DNA of 31,463 bases, from positions 1 through 31,463 of IMG/VR virus record IMGVR_UViG_3300047546_001528; one strand, given 5' to 3'. Positions 1 through 31,463 of the stretch are shown here, piece by piece; positions within the stretch are counted from its first letter, which is position 1, and each line of letters starts with the position of its first letter. The stretch is from a virus. Under the pieces are notes generated by a model. It saw nothing but the letters and a program-made list of their open reading frames with translations, was not told the DNA's origin and did no database searches. The position numbers and the translations under genes are program-made.

Positions 1-16
1 CTTCTCTTATGTACTG

Positions 17-45
17 ATTATAACATGGATTCAGGGTGTCTAATA
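17..45 (-). promoter_or_regulatory. Leftward promoter P0 (weak -35, 11-bp repeats upstream)
   Basis: On the minus strand a perfect TATAAT (17-22) is followed by CAGTACATA, the same downstream sequence as three other promoters in this region. At a 17-bp spacing the -35 position reads TATTAG, far from TTGACA, and it lies inside the last of four 11-bp repeats (40-83). This suggests a promoter that depends on a protein bound to the repeats. It would drive a gene beyond the left edge. Confidence 0.7.
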
Positions 46-83
46 TGATAAATACCTGATAAATACCTGATATTTACCTGATA
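40..83 (-). repeat. Four tandem 11-bp repeats upstream of P0
   Basis: Read on the minus strand, the array is TATCAGGTAAA, TATCAGGTATT, TATCAGGTATT, TATCATATTAG with no gaps. The 11-bp period puts every copy on one face of the helix. The same family of units lies directly upstream of three other leftward promoters (372-404, 709-752, 1512-1533), so this is a likely operator or activator site rather than a chance repeat. Confidence 0.85.
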
Positions 84-87
84 CGTA

Positions 88-112
88 GGGGGTAGGGGGT
101 CCCCCTACCCCC
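88..112. repeat. G-rich palindrome a (12-bp arms)
   Basis: GGGGGTAGGGGG, a single T, then its exact reverse complement. An identical 25-nt palindrome recurs at 420-444 and 1270-1294, and left-arm-only versions occur at 768-781 and 1549-1560. Here it sits between the 3' end of the 52-aa gene (140-298) and the P0 repeats, so it may end the leftward transcript. There is no U-tract, so a classic intrinsic terminator is not certain. Confidence 0.8.
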
Positions 113-139
113 AGGTGTAAAGACTTTTGCTGACTACTG

Positions 140-298
140 CTACTTTTCGCCGTGGGCAATCTTTAACAGTTCGGCAAATTCCTTTTCAAACTTGGCTTGA
201 GCCTTTGGAGACAAAGCCATTGGCTTGAAGTGAGCGGGCTTCTTTTGGAACTTACCCGCTTGGAATCCAGAGGGATGACGATGAATCTTCTTGTGCAT
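140..298 (-). CDS. Small basic hypothetical protein (52 aa)
   Basis: Translating the minus strand from ATG at 298 gives 52 residues beginning MHKKIHRHPSGFQAGKFQ and ending in TAG at 140. GGAG lies eight bases upstream of the ATG. The first half is rich in Lys, His and Pro, and the second half (residues 30-50) looks like a short amphipathic helix. A TTGACA-N17-TATAAT promoter lies about 40 bp upstream (339-367), so this is a stand-alone single-gene unit. I do not recognise the family. Small basic proteins made from strong promoters are often early phage host-takeover factors, but that is inference. Confidence 0.72.
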   Translation of the reverse strand: MHKKIHRHPSGFQAGKFQKKPAHFKPMALSPKAQAKFEKEFAELLKIAHGEK

Positions 299-338
299 AT
301 TTGATGCTCCTTGAGTCTGCTATCTATCTTATATACTG

Positions 339-367
339 ATTATAACCTGTGTCAGCAACAATGTCAA
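339..367 (-). promoter_or_regulatory. Leftward promoter P1 (TTGACA-N17-TATAAT)
   Basis: Perfect -35 (362-367) and -10 (339-344) hexamers with a 17-bp spacer on the minus strand, followed by CAGTATATA. Three 11-bp repeats (372-404) abut it upstream. It drives the 52-aa gene at 140-298; the start site is expected near 332. Confidence 0.9.
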
Positions 368-371
368 GGGA

Positions 372-404
372 GTTTTATGAGAAATTCATGAGGATTACAT
401 GAGA
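372..404 (-). repeat. Three tandem 11-bp repeats upstream of P1
   Basis: Minus-strand units TCTCATGTAAT, CCTCATGAATT, TCTCATAAAAC. The last ends four bases before the -35 hexamer. The TCA core at unit positions 3-5 is shared by all 13 units of the family. Confidence 0.82.
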
Positions 405-419
405 AAGTGTTAGTGTGTA

Positions 420-466
420 GGGGGTAGGGGGTCCCCCTACCCCCAAGTGTAAAGTGTTTACACTTG
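420..466. repeat. G-rich palindrome b plus adjacent 10-bp hairpin
   Basis: 420-444 is an exact copy of the palindrome at 88-112. Sharing its edge, 444-453 and 457-466 form a second perfect stem (CAAGTGTAAA with a 3-nt loop). Both lie just after the stop codon of the 56-aa gene, in the direction of transcription, and would form a tandem structure at the transcript's 3' end. Confidence 0.75.
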
Positions 467-475
467 AGGTTGGTT

Positions 476-646
476 CTAGAAGTGGCGGACTTCCTTGAGA
501 ACCTCAACGCAGGACTGAACGATGCCGACGATAAACCGCCCGAACATACCGACCATGCGGAACAGAACGATGACTGCCTTGAGAACGAGCATGATGGGCA
601 ACATGAGAATCAGGGCGATGAGGCGGGTCACTTGTGATGAGTACAT
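476..646 (-). CDS. Small membrane peptide (56 aa)
   Basis: ATG at 646 on the minus strand, preceded by AAGGAG at seven bases, opens a 56-residue frame ending in TAG at 476. Residues 8-29 (LIALILMLPIMLVLKAVIVLF) are almost wholly hydrophobic, and residues 31-48 form a second, weaker hydrophobic stretch with Gly and Phe. Predicted: one or two membrane helices with a charged C-terminus (KEVRHF). It is the only gene of the unit driven by promoter P2 (676-704). No family recognised. A membrane-acting early peptide, for example in superinfection exclusion, would fit, but nothing shows it directly. The opposite-strand frame over the same bases has no ribosome site and looks spurious. Confidence 0.75.
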   Translation of the reverse strand: MYSSQVTRLIALILMLPIMLVLKAVIVLFRMVGMFGRFIVGIVQSCVEVLKEVRHF

Positions 647-675
647 TGACAACTCCTTAACTAACTTATGTACTG

Positions 676-704
676 ATTATAACCGGTTTTTGATTCGCTG
701 TCAA
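676..704 (-). promoter_or_regulatory. Leftward promoter P2 (TTGACA-N17-TATAAT)
   Basis: Perfect consensus hexamers (-35 at 699-704, -10 at 676-681) with a 17-bp spacer, followed by the conserved CAGTACATA. Four 11-bp repeats (709-752) lie immediately upstream. It drives the 56-aa membrane peptide. Confidence 0.9.
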
Positions 705-708
705 GAGA

Positions 709-752
709 GTTTTATGAGAATTACCTGATAATTTCATGATACGCACATGAGA
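709..752 (-). repeat. Four tandem 11-bp repeats upstream of P2
   Basis: Minus-strand units TCTCATGTGCG, TATCATGAAAT, TATCAGGTAAT, TCTCATAAAAC, gapless, ending four bases before the -35. They mix the TATCAGG form of P0 with the TCTCATG form of P1 and P3, which links all four arrays. A half copy of the G-rich palindrome (768-781) lies just upstream. Confidence 0.82.
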
Positions 753-787
753 AAGTGCCCTTGCGTAGGGGGGTAGGGGGGTGTCCC

Positions 788-1267
788 AGTCCTATTTTGA
801 ATTTTAGTTTTAAATTTTAAATTTTAATTTTAGGTTTAATTTTAGGTTTTTTTTATTTCTCGTTTAAAGTTTTATTTACAGTTTCCCACTTTTATTTGTG
901 ATTCTAAATAGTAACATTGATTCTGTATAGTTTCCTAAGTTAGATGCACAGTTGAAATTAGTTTTCAATTTGTACTTTTAATTTCAATCTGTATTGTAAT
1001 TCTACTTTTGAATAAAAAGCCGCACTGTGTTTATCTGGCGAGTAGTTTGTACCATACTTACTAGGCTATACAAGTATGTAGTAAAGTCTATACTCGATTT
1101 CTATTTTCAAATTTATGTTTTTGGATTGTGGATTTGGATTATATTGCGCCGCTGTTTTCATTTGAAATTAACTCGCCCGCTTTTTATTTATCTACGCTTC
1201 ACACAATTATACACATACTCAATACACATTAATACAATATACACCACATAAGTAAGTGACCAGTCAA
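788..1267. other. AT-rich stretch without a convincing gene
   Basis: No frame with a ribosome site is visible on either strand. 800-850 holds short tandem variants of AAAATTAAACCT (minus strand). Similar T-rich near-repeats containing TTTATGTTTTTG occur near 1110 and 1325. The 74-codon plus-strand frame at 1027-1251 starts with GTG, lacks a Shine-Dalgarno sequence and has the composition of random AT-rich DNA. It may be an untranslated leader or a melting region, but nothing specific supports either. Confidence 0.5.
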
Positions 1268-1269
1268 TA

Positions 1270-1294
1270 GGGGGTAGGGGGTCCCCCTACCCCC
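1270..1294. repeat. G-rich palindrome c (12-bp arms)
   Basis: Third exact copy of the 25-nt palindrome. It lies about 80 bp beyond the end of the tRNA-like RNA (1372-1472) in the direction of transcription. Unlike copies a and b, it is not followed by 11-bp repeats and a promoter. Confidence 0.8.
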
Positions 1295-1371
1295 ACGAAC
1301 ACGCTAGCCTATTTTGATTTTTGAATTTATGTTTTTGAATTTAATTTTGATTTTATTTTGAGATTTCGTTC

Positions 1372-1472
1372 AAAAAAGAAATAGAGTAGGGATTCGAACC
1401 CTCGCATTGAACCTTGCCTCGACTTTGAGTTGGTGAGTCGCCTTGACTGCTTACTCATCTCTATTTCTTTAT
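1372..1472 (-). ncRNA. tRNA-like small RNA (class II size, anticodon arm not canonical)
   Basis: On the minus strand, AATAGAG (1459-1465) pairs with CTCTATT (1380-1386), and pairing extends outward to 12 bp (AAAGAAATAGAG with CTCTATTTCTTT). Next to the 3' strand is a good T-arm, AGGG-TTCGAAT-CCCT. The 86-nt core has the length of a class II (Leu/Ser) tRNA. GAGT and ACTC could form a D-stem with a large loop. The anticodon arm fails: the loop CTCAAAG (anticodon CAA, Leu) has no 5-bp stem, and the best alternative stem (CGACT/AGTCG) closes an 11-nt loop. No CCA is encoded. Promoter P3 would start transcription at about the first base of the long stem, and six U residues follow its other strand. 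It could be a decayed tRNA or a tRNA mimic. Confidence 0.55.
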
Positions 1473-1478
1473 ATACTG

Positions 1479-1507
1479 ATTATAGCACGGCTACAGAGTG
1501 CTGTCAA
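1479..1507 (-). promoter_or_regulatory. Leftward promoter P3 (TTGACA-N17-TATAAT)
   Basis: Perfect -35 (1502-1507) and -10 (1479-1484) with a 17-bp spacer, followed by CAGTATATA. The expected start near 1472 coincides with the 5' end of the tRNA-like RNA, so there is essentially no leader. Confidence 0.9.
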
Positions 1508-1511
1508 GTAA

Positions 1512-1533
1512 GTTTTATGAGAATCACATGAGA
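1512..1533 (-). repeat. Two tandem 11-bp repeats upstream of P3
   Basis: Minus-strand units TCTCATGTGAT and TCTCATAAAAC, ending four bases before the -35 as at P1 and P2. This is the shortest array of the family. A half palindrome (1549-1560) lies upstream. Confidence 0.78.
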
Positions 1534-1611
1534 AAGTGCTGAGACGTAGGGGGTAGGGGGTCTCCTTGCCTGAAAATACCCGCCGATTATTTCTGGAATA
1601 ATCTCAAAATC

Positions 1612-1692
1612 AAAAAGGGGCATAATATAGTGCCCATTGGATTAAGTGCCTTTTTATTAGGGGGAGAGGGGGTAGCCTGTTTCCAGGCTACC
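1612..1692 (-). terminator. Two further hairpins beyond the HNH terminator
   Basis: Minus strand: GGTAGCCTG-GAAA-CAGGCTACC (1671-1692) is a 9-bp stem with a GAAA tetraloop. Further along, GGGCA/TGCCC (1618-1622 with 1631-1635) is followed by CTTTTT, resembling a weak intrinsic terminator. Together with the strong terminator at 1718-1754 they insulate the leftward small-gene region. Confidence 0.5.
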
Positions 1693-1717
1693 CAACTAAC
1701 GACGTCAACGCAACGAC

Positions 1718-1754
1718 AAAAAAAAAAGCCCCCTGCCCCCTAGGGGGCAGGGGG
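1718..1754 (-). terminator. Strong intrinsic terminator after the HNH gene
   Basis: Minus strand: a 12-bp stem CCCCCTGCCCCC / GGGGGCAGGGGG (1743-1754 with 1729-1740), then C and ten T residues (1718-1727). It lies 12 bp beyond the HNH stop codon. Textbook rho-independent form. Confidence 0.92.
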
Positions 1755-1765
1755 GGGGCTAGCCC

Positions 1766-2236
1766 CTAGTAGAAGTATACCGGTTGTGGTAACTTGAACT
1801 TTTTCAACCATGCCACTTGCTCGTTGGTGAGTTTGGCACGTTTGGCACGATTACAGATGCCACACTCAGCGATTGCGTTATGCATTACGTTGCCGTCCCA
1901 CCCTAGCATACCACCCAACGAGCAAGGAAACACATGACCAATATCGGCGTGTGAGTAGCCGTGTTTGGGGCACTCTACATAAAGTAGCAAGTTAGCACGC
2001 TTCATCGCTTTTTCACGACTATCTTTTTGGTGCCCGACAAAGTCAGTAGCCTTGATAAACGCGTTAGAACCACACAACGAACCAAAGTCTTCATGATGGA
2101 TAACCGGTAAAGCACGGATAATTTTGCGTGCTTCAATATGATAATCGTAGAACGGATGTGCTTCATCACGTATTGAAGCGATGCCACACAATGCATGAAG
2201 AGTGAGAGCCACGAGAGACGGTTCACGAGTTGACAT
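1766..2236 (-). CDS. HNH endonuclease (156 aa)
   Basis: The C-terminal half carries an HNH/McrA-type core: GHVFPCSLGG (His101, with the Pro and Gly-Gly that follow the first His), Asn116/Asn120 in the middle, and ECGICNRAKR (Cys125, Cys128). Cys89 and His92 (VECPKH) could complete a structural zinc site with that CxxC. Residues 1-85 are not recognised. Such genes in phages are free-standing homing endonucleases, packaging nucleases or host-DNA nickases. Here it is a separate leftward unit with its own promoter (2278-2305) and a strong terminator, and it is not next to the terminase, so a free-standing mobile or host-directed role seems more likely than a packaging one. AGGA precedes the ATG. 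A 74-codon frame on the same strand inside it is a shadow. Confidence 0.82.
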   Translation of the reverse strand: MSTREPSLVALTLHALCGIASIRDEAHPFYDYHIEARKIIRALPVIHHEDFGSLCGSNAFIKATDFVGHQKDSREKAMKRANLLLYVECPKHGYSHADIGHVFPCSLGGMLGWDGNVMHNAIAECGICNRAKRAKLTNEQVAWLKKFKLPQPVYFY

Positions 2237-2277
2237 AATCCATATCCTGTCTACTATCGAAAAATAATCCTACAATC

Positions 2278-2305
2278 ACTATAACACAAACAAAAAAAAA
2301 TGCAA
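2278..2305 (-). promoter_or_regulatory. Probable sigma-70 promoter for the HNH gene
   Basis: Minus strand TTGCAT (2300-2305), 16-bp spacer rich in T, TATAGT (2278-2283). The predicted start is about 35 bp before the HNH start codon. It has no 11-bp repeats and no late motif. Confidence 0.6.
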
Positions 2306-2351
2306 GTGATTTATGCACCAATTTTAGAACAATTTTCAAGACACGAAAATG

Positions 2352-2387
2352 TATATATGAGTAACTTGAGTAAAATACTCATATATA
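2352..2387. repeat. 12-bp inverted repeat between HNH and the moron-like cassette
   Basis: TATATATGAGTA (2352-2363) and its exact reverse complement (2376-2387) with a 12-nt spacer that itself contains TGAGTA. It is 50 bp upstream of the HNH promoter, a place for an operator, or it could form a weak hairpin at the end of the leftward cassette. A second inverted repeat, CCCCCA/TGGGGG (2457-2462 with 2482-2487), lies between it and the cassette but has no U-tract. The rest of 2237-2605 shows no gene. Confidence 0.5.
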
Positions 2388-2605
2388 GTGTACGTCAACA
2401 TACAATACAACATATATACAGTATTGCACAAATAGCCCCACTATGCCACTCAGGAGCCCCCAGGATTGACGATATACATCATGGGGGTGTACAAATATGG
2501 TAGCAGTTTTTTCGACAGCCATCTCCCACACACCCTTAGAAATTTTTAAAAGGCTCCCTTTGGTTTTACAACATTACATAACGGAACACAACAGAACCCA
2601 CCGTG

Positions 2606-2896
2606 TTACACCTGACTCACATGGGTAATCACAAATCTTCCGCTCCCAGAAATCATCCCTTTGAGAATGACATGGATATTGCCATGTTTAATAATATATA
2701 CACAGGAATCAAGCCCTTCTTTAAACATATTCTTTGCATCGAATCCGTTTAACTGACGAAACTCATGAAGAAATGCCAAATTCTCAGGCGATGGTGACTT
2801 AATTACATCGCTGTACACAACTTCTGCACCCATCTTTTGCGCCACCCGTGTCAAATCATCATGCGTATATACATAGAAAAAATTATCGTAAGACAT
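2606..2896 (-). CDS. Hypothetical protein (96 aa), last gene of the cassette
   Basis: The start codon overlaps the stop of the upstream membrane-protein gene at 2896, so the two are translationally coupled. The protein is soluble, with no signal or membrane segment. It contains an N-terminal stretch YDNFFYVYTHDDLTRVAQKM resembling a helix-strand unit and a C-terminal beta-rich part (SCVYIIKHGNIHVILKGMI). No family recognised. It ends a seven-gene chain that begins with the BMP lipoprotein gene. Confidence 0.6.
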   Translation of the reverse strand: MSYDNFFYVYTHDDLTRVAQKMGAEVVYSDVIKSPSPENLAFLHEFRQLNGFDAKNMFKEGLDSCVYIIKHGNIHVILKGMISGSGRFVITHVSQV

Positions 2897-3264
2897 TATA
2901 ATCGCTCCTTAATATAATCTATTAAAAATGTAGCCAGAATAAACGCAAAGAAAATGCTGCCTACCTCGCCCACGACAAAACTCGTAGTATCGAAGTAGGC
3001 TAAGAGAAACCCTGCGAGAATGGTATACCGTGAAAAGAACAACGGTACCTCCAGAAGAAATATTGGGTCATTCCGGTAATCCGGTAGCCAGTCATACACT
3101 AGGGAGTAGTAAACCGAGACCCCTGTAGCAAGTATGGTAAGGAGTAGGATGCCGTAAGTTGGTAAGCCTCCTCCGTAGACGTAAGTATAAAGGTTATTGA
3201 TAAATCGCTCGTATTTCGTATTACTAAATCTTGCGCTTGCCCACTGAGTCCAGTTTCGTTCCAT
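2896..3264 (-). CDS. Membrane protein with three predicted helices (122 aa)
   Basis: Hydrophobic segments at about residues 36-56 (GILLLTILATGVSVYYSLVY), 68-90 and 98-117, with a charged N-terminus (MERNWTQW) and a C-terminus ending in KERL. AGGA lies ten bases before the ATG. Its first 55 codons (166 bp) overlap the C-terminal part of the VanW gene in another frame. Because the first membrane helix lies within the overlap and a ribosome site precedes the ATG, I keep the long start, although a shorter start cannot be excluded. No family recognised. It may be an anchoring partner of the VanW protein, an inference from the overlap only. Confidence 0.55.
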   Translation of the reverse strand: MERNWTQWASARFSNTKYERFINNLYTYVYGGGLPTYGILLLTILATGVSVYYSLVYDWLPDYRNDPIFLLEVPLFFSRYTILAGFLLAYFDTTSFVVGEVGSIFFAFILATFLIDYIKERL

Positions 3265-3644
3265 ATAGATACATTGTCCTGCCTTTCTACCCCAAGTAAT
3301 GGGGTGCTATGTCTCACAAACGTTCTTTCAAGATTCAGATGCCTCGCAAGTTCCGCATAGCGTGATGCAAGGTCACACCAGCCCCCGCCGTAGATACCAT
3401 AGGCATATACGAGGGGGTACTGGTCAGGGTTACCGACTGTCTCATTGAACGACCATTCCTGTCCTGGCGGGATGGTTACCGTGGCGAGTACAGGAAGTAT
3501 TGGATTAATATTCTCGTCTATAATTGTGCCCTTTCGTAAGGGGCTTGCGTCTACCTCATACCGGCGGGGAAATATCCCCACGCTAAGTAGGAGAATGAAT
3601 AATATGTATACAGTCATTATGCCGGAGCGTGTAACTAAATCCAT
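3099..3644 (-). CDS. VanW-domain protein with N-terminal membrane anchor (181 aa)
   Basis: Residues 11-24 form a single hydrophobic segment (signal anchor or signal peptide). Residues 52-165 match the VanW family: PPGQEWSFNETVG, then GIYGGGWCDLASRYAELAR (the GGG-x-C core; Cys90), LNLERTFVRHS, DNVSIW and DLVIRNTSDLSITF. VanW proteins are envelope-associated, known from vancomycin-resistance clusters, and of uncertain biochemical function. An upstream in-frame ATG at 3680 has no ribosome site. The ATG at 3644 has a weak AGAAG, and the one at 3617 has none. The N-terminus overlaps the previous gene and the C-terminus overlaps the membrane-protein gene. A VanW protein in a phage suggests modification or masking of the host surface (inference). 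Confidence 0.72.
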   Translation of the reverse strand: MDLVTRSGIMTVYILFILLLSVGIFPRRYEVDASPLRKGTIIDENINPILPVLATVTIPPGQEWSFNETVGNPDQYPLVYAYGIYGGGWCDLASRYAELARHLNLERTFVRHSTPLLGVERQDNVSIWNETGLSGQAQDLVIRNTSDLSITFILTSTEEAYQLTASYSLPYLLQGSRFTTP

Positions 3645-3858
3645 ATTTCTTCTGAAGATGATTCCAGTATTTTTCTTCATCTGGTATTGTCACCGTGATA
3701 TAGATACGAAATATGATAAAACTCGTGTTACTGCTTGTGTCAATTTCCACAGGTACCAACGAAAGTTTTTGTAGTTCATTTCGTATCTTCCTTATCTTTT
3801 CGGGGGCGTCCACGTTTCTTACTGGGAGAAAGAGCGTAATACTGCTGTAACTCTTCAT
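3583..3858 (-). CDS. Hypothetical protein (91 aa) overlapping both neighbours
   Basis: ATG at 3858 has GGAG six bases upstream, giving MKSYSSITLFLPVRN and a mixed alpha/beta protein: strand, helix (EKIRKIRNELQKL), strand, strand (SFIIFRIYITVTI), helix (EKYWNHLQKKYG), an ACT- or ferredoxin-like alternation. The ATG at 3912 also has an AGGAG at nine bases, so a longer form with about 110 residues is possible. It overlaps the AT-hook gene upstream by at least 83 bp and the VanW gene downstream by up to 62 bp. No function recognised. Which start is used is uncertain. Confidence 0.5.
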   Translation of the reverse strand: MKSYSSITLFLPVRNVDAPEKIRKIRNELQKLSLVPVEIDTSSNTSFIIFRIYITVTIPDEEKYWNHLQKKYGFSYTLRHNDCIHIIHSPT

Positions 3859-3973
3859 CACTGGCTCCGATATACTTTGCGGGACTGTTGTCTGCGTTTC
3901 GGGCTTCTCCATTACCAATTACTCCTACAACTTGTATTTTTCCGTCACTCCCTACGACTTCATAGTATTTCAT
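3776..3973 (-). CDS. Small AT-hook protein (65 aa)
   Basis: The ATG at 3973 is preceded by AGGAGAGAA, an excellent ribosome site. The N-terminus (MKYYEVVGSDGKIQVVGVIG) is beta-like. The C-terminus is KKRGRPRKDKEDTK, with the GRP core of an AT-hook that inserts in the minor groove of AT-rich DNA. The protein is otherwise acidic and short. It overlaps the zinc-ribbon gene by 14 bp. It may bind DNA or act as an anti-host factor. The only clear domain is the hook. Confidence 0.62.
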   Translation of the reverse strand: MKYYEVVGSDGKIQVVGVIGNGEARNADNSPAKYIGASDEELQQYYALSPSKKRGRPRKDKEDTK

Positions 3974-4169
3974 TTCTCTCCTCTATAATGCGTAATAAGT
4001 CCTCGTTATCAAGCGAGTCAATAACCATCGAGTATATACCTGTGTAGCACAATATACAGAGTGAGAGTGGAAGTATACCGATATAACCAAGCATACCCCA
4101 CTCCTCTTCAGCATATTCAATGCTACAGAGAGCGCACGGCTTTCCGTGCGGGTTAAGAGGGTCATTCAC
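3960..4169 (-). CDS. Small protein with two CxxC pairs and a hydrophobic centre (69 aa)
   Basis: Cys12/Cys15 (PCALC) and Cys38/Cys41 (LCILC) form a CxxC-22-CxxC zinc-ribbon-like layout. The second pair, however, lies in a very hydrophobic run (GYIGILPLSLCILCYTGIYSMVI, residues 28-50) that could be a membrane helix. The C-terminus is charged (DNEDLLRIIEERNEIL). It starts two bases after the RNase H-like gene, and its end overlaps the AT-hook gene by 14 bp. Shine-Dalgarno is weak. No family recognised. Confidence 0.55.
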   Translation of the reverse strand: MNDPLNPHGKPCALCSIEYAEEEWGMLGYIGILPLSLCILCYTGIYSMVIDSLDNEDLLRIIEERNEIL

Positions 4170-4171
4170 TG

Positions 4172-4555
4172 TTAGTGTCCTAATATTTCTTTAATTATTA
4201 CACGATTTACTCGTGTGTATTTGTAGCCACCAAACGCATTAAGGCGTTCTCGTATTCTCTCTGCGAGATAGTTATATACCTCACGGGTCGATACTTGATT
4301 CTTTGTAACCGTGGTATGTACTGTTGAACAGTCTCCGTACACCTTTAAGAATACCTTAGAAATATCTGGCGTGTTGATGTGCAACCAGCGAAGCGCACGG
4401 AGCAATACCGTGAACTCCGCTTGGTTACTATCACCAATTCCATCCATCTCATACACTTGATGGTGCCGTAGACATTCTTCCTTTATGCTGTCATAGTAGA
4501 CTTTAAAACTACCATGCACAGTTCCCCCATCAAAATAGAGATGAATCGTTTTCAT
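4172..4555 (-). CDS. RNase H-like protein (127 aa), incomplete active site
   Basis: The frame has the order of a type I ribonuclease H/RVT_3 domain: LYFDGG (Asp9), NQAEFTVLLRALRWL (Glu47) and VYGDCSTV (Asp75), the first three metal-binding residues. The C-terminal R..N..AD helix that carries the fourth acidic residue is not recognisable: the protein ends RVNRVIIKEILGH, with no Asp. It may be a reduced-activity RNase H or a binding protein. RNase H would remove RNA primers or R-loops. The start overlaps the stop of the BMP lipoprotein gene (ATGA type), so the two are co-translated. Confidence 0.72.
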   Translation of the reverse strand: MKTIHLYFDGGTVHGSFKVYYDSIKEECLRHHQVYEMDGIGDSNQAEFTVLLRALRWLHINTPDISKVFLKVYGDCSTVHTTVTKNQVSTREVYNYLAERIRERLNAFGGYKYTRVNRVIIKEILGH

Positions 4556-5712
4556 TACTTACCTGATGATTGTCCGTCAATACCCTGTAGCAACTGGGTT
4601 TGATACCAAATCAGCTTGTCCGTAACTTCCTGACCTGCACCCACGAACGTGCTTCCATCTTGGTAGAGCAAGGGACCAGTCCACAAGTTCAAGCCACCCT
4701 TAAGATTTTCAATGAACAAGTCCAGTTTATCGTTCTGGTCAAATGCGTTGTTGCGCAAGAAACCAATACCACTGGTCGTGCTCAAGTTGTCAAAATCAGG
4801 CGAGAACCAAATAAACTGTTGCTTCCACGTACCGTTGATATGCTCTTCAACCATCTTGCTGTACTCTGGGTACCAGTTGAAGTATGGAACACCGATACAT
4901 GAATTCACACCACGGTTACACGCACTCTGGAAGTCGTAAGGAATACTCTTTACTGCCTTACCCTCCATGTGTGCCTTTTCCACTTCGACAACCACTTCAG
5001 GAGTGTCGATACCTGACATAATCACATCGTAACCCTGTGTCATGAAGTCTTTCGTGACCAACGTGGGGTCGAGTGTAACACCAGGAATGTTAAACCAGAA
5101 ACCAATCCATTTCACGCTAAATACCAGTTTACTTAGGTCTTCTGCTTTGTATGAAGTCCAGCAGTAGCGTGCGCCGAGATATGCGGCATTGACCAAACGC
5201 CGTGTTTCATCATTCACCAGAGGACCAACGTATGCAATCTTACCGGTCTGTGAAGAAAGAGCAGCTGCACAACCAGCAATCATCTTTCCATACTCCATCT
5301 TACCCATGATGTTACTCAAGTTTGCAGGAGCCTTACCAGTCATCACGTCATCCCCTGATGCGTGTACAAAAGTGACCTCCGGATGTGCCTTTGCAGCTTC
5401 ACGAATCGAATCCTTAAAGTCATCCGAGTTTGCAATCACCAAAGTAGCACCCTGAGAAATGAGTTCCCCTGCTACCTGCTCTGCGCTCACATTTGGGCGG
5501 TCGGCTGGATTTACCTTATCCACGTAGATAAAATTAATACCCTTTTCATCTTCGATACGCTTCATCGCATCATAGTGAGCCTGACTCCAACCACCGTCAT
5601 TCTTTGGACCAACCAGAATCATACCAACAGTCTCTTTTGGTTTTTCTGCCGTTCCACAAGCAGTGACAAACACCATCGCAAGAACAAGCAACAAGTTTCT
5701 AAAAATACCCAT
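4555..5712 (-). CDS. BMP/PnrA-family substrate-binding lipoprotein (385 aa)
   Basis: The N-terminus is a lipoprotein signal: MGIFRNLLLVLAMVFVTAC, lipobox VTAC, Cys19. The mature protein matches the BMP (PnrA/TmpC) family of ABC-transporter binding proteins: VGMILVGPKNDGGWSQAHYDAM at the first strand, SDDFKDSIREAAKAHPEVTF, then the YVGP, YDVIMSGIDTP and GVPYFNW regions. PnrA/TmpC members bind purine nucleosides, and others bind sugars or thiamine. No permease or ATPase gene is in the window, so it would have to use a host transporter or act by itself. It has a strong promoter of its own (5754-5782) with no late motif or 11-bp repeats, and AGGAG before the ATG. The first transcribed bases include GTCAG-GGAA-CTGAC, a tetraloop hairpin. 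This is a typical moron or auxiliary metabolic gene. Confidence 0.86.
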   Translation of the reverse strand: MGIFRNLLLVLAMVFVTACGTAEKPKETVGMILVGPKNDGGWSQAHYDAMKRIEDEKGINFIYVDKVNPADRPNVSAEQVAGELISQGATLVIANSDDFKDSIREAAKAHPEVTFVHASGDDVMTGKAPANLSNIMGKMEYGKMIAGCAAALSSQTGKIAYVGPLVNDETRRLVNAAYLGARYCWTSYKAEDLSKLVFSVKWIGFWFNIPGVTLDPTLVTKDFMTQGYDVIMSGIDTPEVVVEVEKAHMEGKAVKSIPYDFQSACNRGVNSCIGVPYFNWYPEYSKMVEEHINGTWKQQFIWFSPDFDNLSTTSGIGFLRNNAFDQNDKLDLFIENLKGGLNLWTGPLLYQDGSTFVGAGQEVTDKLIWYQTQLLQGIDGQSSGK

Positions 5713-5753
5713 ACTTTCTCCTATTTGTATATTGTCAGTTCCCTGACTTTCTT

Positions 5754-5782
5754 AGTATACCACAGGATAATATGCTTGTCAA
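5754..5782 (-). promoter_or_regulatory. Sigma-70 promoter of the lipoprotein cassette (TTGACA-N17-TATACT)
   Basis: Minus strand -35 at 5777-5782, 17-bp spacer, TATACT at 5754-5759, start expected near 5747. It abuts the stop codon of the 37-aa gene (5785). It lacks the phage-specific elements seen at other promoters, so the host polymerase alone should use it, possibly at all times. Confidence 0.85.
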
Positions 5783-5784
5783 AT

Positions 5785-5898
5785 CTACTCAAAACTCTCC
5801 ATCACGTAGAATACTTTTAGGCGTTCCACAATGTCAAGAAAGTAATCCGCAATTACAAGTACAGCGGCGATAAATACAATACGTTCAATCCACTTCAT
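5785..5898 (-). CDS. Small membrane peptide (37 aa)
   Basis: Minus-strand ATG at 5898 with AGGAG seven bases upstream opens MKWIERIVFIAAVLVIADYF and ends at TAG 5785. Residues 7-20 are hydrophobic, flanked by Lys/Arg and acidic residues, giving a single-span peptide. It lies after the hairpin that follows the holin candidate and before the lipoprotein promoter, with no promoter of its own, so it must rely on read-through of the late lysis transcript. A small lysis accessory is plausible, but no family is recognised. Confidence 0.65.
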   Translation of the reverse strand: MKWIERIVFIAAVLVIADYFLDIVERLKVFYVMESFE

Positions 5899-5915
5899 TT
5901 TTTTCTCCTAAATAG

Positions 5916-5942
5916 AAAAGTAACCCCCTTTCGGGGGTTACT
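5916..5942 (-). terminator. Intrinsic terminator after the lysis genes
   Basis: Minus strand: 10-bp stem AGTAACCCCC / GGGGGTTACT (5933-5942 with 5919-5928), GAAA loop, then TTTTC. It lies 7 bp beyond the holin-candidate stop. The short U-run suggests partial termination, consistent with read-through into the 37-aa gene. Confidence 0.75.
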
Positions 5943-5948
5943 GAATTA

Positions 5949-6371
5949 TTAACCATCTGCTTTTGTTACGTCAACGCTAATGCTAAGTTGCTCTGGCTTT
6001 GTTCTGTCCATAATGACTTTTGCCAGTTCTGGGTCTACAATAGCCTCAATGCTAGCGGCGATGCTGTCTTTCGACTTGTTAACAAGCGCATCTTGCGGGA
6101 ACAGAGTAGCGTGCAAGTTCAATGCTCTAAATGCTGTGTGGTACACTGCCTGAGAGATAGTGAGAATTGCGGCGAAGTTTGCAAGAGTGGCTTGCGGTGT
6201 TACCTTACCGTCGATAAGAGCCATCAGGGTTGCTACAATCACGGAGAGAGCGGCGGCAAGACCAAACTTGTAGTATGGTTTCCACGATACTCTCTGCAAG
6301 TAAAGAACCACAAAGGGAATAATTGTACCGGTAATAAACTGTAGAATAACCTTTAGTGAATCAGTGTCCAT
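5949..6371 (-). CDS. Holin candidate (140 aa, three membrane helices)
   Basis: Hydrophobic segments at about residues 7-27 (VILQFITGTIIPFVVLYLQ), 36-53 and 62-81, then a polar C-terminal tail of about 55 residues. Size, helix number and position (end of a lysis module next to an amidase) fit a class I holin or a holin-like membrane protein. No family motif proves it. It starts directly after the coiled-coil membrane protein stop. Confidence 0.65.
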   Translation of the reverse strand: MDTDSLKVILQFITGTIIPFVVLYLQRVSWKPYYKFGLAAALSVIVATLMALIDGKVTPQATLANFAAILTISQAVYHTAFRALNLHATLFPQDALVNKSKDSIAASIEAIVDPELAKVIMDRTKPEQLSISVDVTKADG

Positions 6372-6743
6372 TTAGTTGTCTCCTAATTTTGTGAGTAGTT
6401 CAGCCATACGTCTTTCTAGTACATCCATATCAGCGAGACGCTGTTCTAGATAAGAAAGACGAGAACGCATACTGTCACGTTCTTTCTGTAATTCGGTAAT
6501 ATCTATCATAAGTTTATCACGTTCTTTGCGCAACTCTTGATTTTCTGCGTGCAGTGTTTTATTCTCCTGCTCTAAGGCTGAAATTCGAGACGAGTGATGC
6601 TGTACAAGTTGTAGTAGGTCGGTGCGTAAATCACTTTCCGCATCTTGATTTCTACTCCGTAAAGCAACAATTGAGCCGACGATACCTGCAACAGCACCCG
6701 CAATTGCAGAAATAATACTTGTGGAATCTAACTGGTTCGACAT
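6372..6743 (-). CDS. Membrane-anchored coiled-coil protein (123 aa)
   Basis: Residues 9-28 form one Gly/Ala-rich membrane helix (IISAIAGAVAGIVGSIVAL), followed by Arg-rich positive residues and a long heptad region (about 45-118: ISALEQENKTLHAENQELRK and onward to the end). This shape, together with its position between amidase and holin candidate, suggests a lysis accessory or i-spanin-like protein. A lipobox partner is not seen. The stop and start overlap its neighbours on both sides by one to a few bases. Confidence 0.65.
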   Translation of the reverse strand: MSNQLDSTSIISAIAGAVAGIVGSIVALRSRNQDAESDLRTDLLQLVQHHSSRISALEQENKTLHAENQELRKERDKLMIDITELQKERDSMRSRLSYLEQRLADMDVLERRMAELLTKLGDN

Positions 6744-7447
6744 TAGGACCTCGCTTTAAGAAGTGGTTCAAAGATATAGCCCAATCCTACTGCATATCTC
6801 CAACGACTAATCCCGTTTATATTCTCACCAAAGAAAATATCCCCATCGAAAGACATTACCGGAGTATTGGCTTCGAGCGTAACAACAACCTTTGAGTCTC
6901 TTGTTGCAGACTGCCGTATGTTCGCTCGTGAAGTTGTATAGTACATTGTATATGGCAAAAATCGCATCTTTTTCCAGTGTGCAAATCCAGCATCGGTGAC
7001 TCCACTGGGGTCTATTTTACGACCTGCGGGAGCAGCAATCTGTCTGTGCATCACTGGTGACAACTTTGGGTTAAAGTTAGCCAACTTTGTAATTTCTTCC
7101 CACATGAGACCGTTCCAAAAACCCTCTAAGGGGCTGAAGTGAACTTCAACCCCTATGGCAGATGGGTTTGCAGTGTCTGGCGTAAACGTTTTACCGGTAT
7201 GCCAAGCCATATATTCTTTTGGGTCTAGTAACTGAAACGTATCACCAGTTTTGGACACGAGGTAATGTGCGCTTACATCTTTCGACATAATCAAAAAGTT
7301 TCGCTCTGCTTCAATGCTACTATTTGCCCTGCCATTTGTCGTATGAATAACAAGTGTTTTGTATTCGATACTTTTATTGCGAAGTGAGTACCCCTCATTC
7401 GGTTTGAGGTGCTTGTTCTTCTGGTACTCCTCCTTGATTATTATCAT
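6743..7447 (-). CDS. Endolysin: N-acetylmuramoyl-L-alanine amidase with SH3-like domain (234 aa)
   Basis: Amidase_2 (PGRP/T7 lysozyme) domain at about residues 30-150: LVIHTTNG (zinc His35), SAHYLVSKTGDTFQLL, AWHTG, AIGVEVH, VMHRQIAAPAGRKIDPS (zinc His134, catalytic Lys144, zinc-position Asp146 instead of Cys). The C-terminal 65 residues (YYTTSRANIRQSATRDSKVV) form a bacterial SH3-type wall-binding domain. An in-frame extension to 7678 lies inside the portal gene, has shadow-like composition and is not used: GGAGGA stands eight bases before the ATG at 7447. The gene overlaps the end of the portal gene by 53 bp. It cuts the amide bond between MurNAc and the stem peptide. Confidence 0.88.
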   Translation of the reverse strand: MIIIKEEYQKNKHLKPNEGYSLRNKSIEYKTLVIHTTNGRANSSIEAERNFLIMSKDVSAHYLVSKTGDTFQLLDPKEYMAWHTGKTFTPDTANPSAIGVEVHFSPLEGFWNGLMWEEITKLANFNPKLSPVMHRQIAAPAGRKIDPSGVTDAGFAHWKKMRFLPYTMYYTTSRANIRQSATRDSKVVVTLEANTPVMSFDGDIFFGENINGISRWRYAVGLGYIFEPLLKARS

Positions 7448-8810
7448 TCGTAAGTTCCTCCAATGAATTGCTTTCCGTGTCAATTTTCTCCTGCTCGTCT
7501 TCGTAGGTAGTACCGTAAAGCGAGGCAATTGTGTCCTTAGATATAGCACCAATCTGCTGTGCTTGAATAGCCAGTTGAGTAAGTGCCGTAATATCTTGAA
7601 GCGCAATCGGACTAAATGACGGCTTTGGGTGCCACGGAAACTCATTTTTAATTGCGAGTTCCTTATAAAATCCCTCAACCCACATTAACAGTGCATCACG
7701 CATATCATTCAATGTAGAAATTGGTCCAAGACTAGCCGTCTTATTATCAGACGCATTACTGCGTAGTGTTTCTCCAACAGCAAGAATTCTCGGGAATCCA
7801 AGTGCAAGAAAAATATCTGCATTTGGCTCAATGTACTTTGCTTCGTTCAGCAACGCATCCAGTGGTGGCGTAACCCAGTCTACCTGAATTGTATGATTAG
7901 TGAAGAAGTTAAACACTCTATCACCGGTGACTGCCGCTGTAGCCAAAACGGTCTCAGTTGACTTAATATCATCGTCTGTTGCAGGGAATTTATCCGAGCC
8001 AATTCTTACATGACGCAGAAGTTCACTTGCTCTAGCGGCAATACTTCTATCCATTATCTTAAGATAGTATTTATGCTGGAGTGCAAACAACGCATTTTGC
8101 AAGTATGGCTTTGGATAATCTTCATAAGAACGCAGTCTTCTGTAGATTGGGCGTGCGTTTGGTAACGGAAACATTGTTACGCCCTTTTGCACTGCCCGTA
8201 CATAACTTGGAAACTCTCGTACCAGTTCATTGTACGCCTCTGTATCAACAGAACCATCTCCACGAGTTCCCTTGTTCATGATGAAGTCAACATCTTCTTT
8301 TGGAACTTTCACAAATACACTGCGCTCCATACCTATTGGCTTCTTACGCAGAATAATGTTTTCCGGATTTCTCACCCAAAACGCATTTGGGAAAGAAACA
8401 CGCTTACGTCCTAGTGTTGGGTCAACACGATTACCCATAATAACGCCATACGTTACTTCGGGAATAGCCATGCCATGCAGAATATAATCAAGAGCAACAA
8501 CCTTAAGATACGGTTGAATATAATCTGCCACCGCATCATAAAACTGCACATATGCGTCCGGATTATCTTTATCCTTACGATTACGAAGTTTTGTTACTGC
8601 CATGTCAACCATCCGGTCAACAACCGTACCCGCAATAGTATCTTGCTCGTAAAAATATCTACAGAACTTGATAATCTCATGATACGTGTATTTTTTCGAA
8701 TTGTCAAATGGCATCATTGTGGGGTCGTAATACCCAGCCACAAATTGATTATTCACAAGAAACGGCGACGGCATATATGCTGATGTCGCTTTCGCTAAAG
8801 GTTTGTCCAT
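7395..8810 (-). CDS. Portal protein (471 aa)
   Basis: It lies immediately downstream of the large terminase, and its length is normal for siphovirus portals. Features of the family are seen: an N-terminal part with repeated aromatic and acidic residues, a central region with FPNAFWVRNPENIIL, the crown/stem-like helical part, and NADIFLALGFPRILAVGETLRSNASDNKTA, which resembles the portal segment in which a Gly/Pro turn precedes a Ser/Asn-rich loop. The C-terminal 35 residues are acidic and low in complexity (EQEKIDTESNSLEELTND). The twelve-subunit ring would form the DNA gate at one capsid vertex. The ribosome site GAGGTAACA overlaps the terminase stop. Confidence 0.78.
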   Translation of the reverse strand: MDKPLAKATSAYMPSPFLVNNQFVAGYYDPTMMPFDNSKKYTYHEIIKFCRYFYEQDTIAGTVVDRMVDMAVTKLRNRKDKDNPDAYVQFYDAVADYIQPYLKVVALDYILHGMAIPEVTYGVIMGNRVDPTLGRKRVSFPNAFWVRNPENIILRKKPIGMERSVFVKVPKEDVDFIMNKGTRGDGSVDTEAYNELVREFPSYVRAVQKGVTMFPLPNARPIYRRLRSYEDYPKPYLQNALFALQHKYYLKIMDRSIAARASELLRHVRIGSDKFPATDDDIKSTETVLATAAVTGDRVFNFFTNHTIQVDWVTPPLDALLNEAKYIEPNADIFLALGFPRILAVGETLRSNASDNKTASLGPISTLNDMRDALLMWVEGFYKELAIKNEFPWHPKPSFSPIALQDITALTQLAIQAQQIGAISKDTIASLYGTTYEDEQEKIDTESNSLEELTNDNNQGGVPEEQAPQTE

Positions 8811-8812
8811 TG

Positions 8813-11416
8813 TTACCTCACTGTAGTGTTACCTGCTGGTTTTGCAAGTACAGGTGTGATTGTTGGAGCAATCGCAGTTTTTCCACGGAGTGCATAGATA
8901 AAACAGAGATAACTCGCAAAAATGTGGTCATCATCCGATGCACCGACACCACGTTCATTCATAATATAATAGTGGTCATTACCAGTAATACGCTTTTGGC
9001 GAGTAAGTCTCTCAAGTTGACTTACACCCTCGGTGTCTATTTCAGAAAATAAGAGCGTACCCTCTGTGACCATTCGTGCGATTTCTTTCGAACCCCAACT
9101 GCGAAATACCTCAGTAAGTTCAGTATCGTCGTCTGTTCGACCAACTGACACACGCTCATTAAAAAGCACAGGAATGATTCTTTCAGCATATTTATAAAGT
9201 GTGTACTCCTCCCGACTACAGAGCGACTGGTATATACCAGCACCGCCACCACCGGCACCAACGTCAATTGCAATCTTTGTGGGATTGTAAAACTGCGTCA
9301 GGTAGTGGATAATTGCTTCCTGCTCAGGATAGTCAATTTTTGTAATTCGGTATCTTACCAAAGTAATGTATTTGTTATTTTTTGCTCCGACTACTTGTAT
9401 CACTGTTGGGTCTGAAAAACCAGTATCTATAGAAAAAATAACGTAATCATAACCAGTTATTTTATGTAATTTTAGTACATCCTTGAATTGTCTTCCTTTC
9501 AGTTTGTCGTTATTGGAGTAACGATAACTAAAGAAGTCAACTTGTTCAAGTGTAAACGCATCTCTTGGAATAACTTGGAATGATGCGCTTCCGTGACGAC
9601 CTAGCACTAATTGTTGAAAAATATCTTCTTCGATACCACCATATTTCCGCAGTGCATCATTCCAGTCATCCAGGGTAAAGTATGGATTATTGGGTGATGG
9701 TATGCGATACTTTTTGTACTTCGGGCGGCGAATATCTAAGTCATAGAGCGCACTATTGCGCAATCCATTTGGAACTCCGCAGTATATCTCTTGTATTTTA
9801 GGTTCCCATGTATTAAGTGTAGGTTGCAGCTGATTAAAGGCAGTCATGGGAAATAACTGCATCTCATCCCCAGCGATACGAGGAATATGTAAACCTACCA
9901 AGTTATTACTTTCTTTTGTACCTGCGATACGTGCATTGAAACGATGGTTTCTCGAGCCGAACTTAAAGTCAAGTGTTCCTTTCGAACGATTCACATTGTT
10001 ACCAAGAAAGTCTTTGAGCAGTGGGCTTGTGGTAAATTTTAACACAAGCCGGTCTAGTAGTGGCGTTAACTGATTTGAGTTAGGAGTCACTAATAACTGT
10101 TCCGACGTTTTTGGAAACTCTATGTCATTATTTACAATTTGATATGTAAGCAAGTCCTCAATAATCACCGAATTGTGTACAACAACATAATCTGAAATGT
10201 AGGTCTCATCAGTATAGACGTGAACGGCATACGTGGGCATATTGTAACTGCGGCTGTGTCGGCTAATAATTGGTTCCCAGCGGATATTGTCAGGTGGCTC
10301 GATGTTACTTAAATCAAGATTCACCTTAATTCCTGGGATATTAAACGTAGCCCAAAAACGAAGTGCATTTTCTTTGTCTAAGGTGGTGATTTCCCAAATA
10401 GAAAAATCGCCGCCATAGCCGTATGTCTTTTGCACAACATCTTTTGTCTTCTTACGTACCGTACTGATACCAAAGTACATCAGAACTTCTTGAAACTCTT
10501 TTGTAAAGTTTTCATTTGGTATTCGCAGAGATACCTGGTACCGGTCAAATGTAGCGTACTGGGCAAAGACCGCCTCTAGAAATACCTTAATGTTTTCAAG
10601 GCGTTGATTCTTAATGAAGTCTAGGTTCTGCCGCTTTCGCTCGTTCTTTGTTGTGTTAATACCACATTCTCGCCATAGTTGACGAATGTAGTGTCGAGTT
10701 TGCCCTGTTTTAATGCGGTCAAGGTAGTATCTTCCGTCTTCAATGCGTACCGTAAGGTACATATTCTTAGCAATAAACTCAAGTTCTTCAGCAATTTGTT
10801 TAAATCTGGGTTTTAAGCCCATATAGCCGACCACTTTAACATTGTTAAGAATATCATAACCCATCGCACGTAGCTCGAACCAAGAGAATGTATTATACAC
10901 ACAATGGTCAGTAGGTAACTGATTTGTAACTGCGATTAAGTCACCTATCTTTAAATCACCTGCCACAACAAAACCTCGTGGCGTAAGAATCGGATGATTA
11001 TAGGTACATTCAACTTCCTGTGTCTCGGTCTTGAATTTGTGAAGTTTAGTCCACTTATCTTTGGTAATTGTAGCCCGCCGCTGTCTGAACTTACCATCAG
11101 TTGTGTACGCATACGTAATAAAAGAATCTTTTTTAAGTAACTCTTTTATTGTTTTAAAACCTTCGGTTGTAAATATGCGTGCTGTCGTAGGCTGACATTT
11201 ACCAATAGAACGACCACCGGTAATAACAATATGTTTATTCTGGTCTGTAAGAATTTCTTTCTGGTAGGGTCTGTGCTTAAACTCATCAGAAGACCAGTTG
11301 TTTTTATTCATGTCTGCATTATTTGTTGAGCGCAAAAATTCACTAAACCACACAGGGTCTTCAATAATTTCGAGCAGGGCTAACTCTGAGTCATCAATTT
11401 TCTTCTGTAGAGCCAT
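8813..11416 (-). CDS. terL: Terminase large subunit with an in-frame intein (867 aa; 525 after splicing)
   Basis: The host protein has an ATPase and a nuclease domain. Walker A, GGRSIGK (67-73), is cut by the intein and is completed by Ser416. Walker B is RIAGDE (Asp517-Glu518). The RNase H-like nuclease carries Asp664 (FSIDTGFSDP), Asp718 (AIDVGAGGGG) and Asp828-830 (ASDDDHIFASY). The ATPase drives DNA into the capsid and the nuclease cuts concatemers, docked on the portal encoded next. The intein is described separately. It must splice for the P-loop to form, so packaging depends on splicing. The start overlaps the preceding small-subunit candidate by 23 bp. Confidence 0.93.
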   Translation of the reverse strand: MALQKKIDDSELALLEIIEDPVWFSEFLRSTNNADMNKNNWSSDEFKHRPYQKEILTDQNKHIVITGGRSIGKCQPTTARIFTTEGFKTIKELLKKDSFITYAYTTDGKFRQRRATITKDKWTKLHKFKTETQEVECTYNHPILTPRGFVVAGDLKIGDLIAVTNQLPTDHCVYNTFSWFELRAMGYDILNNVKVVGYMGLKPRFKQIAEELEFIAKNMYLTVRIEDGRYYLDRIKTGQTRHYIRQLWRECGINTTKNERKRQNLDFIKNQRLENIKVFLEAVFAQYATFDRYQVSLRIPNENFTKEFQEVLMYFGISTVRKKTKDVVQKTYGYGGDFSIWEITTLDKENALRFWATFNIPGIKVNLDLSNIEPPDNIRWEPIISRHSRSYNMPTYAVHVYTDETYISDYVVVHNSVIIEDLLTYQIVNNDIEFPKTSEQLLVTPNSNQLTPLLDRLVLKFTTSPLLKDFLGNNVNRSKGTLDFKFGSRNHRFNARIAGTKESNNLVGLHIPRIAGDEMQLFPMTAFNQLQPTLNTWEPKIQEIYCGVPNGLRNSALYDLDIRRPKYKKYRIPSPNNPYFTLDDWNDALRKYGGIEEDIFQQLVLGRHGSASFQVIPRDAFTLEQVDFFSYRYSNNDKLKGRQFKDVLKLHKITGYDYVIFSIDTGFSDPTVIQVVGAKNNKYITLVRYRITKIDYPEQEAIIHYLTQFYNPTKIAIDVGAGGGGAGIYQSLCSREEYTLYKYAERIIPVLFNERVSVGRTDDDTELTEVFRSWGSKEIARMVTEGTLLFSEIDTEGVSQLERLTRQKRITGNDHYYIMNERGVGASDDDHIFASYLCFIYALRGKTAIAPTITPVLAKPAGNTTVR
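10172..11197 (-). mobile_element. Intein in TerL (342 aa, class 1, decayed LAGLIDADG domain)
   Basis: Residues 74-415 of the TerL frame. Block A begins with nucleophile Cys1 (CQPTTARIFT). Block B is ECTYNHPILTPRG with the TxxH-type His. The terminal blocks read YAVHVYTDETYISDYVVVHN with His-Asn at the end, and the +1 extein residue is Ser. The middle holds an endonuclease-like segment: FLEAVFAQYATF, then QVSLRIPNENFTKEFQEVLMYFGI, which resembles the second half of a DOD (LAGLIDADG) homing nuclease, but its Asp-containing motif is lost. The insertion point is inside the P-loop, a common intein site in ATPases. Confidence 0.9.
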
Positions 11417-12044
11417 CCGTGTCCTCCATTATTATAATATCTTCCTCGCTCTCAATCTCAGGAATATCGCTCGACTTAGATGGTTGAACAACTTCATAAA
11501 GATATTTTTTTCTCCACTTATAATCTTTAATATCAAAGAACACTCCATCTGCGGCACTCTTTCGAGTCATAGTAACTCTCTTATTACACTGACTACACTG
11601 CGTCTCGAAATGAAATGCAGTATGCTCCATAACAGGTGCGAATCTTGCCAGTAATATTTTACAATCGGGGCAATAGACTTTGATAAGACGTTTCTCTAGA
11701 AAGTTTTGCGCCGTTACTTTTAGTGTTGTTAGATAACTTGAGATACTATCAGAATTCTCGGATTTACGTGTTTTGCGGTCAAGAGCAAGCGCACGCTCAA
11801 CCTGTAAGTTTCTTTCGATTAGGTCACGAATAGAATTACCGATACGCTGAATCGACTCGATGTTATCCATAATAGAATCAGCCTCAGTTAGTATGAGCAT
11901 CTCTTGTTGCAGACGCTCAATAAGTACCTGATTTTGAATCAGAATCTCTAGATTTGCTCGGTCATTCGGGGAATTAAGGGTTTCTAGGTCATATTTGTCG
12001 CTATAATCCTTTAAAATTTCTTGAAACCGTGATTTTTTGGTCAT
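11394..12044 (-). CDS. Terminase small-subunit candidate with zinc finger (216 aa)
   Basis: Directly upstream of terL and overlapping it by 23 bp, the usual place of the small subunit. Residues 25-95 are predicted helical with heptads. A zinc ribbon follows with Cys125, Cys128 (YCPDC) and Cys150, Cys153 (QCSQC). The C-terminus is strongly acidic (PEIESEEDIIIMED). No sequence match to a named small-terminase family is recognised. A zinc-ribbon DNA recognition factor would fit the role. AAGGAT precedes the ATG. It is the first gene after the leftward late promoter (12097-12125), with a 50-bp leader. Confidence 0.6.
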   Translation of the reverse strand: MTKKSRFQEILKDYSDKYDLETLNSPNDRANLEILIQNQVLIERLQQEMLILTEADSIMDNIESIQRIGNSIRDLIERNLQVERALALDRKTRKSENSDSISSYLTTLKVTAQNFLEKRLIKVYCPDCKILLARFAPVMEHTAFHFETQCSQCNKRVTMTRKSAADGVFFDIKDYKWRKKYLYEVVQPSKSSDIPEIESEEDIIIMEDTDGSTEEN

Positions 12045-12064
12045 AAATTATCCTTAAGACAATA

Positions 12065-12098
12065 GAAAGGGGTAGCATACCCTTAGTAAACTACCCCT
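12065..12098 (-). terminator. Leader hairpin between nrdJ and the packaging genes
   Basis: Minus strand AGGGGTAG (12091-12098) and CTACCCCT (12068-12075), loop of 15, then TTCTATT. It can end transcripts arriving from nrdJ. Because the late promoter just upstream starts at about the first stem base, the same hairpin would cap the late transcript. Confidence 0.55.
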
Positions 12099-12125
12099 CT
12101 ACTATTATACTCTATTTTTGTGTCA
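12097..12125 (-). promoter_or_regulatory. Late promoter L1 (29-bp motif), leftward packaging/lysis genes
   Basis: Minus strand: TGACACAAAAATAG, then AG, then TATAAT (12104-12109), then AGTAGAG. Two other copies in the window (13583-13611 and 16840-16868) agree at 26 of 29 positions. The nrdJ stop codon TGA is the first three bases. No -35 hexamer is found at the sigma-70 distance, so the conserved block directly above the -10 is probably contacted by a phage factor. Downstream: small-subunit candidate, terL, portal, amidase, coiled-coil protein, holin candidate, ending at 5916-5942. Confidence 0.8.
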
Positions 12126-12756
12126 GCGAACTGGGCACGCACCACCGGCGCAATCTGGGTCAAACTCGTCCTCGTCCGTGGCAATTGCCTCACGAGCGTA
12201 GAGAGCCTTTACAATATCTTGCCATGAAATATGTGCAATATCCATGTGACGCAGAACATACTTAGTTTCAGTAATTTCCTCATAAGGCATCAACGGATAG
12301 GCACCACTATATTTGGGCAAGAACGAAACGCCAATGTAACTATCCCAATTATCCATAATCATATCAATGATAGCATCCACTTCAGTCTCGTCAAAAGTTA
12401 CGGTAATCGACGTATTATGGTCGGTCCAATACTTCTGGAGAATGAAGTAACGCTTCAACTGTTCCACAGCAGACTCTTCATTCGCTGAACGGGTTGCGCT
12501 CGTGCGAATTGGGAACTCGATAACCCACGTCTGTGCCTTATCAAGAACCTGCATCTTTTCATAGTCACCAAGACGGTCGAACTCATCTGGCATCATTACT
12601 GATGCTTCTGGGTAAGTTGGATAACCAACGGCAAGCATTGACTTCGCAAGCGGGTCAAAACTTGAAATACGAACACGACGAATGTAATACGGCGCATATG
12701 ACGCATGAGCCCCACTAGACACCGTAGGAAGTTGAGCAATCGTACCACTCGGTTTG
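12123..12756 (-). CDS. nrdJ: Class II ribonucleotide reductase, exon 2 (C-terminal part)
   Basis: Continues the reading frame of exon 1 (13695-15205) after removal of the intron. The joined sequence reads TTV-KPSGT, the conserved substrate-site segment of adenosylcobalamin-dependent reductases, followed by LPTVSSGAHASYAPYYIRRVRI. The C-terminus is DCAGGACPVR: a CX4C pair like Cys731/Cys736 of the Lactobacillus enzyme, which passes electrons from thioredoxin to the active site. Joined exons give 714 residues, close to the 739 of the monomeric Lactobacillus leichmannii enzyme. The MNNSK at the apparent start of the uninterrupted frame is intron sequence, not protein. Confidence 0.92.
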
Positions 12757-12763
12757 CTATTGT

Positions 12764-13447
12764 TCAACAGGATTCGTTATTTCCTGCCTGTTTTCTATGT
12801 TTATTTTTTAAGTATACGTAATGACGACGGCTTATTCCAAACTTACTTACTGCGTCTTTACAAGAATACTTAAGAATATCCTCAGCATTATAACTGCGTT
12901 TTGTATTAGGAATATTCATAGATTTTTTTAATCTATAATAATGCGTTTTACTTATGCTATACTTAGTGTTTGCTTCTTTAAAGGTTAATTTAACAATCTC
13001 TTCAGAATTATACGTTTCTTGAGAATTCCAGTAATCTTTTGACACCTTACTGAACAATTCTCTATTTTCTAAAGAGTGCTTCATTCCTTTAGCTGGAGTT
13101 TTACCAACTCTTGCTTTTTTTAACTTATTTTTCCAATCGGACACATCATTTATTGGAAAATAAGATTCACCACCATCAAGTATATTATAAGTATCACCAA
13201 GTAAATCCCGATAATATTTAACATAGTATTTCTCAGACGCTAAAAGGTCGTCTTCACTCTCGCAAGTTTTTAATATAGAAATAGAAAAATTTTCAAAGCC
13301 ATATTTACGCATCGCATCATATAGTTTTAATTTTTTTCCTCTTTTACTAGAACTCTTGTGTGACTTCCAGCGAACTTTTAAACTAGACCGAGTAATACCT
13401 ACATAAACAGAACCAGTTAACTCATTCCTAACTAAATAAACATACAT
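12764..13447 (-). CDS. GIY-YIG intron homing endonuclease (227 aa)
   Basis: GIY-YIG domain at residues 1-90: MYVYLVRNELTGSVYVGITR supplies both tyrosine motifs, then VRWKSH (Arg27) and SEKYYVKYYR (Glu72, the metal ligand). A NUMOD3-like DNA-binding segment follows (ARVGKTPAKGMKHSLENREL, about 125-145). Then come two related units of about 35 residues (NSEEIVKLTFKEANTKYSIS... and NAEDILKYSCKDAVSKFGIS...), each a short helix-turn-helix ending in HYYRLKK/HYVYLKN. I chose the ATG at 13447, preceded by AAGG; a longer frame runs back into the intron core. It ends 7 bp before the 3' splice site. Its expected role is to cut intronless nrdJ genes. Confidence 0.88.
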   Translation of the reverse strand: MYVYLVRNELTGSVYVGITRSSLKVRWKSHKSSSKRGKKLKLYDAMRKYGFENFSISILKTCESEDDLLASEKYYVKYYRDLLGDTYNILDGGESYFPINDVSDWKNKLKKARVGKTPAKGMKHSLENRELFSKVSKDYWNSQETYNSEEIVKLTFKEANTKYSISKTHYYRLKKSMNIPNTKRSYNAEDILKYSCKDAVSKFGISRRHYVYLKNKHRKQAGNNESC

Positions 13448-13582
13448 AACTACCTTACCTTTCGATAAGGGTCGGACTATATCATCACATTTCTGTGCTG
13501 TGCGCTTCGAGTACACTTGTACTCTACGACTTACGTCTAGTCTCTGAACCCCATCAGTGATGTGCTAAAGTACCATAAGGTA

Positions 13583-13611
13583 CTCTATTATTATACACTA
13601 TTTTTGTGTCA
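13583..13611 (-). promoter_or_regulatory. Late promoter L2 (29-bp motif) inside the intron
   Basis: Minus strand TGACACAAAAATAG, TG, TATAAT (13590-13595), AATAGAG. It lies 84 bp inside the intron and about 135 bp before the endonuclease ATG, with a short hairpin (AGTACC-TTAT-GGTACT) at the predicted start. It gives the endonuclease expression independent of nrdJ. Confidence 0.78.
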
Positions 13612-13694
13612 CTGACAAGGATGCTGATTAGCATATCTTTATGACTTAGCTTTCCAGCAGTTCACACAGTTTAAAGACCGCCAAACTTTAGTAA

Positions 13695-15205
13695 ACGGTC
13701 GTAACTAGGAGAGGTGTAGGAATACGAAGAACACTGGCATACTCTTGAGCCGCATTATTCGCAATCTTATTCAACTCCTGCAAGAACATCGCCAATGGAT
13801 ATTGCAACAAACTACCGTCTGAGTTTATAATTGGAACAAGTGCATCGACATCAGTTGAGTCAACTCCACACGCATCCAAAGCCTCCACATAGCCAGTGAA
13901 TGAAACGCCAGTCAAGCGGTCCCGCTTCTGCACTTCATCCCAATGGGGAAGTTCAAGTGTTACCGTGGTCATACGAAGACCAATACGAGTAGCCAAGATG
14001 ATTGCATTTGCCAACGCATTAAAGTCAATTTTACCGTGCTTAACGTAACCAGCCATGTTAATTTCTGAGAGATTACACACGCCATTGTCGGCAAGGAGAA
14101 TCTCCGCACATGGGTTGGTACCTGCATAGTATGGGCGACGTTTAGATGCGGCTTCAGCATTAATAAAACCTGGCTCACCATTGTTCGCAATACGTTCAAA
14201 AATATCCTTGAGTTGTTCTCGGGTTGGCTTCTTTTGGAAGTAAACCGAGTTATTACTCATAGAGCGATAACGGAACTCTTCTTTCTTTGGGTCACTCCAA
14301 AGATTGGTCTTGGCATCAAGAATATTATCATCGGTAATATCGAACAAGGTAATCTCGCTTGAACGACGAACACCGCCAACAACTACGCATGAGCCAATAA
14401 TATTCATAATGTCCATCGCCTGCACAGTGTTCAACTGGGCATTACCACGACACATGACACGGTGAATCTGCTTGAACATATCACGCAGTGCGGTATGACC
14501 TGAAGCACGACCACCAAATGTTTTAAGAATCTCACCTTGTTGGCGAACATTGTCGTAGTTAATCATAATCGACTCAACATACTTGTCAGAGCGCATTGTC
14601 TGGAAGTAAGCGTCTAACGCACTAACCCAGCCCTCTTTCGAGTCACCAACAATAATATAAACACCGCCGGAATCTTCATAAACTTGAGTTTCTTCAATAC
14701 GCTGGTCAGGCTTCTTTGGATGATACGGCTTGTGTGCCACAACTACATTGGTTTTAATCGCAGGTAGTCGATAAACATCTTGCGGAAGTACACGGAAACC
14801 AACCCCTGTACCAAGCATCATCAAATAAAAGGCATCAACAAACGCATCAAATGAATCAACTACAGTAAATGAACAATTGAAATTTGACAGGGGGAACTTG
14901 CGTGCGGCTTCCGTTCCGCCAATCCACATAGTGCGACCCGCAGTAAACAGGCGCAAATTAAACATCTCGTCAAAGAAATGCTCTGCCTCTTGACGAAGCA
15001 GAGTCATATCATTTGGACCAGAGTGAAGACTCATAGAATATTCTACGACACGACGACACGTTTCTTTCCAGTGTTCTCGGCGACCCAATTCAGGAAGAAA
15101 CCGTGAATAGGTGCGAAGATAAACAAACTGCCCAAGAATGGAATTCCATTCGGGGTTATCATTATACTTACTCAAAAACTCGTCGCTCAAAAAACTACTC
15201 GGCAT
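13695..15205 (-). CDS. nrdJ: Class II ribonucleotide reductase, exon 1 (N-terminal part)
   Basis: Converts ribonucleoside triphosphates to deoxyribonucleotides with adenosylcobalamin. With the ATG at 15205 (AAGGAG nine bases upstream; an in-frame ATG at 15226 lies before this ribosome site), the residues match the Lactobacillus enzyme in order and spacing: Cys111 (FNCSF; Cys119), Asn364, Cys366, Glu368 in NPCAEI (406, 408, 410) and Cys377 (419). Cys366 would form the thiyl radical and Cys111/Cys377 the disulfide. Other landmarks: LGTGVGFRV, SCVVVGGVRRSSEI and the GFINAEA loop. The uninterrupted frame ends in the intron at 13688. Overlaps the upstream gene by 11 bp. Confidence 0.93.
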
Positions 15206-15515
15206 CAGTAGCATCTCCTTTGTCATTCTCTGACTCTTGTTGTAAAATACTTGTAAAAGAAAAATCGGTCAAAATCTCACAAACTTCTTTAGAGCACAAT
15301 TCTCGTTCTACAGTAAGAATCATCTTCTCTTGTAGATACTTTATGAACTTAGTAGAATCGGCTTCATAACAAATAGCCCGCAGACTATGTGTACTAAATT
15401 CTTCTGTATCTTGCGCACTACAGGTGAACTGAACAACATACTCATAAAAATCGTCGCCGTCAACTCGTGAGCAGGTAAATGCGACTACAGAAAATCTATA
15501 CTTACCTGGTTTCAT
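15195..15515 (-). CDS. Hypothetical protein (106 aa) between nrdJ and mazG-like genes
   Basis: Soluble, beta-rich first half (YRFSVVAFTCSRVDGDDFYEYVVQFTC), helical middle (STKFIKYLQEKMILTV) and acidic tail (QESENDKGDATDAE). Cys residues at several places do not form a clear CxxC site. The ATG at 15515 overlaps the MazG stop, and the tail overlaps the nrdJ start. No family recognised. Its position suggests a partner in nucleotide metabolism, but nothing in the protein shows it. Confidence 0.6.
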   Translation of the reverse strand: MKPGKYRFSVVAFTCSRVDGDDFYEYVVQFTCSAQDTEEFSTHSLRAICYEADSTKFIKYLQEKMILTVERELCSKEVCEILTDFSFTSILQQESENDKGDATDAE

Positions 15516-15889
15516 TAGCGGTTATCTCCACTTCCCTTGATTACACCACGTTGAGCACGACTTTTAATCTTCATGAAGTTCTCATAAAATACATCACTAA
15601 TAGAAATACCGAGGTCGTCTGCAACAGCAGTAACATACCAAAGCACATCACCCAATTCTGAAACAATGTCATTAAACCTTTCTTGAGTTAATTGACCATC
15701 GTCGTCACGCATAAGTTTCTTAACCTTACCTGCAACTTCTCCTGCTTCATTGACAAGACCCAATACTGGGTAGATTAGATGGTGTTCTTCTGAGTACACC
15801 TTTGTACTTCGCACAAACAACTGATAGTTATGTAGACTTTCTACACCCTCAGTTTCATTTTCAGTCTCTTGTTTAAAATCTTCAGTCAT
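15515..15889 (-). CDS. MazG-like nucleoside triphosphate pyrophosphohydrolase (124 aa)
   Basis: The metal-binding signature of the all-alpha NTP pyrophosphatase family is complete: Glu48 and Glu51 (NEAGEVAGK), then Glu78 and Asp81 (SELGDVLWYV), with the first pair 26 residues before the second. The rest (HLIYPVLGLVNEAGEV, AVADDLGISISDV) follows the MazG pattern. It hydrolyses (d)NTPs to monophosphates and pyrophosphate. In phages it may reset nucleotide pools or lower (p)ppGpp-type stress signals. It sits in the early leftward operon with nrdJ and Nmad1. Confidence 0.88.
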   Translation of the reverse strand: MTEDFKQETENETEGVESLHNYQLFVRSTKVYSEEHHLIYPVLGLVNEAGEVAGKVKKLMRDDDGQLTQERFNDIVSELGDVLWYVTAVADDLGISISDVFYENFMKIKSRAQRGVIKGSGDNR

Positions 15890-15890
15890 A

Positions 15891-16235
15891 CTACTTTCCC
15901 CATTTCCCTTTCAGTAAGATTAATGCAATTATAGCATAGTTAGCGAGGTCTGTCAAATTGTCCTCAATACTTTCAAATTTAGGTGACTTTGACCCTTTAT
16001 ACTCGCCTGTGGTAATATCAAATCCGTATAAGTTCATGAGTCTAGCAGTTTTATCCCAGATGCGTACAATTGCGCCTAGTTCACCAGTGCCTAACATATT
16101 CTGTGGCGAATAGTCATTCATCTTTTCTTTATGAATTTCGTACATAACATCAACAATGCGCTTAAATTCTGCGTATTGTTCGGGATATTTTGGATTTTCT
16201 ACATTTTGCGGATATGCAGTAGTCTTACTTAACAT
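15891..16235 (-). CDS. Nmad1/DUF1599-like protein (114 aa)
   Basis: Shows the pattern of the nucleotide-modification-associated domain 1 (DUF1599): EIHKEKMNDYSPQNML, then GAIVRIWDKTARLMNL and ESIEDNLTDLANYAIIALIL. The domain is all-alpha and occurs near nucleotide hypermodification genes and in many phages. Its reaction is not established. It is the first gene after the leftward early promoter (16377-16405), with a leader of about 135 bp that carries the TATAAT array. AGGA precedes the ATG. No modifying enzyme is encoded in this window. Confidence 0.75.
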   Translation of the reverse strand: MLSKTTAYPQNVENPKYPEQYAEFKRIVDVMYEIHKEKMNDYSPQNMLGTGELGAIVRIWDKTARLMNLYGFDITTGEYKGSKSPKFESIEDNLTDLANYAIIALILLKGKWGK

Positions 16236-16298
16236 AATCTTGTCCTTTACTTTATTATTAATATAAGTTATTATTAAATAACTTAATTATATATCTAT

Positions 16299-16355
16299 AT
16301 TATATATTATATATTATATTATTATATATTATATATTATATTATTATATATTATA
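16299..16355 (-). repeat. Eight-fold TATAAT array (7-7-8 spacing, 22-bp unit)
   Basis: On the minus strand eight perfect TATAAT hexamers occur at start-to-start distances 7, 7, 8, 7, 7, 8, 7, making a 22-bp tandem unit (about two helical turns). It is in the leader of the early leftward operon, 15-70 bp downstream of the predicted start. It could be a melting element of an origin, a polymerase pausing or decoy array, or a slipped-strand repeat. A short CCCC-GCA-GGGG hairpin (16358-16369) adjoins it. Confidence 0.85.
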
Positions 16356-16376
16356 TTCCCCGCAGGGGGTAATAAG

Positions 16377-16405
16377 ATTATACCACACTTTTAAACTCTT
16401 GTCAA
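16377..16405 (-). promoter_or_regulatory. Leftward early promoter (TTGACA-N17-TATAAT)
   Basis: Perfect hexamers at 16400-16405 and 16377-16382 with a 17-bp spacer. It drives Nmad1, MazG, the 106-aa protein and nrdJ. Its -35 is only 3 bp from the -35 of the opposing rightward promoter. Confidence 0.9.
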
Positions 16406-16408
16406 ATC

Positions 16409-16437
16409 TTGACTTTTTCATTGGCGCATGGTATAAT
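16409..16437 (+). promoter_or_regulatory. Rightward early promoter (TTGACT-N17-TATAAT)
   Basis: TTGACT at 16409-16414, 17-bp spacer, TATAAT at 16432-16437. It drives the DNA-binding protein gene at 16482. GGGTA-ATAATA-TACCC near the start site can form a small hairpin or serve as an operator. Confidence 0.88.
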
Positions 16438-16481
16438 TCTAGTGGGTAATAATATACCCTATTAATTTGTCAGAGGTACCT

Positions 16482-16853
16482 ATGAGTCAACTATGTTGTG
16501 TGTGTGACAACTTCGCCAAAAGAGGAAGTAGATTCTGCGCTGATTGTAAAATAATCTATTCCAGTGTTAATAAAGAACCGTGGTTTGAAGAATTATGTAA
16601 TTTAATGAAACGTCAGCGCAAAATAGACGATATTGAAAAATATTCCATTTATGATAGTAACACAAAATCGCTCCAAAGTAAATACCAGAGAAGACGAGGA
16701 AGACCAACAACTTCTAAAGTTGTTCGTGAACTGGTAATGAGTTTGAAAGAAACTTCACCTAATGCGTCTATTCGTGATATTGAGTCATCTTGTGTTTCTG
16801 CGGGTGTAATTGTATCAAGAGAAACCATTCGCAGAATTTTGACACAAAAATAG
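16482..16853 (+). CDS. Zinc-finger / AT-hook / HTH DNA-binding protein (123 aa), candidate late regulator
   Basis: Three DNA-binding parts in 123 residues: a zinc ribbon (Cys5 or Cys6, Cys8, then Cys19, Cys22 in CVCDNFAKRGSRFCADC), a basic AT-hook RRRGRP (70-75), and a C-terminal helix-turn-helix (NASIRDIESSCVSAGVIVSRETIRRIL, 95-120) like the N-terminal HTH of transposases. I use ATG 16482, with GAGGT before it; an in-frame TTG at 16467 lacks a ribosome site. It is the only gene between the rightward early promoter and the late promoter, and its last codons (TTGACACAAAAATAG) are part of the late promoter. This suggests it is the early-made activator or autoregulator of late transcription (inference). 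Confidence 0.75.
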   Translation: MSQLCCVCDNFAKRGSRFCADCKIIYSSVNKEPWFEELCNLMKRQRKIDDIEKYSIYDSNTKSLQSKYQRRRGRPTTSKVVRELVMSLKETSPNASIRDIESSCVSAGVIVSRETIRRILTQK

Positions 16854-16868
16854 TATATAATAATAGAG
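16840..16868 (+). promoter_or_regulatory. Late promoter L3 (29-bp motif), rightward head/tail genes
   Basis: TGACACAAAAATAG, TA, TATAAT (16856-16861), AATAGAG on the plus strand. It overlaps the end of the regulator gene and lies 25 bp before the next start codon. It is the only promoter I see for the 14-kb structural operon. Confidence 0.8.
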
Positions 16869-16892
16869 AGTAATTTTTTTTTAGGAGGGTCT

Positions 16893-17681
16893 ATGGGGAT
16901 TCCTGTACCGAGTTCTACCGTAATCACTCTAGCTGCACAAACAATAAACAGTGAATATTACCAACAGCTTATGCTCAGTGATGAGAGCGGTAACGTACTT
17001 GGTGGTGCTAATCCTGTGAGTGTTGATGTGGCTGTGTCTGGTTACACTTCTACCGCTGCATCATATCAAGGAACTAGTTTTCCTATTGGTGGCGTTCATA
17101 TTGCTGATTTAACTGGCACGGACTTTACTGAAATGGCTGACGGTGAATTTGCTACCGTTCGCATTAATAATCGCCGTGCTTTAATGACCGCTACTGATGG
17201 TCAAGTTACAACTCTTGTTGAGTCGTTGCCCAATAATTATCATGATACAGTAGTTTGTAGTGGTGCTGTTTTTACAACTGCACTTACACCTGCATATGCA
17301 GGATTCTTTGACTACACCGCACAGAATAACACACGCTATGTGTATATTCCCTTGAGTAAGAGCGGTTGGAAACGAGCAACAATTTACATTCGTCACAATT
17401 TGATTAATGTATCGGACTCGCTTCCGTCTACGCTACCAATTACGCTATGTGCTGACTTTGGTCAACTTGATGATGACTTTATTATTAAAACAGACAGCAT
17501 TAGCGGTCTTGTTTCTGCATATTCGTCTAAAGCATATACCTGCTATACATTTAGCGGGACTTCTAATGCTAAGGAATACATTCCAGAGTTAGACTCGCCC
17601 CTCGCTGGAATTATTGTTACTATTGCTCCTACGCAGTCAGTAACAGGTAACTATGAAATTTACGTTAGTAAGGGGGCTTAA
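16893..17681 (+). CDS. Probable virion structural protein (262 aa)
   Basis: First gene after the rightward late promoter, with a strong AGGAGGG. The protein is beta-rich, with few charged residues and no signal. The segment FPIGGVHIADLTGTDFTEMADGEFATVRINNRRALM resembles a pattern common in phage surface proteins (short strand, GG, then dGe-A-L--N--G/R-L). The C-terminal half (VYIPLSKSGWKRATIYIRHN onward) looks like a jelly-roll or Ig-like barrel. A head decoration or short fibre is likely; the exact role is not shown. Its stop overlaps the next start (TAATG). Confidence 0.6.
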   Translation: MGIPVPSSTVITLAAQTINSEYYQQLMLSDESGNVLGGANPVSVDVAVSGYTSTAASYQGTSFPIGGVHIADLTGTDFTEMADGEFATVRINNRRALMTATDGQVTTLVESLPNNYHDTVVCSGAVFTTALTPAYAGFFDYTAQNNTRYVYIPLSKSGWKRATIYIRHNLINVSDSLPSTLPITLCADFGQLDDDFIIKTDSISGLVSAYSSKAYTCYTFSGTSNAKEYIPELDSPLAGIIVTIAPTQSVTGNYEIYVSKGA

Positions 17682-18235
17682 TGAAGACAGGTCAATTTGT
17701 CGAGTGGGATTCATCTGGTGGTTCTGCTCGTGGTAAAATTGTATCAATTGTTCGTAACGGTGACGTTCCAAACATTGACGCAAAAATTACAGGTACTCCA
17801 GAAGAACCGGCGGCAAGAATTCAGGTCTATCGAAAAGATAGCGATGGTAATTACGAAGCCACTGATACTTTCGTTGGTCACAAAATAACAGAACTTAGAG
17901 CAATTAAGTCACTTGCGTCTTTGGAAGAGTTTTCTCCTAGACAGCAATACTTAATTGAGTCTTATCTTAATACAGTTGAGATGTTTGGTCTCTTTTCAAA
18001 AGATACTACTTCAGAGGGTGCTCATTACATTGATGCGTCGAAAAATGTGTTCGCTTCCGAGGGTCTTGCGTGTTACAATTGTGCTTTTTTCGCTGAAGAT
18101 AGCGGTGCTTGCGCAATTGTGGCTGGACCAATTGAAGAAAACGCAGTTTGTAAACTCTGGATAATCGAAAATGAGTACATTGGAGGAGCACCAGACACCA
18201 CTGACGACAATGAAGAAGAGGTAATGGATGATTAA
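17681..18235 (+). CDS. Two-domain protein: Tudor/SH3-like N-terminus and four-Cys C-terminus (184 aa)
   Basis: Residues 1-78 (MKTGQFVEWDSSGGSARGKI, PAARIQVYRKDSDGNYEATD, VGHKITELRAIKSL) match the beta-barrel pattern of the DUF2945/Tudor-like family found in phages and soil bacteria. Residues 128-160 contain CYNCAFF, GAC and ENAVCKLW: Cys131, Cys134, Cys144, Cys157, spaced like a small iron-sulfur (HiPIP-like) or zinc fold. The tail is acidic. It is coupled to the protease-scaffold gene (8-bp overlap). Both domains tend to occur beside phage head-maturation genes. Its function is unknown. Confidence 0.62.
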   Translation: MKTGQFVEWDSSGGSARGKIVSIVRNGDVPNIDAKITGTPEEPAARIQVYRKDSDGNYEATDTFVGHKITELRAIKSLASLEEFSPRQQYLIESYLNTVEMFGLFSKDTTSEGAHYIDASKNVFASEGLACYNCAFFAEDSGACAIVAGPIEENAVCKLWIIENEYIGGAPDTTDDNEEEVMDD

Positions 18236-19805
18236 AAACTTTTCAGAGGGTCAGTGGAAAGTAGGAGGTTCAAGTAAACTACCTATTGCAAATGACGAGC
18301 AGTGGGATGGTCCAAGCGCACAGAATCAAATATTTTCTCTGGCTGGTTTCGACACCGATAACCCTAAAGTAGAAATTGCCCGACAGGGTTTTCTTGTGTA
18401 TGATGCAAGTAATCCTACACTAAAAGGCTCATATAAACTACCATTTGCTATTGTACGTGATGGTCGCTTATATGCCTCCACAGCGGGTCTAAGAGCCGCC
18501 GCACAACGTCTACCGCAGACTGACATACCTACCTCTGTTATGGAGAGCGCACAGCGAATCCTAGATATGTACAAGAGCAAGTCAGATTCTGCTGCTAAGT
18601 ATGCTAACATTGACTTCTCTCCACCCGAGGGAGTTACATCCGCTGCAAAGCGTGGTCTGGAACTTCACGAAAAAGGTCTTAGTGGTTCTGGTCTTGAATC
18701 AGCCACAGTCCTTTGGGCACGAAAATATGCTAGTGGTGAATCAGTCAGTCCTGCACGAGCAAGAATGGGTAATCGCTTCTTTGGTAGAAATGCTCGCTTC
18801 GCTAATGCCCCGAAAGATTCTCCTGCTTGGGTTTCTTGGTTACTCTGGGGTGGCAGTGCCGGTAAAGCTTGGTTTTCAAAACTTGTTGCACAAATGGATG
18901 CGGCAGACAAAAAGACATCAGCAACTGTTCATGGATTTATCAAAGTTGCCGAATTAAATAAACAAAATCCTTTTCTAAAAGAAGTTGAACTTATACTAAC
19001 TGATTTTGAGCCTAACTCAAATCGTGAGGGTATTCCTCGCAGTGAAGCTCAAAACATAATTAAAACTGCGCTATATACTCCAATTAAAATTGCAATTTCA
19101 GAAACTGATTATGCTGGTCATAAAAATGCAGTTCCCATCGGACCAATTACAAGTGTTTACGAAGATACACACGATGGTAAGCCAGTAATCAAAGCAAAAG
19201 CAATTATTTGGACTGATGAGTACAGTGATGTTTACGATATACTAAAAGCCCAGTCTAGCGAACGAGAATACATTGGGACTTCGTGGGAAATATACTACGA
19301 GTCAGCAACAGCAGAAAACGGCGTAAACTGGCTTAACAATGTCATATTTGCAGGAACTTGTATTGTTGATGTCCCTGCATATGGCGATAGAACTAAACTT
19401 CTAAGTAAGGTAGCAGAAAAACAAATGAATGAACTAAATGACCAAATTGAGCAGTTGCAGACGCAACTGACAGAAAGGGAGAATGAGCTAAATGAACTAC
19501 GGAAAGAAGTCGATGCCTACAAAGCAGAAGCCCATGCAAAAGCCCAAGCCGAAAAGCGGCAAAATGTAGTTGCGAGACTACTAAAGGCTGGTTTCACACA
19601 GGCTGAGGCAGACGAAAAGATTGAATTCTACGTAAGTCTTGATGACGCTGTTTTTGACAAAATTGTCACTGACTTTGTACGAACTCGAACCGAAGCATCC
19701 AAGAACTTAAATCACGATACGGTGATTCCTGAAGTTGGTGGTTCGCATACTCCTTTGTCACCCAAACAACTTGCCCAAGAGTTTAAGAAACTCAAAGCTA
19801 AGTAA
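18228..19805 (+). CDS. Prohead protease-scaffold fusion with an extra N-terminal domain (525 aa)
   Basis: Three parts. Residues 1-225: an uncharacterised phage domain (RQGFLVYDASNPTLKGSYKL, then AAKRGLELHEKG, SPARARMGNRFFGRN, WLLWGGSAGKAWF) that often accompanies phage head genes. Residues 233-395: a capsid-maturation protease fold with His298 (DYAGHKNAVPIGPI) and Ser352 (GTSWEIYYE) as likely catalytic pair. Residues 399-445: a coiled-coil scaffold rich in Gln, Glu and Ala. Its position before the decoration and capsid genes fits assembly and cleavage of the prohead. Fusion of protease and scaffold is known in HK97-type phages; the N-terminal domain is the unusual part. Confidence 0.78.
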   Translation: MIKNFSEGQWKVGGSSKLPIANDEQWDGPSAQNQIFSLAGFDTDNPKVEIARQGFLVYDASNPTLKGSYKLPFAIVRDGRLYASTAGLRAAAQRLPQTDIPTSVMESAQRILDMYKSKSDSAAKYANIDFSPPEGVTSAAKRGLELHEKGLSGSGLESATVLWARKYASGESVSPARARMGNRFFGRNARFANAPKDSPAWVSWLLWGGSAGKAWFSKLVAQMDAADKKTSATVHGFIKVAELNKQNPFLKEVELILTDFEPNSNREGIPRSEAQNIIKTALYTPIKIAISETDYAGHKNAVPIGPITSVYEDTHDGKPVIKAKAIIWTDEYSDVYDILKAQSSEREYIGTSWEIYYESATAENGVNWLNNVIFAGTCIVDVPAYGDRTKLLSKVAEKQMNELNDQIEQLQTQLTERENELNELRKEVDAYKAEAHAKAQAEKRQNVVARLLKAGFTQAEADEKIEFYVSLDDAVFDKIVTDFVRTRTEASKNLNHDTVIPEVGGSHTPLSPKQLAQEFKKLKAK

Positions 19806-19832
19806 TAACATTAAACGAGGTATAACAGAAAA

Positions 19833-20363
19833 ATGGCTGTACTAGTAACTACTCTACGTTCTCGCCAAGCCGTGGCTGGTTCGACTCTTATTGAGGGTCG
19901 TGCCGTGGTGGTTGGCGCAAGCGGCGTTCGAGAAGACCTTCCAATTGCGTCTTATGCAAGCGCAAACACAACTACAGGTGTTTATGTGGCGTTTTTCCCG
20001 CCCGATAATTTCCCCCGCCCAACATACGCCAGTATGTACACTGCCCCATACAAGCAGACGTACAATCTAAACAATGATGCTATTTATGGTAGCCCCACAT
20101 TTAACGAGTTGCAGTATCTTGTTCCTCGTAGCCAATGGAAAGAGCCGTCAATTTACTCAGGTGAACTAGTTGCTCTCCACTGGGGTAGAGTTGGTATCAC
20201 TGCTAACTGTTTCACAGATGAAGCAAACATTCGCGTTCCTGGTAACAAGGTTAAGGTTGGCTCAAATGGCTTGTTCATTCACGCCTCAAGTGGTACCAAT
20301 GCCTGTGGTGAAATCGAAAGATACGACGCTGACAATGGCGTGCTGTATATCATTCTTTACTAA
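19833..20363 (+). CDS. Head decoration/cement protein candidate (176 aa)
   Basis: Located between protease-scaffold and major capsid protein, the usual place of head-stabilising proteins. The sequence is beta-rich with Gly and small residues (EGRAVVVGASGVREDLPIAS, NKVKVGSNGLFIHASS, GVLYIILY). No Cys-pair or membrane feature. It resembles the general style of DUF2190-type capsid cement proteins without a convincing motif. GAGGT precedes the ATG by 11 bases. Confidence 0.55.
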   Translation: MAVLVTTLRSRQAVAGSTLIEGRAVVVGASGVREDLPIASYASANTTTGVYVAFFPPDNFPRPTYASMYTAPYKQTYNLNNDAIYGSPTFNELQYLVPRSQWKEPSIYSGELVALHWGRVGITANCFTDEANIRVPGNKVKVGSNGLFIHASSGTNACGEIERYDADNGVLYIILY

Positions 20364-20388
20364 TTAAACTGGAGATTATATAGAATAA

Positions 20389-21336
20389 ATGGATAACAAA
20401 GAACTACAAAAGGCGATTGCTGAGGCAGCTAAGACTGCTGGTCAAAGTGCCACTAAGCGTTCGGCTTACGCTGAGTTGATGATTGAGCTTGTTGAGCCTA
20501 ATCACCTAAGCTTGGAACTATTCCGAACATTCATGCCAACACGCCAAGCCAATCTTGGTGATGTACCGGTAAAACGTGTTCGTCGTGGGCGATACCCTGT
20601 TCAGAGCATGGTGCCCAACACTGCCCATCTTGTTGCTAACCCACCCGATGTGCAGGACTACCACACGTTTATTTTCGACCGTTTGATTACAGGCGTTCGT
20701 GAATCAACATGGAACCTTGAAAACAACCCAATCACGACTACCGAAAACATTAGAAACGGTATGCGTGCTGACTTGAGCGATGCTCTTATTGCTAAGGTTT
20801 TCTCGCTTCTGTCAACAACTTGGAACTCAACCGATACACCATCGAACTACTCAACGACAGCTAACCTGACGTACACTCAACTGGACACCATGATTGAGAA
20901 CGTTATGTACACCGCCGGTGATGTTAAGGCAATTATCGGTACACGTCGTGCTGTGCGTGACATCTACGAGTTCGCTGGATTCCGTGAGTATGTGTACGCT
21001 TCAGGTGGTGTGAACAACATCGCCTATCCGGTGAACCCATTCTTGCTTGAATACTTGAACACGAACAGAGTGTCATCGTATAAGGGTGTGCCAATTATCG
21101 AATTGCCACAGGTGTTCCGTAACAGATTGCCAAACCTGCGTGAAGCCCTTATTCCCGAGGACAAGATTCTCGTGATTGGTGCCAACGCCGGTGAAATTAT
21201 GATGTACGGTGACATCACATACCAAGACTACACTGATATGACTGTTCAGCCCGCAGACTACGTTCTGCATGGTTGGATGCAATACGGTATGGTTGTGGAT
21301 ATGCCAGAAAACATTGGTGTGATTAAACTCACCTAA
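20389..21336 (+). CDS. Major capsid protein (315 aa), HK97-like
   Basis: Position, size and sequence fit: a helical N-terminus (MDNKELQKAIAEAAKTAG), then an A/P-domain-like body with TTTENIRNGMRADLSDALIAKVFSLLS (spine-like helix), DVKAIIGTRRAVRDIYEF, and near the C-terminus GVPIIELPQVFRN, ILVIGANAGEIMMYGDITYQDYTD and WMQYGMVVDMPENIGVIKL, the usual end of HK97-fold phage capsid proteins. Codon choice here is more C-ending than in its neighbours, as in a highly expressed gene. The GGAG is 14 bases from the ATG, unusually far. A hairpin (21352-21372) follows. Confidence 0.85.
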   Translation: MDNKELQKAIAEAAKTAGQSATKRSAYAELMIELVEPNHLSLELFRTFMPTRQANLGDVPVKRVRRGRYPVQSMVPNTAHLVANPPDVQDYHTFIFDRLITGVRESTWNLENNPITTTENIRNGMRADLSDALIAKVFSLLSTTWNSTDTPSNYSTTANLTYTQLDTMIENVMYTAGDVKAIIGTRRAVRDIYEFAGFREYVYASGGVNNIAYPVNPFLLEYLNTNRVSSYKGVPIIELPQVFRNRLPNLREALIPEDKILVIGANAGEIMMYGDITYQDYTDMTVQPADYVLHGWMQYGMVVDMPENIGVIKLT

Positions 21337-21351
21337 ACATATTGAAAGGAT

Positions 21352-21372
21352 GAGGGGGATAATATCCCCCTC
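21352..21372 (+). terminator. Hairpin after the capsid gene
   Basis: GAGGGGGAT-AAT-ATCCCCCTC (9-bp stem) followed by TTTAAGG. The U-run is too short for full termination, so it likely attenuates or protects the abundant capsid transcript. Confidence 0.75.
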
Positions 21373-21386
21373 TTTAAGGATAATAT

Positions 21387-21890
21387 ATGTCAACAAACAA
21401 TATTTACGTTGGTCTTGATAGCACTATCTACAAGAAATACGCAAAAGTTCCTGTCCACATGGTCGGGGGAATTCGTCTAAATCCTAATGACCTTACTCAA
21501 AAAGTTCCGTGGATTCTACAGACAAATCCTATGAATTACGACCCACAGACAAAAAAAGTTACTTTTGATTATGAAGATGAAGTTCTCGAAATCTACTCAA
21601 AGAAAGAACACGACGCTTTTCTACGCCTGAACCAGTCACTGCTTGAGCAGGGTCTTCTTAAGGTATTTGAGGAAGAGCAGAGTCAAGTGAATGTAGAAAA
21701 CACAATTCCTGATAGTGAATTAGAGAAAATCGCCGGACTTCGTTCCACATTTAGTGAGTCTGTAGATAAAATTACGAGTGTAGTCACGCTCGAACGTCTG
21801 AAAAAAATCGCTATAAATTCAGGGAAGTCAATTAAGAAAATTCAGTATATTGACGCTCGGATTGAGGCACTAACCGATGGGGATAGTTAA
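21387..21890 (+). CDS. Head-tail connector region protein (167 aa), unrecognised
   Basis: Between the capsid gene and the head-tail joining genes. The N-terminal half is beta-rich (VPVHMVGGIRLNPNDLTQKV). The C-terminal 50 residues (SVDKITSVVTLERLKKIAIN, IKKIQYIDARIEAL) form two or three helices like a Rho-N/SAP-type or adaptor helix bundle. It overlaps the next gene by 14 bp. An adaptor role would be consistent with position only. Confidence 0.55.
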   Translation: MSTNNIYVGLDSTIYKKYAKVPVHMVGGIRLNPNDLTQKVPWILQTNPMNYDPQTKKVTFDYEDEVLEIYSKKEHDAFLRLNQSLLEQGLLKVFEEEQSQVNVENTIPDSELEKIAGLRSTFSESVDKITSVVTLERLKKIAINSGKSIKKIQYIDARIEALTDGDS

Positions 21891-22257
21891 TCCAAACGAT
21901 ATTTTATTGATTCGTCAGAAAGCGGAAGATTTTCTTTTAAGCACCGCACAACTTGTTCGTTTTACAGGTGTCTCCTCAGTAAATGGGGAAATTACAAATA
22001 CATATTCCGCCCCAGAATCTATTGCGTGTCGTATTCTTAATCGCTCTGGTGACGTTACTTCTTCAGTAGCTGCACAATTTAGAGCGTTACAGCAAAGTAC
22101 ATCACGCCAACTTTATAGACTTCAAATACCGTATGCACTTACGGTAACAACAAAAGATAAGATTATCTATAATAATCATACTTACTTAATTAAGTATGTT
22201 CCGATAAAACATGAAATGATGGGGGCACAAATTGTCTTCATCGAGGAACTTGACTAG
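21877..22257 (+). CDS. Head-tail joining (stopper-like) protein (126 aa)
   Basis: Size, place and the pattern strand-rich core (STAQLVRFTGVSSVNGEITNTY, SIACRILNR, YRLQIPYALTVTTKDKIIYN, YLIKYVPIK) fit head-closure proteins of siphoviruses. These have a small beta-barrel with a loop (here residues 58-78, SSVAAQFRALQQSTSRQ) that blocks the channel. Stop TAG shares its G with the GTG start of the next gene. Confidence 0.6.
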   Translation: MGIVNPNDILLIRQKAEDFLLSTAQLVRFTGVSSVNGEITNTYSAPESIACRILNRSGDVTSSVAAQFRALQQSTSRQLYRLQIPYALTVTTKDKIIYNNHTYLIKYVPIKHEMMGAQIVFIEELD

Positions 22258-23189
22258 TGGCAACATTAACTATAAATGTCACTTCACGAGCAGGAAACAT
22301 AAAAAATACGCAGGCAATTATACAGAACCTGTTTAAAATTATTCCCTCTGTTCTCAATACGTATGGTCAGTTGGCAAAAGCAGCTGCAATTGGTATTGCA
22401 CCGTTTAGCTCAAAACAAAAACAGCGCAGTCAAAGAAGAGATTATACTTACCTTAAACCTAAGGGTCAAGGTCTTCGTGATGGTATCTTTTATAGAAAAA
22501 CTGGCGACTTATCTCTGACATTAGGTGTTAGAGGTGAAGTCAAAGTTATCATGCAAGAGTACGGTTATCCGTATGATACAAGAGAAATAGTTGGTGTTGG
22601 AATTGATATGTACGGTGGTAAGCAAGTTGGCTTTGCTCCATATGAACCAAACCCAAAAAATGCGCCAAACTACCGAGGATTTCCTAACTCAAAAATAAGA
22701 AAAGTTGGTTATTTACGTGCCGGTCTTGTATCCGCATCAAAATACTTTCTTTACAGAAATTTTAATCCTGATAAACTTATTGGAGACATAGCGACCCAAT
22801 ATCCAATGGTAACTAAGGCAGAAGTATTAAATTATCGAGCAGTAGTAACGCAGAATCTTAAAATAGGAATCAGTAGATTTATTACTGACTATGCTAAGGG
22901 TAAAATTAAATCACTGTCAGCACTTCCTGGGGCACCCGCAAATAAAAAACTTATTGATAATCGAGTAGGAATTCCCCTTACTTCCGCAGATATGAGCGCA
23001 GTTGAATCATCATTAGTCGATGTTGAACCTATTTCTAAGTTTGCCAGTAAGTTTGGTTCAGTATCAATATCTTTTGACGACTTAAGTATAGCCACTGAAG
23101 AATTTGGTAAATTTAATACTGTCTCACTTGGCGGTGGTTTTAGCTTTACCGGTAGACCTAAAGAAAGTAAGAGAGATTTTCTCATTTAG
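22257..23189 (+). CDS. Neck/tail-joining protein candidate (310 aa)
   Basis: GTG start with GAGGAA eleven bases upstream. The N-terminus (IKNTQAIIQNLFKIIPSVLN) and the GVGIDMYGGKQVGFAPY segment resemble neck proteins of the HK97 gp10 type, with a longer C-terminal part (Ser/Val-rich, ending in RPKESKRDFLI). Basic (KQKQRSQRRDYTY). No certain family match. It sits between the stopper-like gene and the tail terminator candidate, which supports a tail-joining role. Confidence 0.55.
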   Translation: MATLTINVTSRAGNIKNTQAIIQNLFKIIPSVLNTYGQLAKAAAIGIAPFSSKQKQRSQRRDYTYLKPKGQGLRDGIFYRKTGDLSLTLGVRGEVKVIMQEYGYPYDTREIVGVGIDMYGGKQVGFAPYEPNPKNAPNYRGFPNSKIRKVGYLRAGLVSASKYFLYRNFNPDKLIGDIATQYPMVTKAEVLNYRAVVTQNLKIGISRFITDYAKGKIKSLSALPGAPANKKLIDNRVGIPLTSADMSAVESSLVDVEPISKFASKFGSVSISFDDLSIATEEFGKFNTVSLGGGFSFTGRPKESKRDFLI

Positions 23190-23197
23190 GAAAATAA

Positions 23198-23629
23198 ATG
23201 TACGACCCCAAACTATACGCAAACATATGGCAATTTATTGGGCGTTCGTTGAGCGGCGTATATCCAATATATAGTGGGCGAGTGTATTATCAAGCCGCCC
23301 CAATTAACACAGAATTTCCCATTCTTGTGTATCAGCCAGTTATGAATCAATCCTACGCTAACTTAATGCTTAATGATAGCTACTGGGAGGGCATGATTAC
23401 TTTCCGCTCAATTGGAACTAGTTTTATAGACGCTCAACAAAAACTTACACAAGTTGTTGACTCATTATCAACAGTAAAAACAATAACAGTGAGTGGTGTA
23501 AATGTACCTCATACAGTAACGTACTGCGTTGTTGACGTTCCCAGTTTTCCTGTAGAACGACTCAGCGAGGGTTATATTTATACAGCCGCTGTTACTATGG
23601 AATCTTATATATTCCCAACTGATTACTAG
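23198..23629 (+). CDS. Tail terminator candidate (143 aa)
   Basis: An alpha/beta protein: helix (YANIWQFIGRSL), strands (RVYYQAAPINTEFPILVYQP), YWEGMITFRSIG, helix (DAQQKLTQVVDSL) and strands to the end. This matches the DUF3168/tail-terminator layout. The position before the tail tube gene is the standard one. It caps the tail tube and joins it to the head. Confidence 0.68.
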   Translation: MYDPKLYANIWQFIGRSLSGVYPIYSGRVYYQAAPINTEFPILVYQPVMNQSYANLMLNDSYWEGMITFRSIGTSFIDAQQKLTQVVDSLSTVKTITVSGVNVPHTVTYCVVDVPSFPVERLSEGYIYTAAVTMESYIFPTDY

Positions 23630-23642
23630 GAGAATCACAGAA

Positions 23643-24083
23643 ATGACAATAATTAAGGGTCTAGACGGGTGGTTGAAGATTAAGGTAAGCGCAACTGGTT
23701 ACGAAAATGCACGCTTCGTTTCACAGTGGCAAGCAAGCCTAGCCGCTACGTCTGTTGACGCAGGACCGTTCCTCAATGATGATGGTAAGATTTATTCGTT
23801 CACAACATCAAAGAGAATTACTGGTTCATTTGACGTAACACTACCAACAAACAGAACAGATATTCACACGGCACTGATTAACTGTGCTAATAGTGGTATC
23901 GAAGTTGGTATGAGACTTATTTCTAAAGGTGGGTACACTTGGGATGTTCCGAGTGGTATTCTGAGCGGTTACAATGTAACAAACGCCGCAGGGGGAGCCG
24001 TTACGATGTCGTTTAACTTCACGGACAACGGTGGATTCACGGTCTATAACACAACAACTACTAACTCGAATACCGAGAACTAG
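23643..24083 (+). CDS. Major tail (tube) protein (146 aa)
   Basis: Beta-barrel tail tube pattern: DGWLKIKVSATGYENARFVSQWQASL, FLNDDGKIYSFTTSKRITGSFDVTL, a helix near residues 72-85 (DIHTALINCANSG) and a Gly/Thr-rich C-terminus (TMSFNFTDNGGFTVYN). Length, high expression signals (AGGAG, following terminator-like hairpin) and position before the G/GT genes support the call. Forms the non-contractile tube in hexameric rings. Confidence 0.75.
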   Translation: MTIIKGLDGWLKIKVSATGYENARFVSQWQASLAATSVDAGPFLNDDGKIYSFTTSKRITGSFDVTLPTNRTDIHTALINCANSGIEVGMRLISKGGYTWDVPSGILSGYNVTNAAGGAVTMSFNFTDNGGFTVYNTTTTNSNTEN

Positions 24084-24098
24084 TTTGGTGATATTTAG

Positions 24099-24119
24099 CC
24101 CCCCATTATTAATGGGGGG
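24099..24119 (+). terminator. Hairpin after the tail tube gene
   Basis: CCCCCCATT-ATT-AATGGGGGG (9-bp stem) followed by TTATTAT. Likely partial termination that lowers expression of the tape measure and tip genes. Analogous to the hairpin after the capsid gene. Confidence 0.8.
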
Positions 24120-24144
24120 TTATTATCTATTATAAGGAGAACAT

Positions 24145-24549
24145 ATGATTGATTTTGCCATTGGGTCAGGAGACTACTACGAGGATATTAATGAATTTCT
24201 CAAGGATGACCCTACTATTGAAACCGACATTACCATTGTTGGTATGAATAAGCGACTACGGATTCGTGCTCTTTCTTTTGTGCAGATGGAACGAATTAAT
24301 AAGCTCGCCACTAATTCCGAGGGTGTTATTGATAACACTGAGTTTGTACTACACACTATTGTAGAGGGGGTCGTGCGACCTAAGTTGAACTATGCTCAAG
24401 CACAAGCACTTACAAATGCGCACGGAGAGACGGTGAAAACTCTTGCAGAAAATATTTGGCAAATTGGAAAAATTTCAAAGTCCACATTCCAAGAATATAT
24501 CAAATCAGTACAGGACCTTAAAGCCGTACCGGATGTTGAAAAAGACTAA
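24145..24549 (+). CDS. Tail assembly chaperone G (134 aa)
   Basis: The gene between tail tube and tape measure, with a second frame overlapping its end, is the G/GT pair of siphoviruses. Sequence: ETDITIVGMNKRLRIRAL, then FVLHTIVEGVVRPKLNYAQA and a helical end (TLAENIWQIGKISKSTFQEY). The codons before the stop read GAT GTT GAA AAA GAC TAA, with a run of five A, where a shift into the next frame is possible. Confidence 0.75.
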   Translation: MIDFAIGSGDYYEDINEFLKDDPTIETDITIVGMNKRLRIRALSFVQMERINKLATNSEGVIDNTEFVLHTIVEGVVRPKLNYAQAQALTNAHGETVKTLAENIWQIGKISKSTFQEYIKSVQDLKAVPDVEKD

Positions 24550-24820
24550 CGGTCTCCACTTAACTATCGAGTACGCTTCCTATGTTTTTGATGAGGTCTG
24601 TAGATGGATTGCCTTTTTTACGGAAGATGAAAAGGTAAATACCTTACACGCCCAGCGTCTAGGAAAACTATCCGCCCTAGATGTAGATGTACTTCTTGCT
24701 ATCACAACACGTATTAATCAATATAAAACAAATCGTAAAAAACAAGCACTTGAACAGCAAGAGCAAAAGGAACTACAGGAAGAGGAGATGCTGGTTAAGT
24801 CGTTGCTAACGGAGAATTAA
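24533..24820 (+). CDS. Tail assembly chaperone T part (frameshift extension)
   Basis: This frame (+1 or -2 relative to G) continues as KKTNGLHLTIEYASYVFDEV, then LSALDVDVLLAITTRINQYK, and ends in a Gln/Glu-rich coiled coil just before the tape measure. It has an ATG at 24533 but no ribosome site near it, so it is more likely translated as a GT fusion by slippage at G-AAAAA-G (24538-24544). A +1 slip moves Lys-tRNA from AAA to AAG; a -2 slip moves it from AAA to AAA. In typical siphoviruses GT binds the tape measure and recruits tube subunits. Confidence 0.65.
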   Translation: MLKKTNGLHLTIEYASYVFDEVCRWIAFFTEDEKVNTLHAQRLGKLSALDVDVLLAITTRINQYKTNRKKQALEQQEQKELQEEEMLVKSLLTEN

Positions 24821-24824
24821 AAAC

Positions 24825-27800
24825 ATGACTGGCATAGATGTCCCAATTAGTTTTACAGTTGTTGGAAAAAGCGAAGTCCAGAGTGCCCTAAAGTCTATTG
24901 TGTCAGAGCTAGACAAACTAGCTCAAACAAAAAATAAAACAGCAGTTAGAGAATCTGTAACTAAATCACTTTTTCCCTCAGGTTCTGGTGTAGACTCGCT
25001 TGGTGACAATAAAGAATTACGTAACCTAGTGTCACAGGCACAAAAGCGTGTTCTTAACGCAGAATCTTTGGCTAAACTTCAACAATTTTCTCAATCAAAA
25101 GATTTTGAAAGTAATGCAGCTTTATCTGCGTTAGTAGCAAAACAACAATCTCCTCTTGCTTCTTTTATTAGACAAGCTGATGCTGCTGGTCTTGGAGTAC
25201 AAAATTCAAAAGGCGAGTTAAACACTAAAAATCTTGCAAAAGCAGTAAAAGATAACATAACTTCTTTACTAGAAAGAGGAAGACTTACTAGTAAACAATT
25301 AGCAGAAATAGAAAAACTAATTGAAAAAGGTGATTTTGAGAAACTTGCTCAAAAACTGCAATATCACGAATCTAAACAGACTAATGCTACCAAAATAAAA
25401 GAAGATGTTAAAAAAGCTGCAAGTAATGCAATAAATAATGTAACAGCATTAACAAATGTTGCAAATGCAGCCGGTACTGCCGCTCAACAGGTACAAACAC
25501 AGTTAAACAACGCAACGTCTCCTCAAAATTTTGGCACTAACCCAGCTGCATGGGCAGCTCAAGCTGCTGCTGCTTTAGCAAATACACAGGCTGTTCCTAC
25601 AGCTGCTACTGGCGGTATGGGTACTGGCGGTGGTGGCACTGCTGGTGGTTTAGGTGGAGGTGGTATTGGGGGTATGACAGGAGTTCCTGGTGCCCCAGAC
25701 CCTATTGATGAATACTTAAGCGCACTTAGTAGAAGATTTTCCACAATATCAACAAGTTTTCTTAAAGTAAACGAAGTTGCTAGAGGAAGTTTACGCTCGC
25801 TTACTCCACAAAGCGTAGAAAATTTTTTAAATCAATTTGGAACTACTCTTGAAGAGTTTAGAACTGAAACTGCTAAAATATTAGAGCAAGAGGGCGCACA
25901 AATTGGAATGACCCCCGCAGAAAATGCTGCGTTGGGTCAAATGATTTTTGGTACTTCTAGGACTCTTTCTGGACCAGAATTCGCTAATCTTAATGAAGCC
26001 GAAATTGCTCAACAAGCTAGACTTCTTGGTGCAGGGGATATTGCTACTGCCTTTCCAAATATGACTGACGAGCAACGTGAAAAGGCGTTGCGTATTTTTA
26101 CTACTCAGGTAGCACAAACAACAAAAGCATATAAGCTTCTTGCTGAGACTGTAGAAAACATTAATGTTAAGTTAGGTCAGTTAAATCGTGAAGAAGCTAA
26201 CGTAATTATTTCTCGTATTAGAACTGAAAGAAATCCTGAATTAGCCCAGCAAGCTATGGAGCAACTTAACCGAAGAAGAGTAATTTTTGCTGGTCAGGAT
26301 TTACAATACAGAGAAAGTGAATATGGTAATCTAAGTCCTGCTGAACTGGCTTCTTTATCTCCAAGTGTAGCAAACGATATAGAAGAAAATCGTAATTCTG
26401 TAAAAAGAAACGCAAATCAAGCACTTGGGGCACCTAGAACAGCATTTGAACAATTAGCTACTTTAGGTGGTAGAATAGCTGCTATTTTCTCTTTAATACA
26501 ATTTACAGTTGGGACTACAATCCAAACTTTACAACAATTTTTAGAGCAAGCAAATAGACTTGAAAAAGTATCTGCTACAGTTAATGCACTATCAGGAAAC
26601 TTTGATACCTACTCAAAATCACTTACACTAGCTGCAACCCAACAACGAAAGTTTGGAGGAACTCTTGAAGAAAACTTACAAGGTCTTTCTTCACTTATTC
26701 CTGTATCTAAACGATATAATGCAGACTTACAGCAACTAGATAATATTGCCCGTCGTCTTGCTATTGTTGACCCTTTGCAAGGATTCAGCGGTGCGGCTAT
26801 TGCACTTAAAGAATTCTTTTCAGGTGATATTACTTCACTTTCGAGAAGATTTGAAATTGACCGTGCTACACTTAATAGTATTAAAGAAGCTGGAGATAAA
26901 ACTGCTCAACTTCAAAAACTTGACCAAGTTCTCAATGATTTAGGTATTTCAAATGAAGTTTTAAATGCCCGCACTAAAACTTCGGCAGCAACATTTGATA
27001 AATTCGGGGCAACAATTTCAAATATTACCACAGCTTTTGGTGCTTTTATTCAAGACGCTCTTAGACCAACTGTGGAGCAACTCGATAATTTTTTAAGTGT
27101 ATTTAATTCAACTATAACTTTTGTAGAAAATAATCGTGCTATAAACTTAGATATTTCATCTAACTTCGCAAAATTAGCACCCACAGTTAACTCAATTATT
27201 AATCTACAAAATCAAGTTGCAAACAATACTGAACTTTTAAGCAATAAAGACTCGCAGTTATCACAAAAATTTGTTGATAATGCAGATAATAGAGCACAGA
27301 AACTAAAAGAAATTGCGCAGTTGCAAAATCAGTTAACTAGAGAAGTTTCAAGCACTACTTTGGAAGTTAATAATTTAATTCGGCAGTTTAACGAAGCAAA
27401 CAATGTTCAGGCTCAATTTATTACTGATAAAGAGACCGCAGTACAATTTGCCAAAGCCGCTTCCACTGGAGATGTTAACGCACTTGTTCGTGGTTTACGA
27501 GAGCCCAATATATTAGGAATACCTAGATATGAATCTGCTAATCGTGCCGACCAATCTCTTAATAATCTACTTGGTAACATAACTGGATTCAAATCACCAC
27601 TTACTCCGTTTGTACTACAAGGAGATAGAGGCGGAACACAAGCGCAATTATCTATTTTAGCAGACTTATTAGACCAGATAATAGAAAAAAGAAGCCAACT
27701 TGATAGAGTTGGTCAAGAAGCTTTAGTTAGAGATGTAGCAGATGCAAATAACGCTTTTGTATATGCTAATTTAAGTGCAAAAGAATTTATTGACTTACTT

Positions 27801-29558
27801 ATACAAATAAATGATAAATCTTATACTTTTGGTCAGTCAACTATTGTTATTTCAGACGCTCTAAATGCACTATCAGAAGCACAAAAAAGACAAGCTGCTA
27901 ATTTAGCCGCACTTAATAAACCTATTCTAAGTACCGAAGTAAGCCTTGAAATAGTAAAAGGTACTATTGAACAAATAAATGAGTTTACTAAAAAACAAAC
28001 TCAGACCCAATTAGAACAGTATGCACTGGCACAACGTCTCGGAGACCAATACTCTGAACAGGCTAAAGCAAAAAATGATGAATTTAAGGCTAATAGACAA
28101 CTATTAGCATCCGACGAATTTGACCGTAATGACTACCTGGCTAAGTTTGGTCAGTCAATTACACTACAGGCTAGATTAGCATTAGAACAAGAAAAATCAA
28201 TTGGAATCATTGGGTTGATGCGAGATGGTCTTCTTGGTTATAATGTTACCTTAACCGAAGCCGTAGGTTTAGCTAAAGAACTTCAAAATTCTTTTAGAGG
28301 ATTAGCAACTGGTAGCTTACTATCTGCACTCCCTGTCGGACAGCAACTTCAGTTTCAACAAGGTGTGCTTAGTGGCAGTGGTCCATTTGCGGCACGTAAT
28401 CAAAATGAAGCCTTTGGTGCTGTCACTAATATAATCGGTCTTGAAATGAAACGCTCTGATATGCAGCGTCAGGTAGGACAAAGACTAACAGATATTGCAA
28501 AAGATGATGCTGATAAACGACAAAAACTTCAGGAAGATTATAATAAAGACTTGCTTAAAATGCAAGAAGACTACGAAAAAAGAAAACTGGAACTTTTGAA
28601 AAAGAGTGAGGTTGATAAACGTCAAGGTAAAGTTGACTTCTATAGCTCGTTAATGAACGCTGATAATCTTACTCCAGAACAACAAAAGATGTTGTCTGGT
28701 AAGTATGAAACTCTTTTTGGTCAAGTAAGTGAACTGCGTAATCAAGGTCAGTTTGATAAGGCTACTGCTGTATTAGAAGCTGGTACTACTCAGATTACAA
28801 ATGAGATGAATTATCTTCAGGAAGTAGCTAATCAAAAAGAAAATATCAAAGAAGCCGACAAAGATATTGCTAAACTTCAAGAAGACTATAATAAAGCAGA
28901 TTCAGCAGATTCACGTAAATCAATACTTGACAAAATTGAACAACGTCGCCAAGATAAAGATACCGCAGAAAATCGTATTAAGCAACTCGATGAAATTAGA
29001 ACATTACAAACTGATGCCGATAATGAACGAGTAAAAACTGCTACCGAGGCAGAAGACAAAATTACGGATGACTACAATAAACAAGTAGATGAACGTAAGA
29101 AAGCATATCTTGATGCCCTTAAAGAACAAGATGCAGCATATAAAAAGTCCGTTGATGATGCAAAAAAGCAATCACAGGAACTTTATGACCAGAATATTAC
29201 TAGTCTTAACTTTCTGACTGCTCTAGGTGTATTTTCCGAAACTATTCCAAATTTATTTAAGCAGATGTTAAGTGCTGGGAGAGACCCAGAGGGTTTAGAC
29301 CGTATTGACGCAAAAATCAGTGAGGCTGAGAGAACATTACTTGAGGCTACTCCAGCAACACTGCGTCCTACAATTAGTGCTTTAATTACTACTCTTGAAA
29401 AACTTAACGCAGGTCCCAGTCAGACACAAATAAACCCAGAAGACCCACTGCCAACTGCTCTGGATAAAGTTGCTACAAGCACAGATGAATTAAAGACATC
29501 AATTGATGTACTTAATAGCACTCTTAAAACATACATGGCGGGCGGATATTATAGATAG
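24825..29558 (+). CDS. Tape measure protein (1577 aa)
   Basis: The longest gene, directly after G/GT. Mostly alpha-helical with coiled coils (about 30-230, 600-880, 1270-1480), a Gly-rich linker near 258-290 (GMGTGGGGTAGGLGGGG), and a hydrophobic segment near 545-565 (IAAIFSLIQFTVGTTIQTL) typical of tape measures that insert into the membrane. Residues 1280-1500 are a highly charged coiled coil. By the length rule the tail is about 235 nm. No lysozyme or peptidase domain was recognised. Codons are AT-rich and uniform. Confidence 0.93.
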   Translation: MTGIDVPISFTVVGKSEVQSALKSIVSELDKLAQTKNKTAVRESVTKSLFPSGSGVDSLGDNKELRNLVSQAQKRVLNAESLAKLQQFSQSKDFESNAALSALVAKQQSPLASFIRQADAAGLGVQNSKGELNTKNLAKAVKDNITSLLERGRLTSKQLAEIEKLIEKGDFEKLAQKLQYHESKQTNATKIKEDVKKAASNAINNVTALTNVANAAGTAAQQVQTQLNNATSPQNFGTNPAAWAAQAAAALANTQAVPTAATGGMGTGGGGTAGGLGGGGIGGMTGVPGAPDPIDEYLSALSRRFSTISTSFLKVNEVARGSLRSLTPQSVENFLNQFGTTLEEFRTETAKILEQEGAQIGMTPAENAALGQMIFGTSRTLSGPEFANLNEAEIAQQARLLGAGDIATAFPNMTDEQREKALRIFTTQVAQTTKAYKLLAETVENINVKLGQLNREEANVIISRIRTERNPELAQQAMEQLNRRRVIFAGQDLQYRESEYGNLSPAELASLSPSVANDIEENRNSVKRNANQALGAPRTAFEQLATLGGRIAAIFSLIQFTVGTTIQTLQQFLEQANRLEKVSATVNALSGNFDTYSKSLTLAATQQRKFGGTLEENLQGLSSLIPVSKRYNADLQQLDNIARRLAIVDPLQGFSGAAIALKEFFSGDITSLSRRFEIDRATLNSIKEAGDKTAQLQKLDQVLNDLGISNEVLNARTKTSAATFDKFGATISNITTAFGAFIQDALRPTVEQLDNFLSVFNSTITFVENNRAINLDISSNFAKLAPTVNSIINLQNQVANNTELLSNKDSQLSQKFVDNADNRAQKLKEIAQLQNQLTREVSSTTLEVNNLIRQFNEANNVQAQFITDKETAVQFAKAASTGDVNALVRGLREPNILGIPRYESANRADQSLNNLLGNITGFKSPLTPFVLQGDRGGTQAQLSILADLLDQIIEKRSQLDRVGQEALVRDVADANNAFVYANLSAKEFIDLLIQINDKSYTFGQSTIVISDALNALSEAQKRQAANLAALNKPILSTEVSLEIVKGTIEQINEFTKKQTQTQLEQYALAQRLGDQYSEQAKAKNDEFKANRQLLASDEFDRNDYLAKFGQSITLQARLALEQEKSIGIIGLMRDGLLGYNVTLTEAVGLAKELQNSFRGLATGSLLSALPVGQQLQFQQGVLSGSGPFAARNQNEAFGAVTNIIGLEMKRSDMQRQVGQRLTDIAKDDADKRQKLQEDYNKDLLKMQEDYEKRKLELLKKSEVDKRQGKVDFYSSLMNADNLTPEQQKMLSGKYETLFGQVSELRNQGQFDKATAVLEAGTTQITNEMNYLQEVANQKENIKEADKDIAKLQEDYNKADSADSRKSILDKIEQRRQDKDTAENRIKQLDEIRTLQTDADNERVKTATEAEDKITDDYNKQVDERKKAYLDALKEQDAAYKKSVDDAKKQSQELYDQNITSLNFLTALGVFSETIPNLFKQMLSAGRDPEGLDRIDAKISEAERTLLEATPATLRPTISALITTLEKLNAGPSQTQINPEDPLPTALDKVATSTDELKTSIDVLNSTLKTYMAGGYYR

Positions 29559-29566
29559 GAGTATAA

Positions 29567-29962
29567 ATGGCAACGATTAGAATTAGCGGGTATCTTGCGG
29601 ATGATACAACTGCTTTTAGTTATGAAATCCGCCCAAATGATATTCAGAGTAATATTAAAAACTACACTGAAGATATTCATGGACTTGATGGAACTTTCCA
29701 CAGATTTCATAGAGCGTACAAGCATAACTTTAAGTTGACATTTAACAACGTACAATCTGGTATTGCTAATACTCTCTATACAATATTTACTACACCGAAT
29801 CAAATGGTTTTTCAAAATATAGACGGGATTAATTACACTGTGATGACAGATGCAGATTCTTTCTCATCAACCATAGCTGGGAATTCTGTAGCCTTACGTA
29901 AAGACTCAAACGGAGAAAGAATTAAACTCTACACAGTGTCACTTAATTTGGTAGAAAAATGA
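29567..29962 (+). CDS. Tail-tip protein after the tape measure (131 aa), distal-tail candidate
   Basis: Follows the tape measure by 8 bp with an AGGAG. Beta-rich: IRISGYLADDTTAFSYEIRP, RFHRAYKHNFKLTFNN, NQMVFQNIDGINYTVMTD, RIKLYTVSLNLVEK. In siphoviruses this position is usually the distal tail protein; the size is on the small side for that. Its stop overlaps the start of the next gene (ATGA). Confidence 0.55.
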   Translation: MATIRISGYLADDTTAFSYEIRPNDIQSNIKNYTEDIHGLDGTFHRFHRAYKHNFKLTFNNVQSGIANTLYTIFTTPNQMVFQNIDGINYTVMTDADSFSSTIAGNSVALRKDSNGERIKLYTVSLNLVEK

Positions 29963-31463
29963 ACACAATACAGAATAAAGTATACATAACTAATAAAAGT
30001 AACGTAGAGATTACAATTCCGCAATCGTATGTTACAGTTCTTGACGGAAGTTATAGTCTAGATTTTGAATCAACTCAGCAATTTGCACTGGGGCTTGCAC
30101 AACCACAAACGTGTAAAATAACATTAGTCAAACCAAAGTCAGGGCAGTTTTCTGCCCTGACAACCATACTAAACAGAGACTATGACTGGCGTATGATGAA
30201 TGTTACCCTGACTACATCTGTTAATGGTGGTGCAGAGTCTGTGACATTCAAAGGCTTGACTTTCCAACGAAGCGAGAGCATGAATACGGTCTCCTTTATT
30301 TGTCGTGGTTTTTTAGACTTGTTAAACATCACAAAAATACAGACTCCGCTGTTTCGTAATAGAAAAGTGGCTACTTCTATCGCAGATATACCTAATGGCT
30401 CAACAAATGCGCAGATTTATACACTACTATCTAACCAGAATCCCACAACAATAAGTGGTTCTTCCGTAGGTATCATTAATAGCATACTTTGGCTACTTGG
30501 TGGTAGACCATCAAAATATTCCACGCTGTACACACAGCAGTACACTCCAGTATCTGGAGAATATCCTAAATTTTACTTTGACTGTGATAATTCAGTTATT
30601 AACCCAGAATGGGCATGGTTTAACTACGAAAACTTAACTAGTGATTTATCACAACTTTGTAAAGCCGCCGGTGGTATTTTGAAACAAGACGCAGATGGCA
30701 TTGTACGTTTTTCTAATGTATATTCCATAAGAAAAGCGTGGAATGGTTTTACAATTACTGATTCAAACTGCACAGAAATGCAACTTGGTGAATCAGAAAC
30801 CGAGCCTTATTCAAAAATAGTTATGACATTCACGCCACGTTACCTAACTGGTAGTAAAGAAATCTATAAACAAAATCTAGAAGAATTTATTCAACCTGGG
30901 CAGAGTGTTGAACGTGAGATACAATTTAGTCAGCCAGTATACTCGTTGCTTAACAAAACAACATCCGGACAACTATCGGACAGTATTGTTAATAGTCAGT
31001 TTAACTCGGTAAAAGACTTTATTTCCGCCCTTGATGTTAAGGGTACAAAGAGAATTATTCAAGCAAGAATAAAACCATATAGTGGTCTTTATATCCCAAA
31101 ATATGTAGCATCTGGAGAACTAGGTAACTTTACTATTGTTCAAAATACAAATGCTGTTCCTAGTCAGTCAATTAACCTTATTGTGTCTAACTCTGGGCTA
31201 GCAGGTTCACCCACATTATTTATTGCGGATGTAACTCTGTTCGGAAGAACACTTGAAGCTGCAAAAACCGAGAATTATATATCAGATATTAATCAATATC
31301 CATCTGTATCTGGATTTAAACAATTGAGTCTTCCTAATAATCCATATGTTCAAAATAAGGATGACGCCAAGCGTGTTGTTGACTTAACAAAATACCTTAT
31401 GCAAACACCCCGACTGAAAATCACTGTTAACGAAGTCCCATACACTAGTCAAATAAAACTAGG
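29959..31463 (+). CDS. Tail tip / hub protein, partial (runs off the right edge)
   Basis: ATG at 29959 inside the stop of the previous gene. The frame is open for all 501 complete codons to the window end. Begins MNTIQNKVYITNKSNVEITI. The segment LCKAAGGILKQDADGIVRFSN (near residues 234-254) is the kind of motif (helix, GG, D-DG-xxF) seen in siphovirus tail-hub and minor tail proteins. The rest is beta-rich with scattered aromatic residues. It would sit at the tail tip and may contact the host. Confidence 0.7.
   Translation, partial: MNTIQNKVYITNKSNVEITIPQSYVTVLDGSYSLDFESTQQFALGLAQPQTCKITLVKPKSGQFSALTTILNRDYDWRMMNVTLTTSVNGGAESVTFKGLTFQRSESMNTVSFICRGFLDLLNITKIQTPLFRNRKVATSIADIPNGSTNAQIYTLLSNQNPTTISGSSVGIINSILWLLGGRPSKYSTLYTQQYTPVSGEYPKFYFDCDNSVINPEWAWFNYENLTSDLSQLCKAAGGILKQDADGIVRFSNVYSIRKAWNGFTITDSNCTEMQLGESETEPYSKIVMTFTPRYLTGSKEIYKQNLEEFIQPGQSVEREIQFSQPVYSLLNKTTSGQLSDSIVNSQFNSVKDFISALDVKGTKRIIQARIKPYSGLYIPKYVASGELGNFTIVQNTNAVPSQSINLIVSNSGLAGSPTLFIADVTLFGRTLEAAKTENYISDINQYPSVSGFKQLSLPNNPYVQNKDDAKRVVDLTKYLMQTPRLKITVNEVPYTSQIKL

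Follow-up and report, generated by a model that had tools for sequence, protein, structure and literature searches.

Repeat arrays and promoters in the window

The window, meaning the whole stretch of DNA that was analysed, is a viral contig of 31,463 bases, and the arrays described here lie in its first 1.6 kb, on the minus strand. Four leftward promoters, named P0 to P3, each stand downstream of 11-bp units that are in phase and gapless at 11 bp within each array, giving 14 units in all (4+3+4+3) when the minus strand is read directly. The consensus of the unit is T(A/C)TCA(T/G)NTAAT, and the TCA core is present in every unit. The first-pass annotation had described the four gapless 11-bp arrays and their core correctly and had counted 13 units; the number is 14, since P3 has three units and not two. 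The features are listed below by position, with unit sequences read 5' to 3' and unit starts given relative to the -10 hexamer.

17..22, minus strand: P0 -10 hexamer TATAAT; the -35 position matches at only 3/6
40..83, minus strand: P0 array, four units (83-73, 72-62, 61-51, 50-40), TATCAGGTAAA TATCAGGTATT TATCAGGTATT TATCATATTAG; unit starts -61, -50, -39, -28
85..112, no strand assigned: G/C palindrome GGGGGTAGGGGG/CCCCCTACCCCC upstream of the P0 array, read from the sequence
140..298, minus strand: small ORF downstream of P1, 52 aa, without a Pfam match
339..367, minus strand: P1 core promoter, TTGACA 367-362, 17-bp spacer, TATAAT 344-339
372..404, minus strand: P1 array, three units (404-394, 393-383, 382-372), TCTCATGTAAT CCTCATGAATT TCTCATAAAAC; unit starts -60, -49, -38
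476..652, minus strand: small hydrophobic ORF downstream of P2, 58 aa
676..704, minus strand: P2 core promoter, TTGACA 704-699, 17-bp spacer, TATAAT 681-676
709..752, minus strand: P2 array, four units (752-742, 741-731, 730-720, 719-709), TCTCATGTGCG TATCATGAAAT TATCAGGTAAT TCTCATAAAAC; unit starts -71, -60, -49, -38
1378..1467, minus strand: tRNA-like RNA downstream of P3, weak tRNA-Sec-like match with a 9-bp acceptor stem and a loop with UCA
1479..1507, minus strand: P3 core promoter, TTGACA 1507-1502, 17-bp spacer, TATAAT 1484-1479
1512..1544, minus strand: P3 array, three units (1544-1534, 1533-1523, 1522-1512), TCTCAGCACTT TCTCATGTGAT TCTCATAAAAC; unit starts -60, -49, -38

The P1, P2 and P3 cores each match the sigma70 consensus TTGACA-17-TATAAT at 12/12 positions. 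P0 was said to lack a usable -35, which the sequence bears out, and its last unit covers that position; the gene that it serves lies beyond the contig end. Homologues of the P2 ORF in the related contig G002 also follow arrays. The tRNA-like RNA scores under the Rfam gathering score, and ARAGORN makes no call there. The arrays had been proposed to be a multi-copy site controlling a set of small genes. A multi-copy regulator site is well supported, since such arrays recur at a few fixed registers before many small genes in relatives and in unrelated phages; the set has to be widened, as P3 drives the tRNA-like RNA. For an HNH-like ORF at 1766-2236, relatives were looked for among viral contigs and none were found.

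Single matches to the loose motif are no commoner in the window than in shuffles (38 vs 38.5), so the claim that the arrays are real rests on their arrangement. Two-unit sites at exactly 11 bp, the spacing at which the first-pass annotation had proposed to search, number 13 in the window against a mean of 2.0 and a maximum of 4 in 20 Markov shuffles, while the other spacings from 8 to 14 give 0-5. TRF also picks up the P0 array, with a score of 62. The arrays are real.

Two smaller observations concern the surrounding sequence. At P2 a fifth half-match (TCTCTTGACAG) extends into the -35. Copies or remnants of the G/C palindrome lie near 417-445, 764-785, 1266-1295 and 1546-1563, and strings resembling it precede arrays in G002 and L100 as well.

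Arrays in related and unrelated phages

Related viral contigs were reached via the coat protein and the ribonucleotide reductase, and there are no isolated phages among them. Among named phages the Thermus phage P23-45 group comes nearest by ribonucleotide reductase, with ~44% identity. Against isolated-phage records the coat protein has no relative, and the portal weakly resembles that of phage G.

Contigs G002 and G003 each have ~20 array promoters, almost all of which point leftward and precede small genes. Two-unit sites exceed the shuffle means in G002 (24 vs 4.0), G013 (26 vs 3.2), G014 (30 vs 1.2), G017 (30 vs 5.8) and G011 (15 vs 3.6). Arrays are not above chance in G001, which overlaps the window and extends it rightward, in the distant G012, or in G007, where two-unit sites are absent. 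The first-pass annotation had asked whether repeat number and phase hold among relatives; phase and register are conserved, and the number of units varies from 2 to 5.

Most arrays are intergenic. In G002, G013, G014 and G017 most lie within 200 bases before a same-strand gene start, a count that depends on a home-made gene caller and includes arrays whose targets are RNAs. Many of the array-preceded genes of G002 have no detected homologues in other phages, or one or two, so the arrays mark an accessory block.

The arrays extend to phages with little in common with the window. G014 and G015, at 52.5% G+C and from one metagenome, contain 30 and 7 two-unit sites; all that they have in common with the window group is a family-A DNA polymerase and, with weak similarity, a nuclease. 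They are possibly pieces of one phage. L117 (59% G+C) and L114 give no tblastx match to the window group, and they carry, respectively, a P2-type promoter with the array TATCAGGTAAATATCAGGTAATTCTCAT and a three-unit array. Metagenome 3300020042 yields contigs with and without similarity to the window group (L100 and L114). Arrays are present in at least four phage lineages between which protein similarity is undetectable or nearly so.

Register of the arrays and the -35 element

Counted from the first base of the -10 hexamer, the start of the unit proximal to the promoter clusters at -28 (31 cases), -16 (22) and -38 (14). TTGACA, scored as present at 5/6 or better with a 16-18 bp spacer, accompanies 2/59 arrays whose proximal units start at -16 to -29 and 15/26 of those at -37 or beyond (Fisher p ~4e-8), where the -10 was the best-scoring hexamer of a search interval, with a small bonus in that choice for a -35 match. 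The two near-register exceptions, window P2 and one promoter in G002, arise because TCTCTTGACA itself was scored as a unit. An extended -10 (TGnTATAAT or similar) is usual in the -28 class, and the G014 promoters mostly lack it.

Such a geometry belongs to an activator bound to DNA and not to a roadblock repressor: a nearby array takes the place of the -35, and a distant one adjoins it. The earlier description had left activator and repressor side by side, and the activator is now favoured because the arrays replace or precede the -35 and leave the core promoter uncovered. With at least two head-to-tail 11-bp repeats and a fixed placement that replaces or abuts the -35, the arrays have two of the properties of OmpR/PhoB-family sites.

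The same repeat in cellular genomes

A scan of a genome collection with TCTCATSTWATTCTCATNT returned 45 loci from many phyla, most of which are probably chance. Among them, pairs at 11-bp spacing number 60, of which 45 are the seeds themselves, against 1-7 at other spacings. PhoB-like genes within 1.5 kb of the loci gave 6 matches over 118 kb, compared with 0 in 41 kb of control. In L133, L138 and L170 the distance from the first unit to a -10-like hexamer is exactly +27, which matches G014. When 336 Actinomycetota genomes were searched for the two-unit site with a -10 this far on, 4 matches turned up, spread over 2 genomes, and 1 in the control; in the Actinomycetota matches the repeat pair has the register -27/-16.

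Several of these sites belong to response-regulator loci. The L234 and L231 matches are the promoters of OmpR/PhoB-family response-regulator genes themselves, and at L232 the match is the promoter of an ABC exporter located immediately after the regulator-kinase pair of L234. In L173 (Patescibacteria) an array is followed by htrA and then by a regulator and a kinase. The same repeat is thus found in cells before genes or an operon for OmpR/PhoB-type regulators, including two independent autopromoters, L231 and L234. Genome G025 was found through its own array, which leaves L231 and L234 as the only independent tests; the two agree.

The regulators of L133/L234, L231, L173 and L138 have in common the recognition helix SN(I/V)(V/I)ETY(I/V)(K/R)YLR(K/Q)KL, and those of L231, L173 and L138 are 61-67% identical to that of L133/L234. 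The models closest to this ETY-helix clade are CopR/CusR and RppA, whose cut-offs it does not reach, and its solved relatives include PhoP, PrrA and BasR. Chloroflexota homologues have DVY or similar in the recognition helix, and their loci are without arrays. Corynebacterium glutamicum MprA, also an htrA controller, is ruled out as the motif differs (TKTTAAGAAM).

Search for the regulator and the host

The OmpR-type DNA-binding domain (PF00486, Trans_reg_C) was sought at E<=1 and found in 0/12 phage records and in 12/14 control genomes, a comparison limited by the possible incompleteness of the phage contigs and blind to a divergent DNA-binding protein of phage origin. For these 12 records a phage-encoded OmpR-type regulator is rejected. 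When G002 was surveyed with Pfam and PHROGs, none of the families shown was an obvious regulator. A comparison of relatives for co-variation of the repeats with a DNA-binding protein had been proposed, and no candidate co-varies. As unrelated phages have the same sites and no OmpR-type domain was found in the phages, the regulator is most likely host-encoded.

The host was approached through the coat protein and the site. One of the source metagenomes, 3300044712, appears by name in a paper on rice-root plaque (PMC10734482). The coat protein has no relative in 400 Chloroflexota genomes or, with Actinomycetota considered as host, in 396 genomes of that phylum, which proves little alone. Chloroflexota were suggested by a Thr/Pro-rich lipoprotein in G014, and the two-unit site has 6 matches in the 400 genomes versus 0 in the control. 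They are rejected as host, given regulator homologues with another recognition helix and no arrays, together with the missing coat protein. Patescibacteria are likewise set aside: the site is not in excess there (15 genomes with a match vs ~13 control matches).

Proposed mechanism and alternatives

Taken together, sequence and position make it reasonably probable that the arrays are putative sites for a host OmpR/PhoB-type response regulator acting as an activator. A winged-helix response regulator would bind head-to-tail to TCTCAT-N5 direct repeats (variant TATCAG-N5), with one protomer per 11 bp and all protomers on a single helix face. The bound regulator would then activate sigma70-type transcription of the phage accessory gene and RNA block. 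It would stand in for the absent -35 at P0, in the -28 register of relatives and at -16 in G014, and with a consensus TTGACA (P1-P3, register -38 to -40) it would sit just upstream of the -35.

Several observations go against this host-regulator reading. The cellular sites lie at -27/-16, like those of G014, and those of the window group at -39/-28 and -49/-38. The P1-P3 promoters have a perfect consensus and should need no activator; there the arrays may boost transcription, or work only in the infected cell. The Actinomycetota control, finally, also gave its single match, and Patescibacteria have no surplus of the site.

A phage-encoded activator outside the OmpR family, for example a small protein polymerising on the repeats like BldC or RemA, could instead switch on a middle or early class of genes. 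The phage-wide occurrence of the arrays and their concentration in one gene block would suit such a protein, BldC is a precedent for head-to-tail multimers on direct repeats of variable number (PMC5859096), and the group has conserved HTH proteins (G002 29820-30191; window 16467-16853). The distribution of candidates makes this explanation unlikely, however, as the zinc-ribbon/HTH protein occurs too in G007, a contig without two-unit sites, and the array-bearing G011 yielded no match to the 120-aa protein at G002 61508-61870. G014 and G015, moreover, share only the polymerase and, weakly, the nuclease with the window group, and BldC repeats are 9 bp long.

The arrays could also be repressor sites, bound by a protein of host or phage that keeps the small genes silent. 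Repeated operators are known from phage immunity systems, and P1-P3, with their perfect consensus, would be strong unaided. Repression is nevertheless improbable, because wherever TTGACA is present, as in P1-P3, the array stops upstream of the -35 and leaves the core promoter uncovered, and because in the class without TTGACA the array takes the place of the -35, where a repressed promoter could hardly fire.

It is very doubtful that RNA polymerase itself reads the arrays, through an UP-element-like alpha-CTD site, phased curvature or an unusual sigma factor. The alpha-CTD does bind phased upstream sites near -40 to -60, where the P1-P3 arrays lie; the TCTCAT core, however, is no A/T tract, there are up to 5 units, units also fall inside the -35/-10 spacer (register -16, G014), and in cells the same repeat precedes response-regulator genes. 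That the repeats serve recombination or replication, as iterons or a ParR-like centromere with no role in transcription, is scarcely credible: some plasmid ParR systems have 11-bp direct repeats, but here many separate arrays stand at a fixed distance from a -10, mostly before a gene start.

Significance

A widespread and well-ordered promoter architecture common to unrelated phages is real. Phages borrow the host RNA polymerase, and the arrays suggest that these phages also run part of their gene programme from a host signalling switch. A promoter block for one host-type response regulator in otherwise dissimilar phages would mean, if true, that host signalling sets the infection programme. 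A further proposal, that unrelated lineages independently wired most accessory/early genes (~15-25 promoters) to one host two-component regulator, is tentative and leans towards the doubtful; under it, the signal sensed by the host kinase would gate the phage programme, and repeat number and register would set promoter strength. The arrays also form a natural promoter series that varies in repeat number, register and -35 strength, from which the distance behaviour of an activator family could be read, and the repeat could serve as a mark linking uncultured phages to a host lineage.

Comparison with known systems

The first-pass annotation knew no standard phage operator of this form. Models for it exist: the usual sites of OmpR/PhoB-family response regulators and of SARPs have 2-5 direct repeats of 11 bp close to the -35. 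The PhoB pho box consists of two 11-bp direct repeats. Upstream of E. coli pstS, as read from genome records, repeats lie at ~-50, -39, -28 and -17 if TATTTT, which we take to be the pstS -10, is used as reference. The pho box core is CTGTCAT, compared with TCTCAT in the phage arrays. ArcA sites of E. coli commonly have 2-5 direct repeats at 11 bp centre-to-centre (PMC3798270); they are alike in repeat spacing and number and differ in sequence and in serving a cellular regulon.

The SARP regulator AfsR binds as a dimer of OmpR-type domains to two 11-bp repeats that cover the -35/-10 spacer of a weak promoter, and its 22-bp box is centred at -29.5 from the start site, with the upstream repeat at -40 to -30 (PMC10936776). 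In the -10-hexamer frame used here, these units would start at ~-28/-17. SARPs are Streptomyces regulators with other cores, and no such domain was found in the phage records. BldC forms head-to-tail multimers on 9-bp direct repeats, AATTNNNN(C), in variable number (PMC5859096), unlike the phage repeat of 11 bp with its TCTCAT core.

Among phages, the early genes of P23-45 involve phage RNA polymerases and other motifs (PMC10770324). The window promoters differ in being sigma70-like with arrays, and the 12/12 consensus of P1-P3 speaks against promoters of the P23-45 type. The closest phage precedent is provided by cyanophages S-PM2d and P-SSM2, which carry pho boxes, some of which host PhoB binds in EMSA, although the source warns that predicted cyanophage pho boxes are often not functional (PMC10976474). 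The likeness lies in phage genes with sites for a host regulator of the OmpR/PhoB family. The predicted cyanophage boxes are few, weak and phosphate-linked, whereas here up to ~20 promoters have 2-5 near-perfect units in several lineages. The kind of site is therefore known from PhoB, ArcA, the SARPs and the cyanophage pho boxes, while its scale and its spread across unrelated phages look new.

tRNA-like RNAs and palindromes near the arrays

Two kinds of element accompany the repeat arrays in the window and in related viral contigs:

Window 1378-1467, minus strand: tRNA-like RNA, predicted product of array promoter P3
Locus L013 of the related contig G002, 13640-14840, minus strand: ORF-less stretches with repeated tRNA-like elements, behind array promoters
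Window 85-112, 417-445 and 1266-1295, intergenic: near-perfect G/C palindromes, GGGGGTAGGGGG/CCCCCTACCCCC

The P3 RNA has a 9-bp acceptor stem, a T-arm and, in one of its loops, the triplet UCA; its match to tRNA-Sec is weak (21 bits, below the cut-off). The UCA is anticodon-like for UGA; TGA is an ordinary stop codon in the window's phage group. The G002 elements consist of TTCGAATCC arms and a conserved loop, GATTCTAGA, and neither ARAGORN nor Rfam calls a tRNA among them.

The palindromes, which are also present in G002 and the array-bearing viral contig L100, mostly lie directly 5' of arrays. No U-run follows them on the 3' side, and they are therefore not typical terminators.

At the actinomycetotal loci L231, L232 and L234, the distance between the beginning of the -10 hexamer and the start of the array-controlled gene is 12 nt, which makes leaderless mRNAs probable for these genes.

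Other features of the window and its relatives

The remaining features are as follows:

Window 12764-15226, minus strand: ribonucleotide reductase gene, interrupted by a group I intron
Window 13453-13704: the group I intron (Rfam RF00028)
Window 8813-11416, minus strand: terminase-like ORF, 867 aa
L125, 13295-14927, and L126, 3098-4378, of the array-bearing phage contig G014: QueC-, QueD-, QueE- and FolE-like proteins, assigned by eye
Window 4555-5712, minus strand: PnrA/Bmp-type substrate-binding lipoprotein (Pfam PF02608)
Window 3099-3680, minus strand: VanW-like protein

By eye, the ORF accompanying the intron looks like a GIY-YIG homing endonuclease, and the terminase-like ORF appears on similar inspection to contain an intein. 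Because G014 encodes the Que/FolE-like set, a deazaguanine DNA modification pathway is suggested for this phage. The distant relative G012 (L093-L094) has its own promoter form, roughly GCTGGTAA-N8-TTAGAATATGTTATAAT, which recurs at several plus-strand promoters, none with TCTCAT arrays. A VanW match was also confirmed, in G002; together, the lipoprotein and the VanW-like protein are unusual cargo for a phage.

Follow-up and report, generated by a model that had tools for sequence, protein, structure and literature searches.

Single receptors that feed host importers, such as PstS, are known in phages, and exclusion by phage-encoded lipoproteins and small membrane proteins is also known. The gene pstS has been reported in cyanobacterial viruses (PMC3429862). 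Among bacterial receptors of the BMP family, Tyr45 and Trp194 of AtzT sandwich guanine, with further contacts including Ser97, Glu165, and Asn220, and the Brucella protein 3s99 has been modelled with adenine (PMC6834077). The VanW family was long of obscure function, until 2024, when two members from Clostridioides difficile were recognised as L,D-transpeptidases; these enzymes have a Cys-His-small-residue triad, and some VanW proteins lack this activity (PMC12729407). In the library searched, we found no paper on phage-borne BMP lipoproteins or phage-borne VanW proteins.

Here we describe a phage gene cassette that combines a BMP lipoprotein with a probable VanW protein. The DNA analysed (“the window”) is the entire IMG/VR record IMGVR_UViG_3300047546_001528 (31,463 bases), a 31-kb partial sequence from an uncultured family of phages. 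Its left part carries genes for a terminase, a portal, an amidase endolysin, a class II ribonucleotide reductase (RNR), and MazG, and its right part, as read from the ORFs, appears to carry capsid and tail genes. Relatives in IMG/VR reach 78 kb and share the window’s order of terminase, portal, endolysin, coiled-coil, holin, BMP, and RNase H-like genes, and the window terminase had no match among 50,697 phage records. Searches of nine records, several of them incomplete contigs, found no tyrosine or serine integrase (PF00589, PF00239) and hence no sign of a temperate lifestyle; the phage is apparently virulent. Gene trees, the sole basis for host assignment, indicate that the host is probably a freshwater Chloroflexota, likely of the Roseiflexaceae. 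To our knowledge, few phages of freshwater Chloroflexota have been described.

A leftward unit between a predicted terminator and promoter

All eight leftward ORFs that the initial annotation had placed on one promoter were confirmed on the minus strand with their coordinates unchanged. Upstream of them, an intrinsic terminator-like hairpin with a 10-bp stem and a T-rich tail (5919..5942, minus strand) follows the holin gene and closes the lysis/structural unit. It is followed by tm37, a 37-aa single-helix membrane ORF (5785..5898, minus strand) that is 73% identical in the closest relatives, and by a sigma-70 type promoter upstream of BMP (5754..5782, minus strand; TTGACA-N17-TATACT, an 11/12 match with TG before the -10 element). 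The 5' leader (5713..5753, minus strand) comprises a short hairpin with a GGAA loop and an AGGAG ribosome-binding site. At the far end, a HNH endonuclease-like ORF (1766..2236, minus strand) is a neighbour rather than a member of the cassette, and a strong terminator-like hairpin beyond it (1729..1754, minus strand) may mark the transcript end. The predicted terminator after the holin gene and the predicted promoter before BMP delimit a leftward unit, for which we infer a single transcript; of the initial claim, the genes and promoter are recovered and the shared transcript is deduced from the layout. In seven lineages, one of them with a relocated BMP copy, an equivalent promoter precedes BMP by 68–78 nt, and the leader hairpin is predicted at the same position in all seven of these promoter-bearing lineages; five relatives within the phage family yielded no such promoter ahead of BMP. 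Other 11–12/12 promoter matches occur elsewhere in the window, several ahead of leftward genes, so the BMP promoter seems to be of the phage’s ordinary host-polymerase type and not a special element. A host-type promoter placed after a terminator would let the host polymerase read the cassette apart from the lysis/structural unit.

This layout also bears on whether the cassette could time lysis, with VanW cross-linking peptidoglycan and the membrane protein TM122 acting as an antiholin to delay it. In almost every relative, the cassette sits next to genes for an amidase endolysin, a coiled-coil protein, and a holin-like protein, and cross-links of the kind made by the VanW family would suit such a role. 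However, the terminator and the cassette’s own promoter separate it from the lysis genes, a DNA methyltransferase gene intervenes in relatives, and TM122 matches no known family. Overall, we consider a lysis-timing function quite improbable.

A predicted purine-base receptor of Chloroflexota type

The first gene of the cassette (4555..5712, minus strand) encodes a 385-aa BMP/PnrA-like lipoprotein, a predicted purine-base receptor, that scores 62.6 bits for PF02608 (cutoff 24.1). An invariant cysteine (C19) after a hydrophobic N-terminus corresponds to a signal peptide with a lipobox, and lipidation is predicted. The AF2 model (pLDDT 91) has its top PDB matches in the BMP family, with a two-lobed periplasmic-binding fold, and the nearest solved structures by both sequence and fold are 3s99 and AtzT (TM-score 0.76–0.77). 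The phage protein shares with these receptors the fold, the aromatic sandwich, and the Ser, Glu, and Asn/Asp positions: Tyr45, Trp194, Ser97, Glu165, and Asn220 of AtzT align to W42, W206, S96, E169, and D236 of BMP, which are invariant in all 22 aligned phage and bacterial sequences. It differs from them in being phage-encoded without nearby permeases and only ~24% identical, and in lacking the equivalents of two AtzT residues, Asn169 and Asn218, the latter replaced by Gly. On this pattern of residues, BMP is reasonably likely to be a phage-borne receptor that captures purine bases.

In a phylogenetic tree, 12 phage BMPs group with Roseiflexaceae sequences, several of them from named lakes (support 100/99), and the host-type importer receptor is ~61% identical to the phage protein. 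The Roseiflexaceae BMP genes precede genes for an ATPase and two permeases, whereas the regions examined in phages contain the receptor gene only, with no permease genes nearby. The simplest reading is that the phage protein would serve the host’s own importer. This resembles cyanophage PstS, in that the virus encodes the receptor component of a host ABC importer and no other part of it, and departs from it in ligand (phosphate versus a predicted purine base), in the Chloroflexota-type sequence of BMP, and in its linkage to envelope genes. BMP lipoproteins were also found in two other phage groups, L044-type (82 kb) and L041 (144 kb), where they are of separate descent, and matches in INPHARED were 22–29% identical and came from unannotated human-gut contigs.

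A phage-borne BMP lipoprotein of this kind should be exported and lipidated and should bind a purine base; it may then dock on the host ABC importer and raise purine intake for phage DNA synthesis. An analogous role in phosphate uptake has been proposed for cyanophage PstS. If true, a purine-base receptor would extend phage-borne importer receptors to the precursors of nucleic acids, a phage’s greatest material need. The class II RNR and MazG genes of the window, and the proximity of BMP to ThyX in one relative (L017), were counted in favour of purine supply.

Dual coding within a probable VanW gene

The VanW-domain gene (3099..3680, minus strand) encodes a predicted L,D-transpeptidase-like protein that scores 24.9 bits for PF04294 (E 1.6e-5), about 2 bits short of the cutoff of 27. 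Cys102 and His124 are invariant in seven phage lineages, the GGGxC motif is present, and VanW proteins of Chloroflexia share the Cys of GGGWCD, with their His aligning a few residues away. Like LdtCd4 and LdtCd5 of C. difficile, the phage protein combines a VanW domain with a predicted N-terminal membrane anchor and conserved Cys and His residues; unlike them, it has no PG4 domains, its motif is of the Chloroflexia GGGWCD type, and the C-terminal third of its gene overlaps another gene. Membership in the VanW family is probable. Its structural model had no significant fold match in PDB or BFVD, where absence proves nothing, and no comparable VanW turned up when 50,697 phage records were searched with tblastn. 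Whether the protein acts on peptidoglycan is, in our estimate, evenly balanced; if it does, the membrane-anchored VanW may work there as an L,D-transpeptidase-like enzyme. The family has only recently been shown to include wall cross-linkers.

The next gene (2896..3264, minus strand) encodes TM122, a membrane protein with three hydrophobic segments, a count based on hydropathy, and the opening 55 codons of its gene lie within VanW in a different frame. The initial annotation had remarked that overlaps were denser here than elsewhere in the window, and this held up: successive neighbours in the cassette overlap by 1, 14, 143, 98, 166, and 1 nt, the RNase H-like gene and the following ORF being 2 nt apart, whereas overlaps elsewhere are at most 53 nt, except for one 107-nt pair (24443–24549) that looks like tail-assembly chaperones. 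The VanW/TM122 overlap keeps one frame across nine records, measuring 166 nt in all but one of them, where it is 163 nt. We evaluated dual coding by resampling VanW codons synonymously in each lineage and comparing second-frame conservation with this null. Conservation within the overlap reached a z of 11.6, compared with at most 0.6 in VanW windows outside it and at most 5.3 in other genes. Stops were absent from the second frame of the overlap, whereas control windows had 12–46, and all seven second frames stayed open in 0 of 3,000 resamplings. Synonymous change also drops within the overlap in both frames, and in six of seven lineages VanW uses ATA, a rare isoleucine codon, at the site where this creates the ATG start of TM122. 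Taken together, these signatures identify the VanW/TM122 overlap as genuine dual coding at the sequence level.

Two further out-of-frame overlaps involve u111 (3583..3918, minus strand), whose TTG start codon has an AGGAG-type site ahead of it. Its 143-nt overlap with the AT-hook gene gave a z of 4.8 (other frame, 1.2) in an alignment of six rows, three of them closely related, and the support for dual coding is weaker there than for VanW/TM122. The 98-nt u111/VanW overlap was comparable in two lineages only, and dual coding is not claimed for it.

VanW genes of Chloroflexia contain no TM122 counterpart; their second frame is open in some cases because of base composition and then encodes unrelated sequence. 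This absence suggests that TM122 arose by overprinting. A profile search of 158 genomes from the class of a Roseiflexaceae genome, run without a TM122 positive control, likewise found VanW domains and no TM122. The VanW/TM122 pair is a clear example of overprinting, in which a membrane protein is encoded across the gene of a predicted enzyme and the register is kept across divergent phages. Since the start of TM122 is embedded in the VanW gene, the two are likely co-expressed, and TM122 may act with VanW at the membrane. A partnership between the two proteins is possible, if somewhat short of an even chance.

Modular inheritance of the cassette

We next considered whether these genes are inherited together, as the initial annotation had held that independent occurrence in relatives would count against a single system. 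Each of the nine records with VanW or TM122 has both, and every record with VanW also contains BMP and the RNase H-like gene. BMP, on the other hand, is found without VanW in two relatives, L003 (40.8 kb) and L029 (29.2 kb). In L017, it lies 20 kb away on the opposite strand, two genes from ThyX. Against L003, the window shows 80% identity in BMP but only 58% in the portal; against L021, the figures are 71% for BMP and 93% for the portal. This discordance, along with the relatives that have BMP and no VanW, indicates that BMP moves independently, and it looks to have been exchanged between phages. Independence in relatives is thus seen for BMP and does not extend to VanW and TM122, which form an obligate pair. 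On these distributions, the cassette is better described as two or three modules under one predicted promoter than as one eight-gene system.

An alternative is that these are mutually unrelated accessory genes, transcribed together only because of where they lie. The independent exchange of BMP is compatible with this, as is the variable gene content between the RNase H-like gene and VanW among relatives, and two members, an ORF with two Cys pairs and u96 (2606..2896, minus strand; uncharacterised, overlapping TM122 by 1 nt), are private to this phage, with no relatives among the fetched contigs. However, the adjacency of BMP to the RNase H-like gene and the VanW–TM122 pair both recur across divergent relatives, and we find a purely positional association improbable.

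The same mosaic pattern informs the comparison with classical prophage morons and exclusion genes. The cassette was initially called moron-like, and it does share with them its own promoter and terminator and a mosaic inheritance, the BMP/portal discordance marking BMP as foreign to its flanking genes; it differs from them in that no integrase was found in nine records and that no defence model matched. The initial annotation also noted three products facing the envelope, which agrees with our predictions (the BMP lipoprotein, membrane-anchored VanW, and TM122), and it suggested an exclusion or host-surface remodelling system. In such a system, these products would change the envelope and block adsorption or injection by other phages. 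Such a role would be in keeping with the cassette’s own promoter and mosaic inheritance, and VanW could strengthen the wall. None of the results gathered here supported it, however, and it is solely an argument from location: none of the nine cassette-region proteins matched a PADLOC defence model, BMP retains a complete predicted purine pocket and clusters with importer receptors, and it is separable from VanW/TM122. Lasting immunity of lysogens is also not expected, given that no integrase was found in the nine records, and the tests in lysogens proposed earlier may not apply. We regard exclusion as unlikely.

A proposed role in host takeover

Instead, we propose that the cassette may be a separately promoted takeover unit for feeding and wall remodelling in an apparently virulent phage of freshwater Chloroflexota, an interpretation drawn from sequence comparisons to which we give an even chance. 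A more specific version, in which a captured purine receptor, a VanW-class cross-linker, and an overprinted membrane partner couple purine scavenging with reinforcement or reshaping of the wall, and in which TM122 arose inside VanW and controls it, is doubtful.

The remaining genes of the takeover unit would be nucleic-acid-related (RNase H-like, AT-hook) or unassigned (u111) accessory genes on the same presumed transcript. The RNase H-like protein (4172..4555, minus strand) has invariant D9, E47, and D75, and the fourth acidic residue of the D-E-D-D active site is not conserved, so it is named RNase H-like rather than RNase HI. It is followed by the small ORF with two Cys pairs (3960..4169, minus strand; GTG start), initially called a zinc ribbon, which falls below the Pfam threshold and for which zinc binding is putative. 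The small protein with a terminal AT-hook and its GRP core (3776..3973, minus strand) scores 18.1 bits for Pfam AT_hook (cutoff 17.4) and is conserved in several relatives. The window includes a tRNA-like element that a search of relatives with our own script failed to recover. An Rfam scan of the window at the gathering threshold detected no riboswitch, and its only match was a group I intron.

Leader and genomic context of the BMP gene

Directly downstream of the promoter of BMP, the PnrA-like lipoprotein gene, lies a short hairpin (5713–5753, − strand) whose position is constant in seven lineages, while its stem sequences differ among them and its loop is often GAAA or GGAA. The hairpin may represent a 5′ structure stabilising the messenger. 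In several relatives, the holin gene is separated from BMP by an N6/N4 DNA methyltransferase gene (13059–14141 in L021, a relative within the same phage family), which is absent from this location in the window. BMP lipoproteins are also encoded in two phage lineages unrelated to the window's phage (L044:9944–11089 and L041:9830–11104), and these have a separate origin in the tree.

Other features of the window

The terminase large subunit harbours an intein at its Walker A motif (8813–11416, − strand), and because most relatives cover the same full length in alignment, this intein appears to be conserved among them. A group I intron (13453–13704, − strand; Rfam score of 66.2 bits, gathering threshold of 50) lies at the gene for the class II ribonucleotide reductase, accompanied by a GIY-YIG endonuclease ORF (12764–13516, − strand).

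At the left end (1–1768), a GC-rich near-palindrome with sequence similarity to TAGGGGGTAGGGGGTCCCCCTACCCCCA occurs seven times, interspersed with small leftward ORFs bearing consensus promoters; these may be repeated promoter–terminator modules. Within this region, a tRNA-like element (1373–1466, − strand) combines an acceptor-like stem of 7–9 bp with a GGGTTCGAATCCC arm and is preceded by a 12/12 promoter match at 1507; it yielded no ARAGORN match and scored 21.1 bits against Rfam tRNA-Sec, under the cutoff of 47. Finally, the tape-measure-like gene is preceded by two ORFs overlapping by 107 nt (24443–24549, + strand), an arrangement characteristic of tail-assembly chaperones whose synthesis involves frameshifting.

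Follow-up and report, generated by a model that had tools for sequence, protein, structure and literature searches.

What does a phage gain from the substrate-binding lipoprotein of an ABC importer when it carries no permease to go with it? The well-known phage-encoded substrate-binding protein (SBP) is cyanophage PstS, which serves for phosphate. The gene considered here belongs to another family, and no published work on phage BMP/PnrA proteins was found in the open-access literature. It lies in a window of 31,463 nucleotides, the whole stretch of DNA that was analysed (positions 1 to 31,463 of IMG/VR record IMGVR_UViG_3300047546_001528), in which an initial annotation had recognized a nucleoside-type lipoprotein and had proposed that it scavenges nucleosides for phage DNA synthesis.

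An intact gene with its own promoter

The gene is read from the minus strand, a detail that we add to the initial annotation, and the locus is made up of the following features:

4172..4555 (minus strand): RNase H-like open reading frame (ORF) of 127 aa, directly downstream of the BMP gene (weak match to NCBIfam NF005822; synteny)
4555..5712 (minus strand): coding sequence of the BMP-family substrate-binding lipoprotein, 385 aa, start at 5712, stop at 4555-4557 (Pfam, fold, phage copies)
5656..5712 (minus strand): signal peptide and lipobox, residues 1-19, MGIFRNLLLVLAMVFVTAC followed by G, with C19 as the lipidation site by sequence
5717..5722 (minus strand): ribosome-binding site AGGAGA, read directly
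5754..5782 (minus strand): the BMP gene's own promoter, TTGACA-N17-TATACT, with an extended -10 TG
5919..5942 (minus strand): intrinsic-terminator-like hairpin, a 10 bp stem followed by a T-rich stretch, after the holin-like gene
5949..7460 (minus strand): upstream lysis cassette of amidase endolysin, coiled-coil protein and holin-like protein (PF01510, synteny)

The earlier description of an intact phage lipoprotein with signal, lipobox and fold is borne out. The 385-aa ORF matches Pfam Bmp (PF02608) with 62.6 bits against a gathering cutoff of 24.1 (E 3.9e-17), and it is predicted to be a surface-anchored lipoprotein, with a lipobox VTAC19 preceding G whose cysteine is invariant across the phage alignment. 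An AlphaFold2 model built from a 50-sequence alignment (pLDDT 93.6, pTM 0.90) displays the full two-lobe periplasmic-binding fold of the BMP group and reaches Z scores of 27-41 against the listed solved BMP-family chains (VIA). The top solved matches are 3s99 and AtzT (Foldseek E about 2.5e-23; VIA Z 41.0 and 40.6, respectively, rmsd 1.9-2.0 over 325 residues), with the nucleoside binders Lbp, BmpD and PnrA ranking next (VIA, Z 33-35), and a profile search agrees with this structural ranking (3s99, E 1e-25; AtzT, 1e-18; BmpA/BmpD, about 1e-4). The gene is under purifying selection, with a dN/dS of 0.075-0.18 among pairs of usable divergence.

A host-type promoter had also been reported ahead of the gene, and this too stands. 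The chance of so good a match within 110 nt is about 0.002, or about 1e-4 when the TG is counted, and a promoter of the same form is found in related phages, 39-49 nt 5' of the BMP gene in L004, L007, L008, L009, L011, L098 and the near-duplicate L002, and about 195 nt 5' of it in L096 and L115; ahead of the gene in L003, L099 and the second phage group described below, no such promoter was found. What did not hold was the statement that this promoter is unlike the phage-specific ones nearby, since six further sigma-70 sites scoring at least 11/12 are present in the window (367, 704, 1507, 15956 and 16405 on the minus strand, 16409 on the plus strand). Sites 367, 704 and 1507 have in common the extension TATAATCAGTAyATAAg, which is absent from the BMP promoter and likewise from sites 15956, 16405 and 16409. 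The BMP promoter is strong and conserved, yet not special within this phage. The divergent sigma-70-type pair at 16405 (minus) and 16409 (plus) divides the window into two directions of transcription.

The hairpin at 5942-5919 sets the lysis cassette apart from the BMP unit. Within the cassette, the amidase is identified by PF01510 and the gene order is supported by synteny, and the putative holin owes its name to its size, its position and an N-terminus that is hydrophobic. Terminator and BMP promoter flank a 37-aa ORF (5785-5898, minus strand; MKWIERIVFIAAVLVIADYFLDIVERLKVFYVMESFE) with a good ribosome-binding site, which, from its sequence, is likely to encode a small membrane protein. Elsewhere in the window, a VanW-like protein (3099-3680, minus strand) has a hydrophobic N-terminal segment, is kept in several related phages, and is possibly a second surface protein.

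The binding pocket and its likely ligand

One of the two nearest solved structures is that of AtzT from Pseudomonas sp. ADP (PDB 6pi5/6pi6/6pii), which binds guanine with a Kd of 110 nM and adenine with one of 2.5 uM, and in which guanine is held by Tyr45, Ser97, Glu165, Trp194 and Asn220 (PMC6834077). The corresponding codons of the phage gene are:

5587..5589 (minus strand): W42, aromatic stacking residue, invariant (AtzT Tyr45, Trp in 3s99; alignments)
5425..5427 (minus strand): S96 (AtzT Ser97, hydrogen bond to guanine; alignment, PMC6834077)
5206..5208 (minus strand): E169 (AtzT Glu165; alignment, PMC6834077)
5095..5097 (minus strand): W206, second stacking residue (AtzT Trp194; alignment, PMC6834077)
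5005..5007 (minus strand): D236 (AtzT Asn220, Asp in 3s99; alignment)

These five residues and D260 are 100% identical in 12 rows of PH1 (the window's phage group, group 1), 6 rows of PH2 (a second, unrelated phage group, group 2) and 77 cellular rows. The two aromatics that would sandwich the base, W42 and W206, occupy the stacking positions, as in both nucleoside and nucleobase binders. The phage protein thus resembles AtzT in its fold (rmsd 2.0 over 325 residues), its aromatic sandwich and its Ser97 and Glu165 positions, and differs from it in overall sequence (24% identity), in the replacement of Asn218 and Asn220 by Gly234 and Asp236 and of Phe98 by Asp, in its lipoprotein anchor, and in being phage-borne with no adjoining permease. 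AtzT has no counterpart to most of the further charged residues that are conserved here (D97, D98, K100, R171). The best profile and fold match, 3s99, is a Brucella BMP protein with adenine modelled in the site; it is also only 24% identical and is bacterial, but it has Trp at position 42 and the pair His/Asp at positions 234 and 236, of which the phage protein shares the Asp, while position 234 is Gly in the window's group and, as in 3s99, His in the second group.

With the nucleoside-binding lipoproteins PnrA, BmpD, BmpA and Lbp, the phage protein has in common the Pfam family, the lipoprotein anchor and the aromatic sandwich, although it is just 13-17% identical to them. In BmpA, Lys242 contacts the ribose (PMC13325309); in a sequence alignment through an intermediate, this lysine apparently falls on Phe278 of the phage protein, and the ribose-engaging Lys of the nucleoside binders is thus apparently replaced.

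The closest cellular proteins, at most 62% identical, come from metagenome-assembled genomes of Roseiflexaceae and other Chloroflexales, followed by Anaerolineales and Desulfobacterota; identity to cellular SBPs reaches 62% for PH1 and 64% for PH2. These relatives sit in operons of the order SBP, ATPase, permease, permease. Near some of the cellular BMP genes are adenine deaminase family genes at 6 loci (a representative matches TIGR01178 with 634 bits against a cutoff of 472), HPRT-like genes adjoining 3 Dehalococcoidia loci, carbamate kinase near 8 loci and a YgeY-family hydrolase near 3, the family names resting on one tested representative each. The uncharacterized SBPs of the Roseiflexaceae and Dehalococcoidia operons are identical to the phage protein at all mapped pocket residues and differ from it in being cellular and part of a complete importer operon.

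Because the nearest structures are AtzT and 3s99, because adenine deaminase and HPRT-like genes are among the neighbors in cells, and because of the apparent Lys to Phe exchange, we predict that the ligand is a purine, and that a nucleobase is likelier than a nucleoside. The label nucleoside-type therefore needs revision, as the closest characterized proteins bind purine bases, and "purine, probably nucleobase" is the better description. In the tree, the expected placement among nucleoside binders was not obtained, the protein lying outside the known nucleoside-binding group, but it does lie beside the purine-base-binding one.

Distribution, origin and probable host

Copies of the BMP protein in other phage contigs are 99-45% identical to that of the window. 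About 17 contigs of group 1 carry the gene, in the order terminase, portal, amidase, coiled-coil, holin-like, BMP, RNase H-like, with a methyltransferase often preceding BMP; in L119 and L098 the gene sits elsewhere in the genome. Within the portal clade of the window (at least 73% identity), it is present in every contig reaching the locus save the ambiguous L116, which ends near the expected BMP position, so that the gene is shared by the window's relatives, as the initial annotation had asked to be checked. In the sister clade (portal identity 52-60%) it is missing, including from the whole 82.6-kb contig G006, with the exception of L003/L147, in which a BMP of 80% identity, together with the RNase H-like gene, occupies a different site in a phage whose portal is just 58% identical; judging by these sequences, the two genes have moved together into a distant phage. 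Group 2 comprises 11 contigs with the BMP gene and is a phage unrelated to group 1, with a portal, a ribonucleotide reductase and a DNA polymerase A of its own. Ribonucleotide reductase and DNA polymerase A are encoded by both groups. A BMP-type ABC ATPase or permease was found neither in the window nor in nine related phage contigs, some of them incomplete, and no purine phosphoribosyltransferase motif was found in the phage segments.

Among 50,697 phage records (INPHARED) there were five BMP hits, each beside a bacterial ABC operon. These (MT836531, MT836066, MT835719, MT839734 and MT835950) were rejected as phage homologues because genes for an ABC ATPase and a permease adjoin each of them, and all five "Bacteriophage sp." fecal contigs look bacterial at the BMP locus. 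A viral structure library held one entry named as PnrA-like, a partial match from Podoviridae sp. ctC2p8 (TM 0.39). The view that such proteins are rare in phages accordingly stands for this family, but not for SBPs in general, which phages are known to carry, as in the case of PstS.

In a careful tree, PH1 is sister to Roseiflexaceae (support 95/94), which points to the donor lineage that had been sought, and PH2 falls within rows of the class Dehalococcoidia (support 100/99). A single phage clade of PH1 and PH2 was rejected (AU p 3.8e-5), and on this phylogeny two unrelated phage groups acquired the BMP gene in independent events, each from a different Chloroflexota lineage. A quick tree had hinted that L099 gained its copy separately and more recently, but this was unsupported (AU p 0.53). 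The virus of the window probably infects freshwater Chloroflexota, and the phylogeny of this gene would point to a Roseiflexaceae host. A search of 158 Roseiflexaceae-class genomes turned up no relative of the group 1 portal, and one of 294 genomes of the candidate host class of group 2 none of the group 2 portal. When window positions 1-18000 were compared as DNA with the same 158 genomes, only the BMP gene itself matched, and no CRISPR spacer match appeared in this comparison, a search not built for spacers. For a segment of a related phage, tRNA genes were among the matches listed to Roseiflexaceae-class genomes: L186 (77.8 kb) encodes tRNA-Arg and tRNA-Met at 2442-2601, and several of their best matches, within the one class compared, lie in genomes that also carry the BMP gene, a weak hint at the host. 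The same phage encodes ThyX (PF02511) at 1088-1768, with RecA, DNA polymerase A and a DnaB-type helicase nearby.

Probable purine import during infection and competing explanations

We consider it reasonably probable that the gene is an auxiliary metabolic gene, whose purine-binding lipoprotein serves a host importer and sustains the purine supply during infection. The phage would make an intact, membrane-anchored protein binding most likely adenine- or guanine-type bases, possibly nucleosides, which would dock on the BMP-type ABC importer of the host (an ATPase and two permeases, all host-encoded), so that purine import could continue while host expression is shut down, and the imported purines would replenish the nucleotides from which phage DNA is made, to the presumed benefit of the phage. 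The two independent acquisitions suggest that infected cells are kept importing DNA building blocks. An orphan, functional-looking SBP with an intact pocket, taken repeatedly from the operon of an importer in the probable host clade, points to a role like that of cyanophage PstS, which was itself acquired from hosts on at least two occasions, the donors belonging to different genera, and which, when phosphate is limiting, is linked to a normal lysis time (PMC10976474). Like PstS, which is thought to use host membrane components, the BMP gene is host-derived by phylogeny, with the importer left behind in what is presumably the host; by this analogy, the orphan SBP would raise uptake or yield when expressed in infection. 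PstS differs in binding phosphate, in its family, in its cyanobacterial hosts and in having an infection phenotype in culture.

The scavenging proposal of the initial annotation, taken as purine import through a host importer, is the best-supported reading, but NrdJ, MazG and Nmad1 are a weak argument for it, since the first two are present even in sister phages that have no BMP gene. If the import reading is true, phages also steer the import of organic building blocks, beyond phosphate, and purine supply may be a bottleneck in these infections; the BMP gene further provides a lead to the hosts of two phage groups that are uncultured.

Superinfection exclusion, which had been offered as the alternative and in which the surface lipoprotein would block or mimic the receptor of competing phages with the BMP fold as a co-opted scaffold, we regard as unlikely. 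Its models are the superinfection-exclusion lipoproteins T5 Llp and TP-J34 Ltp, and also Cor. A surface-anchored sequence, a strong promoter of its own and a place next to the lysis cassette would all suit such a protein, and lipoproteins of this type occur in phages (PMC3952083). A blocker, however, would not need the whole fold and every mapped pocket residue at host-level conservation, nor would one expect its gene to have been taken twice from importer operons; moreover, no integrase was recognized among the phage proteins covered by a non-exhaustive scan, no similar lipoprotein was found in the slot of the BMP-less sister phages, and positive evidence for exclusion did not emerge in this analysis.

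The pocket differences from AtzT (Asn218, Phe98 and the extra charged residues) may instead mean a different purine or even a non-purine ligand, and a role in importing some other small ring compound, such as riboflavin or a B6 vitamer, though quite unlikely, deserves mention. There are weak matches to the SBP, ATPase and permease of the NCBIfam "putative B6 ABC transporter" families, and the riboflavin binder RfuA has the same fold as the phage protein (Z 28.5, VIA); these NCBIfam matches are all far under cutoff, the phage SBP reaching only 31.7 bits where the cutoff is 400, and the pocket residues and purine-gene neighbors favor purines.

Action by binding, without transport, is conceivable in view of the nucleoside-binding SBP P48 of Mycoplasma, which controls the uptake of an ICE in this way (PMC12892991). 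We give little credence to a version in which the lipoprotein, occupied by purines from degraded DNA or the surroundings, acts as a gate at the infected cell's surface, and it seems similarly improbable that such gating excludes other phages or times lysis as a purine-sensing control of infection, a timing role for which the abutting lysis cassette is the point to note. It is very doubtful that the protein is a ligand sensor or DNA-entry factor whose ligand-bound form alters the surface or signalling in favor of DNA transfer or infection, no transport being involved: the lack of a permease in the phage would fit, and P48 is likewise an SBP lipoprotein tied to the fate of a mobile element, but P48 is a chromosomal factor of the recipient, not borne by the element (PMC12892991), and works before DNA entry, whereas the phage gene works after it, and nothing in the window ties the BMP gene to entry or signalling. 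Hardly credible is a passenger gene or assembly chimera without phage function, a general possibility with nothing further in its favor, against which stand the purifying selection, the conserved promoter and the identical synteny in about 17 group 1 contigs, this shared synteny and the 11 contigs of the unrelated group refuting chimerism.

Two further genes of the window are interrupted. The nrdJ gene (12123-15226, minus strand) is split into an N part (13688-15226) and a C part (12123-12767), between which lie a group I intron (RF00028, 13453-13704, 66 bits) and a GIY-YIG ORF (12764-13516), and the large terminase (8813-11416, minus strand) contains an intein-like insert at residues 81-415 (PF14890, slightly below cutoff).
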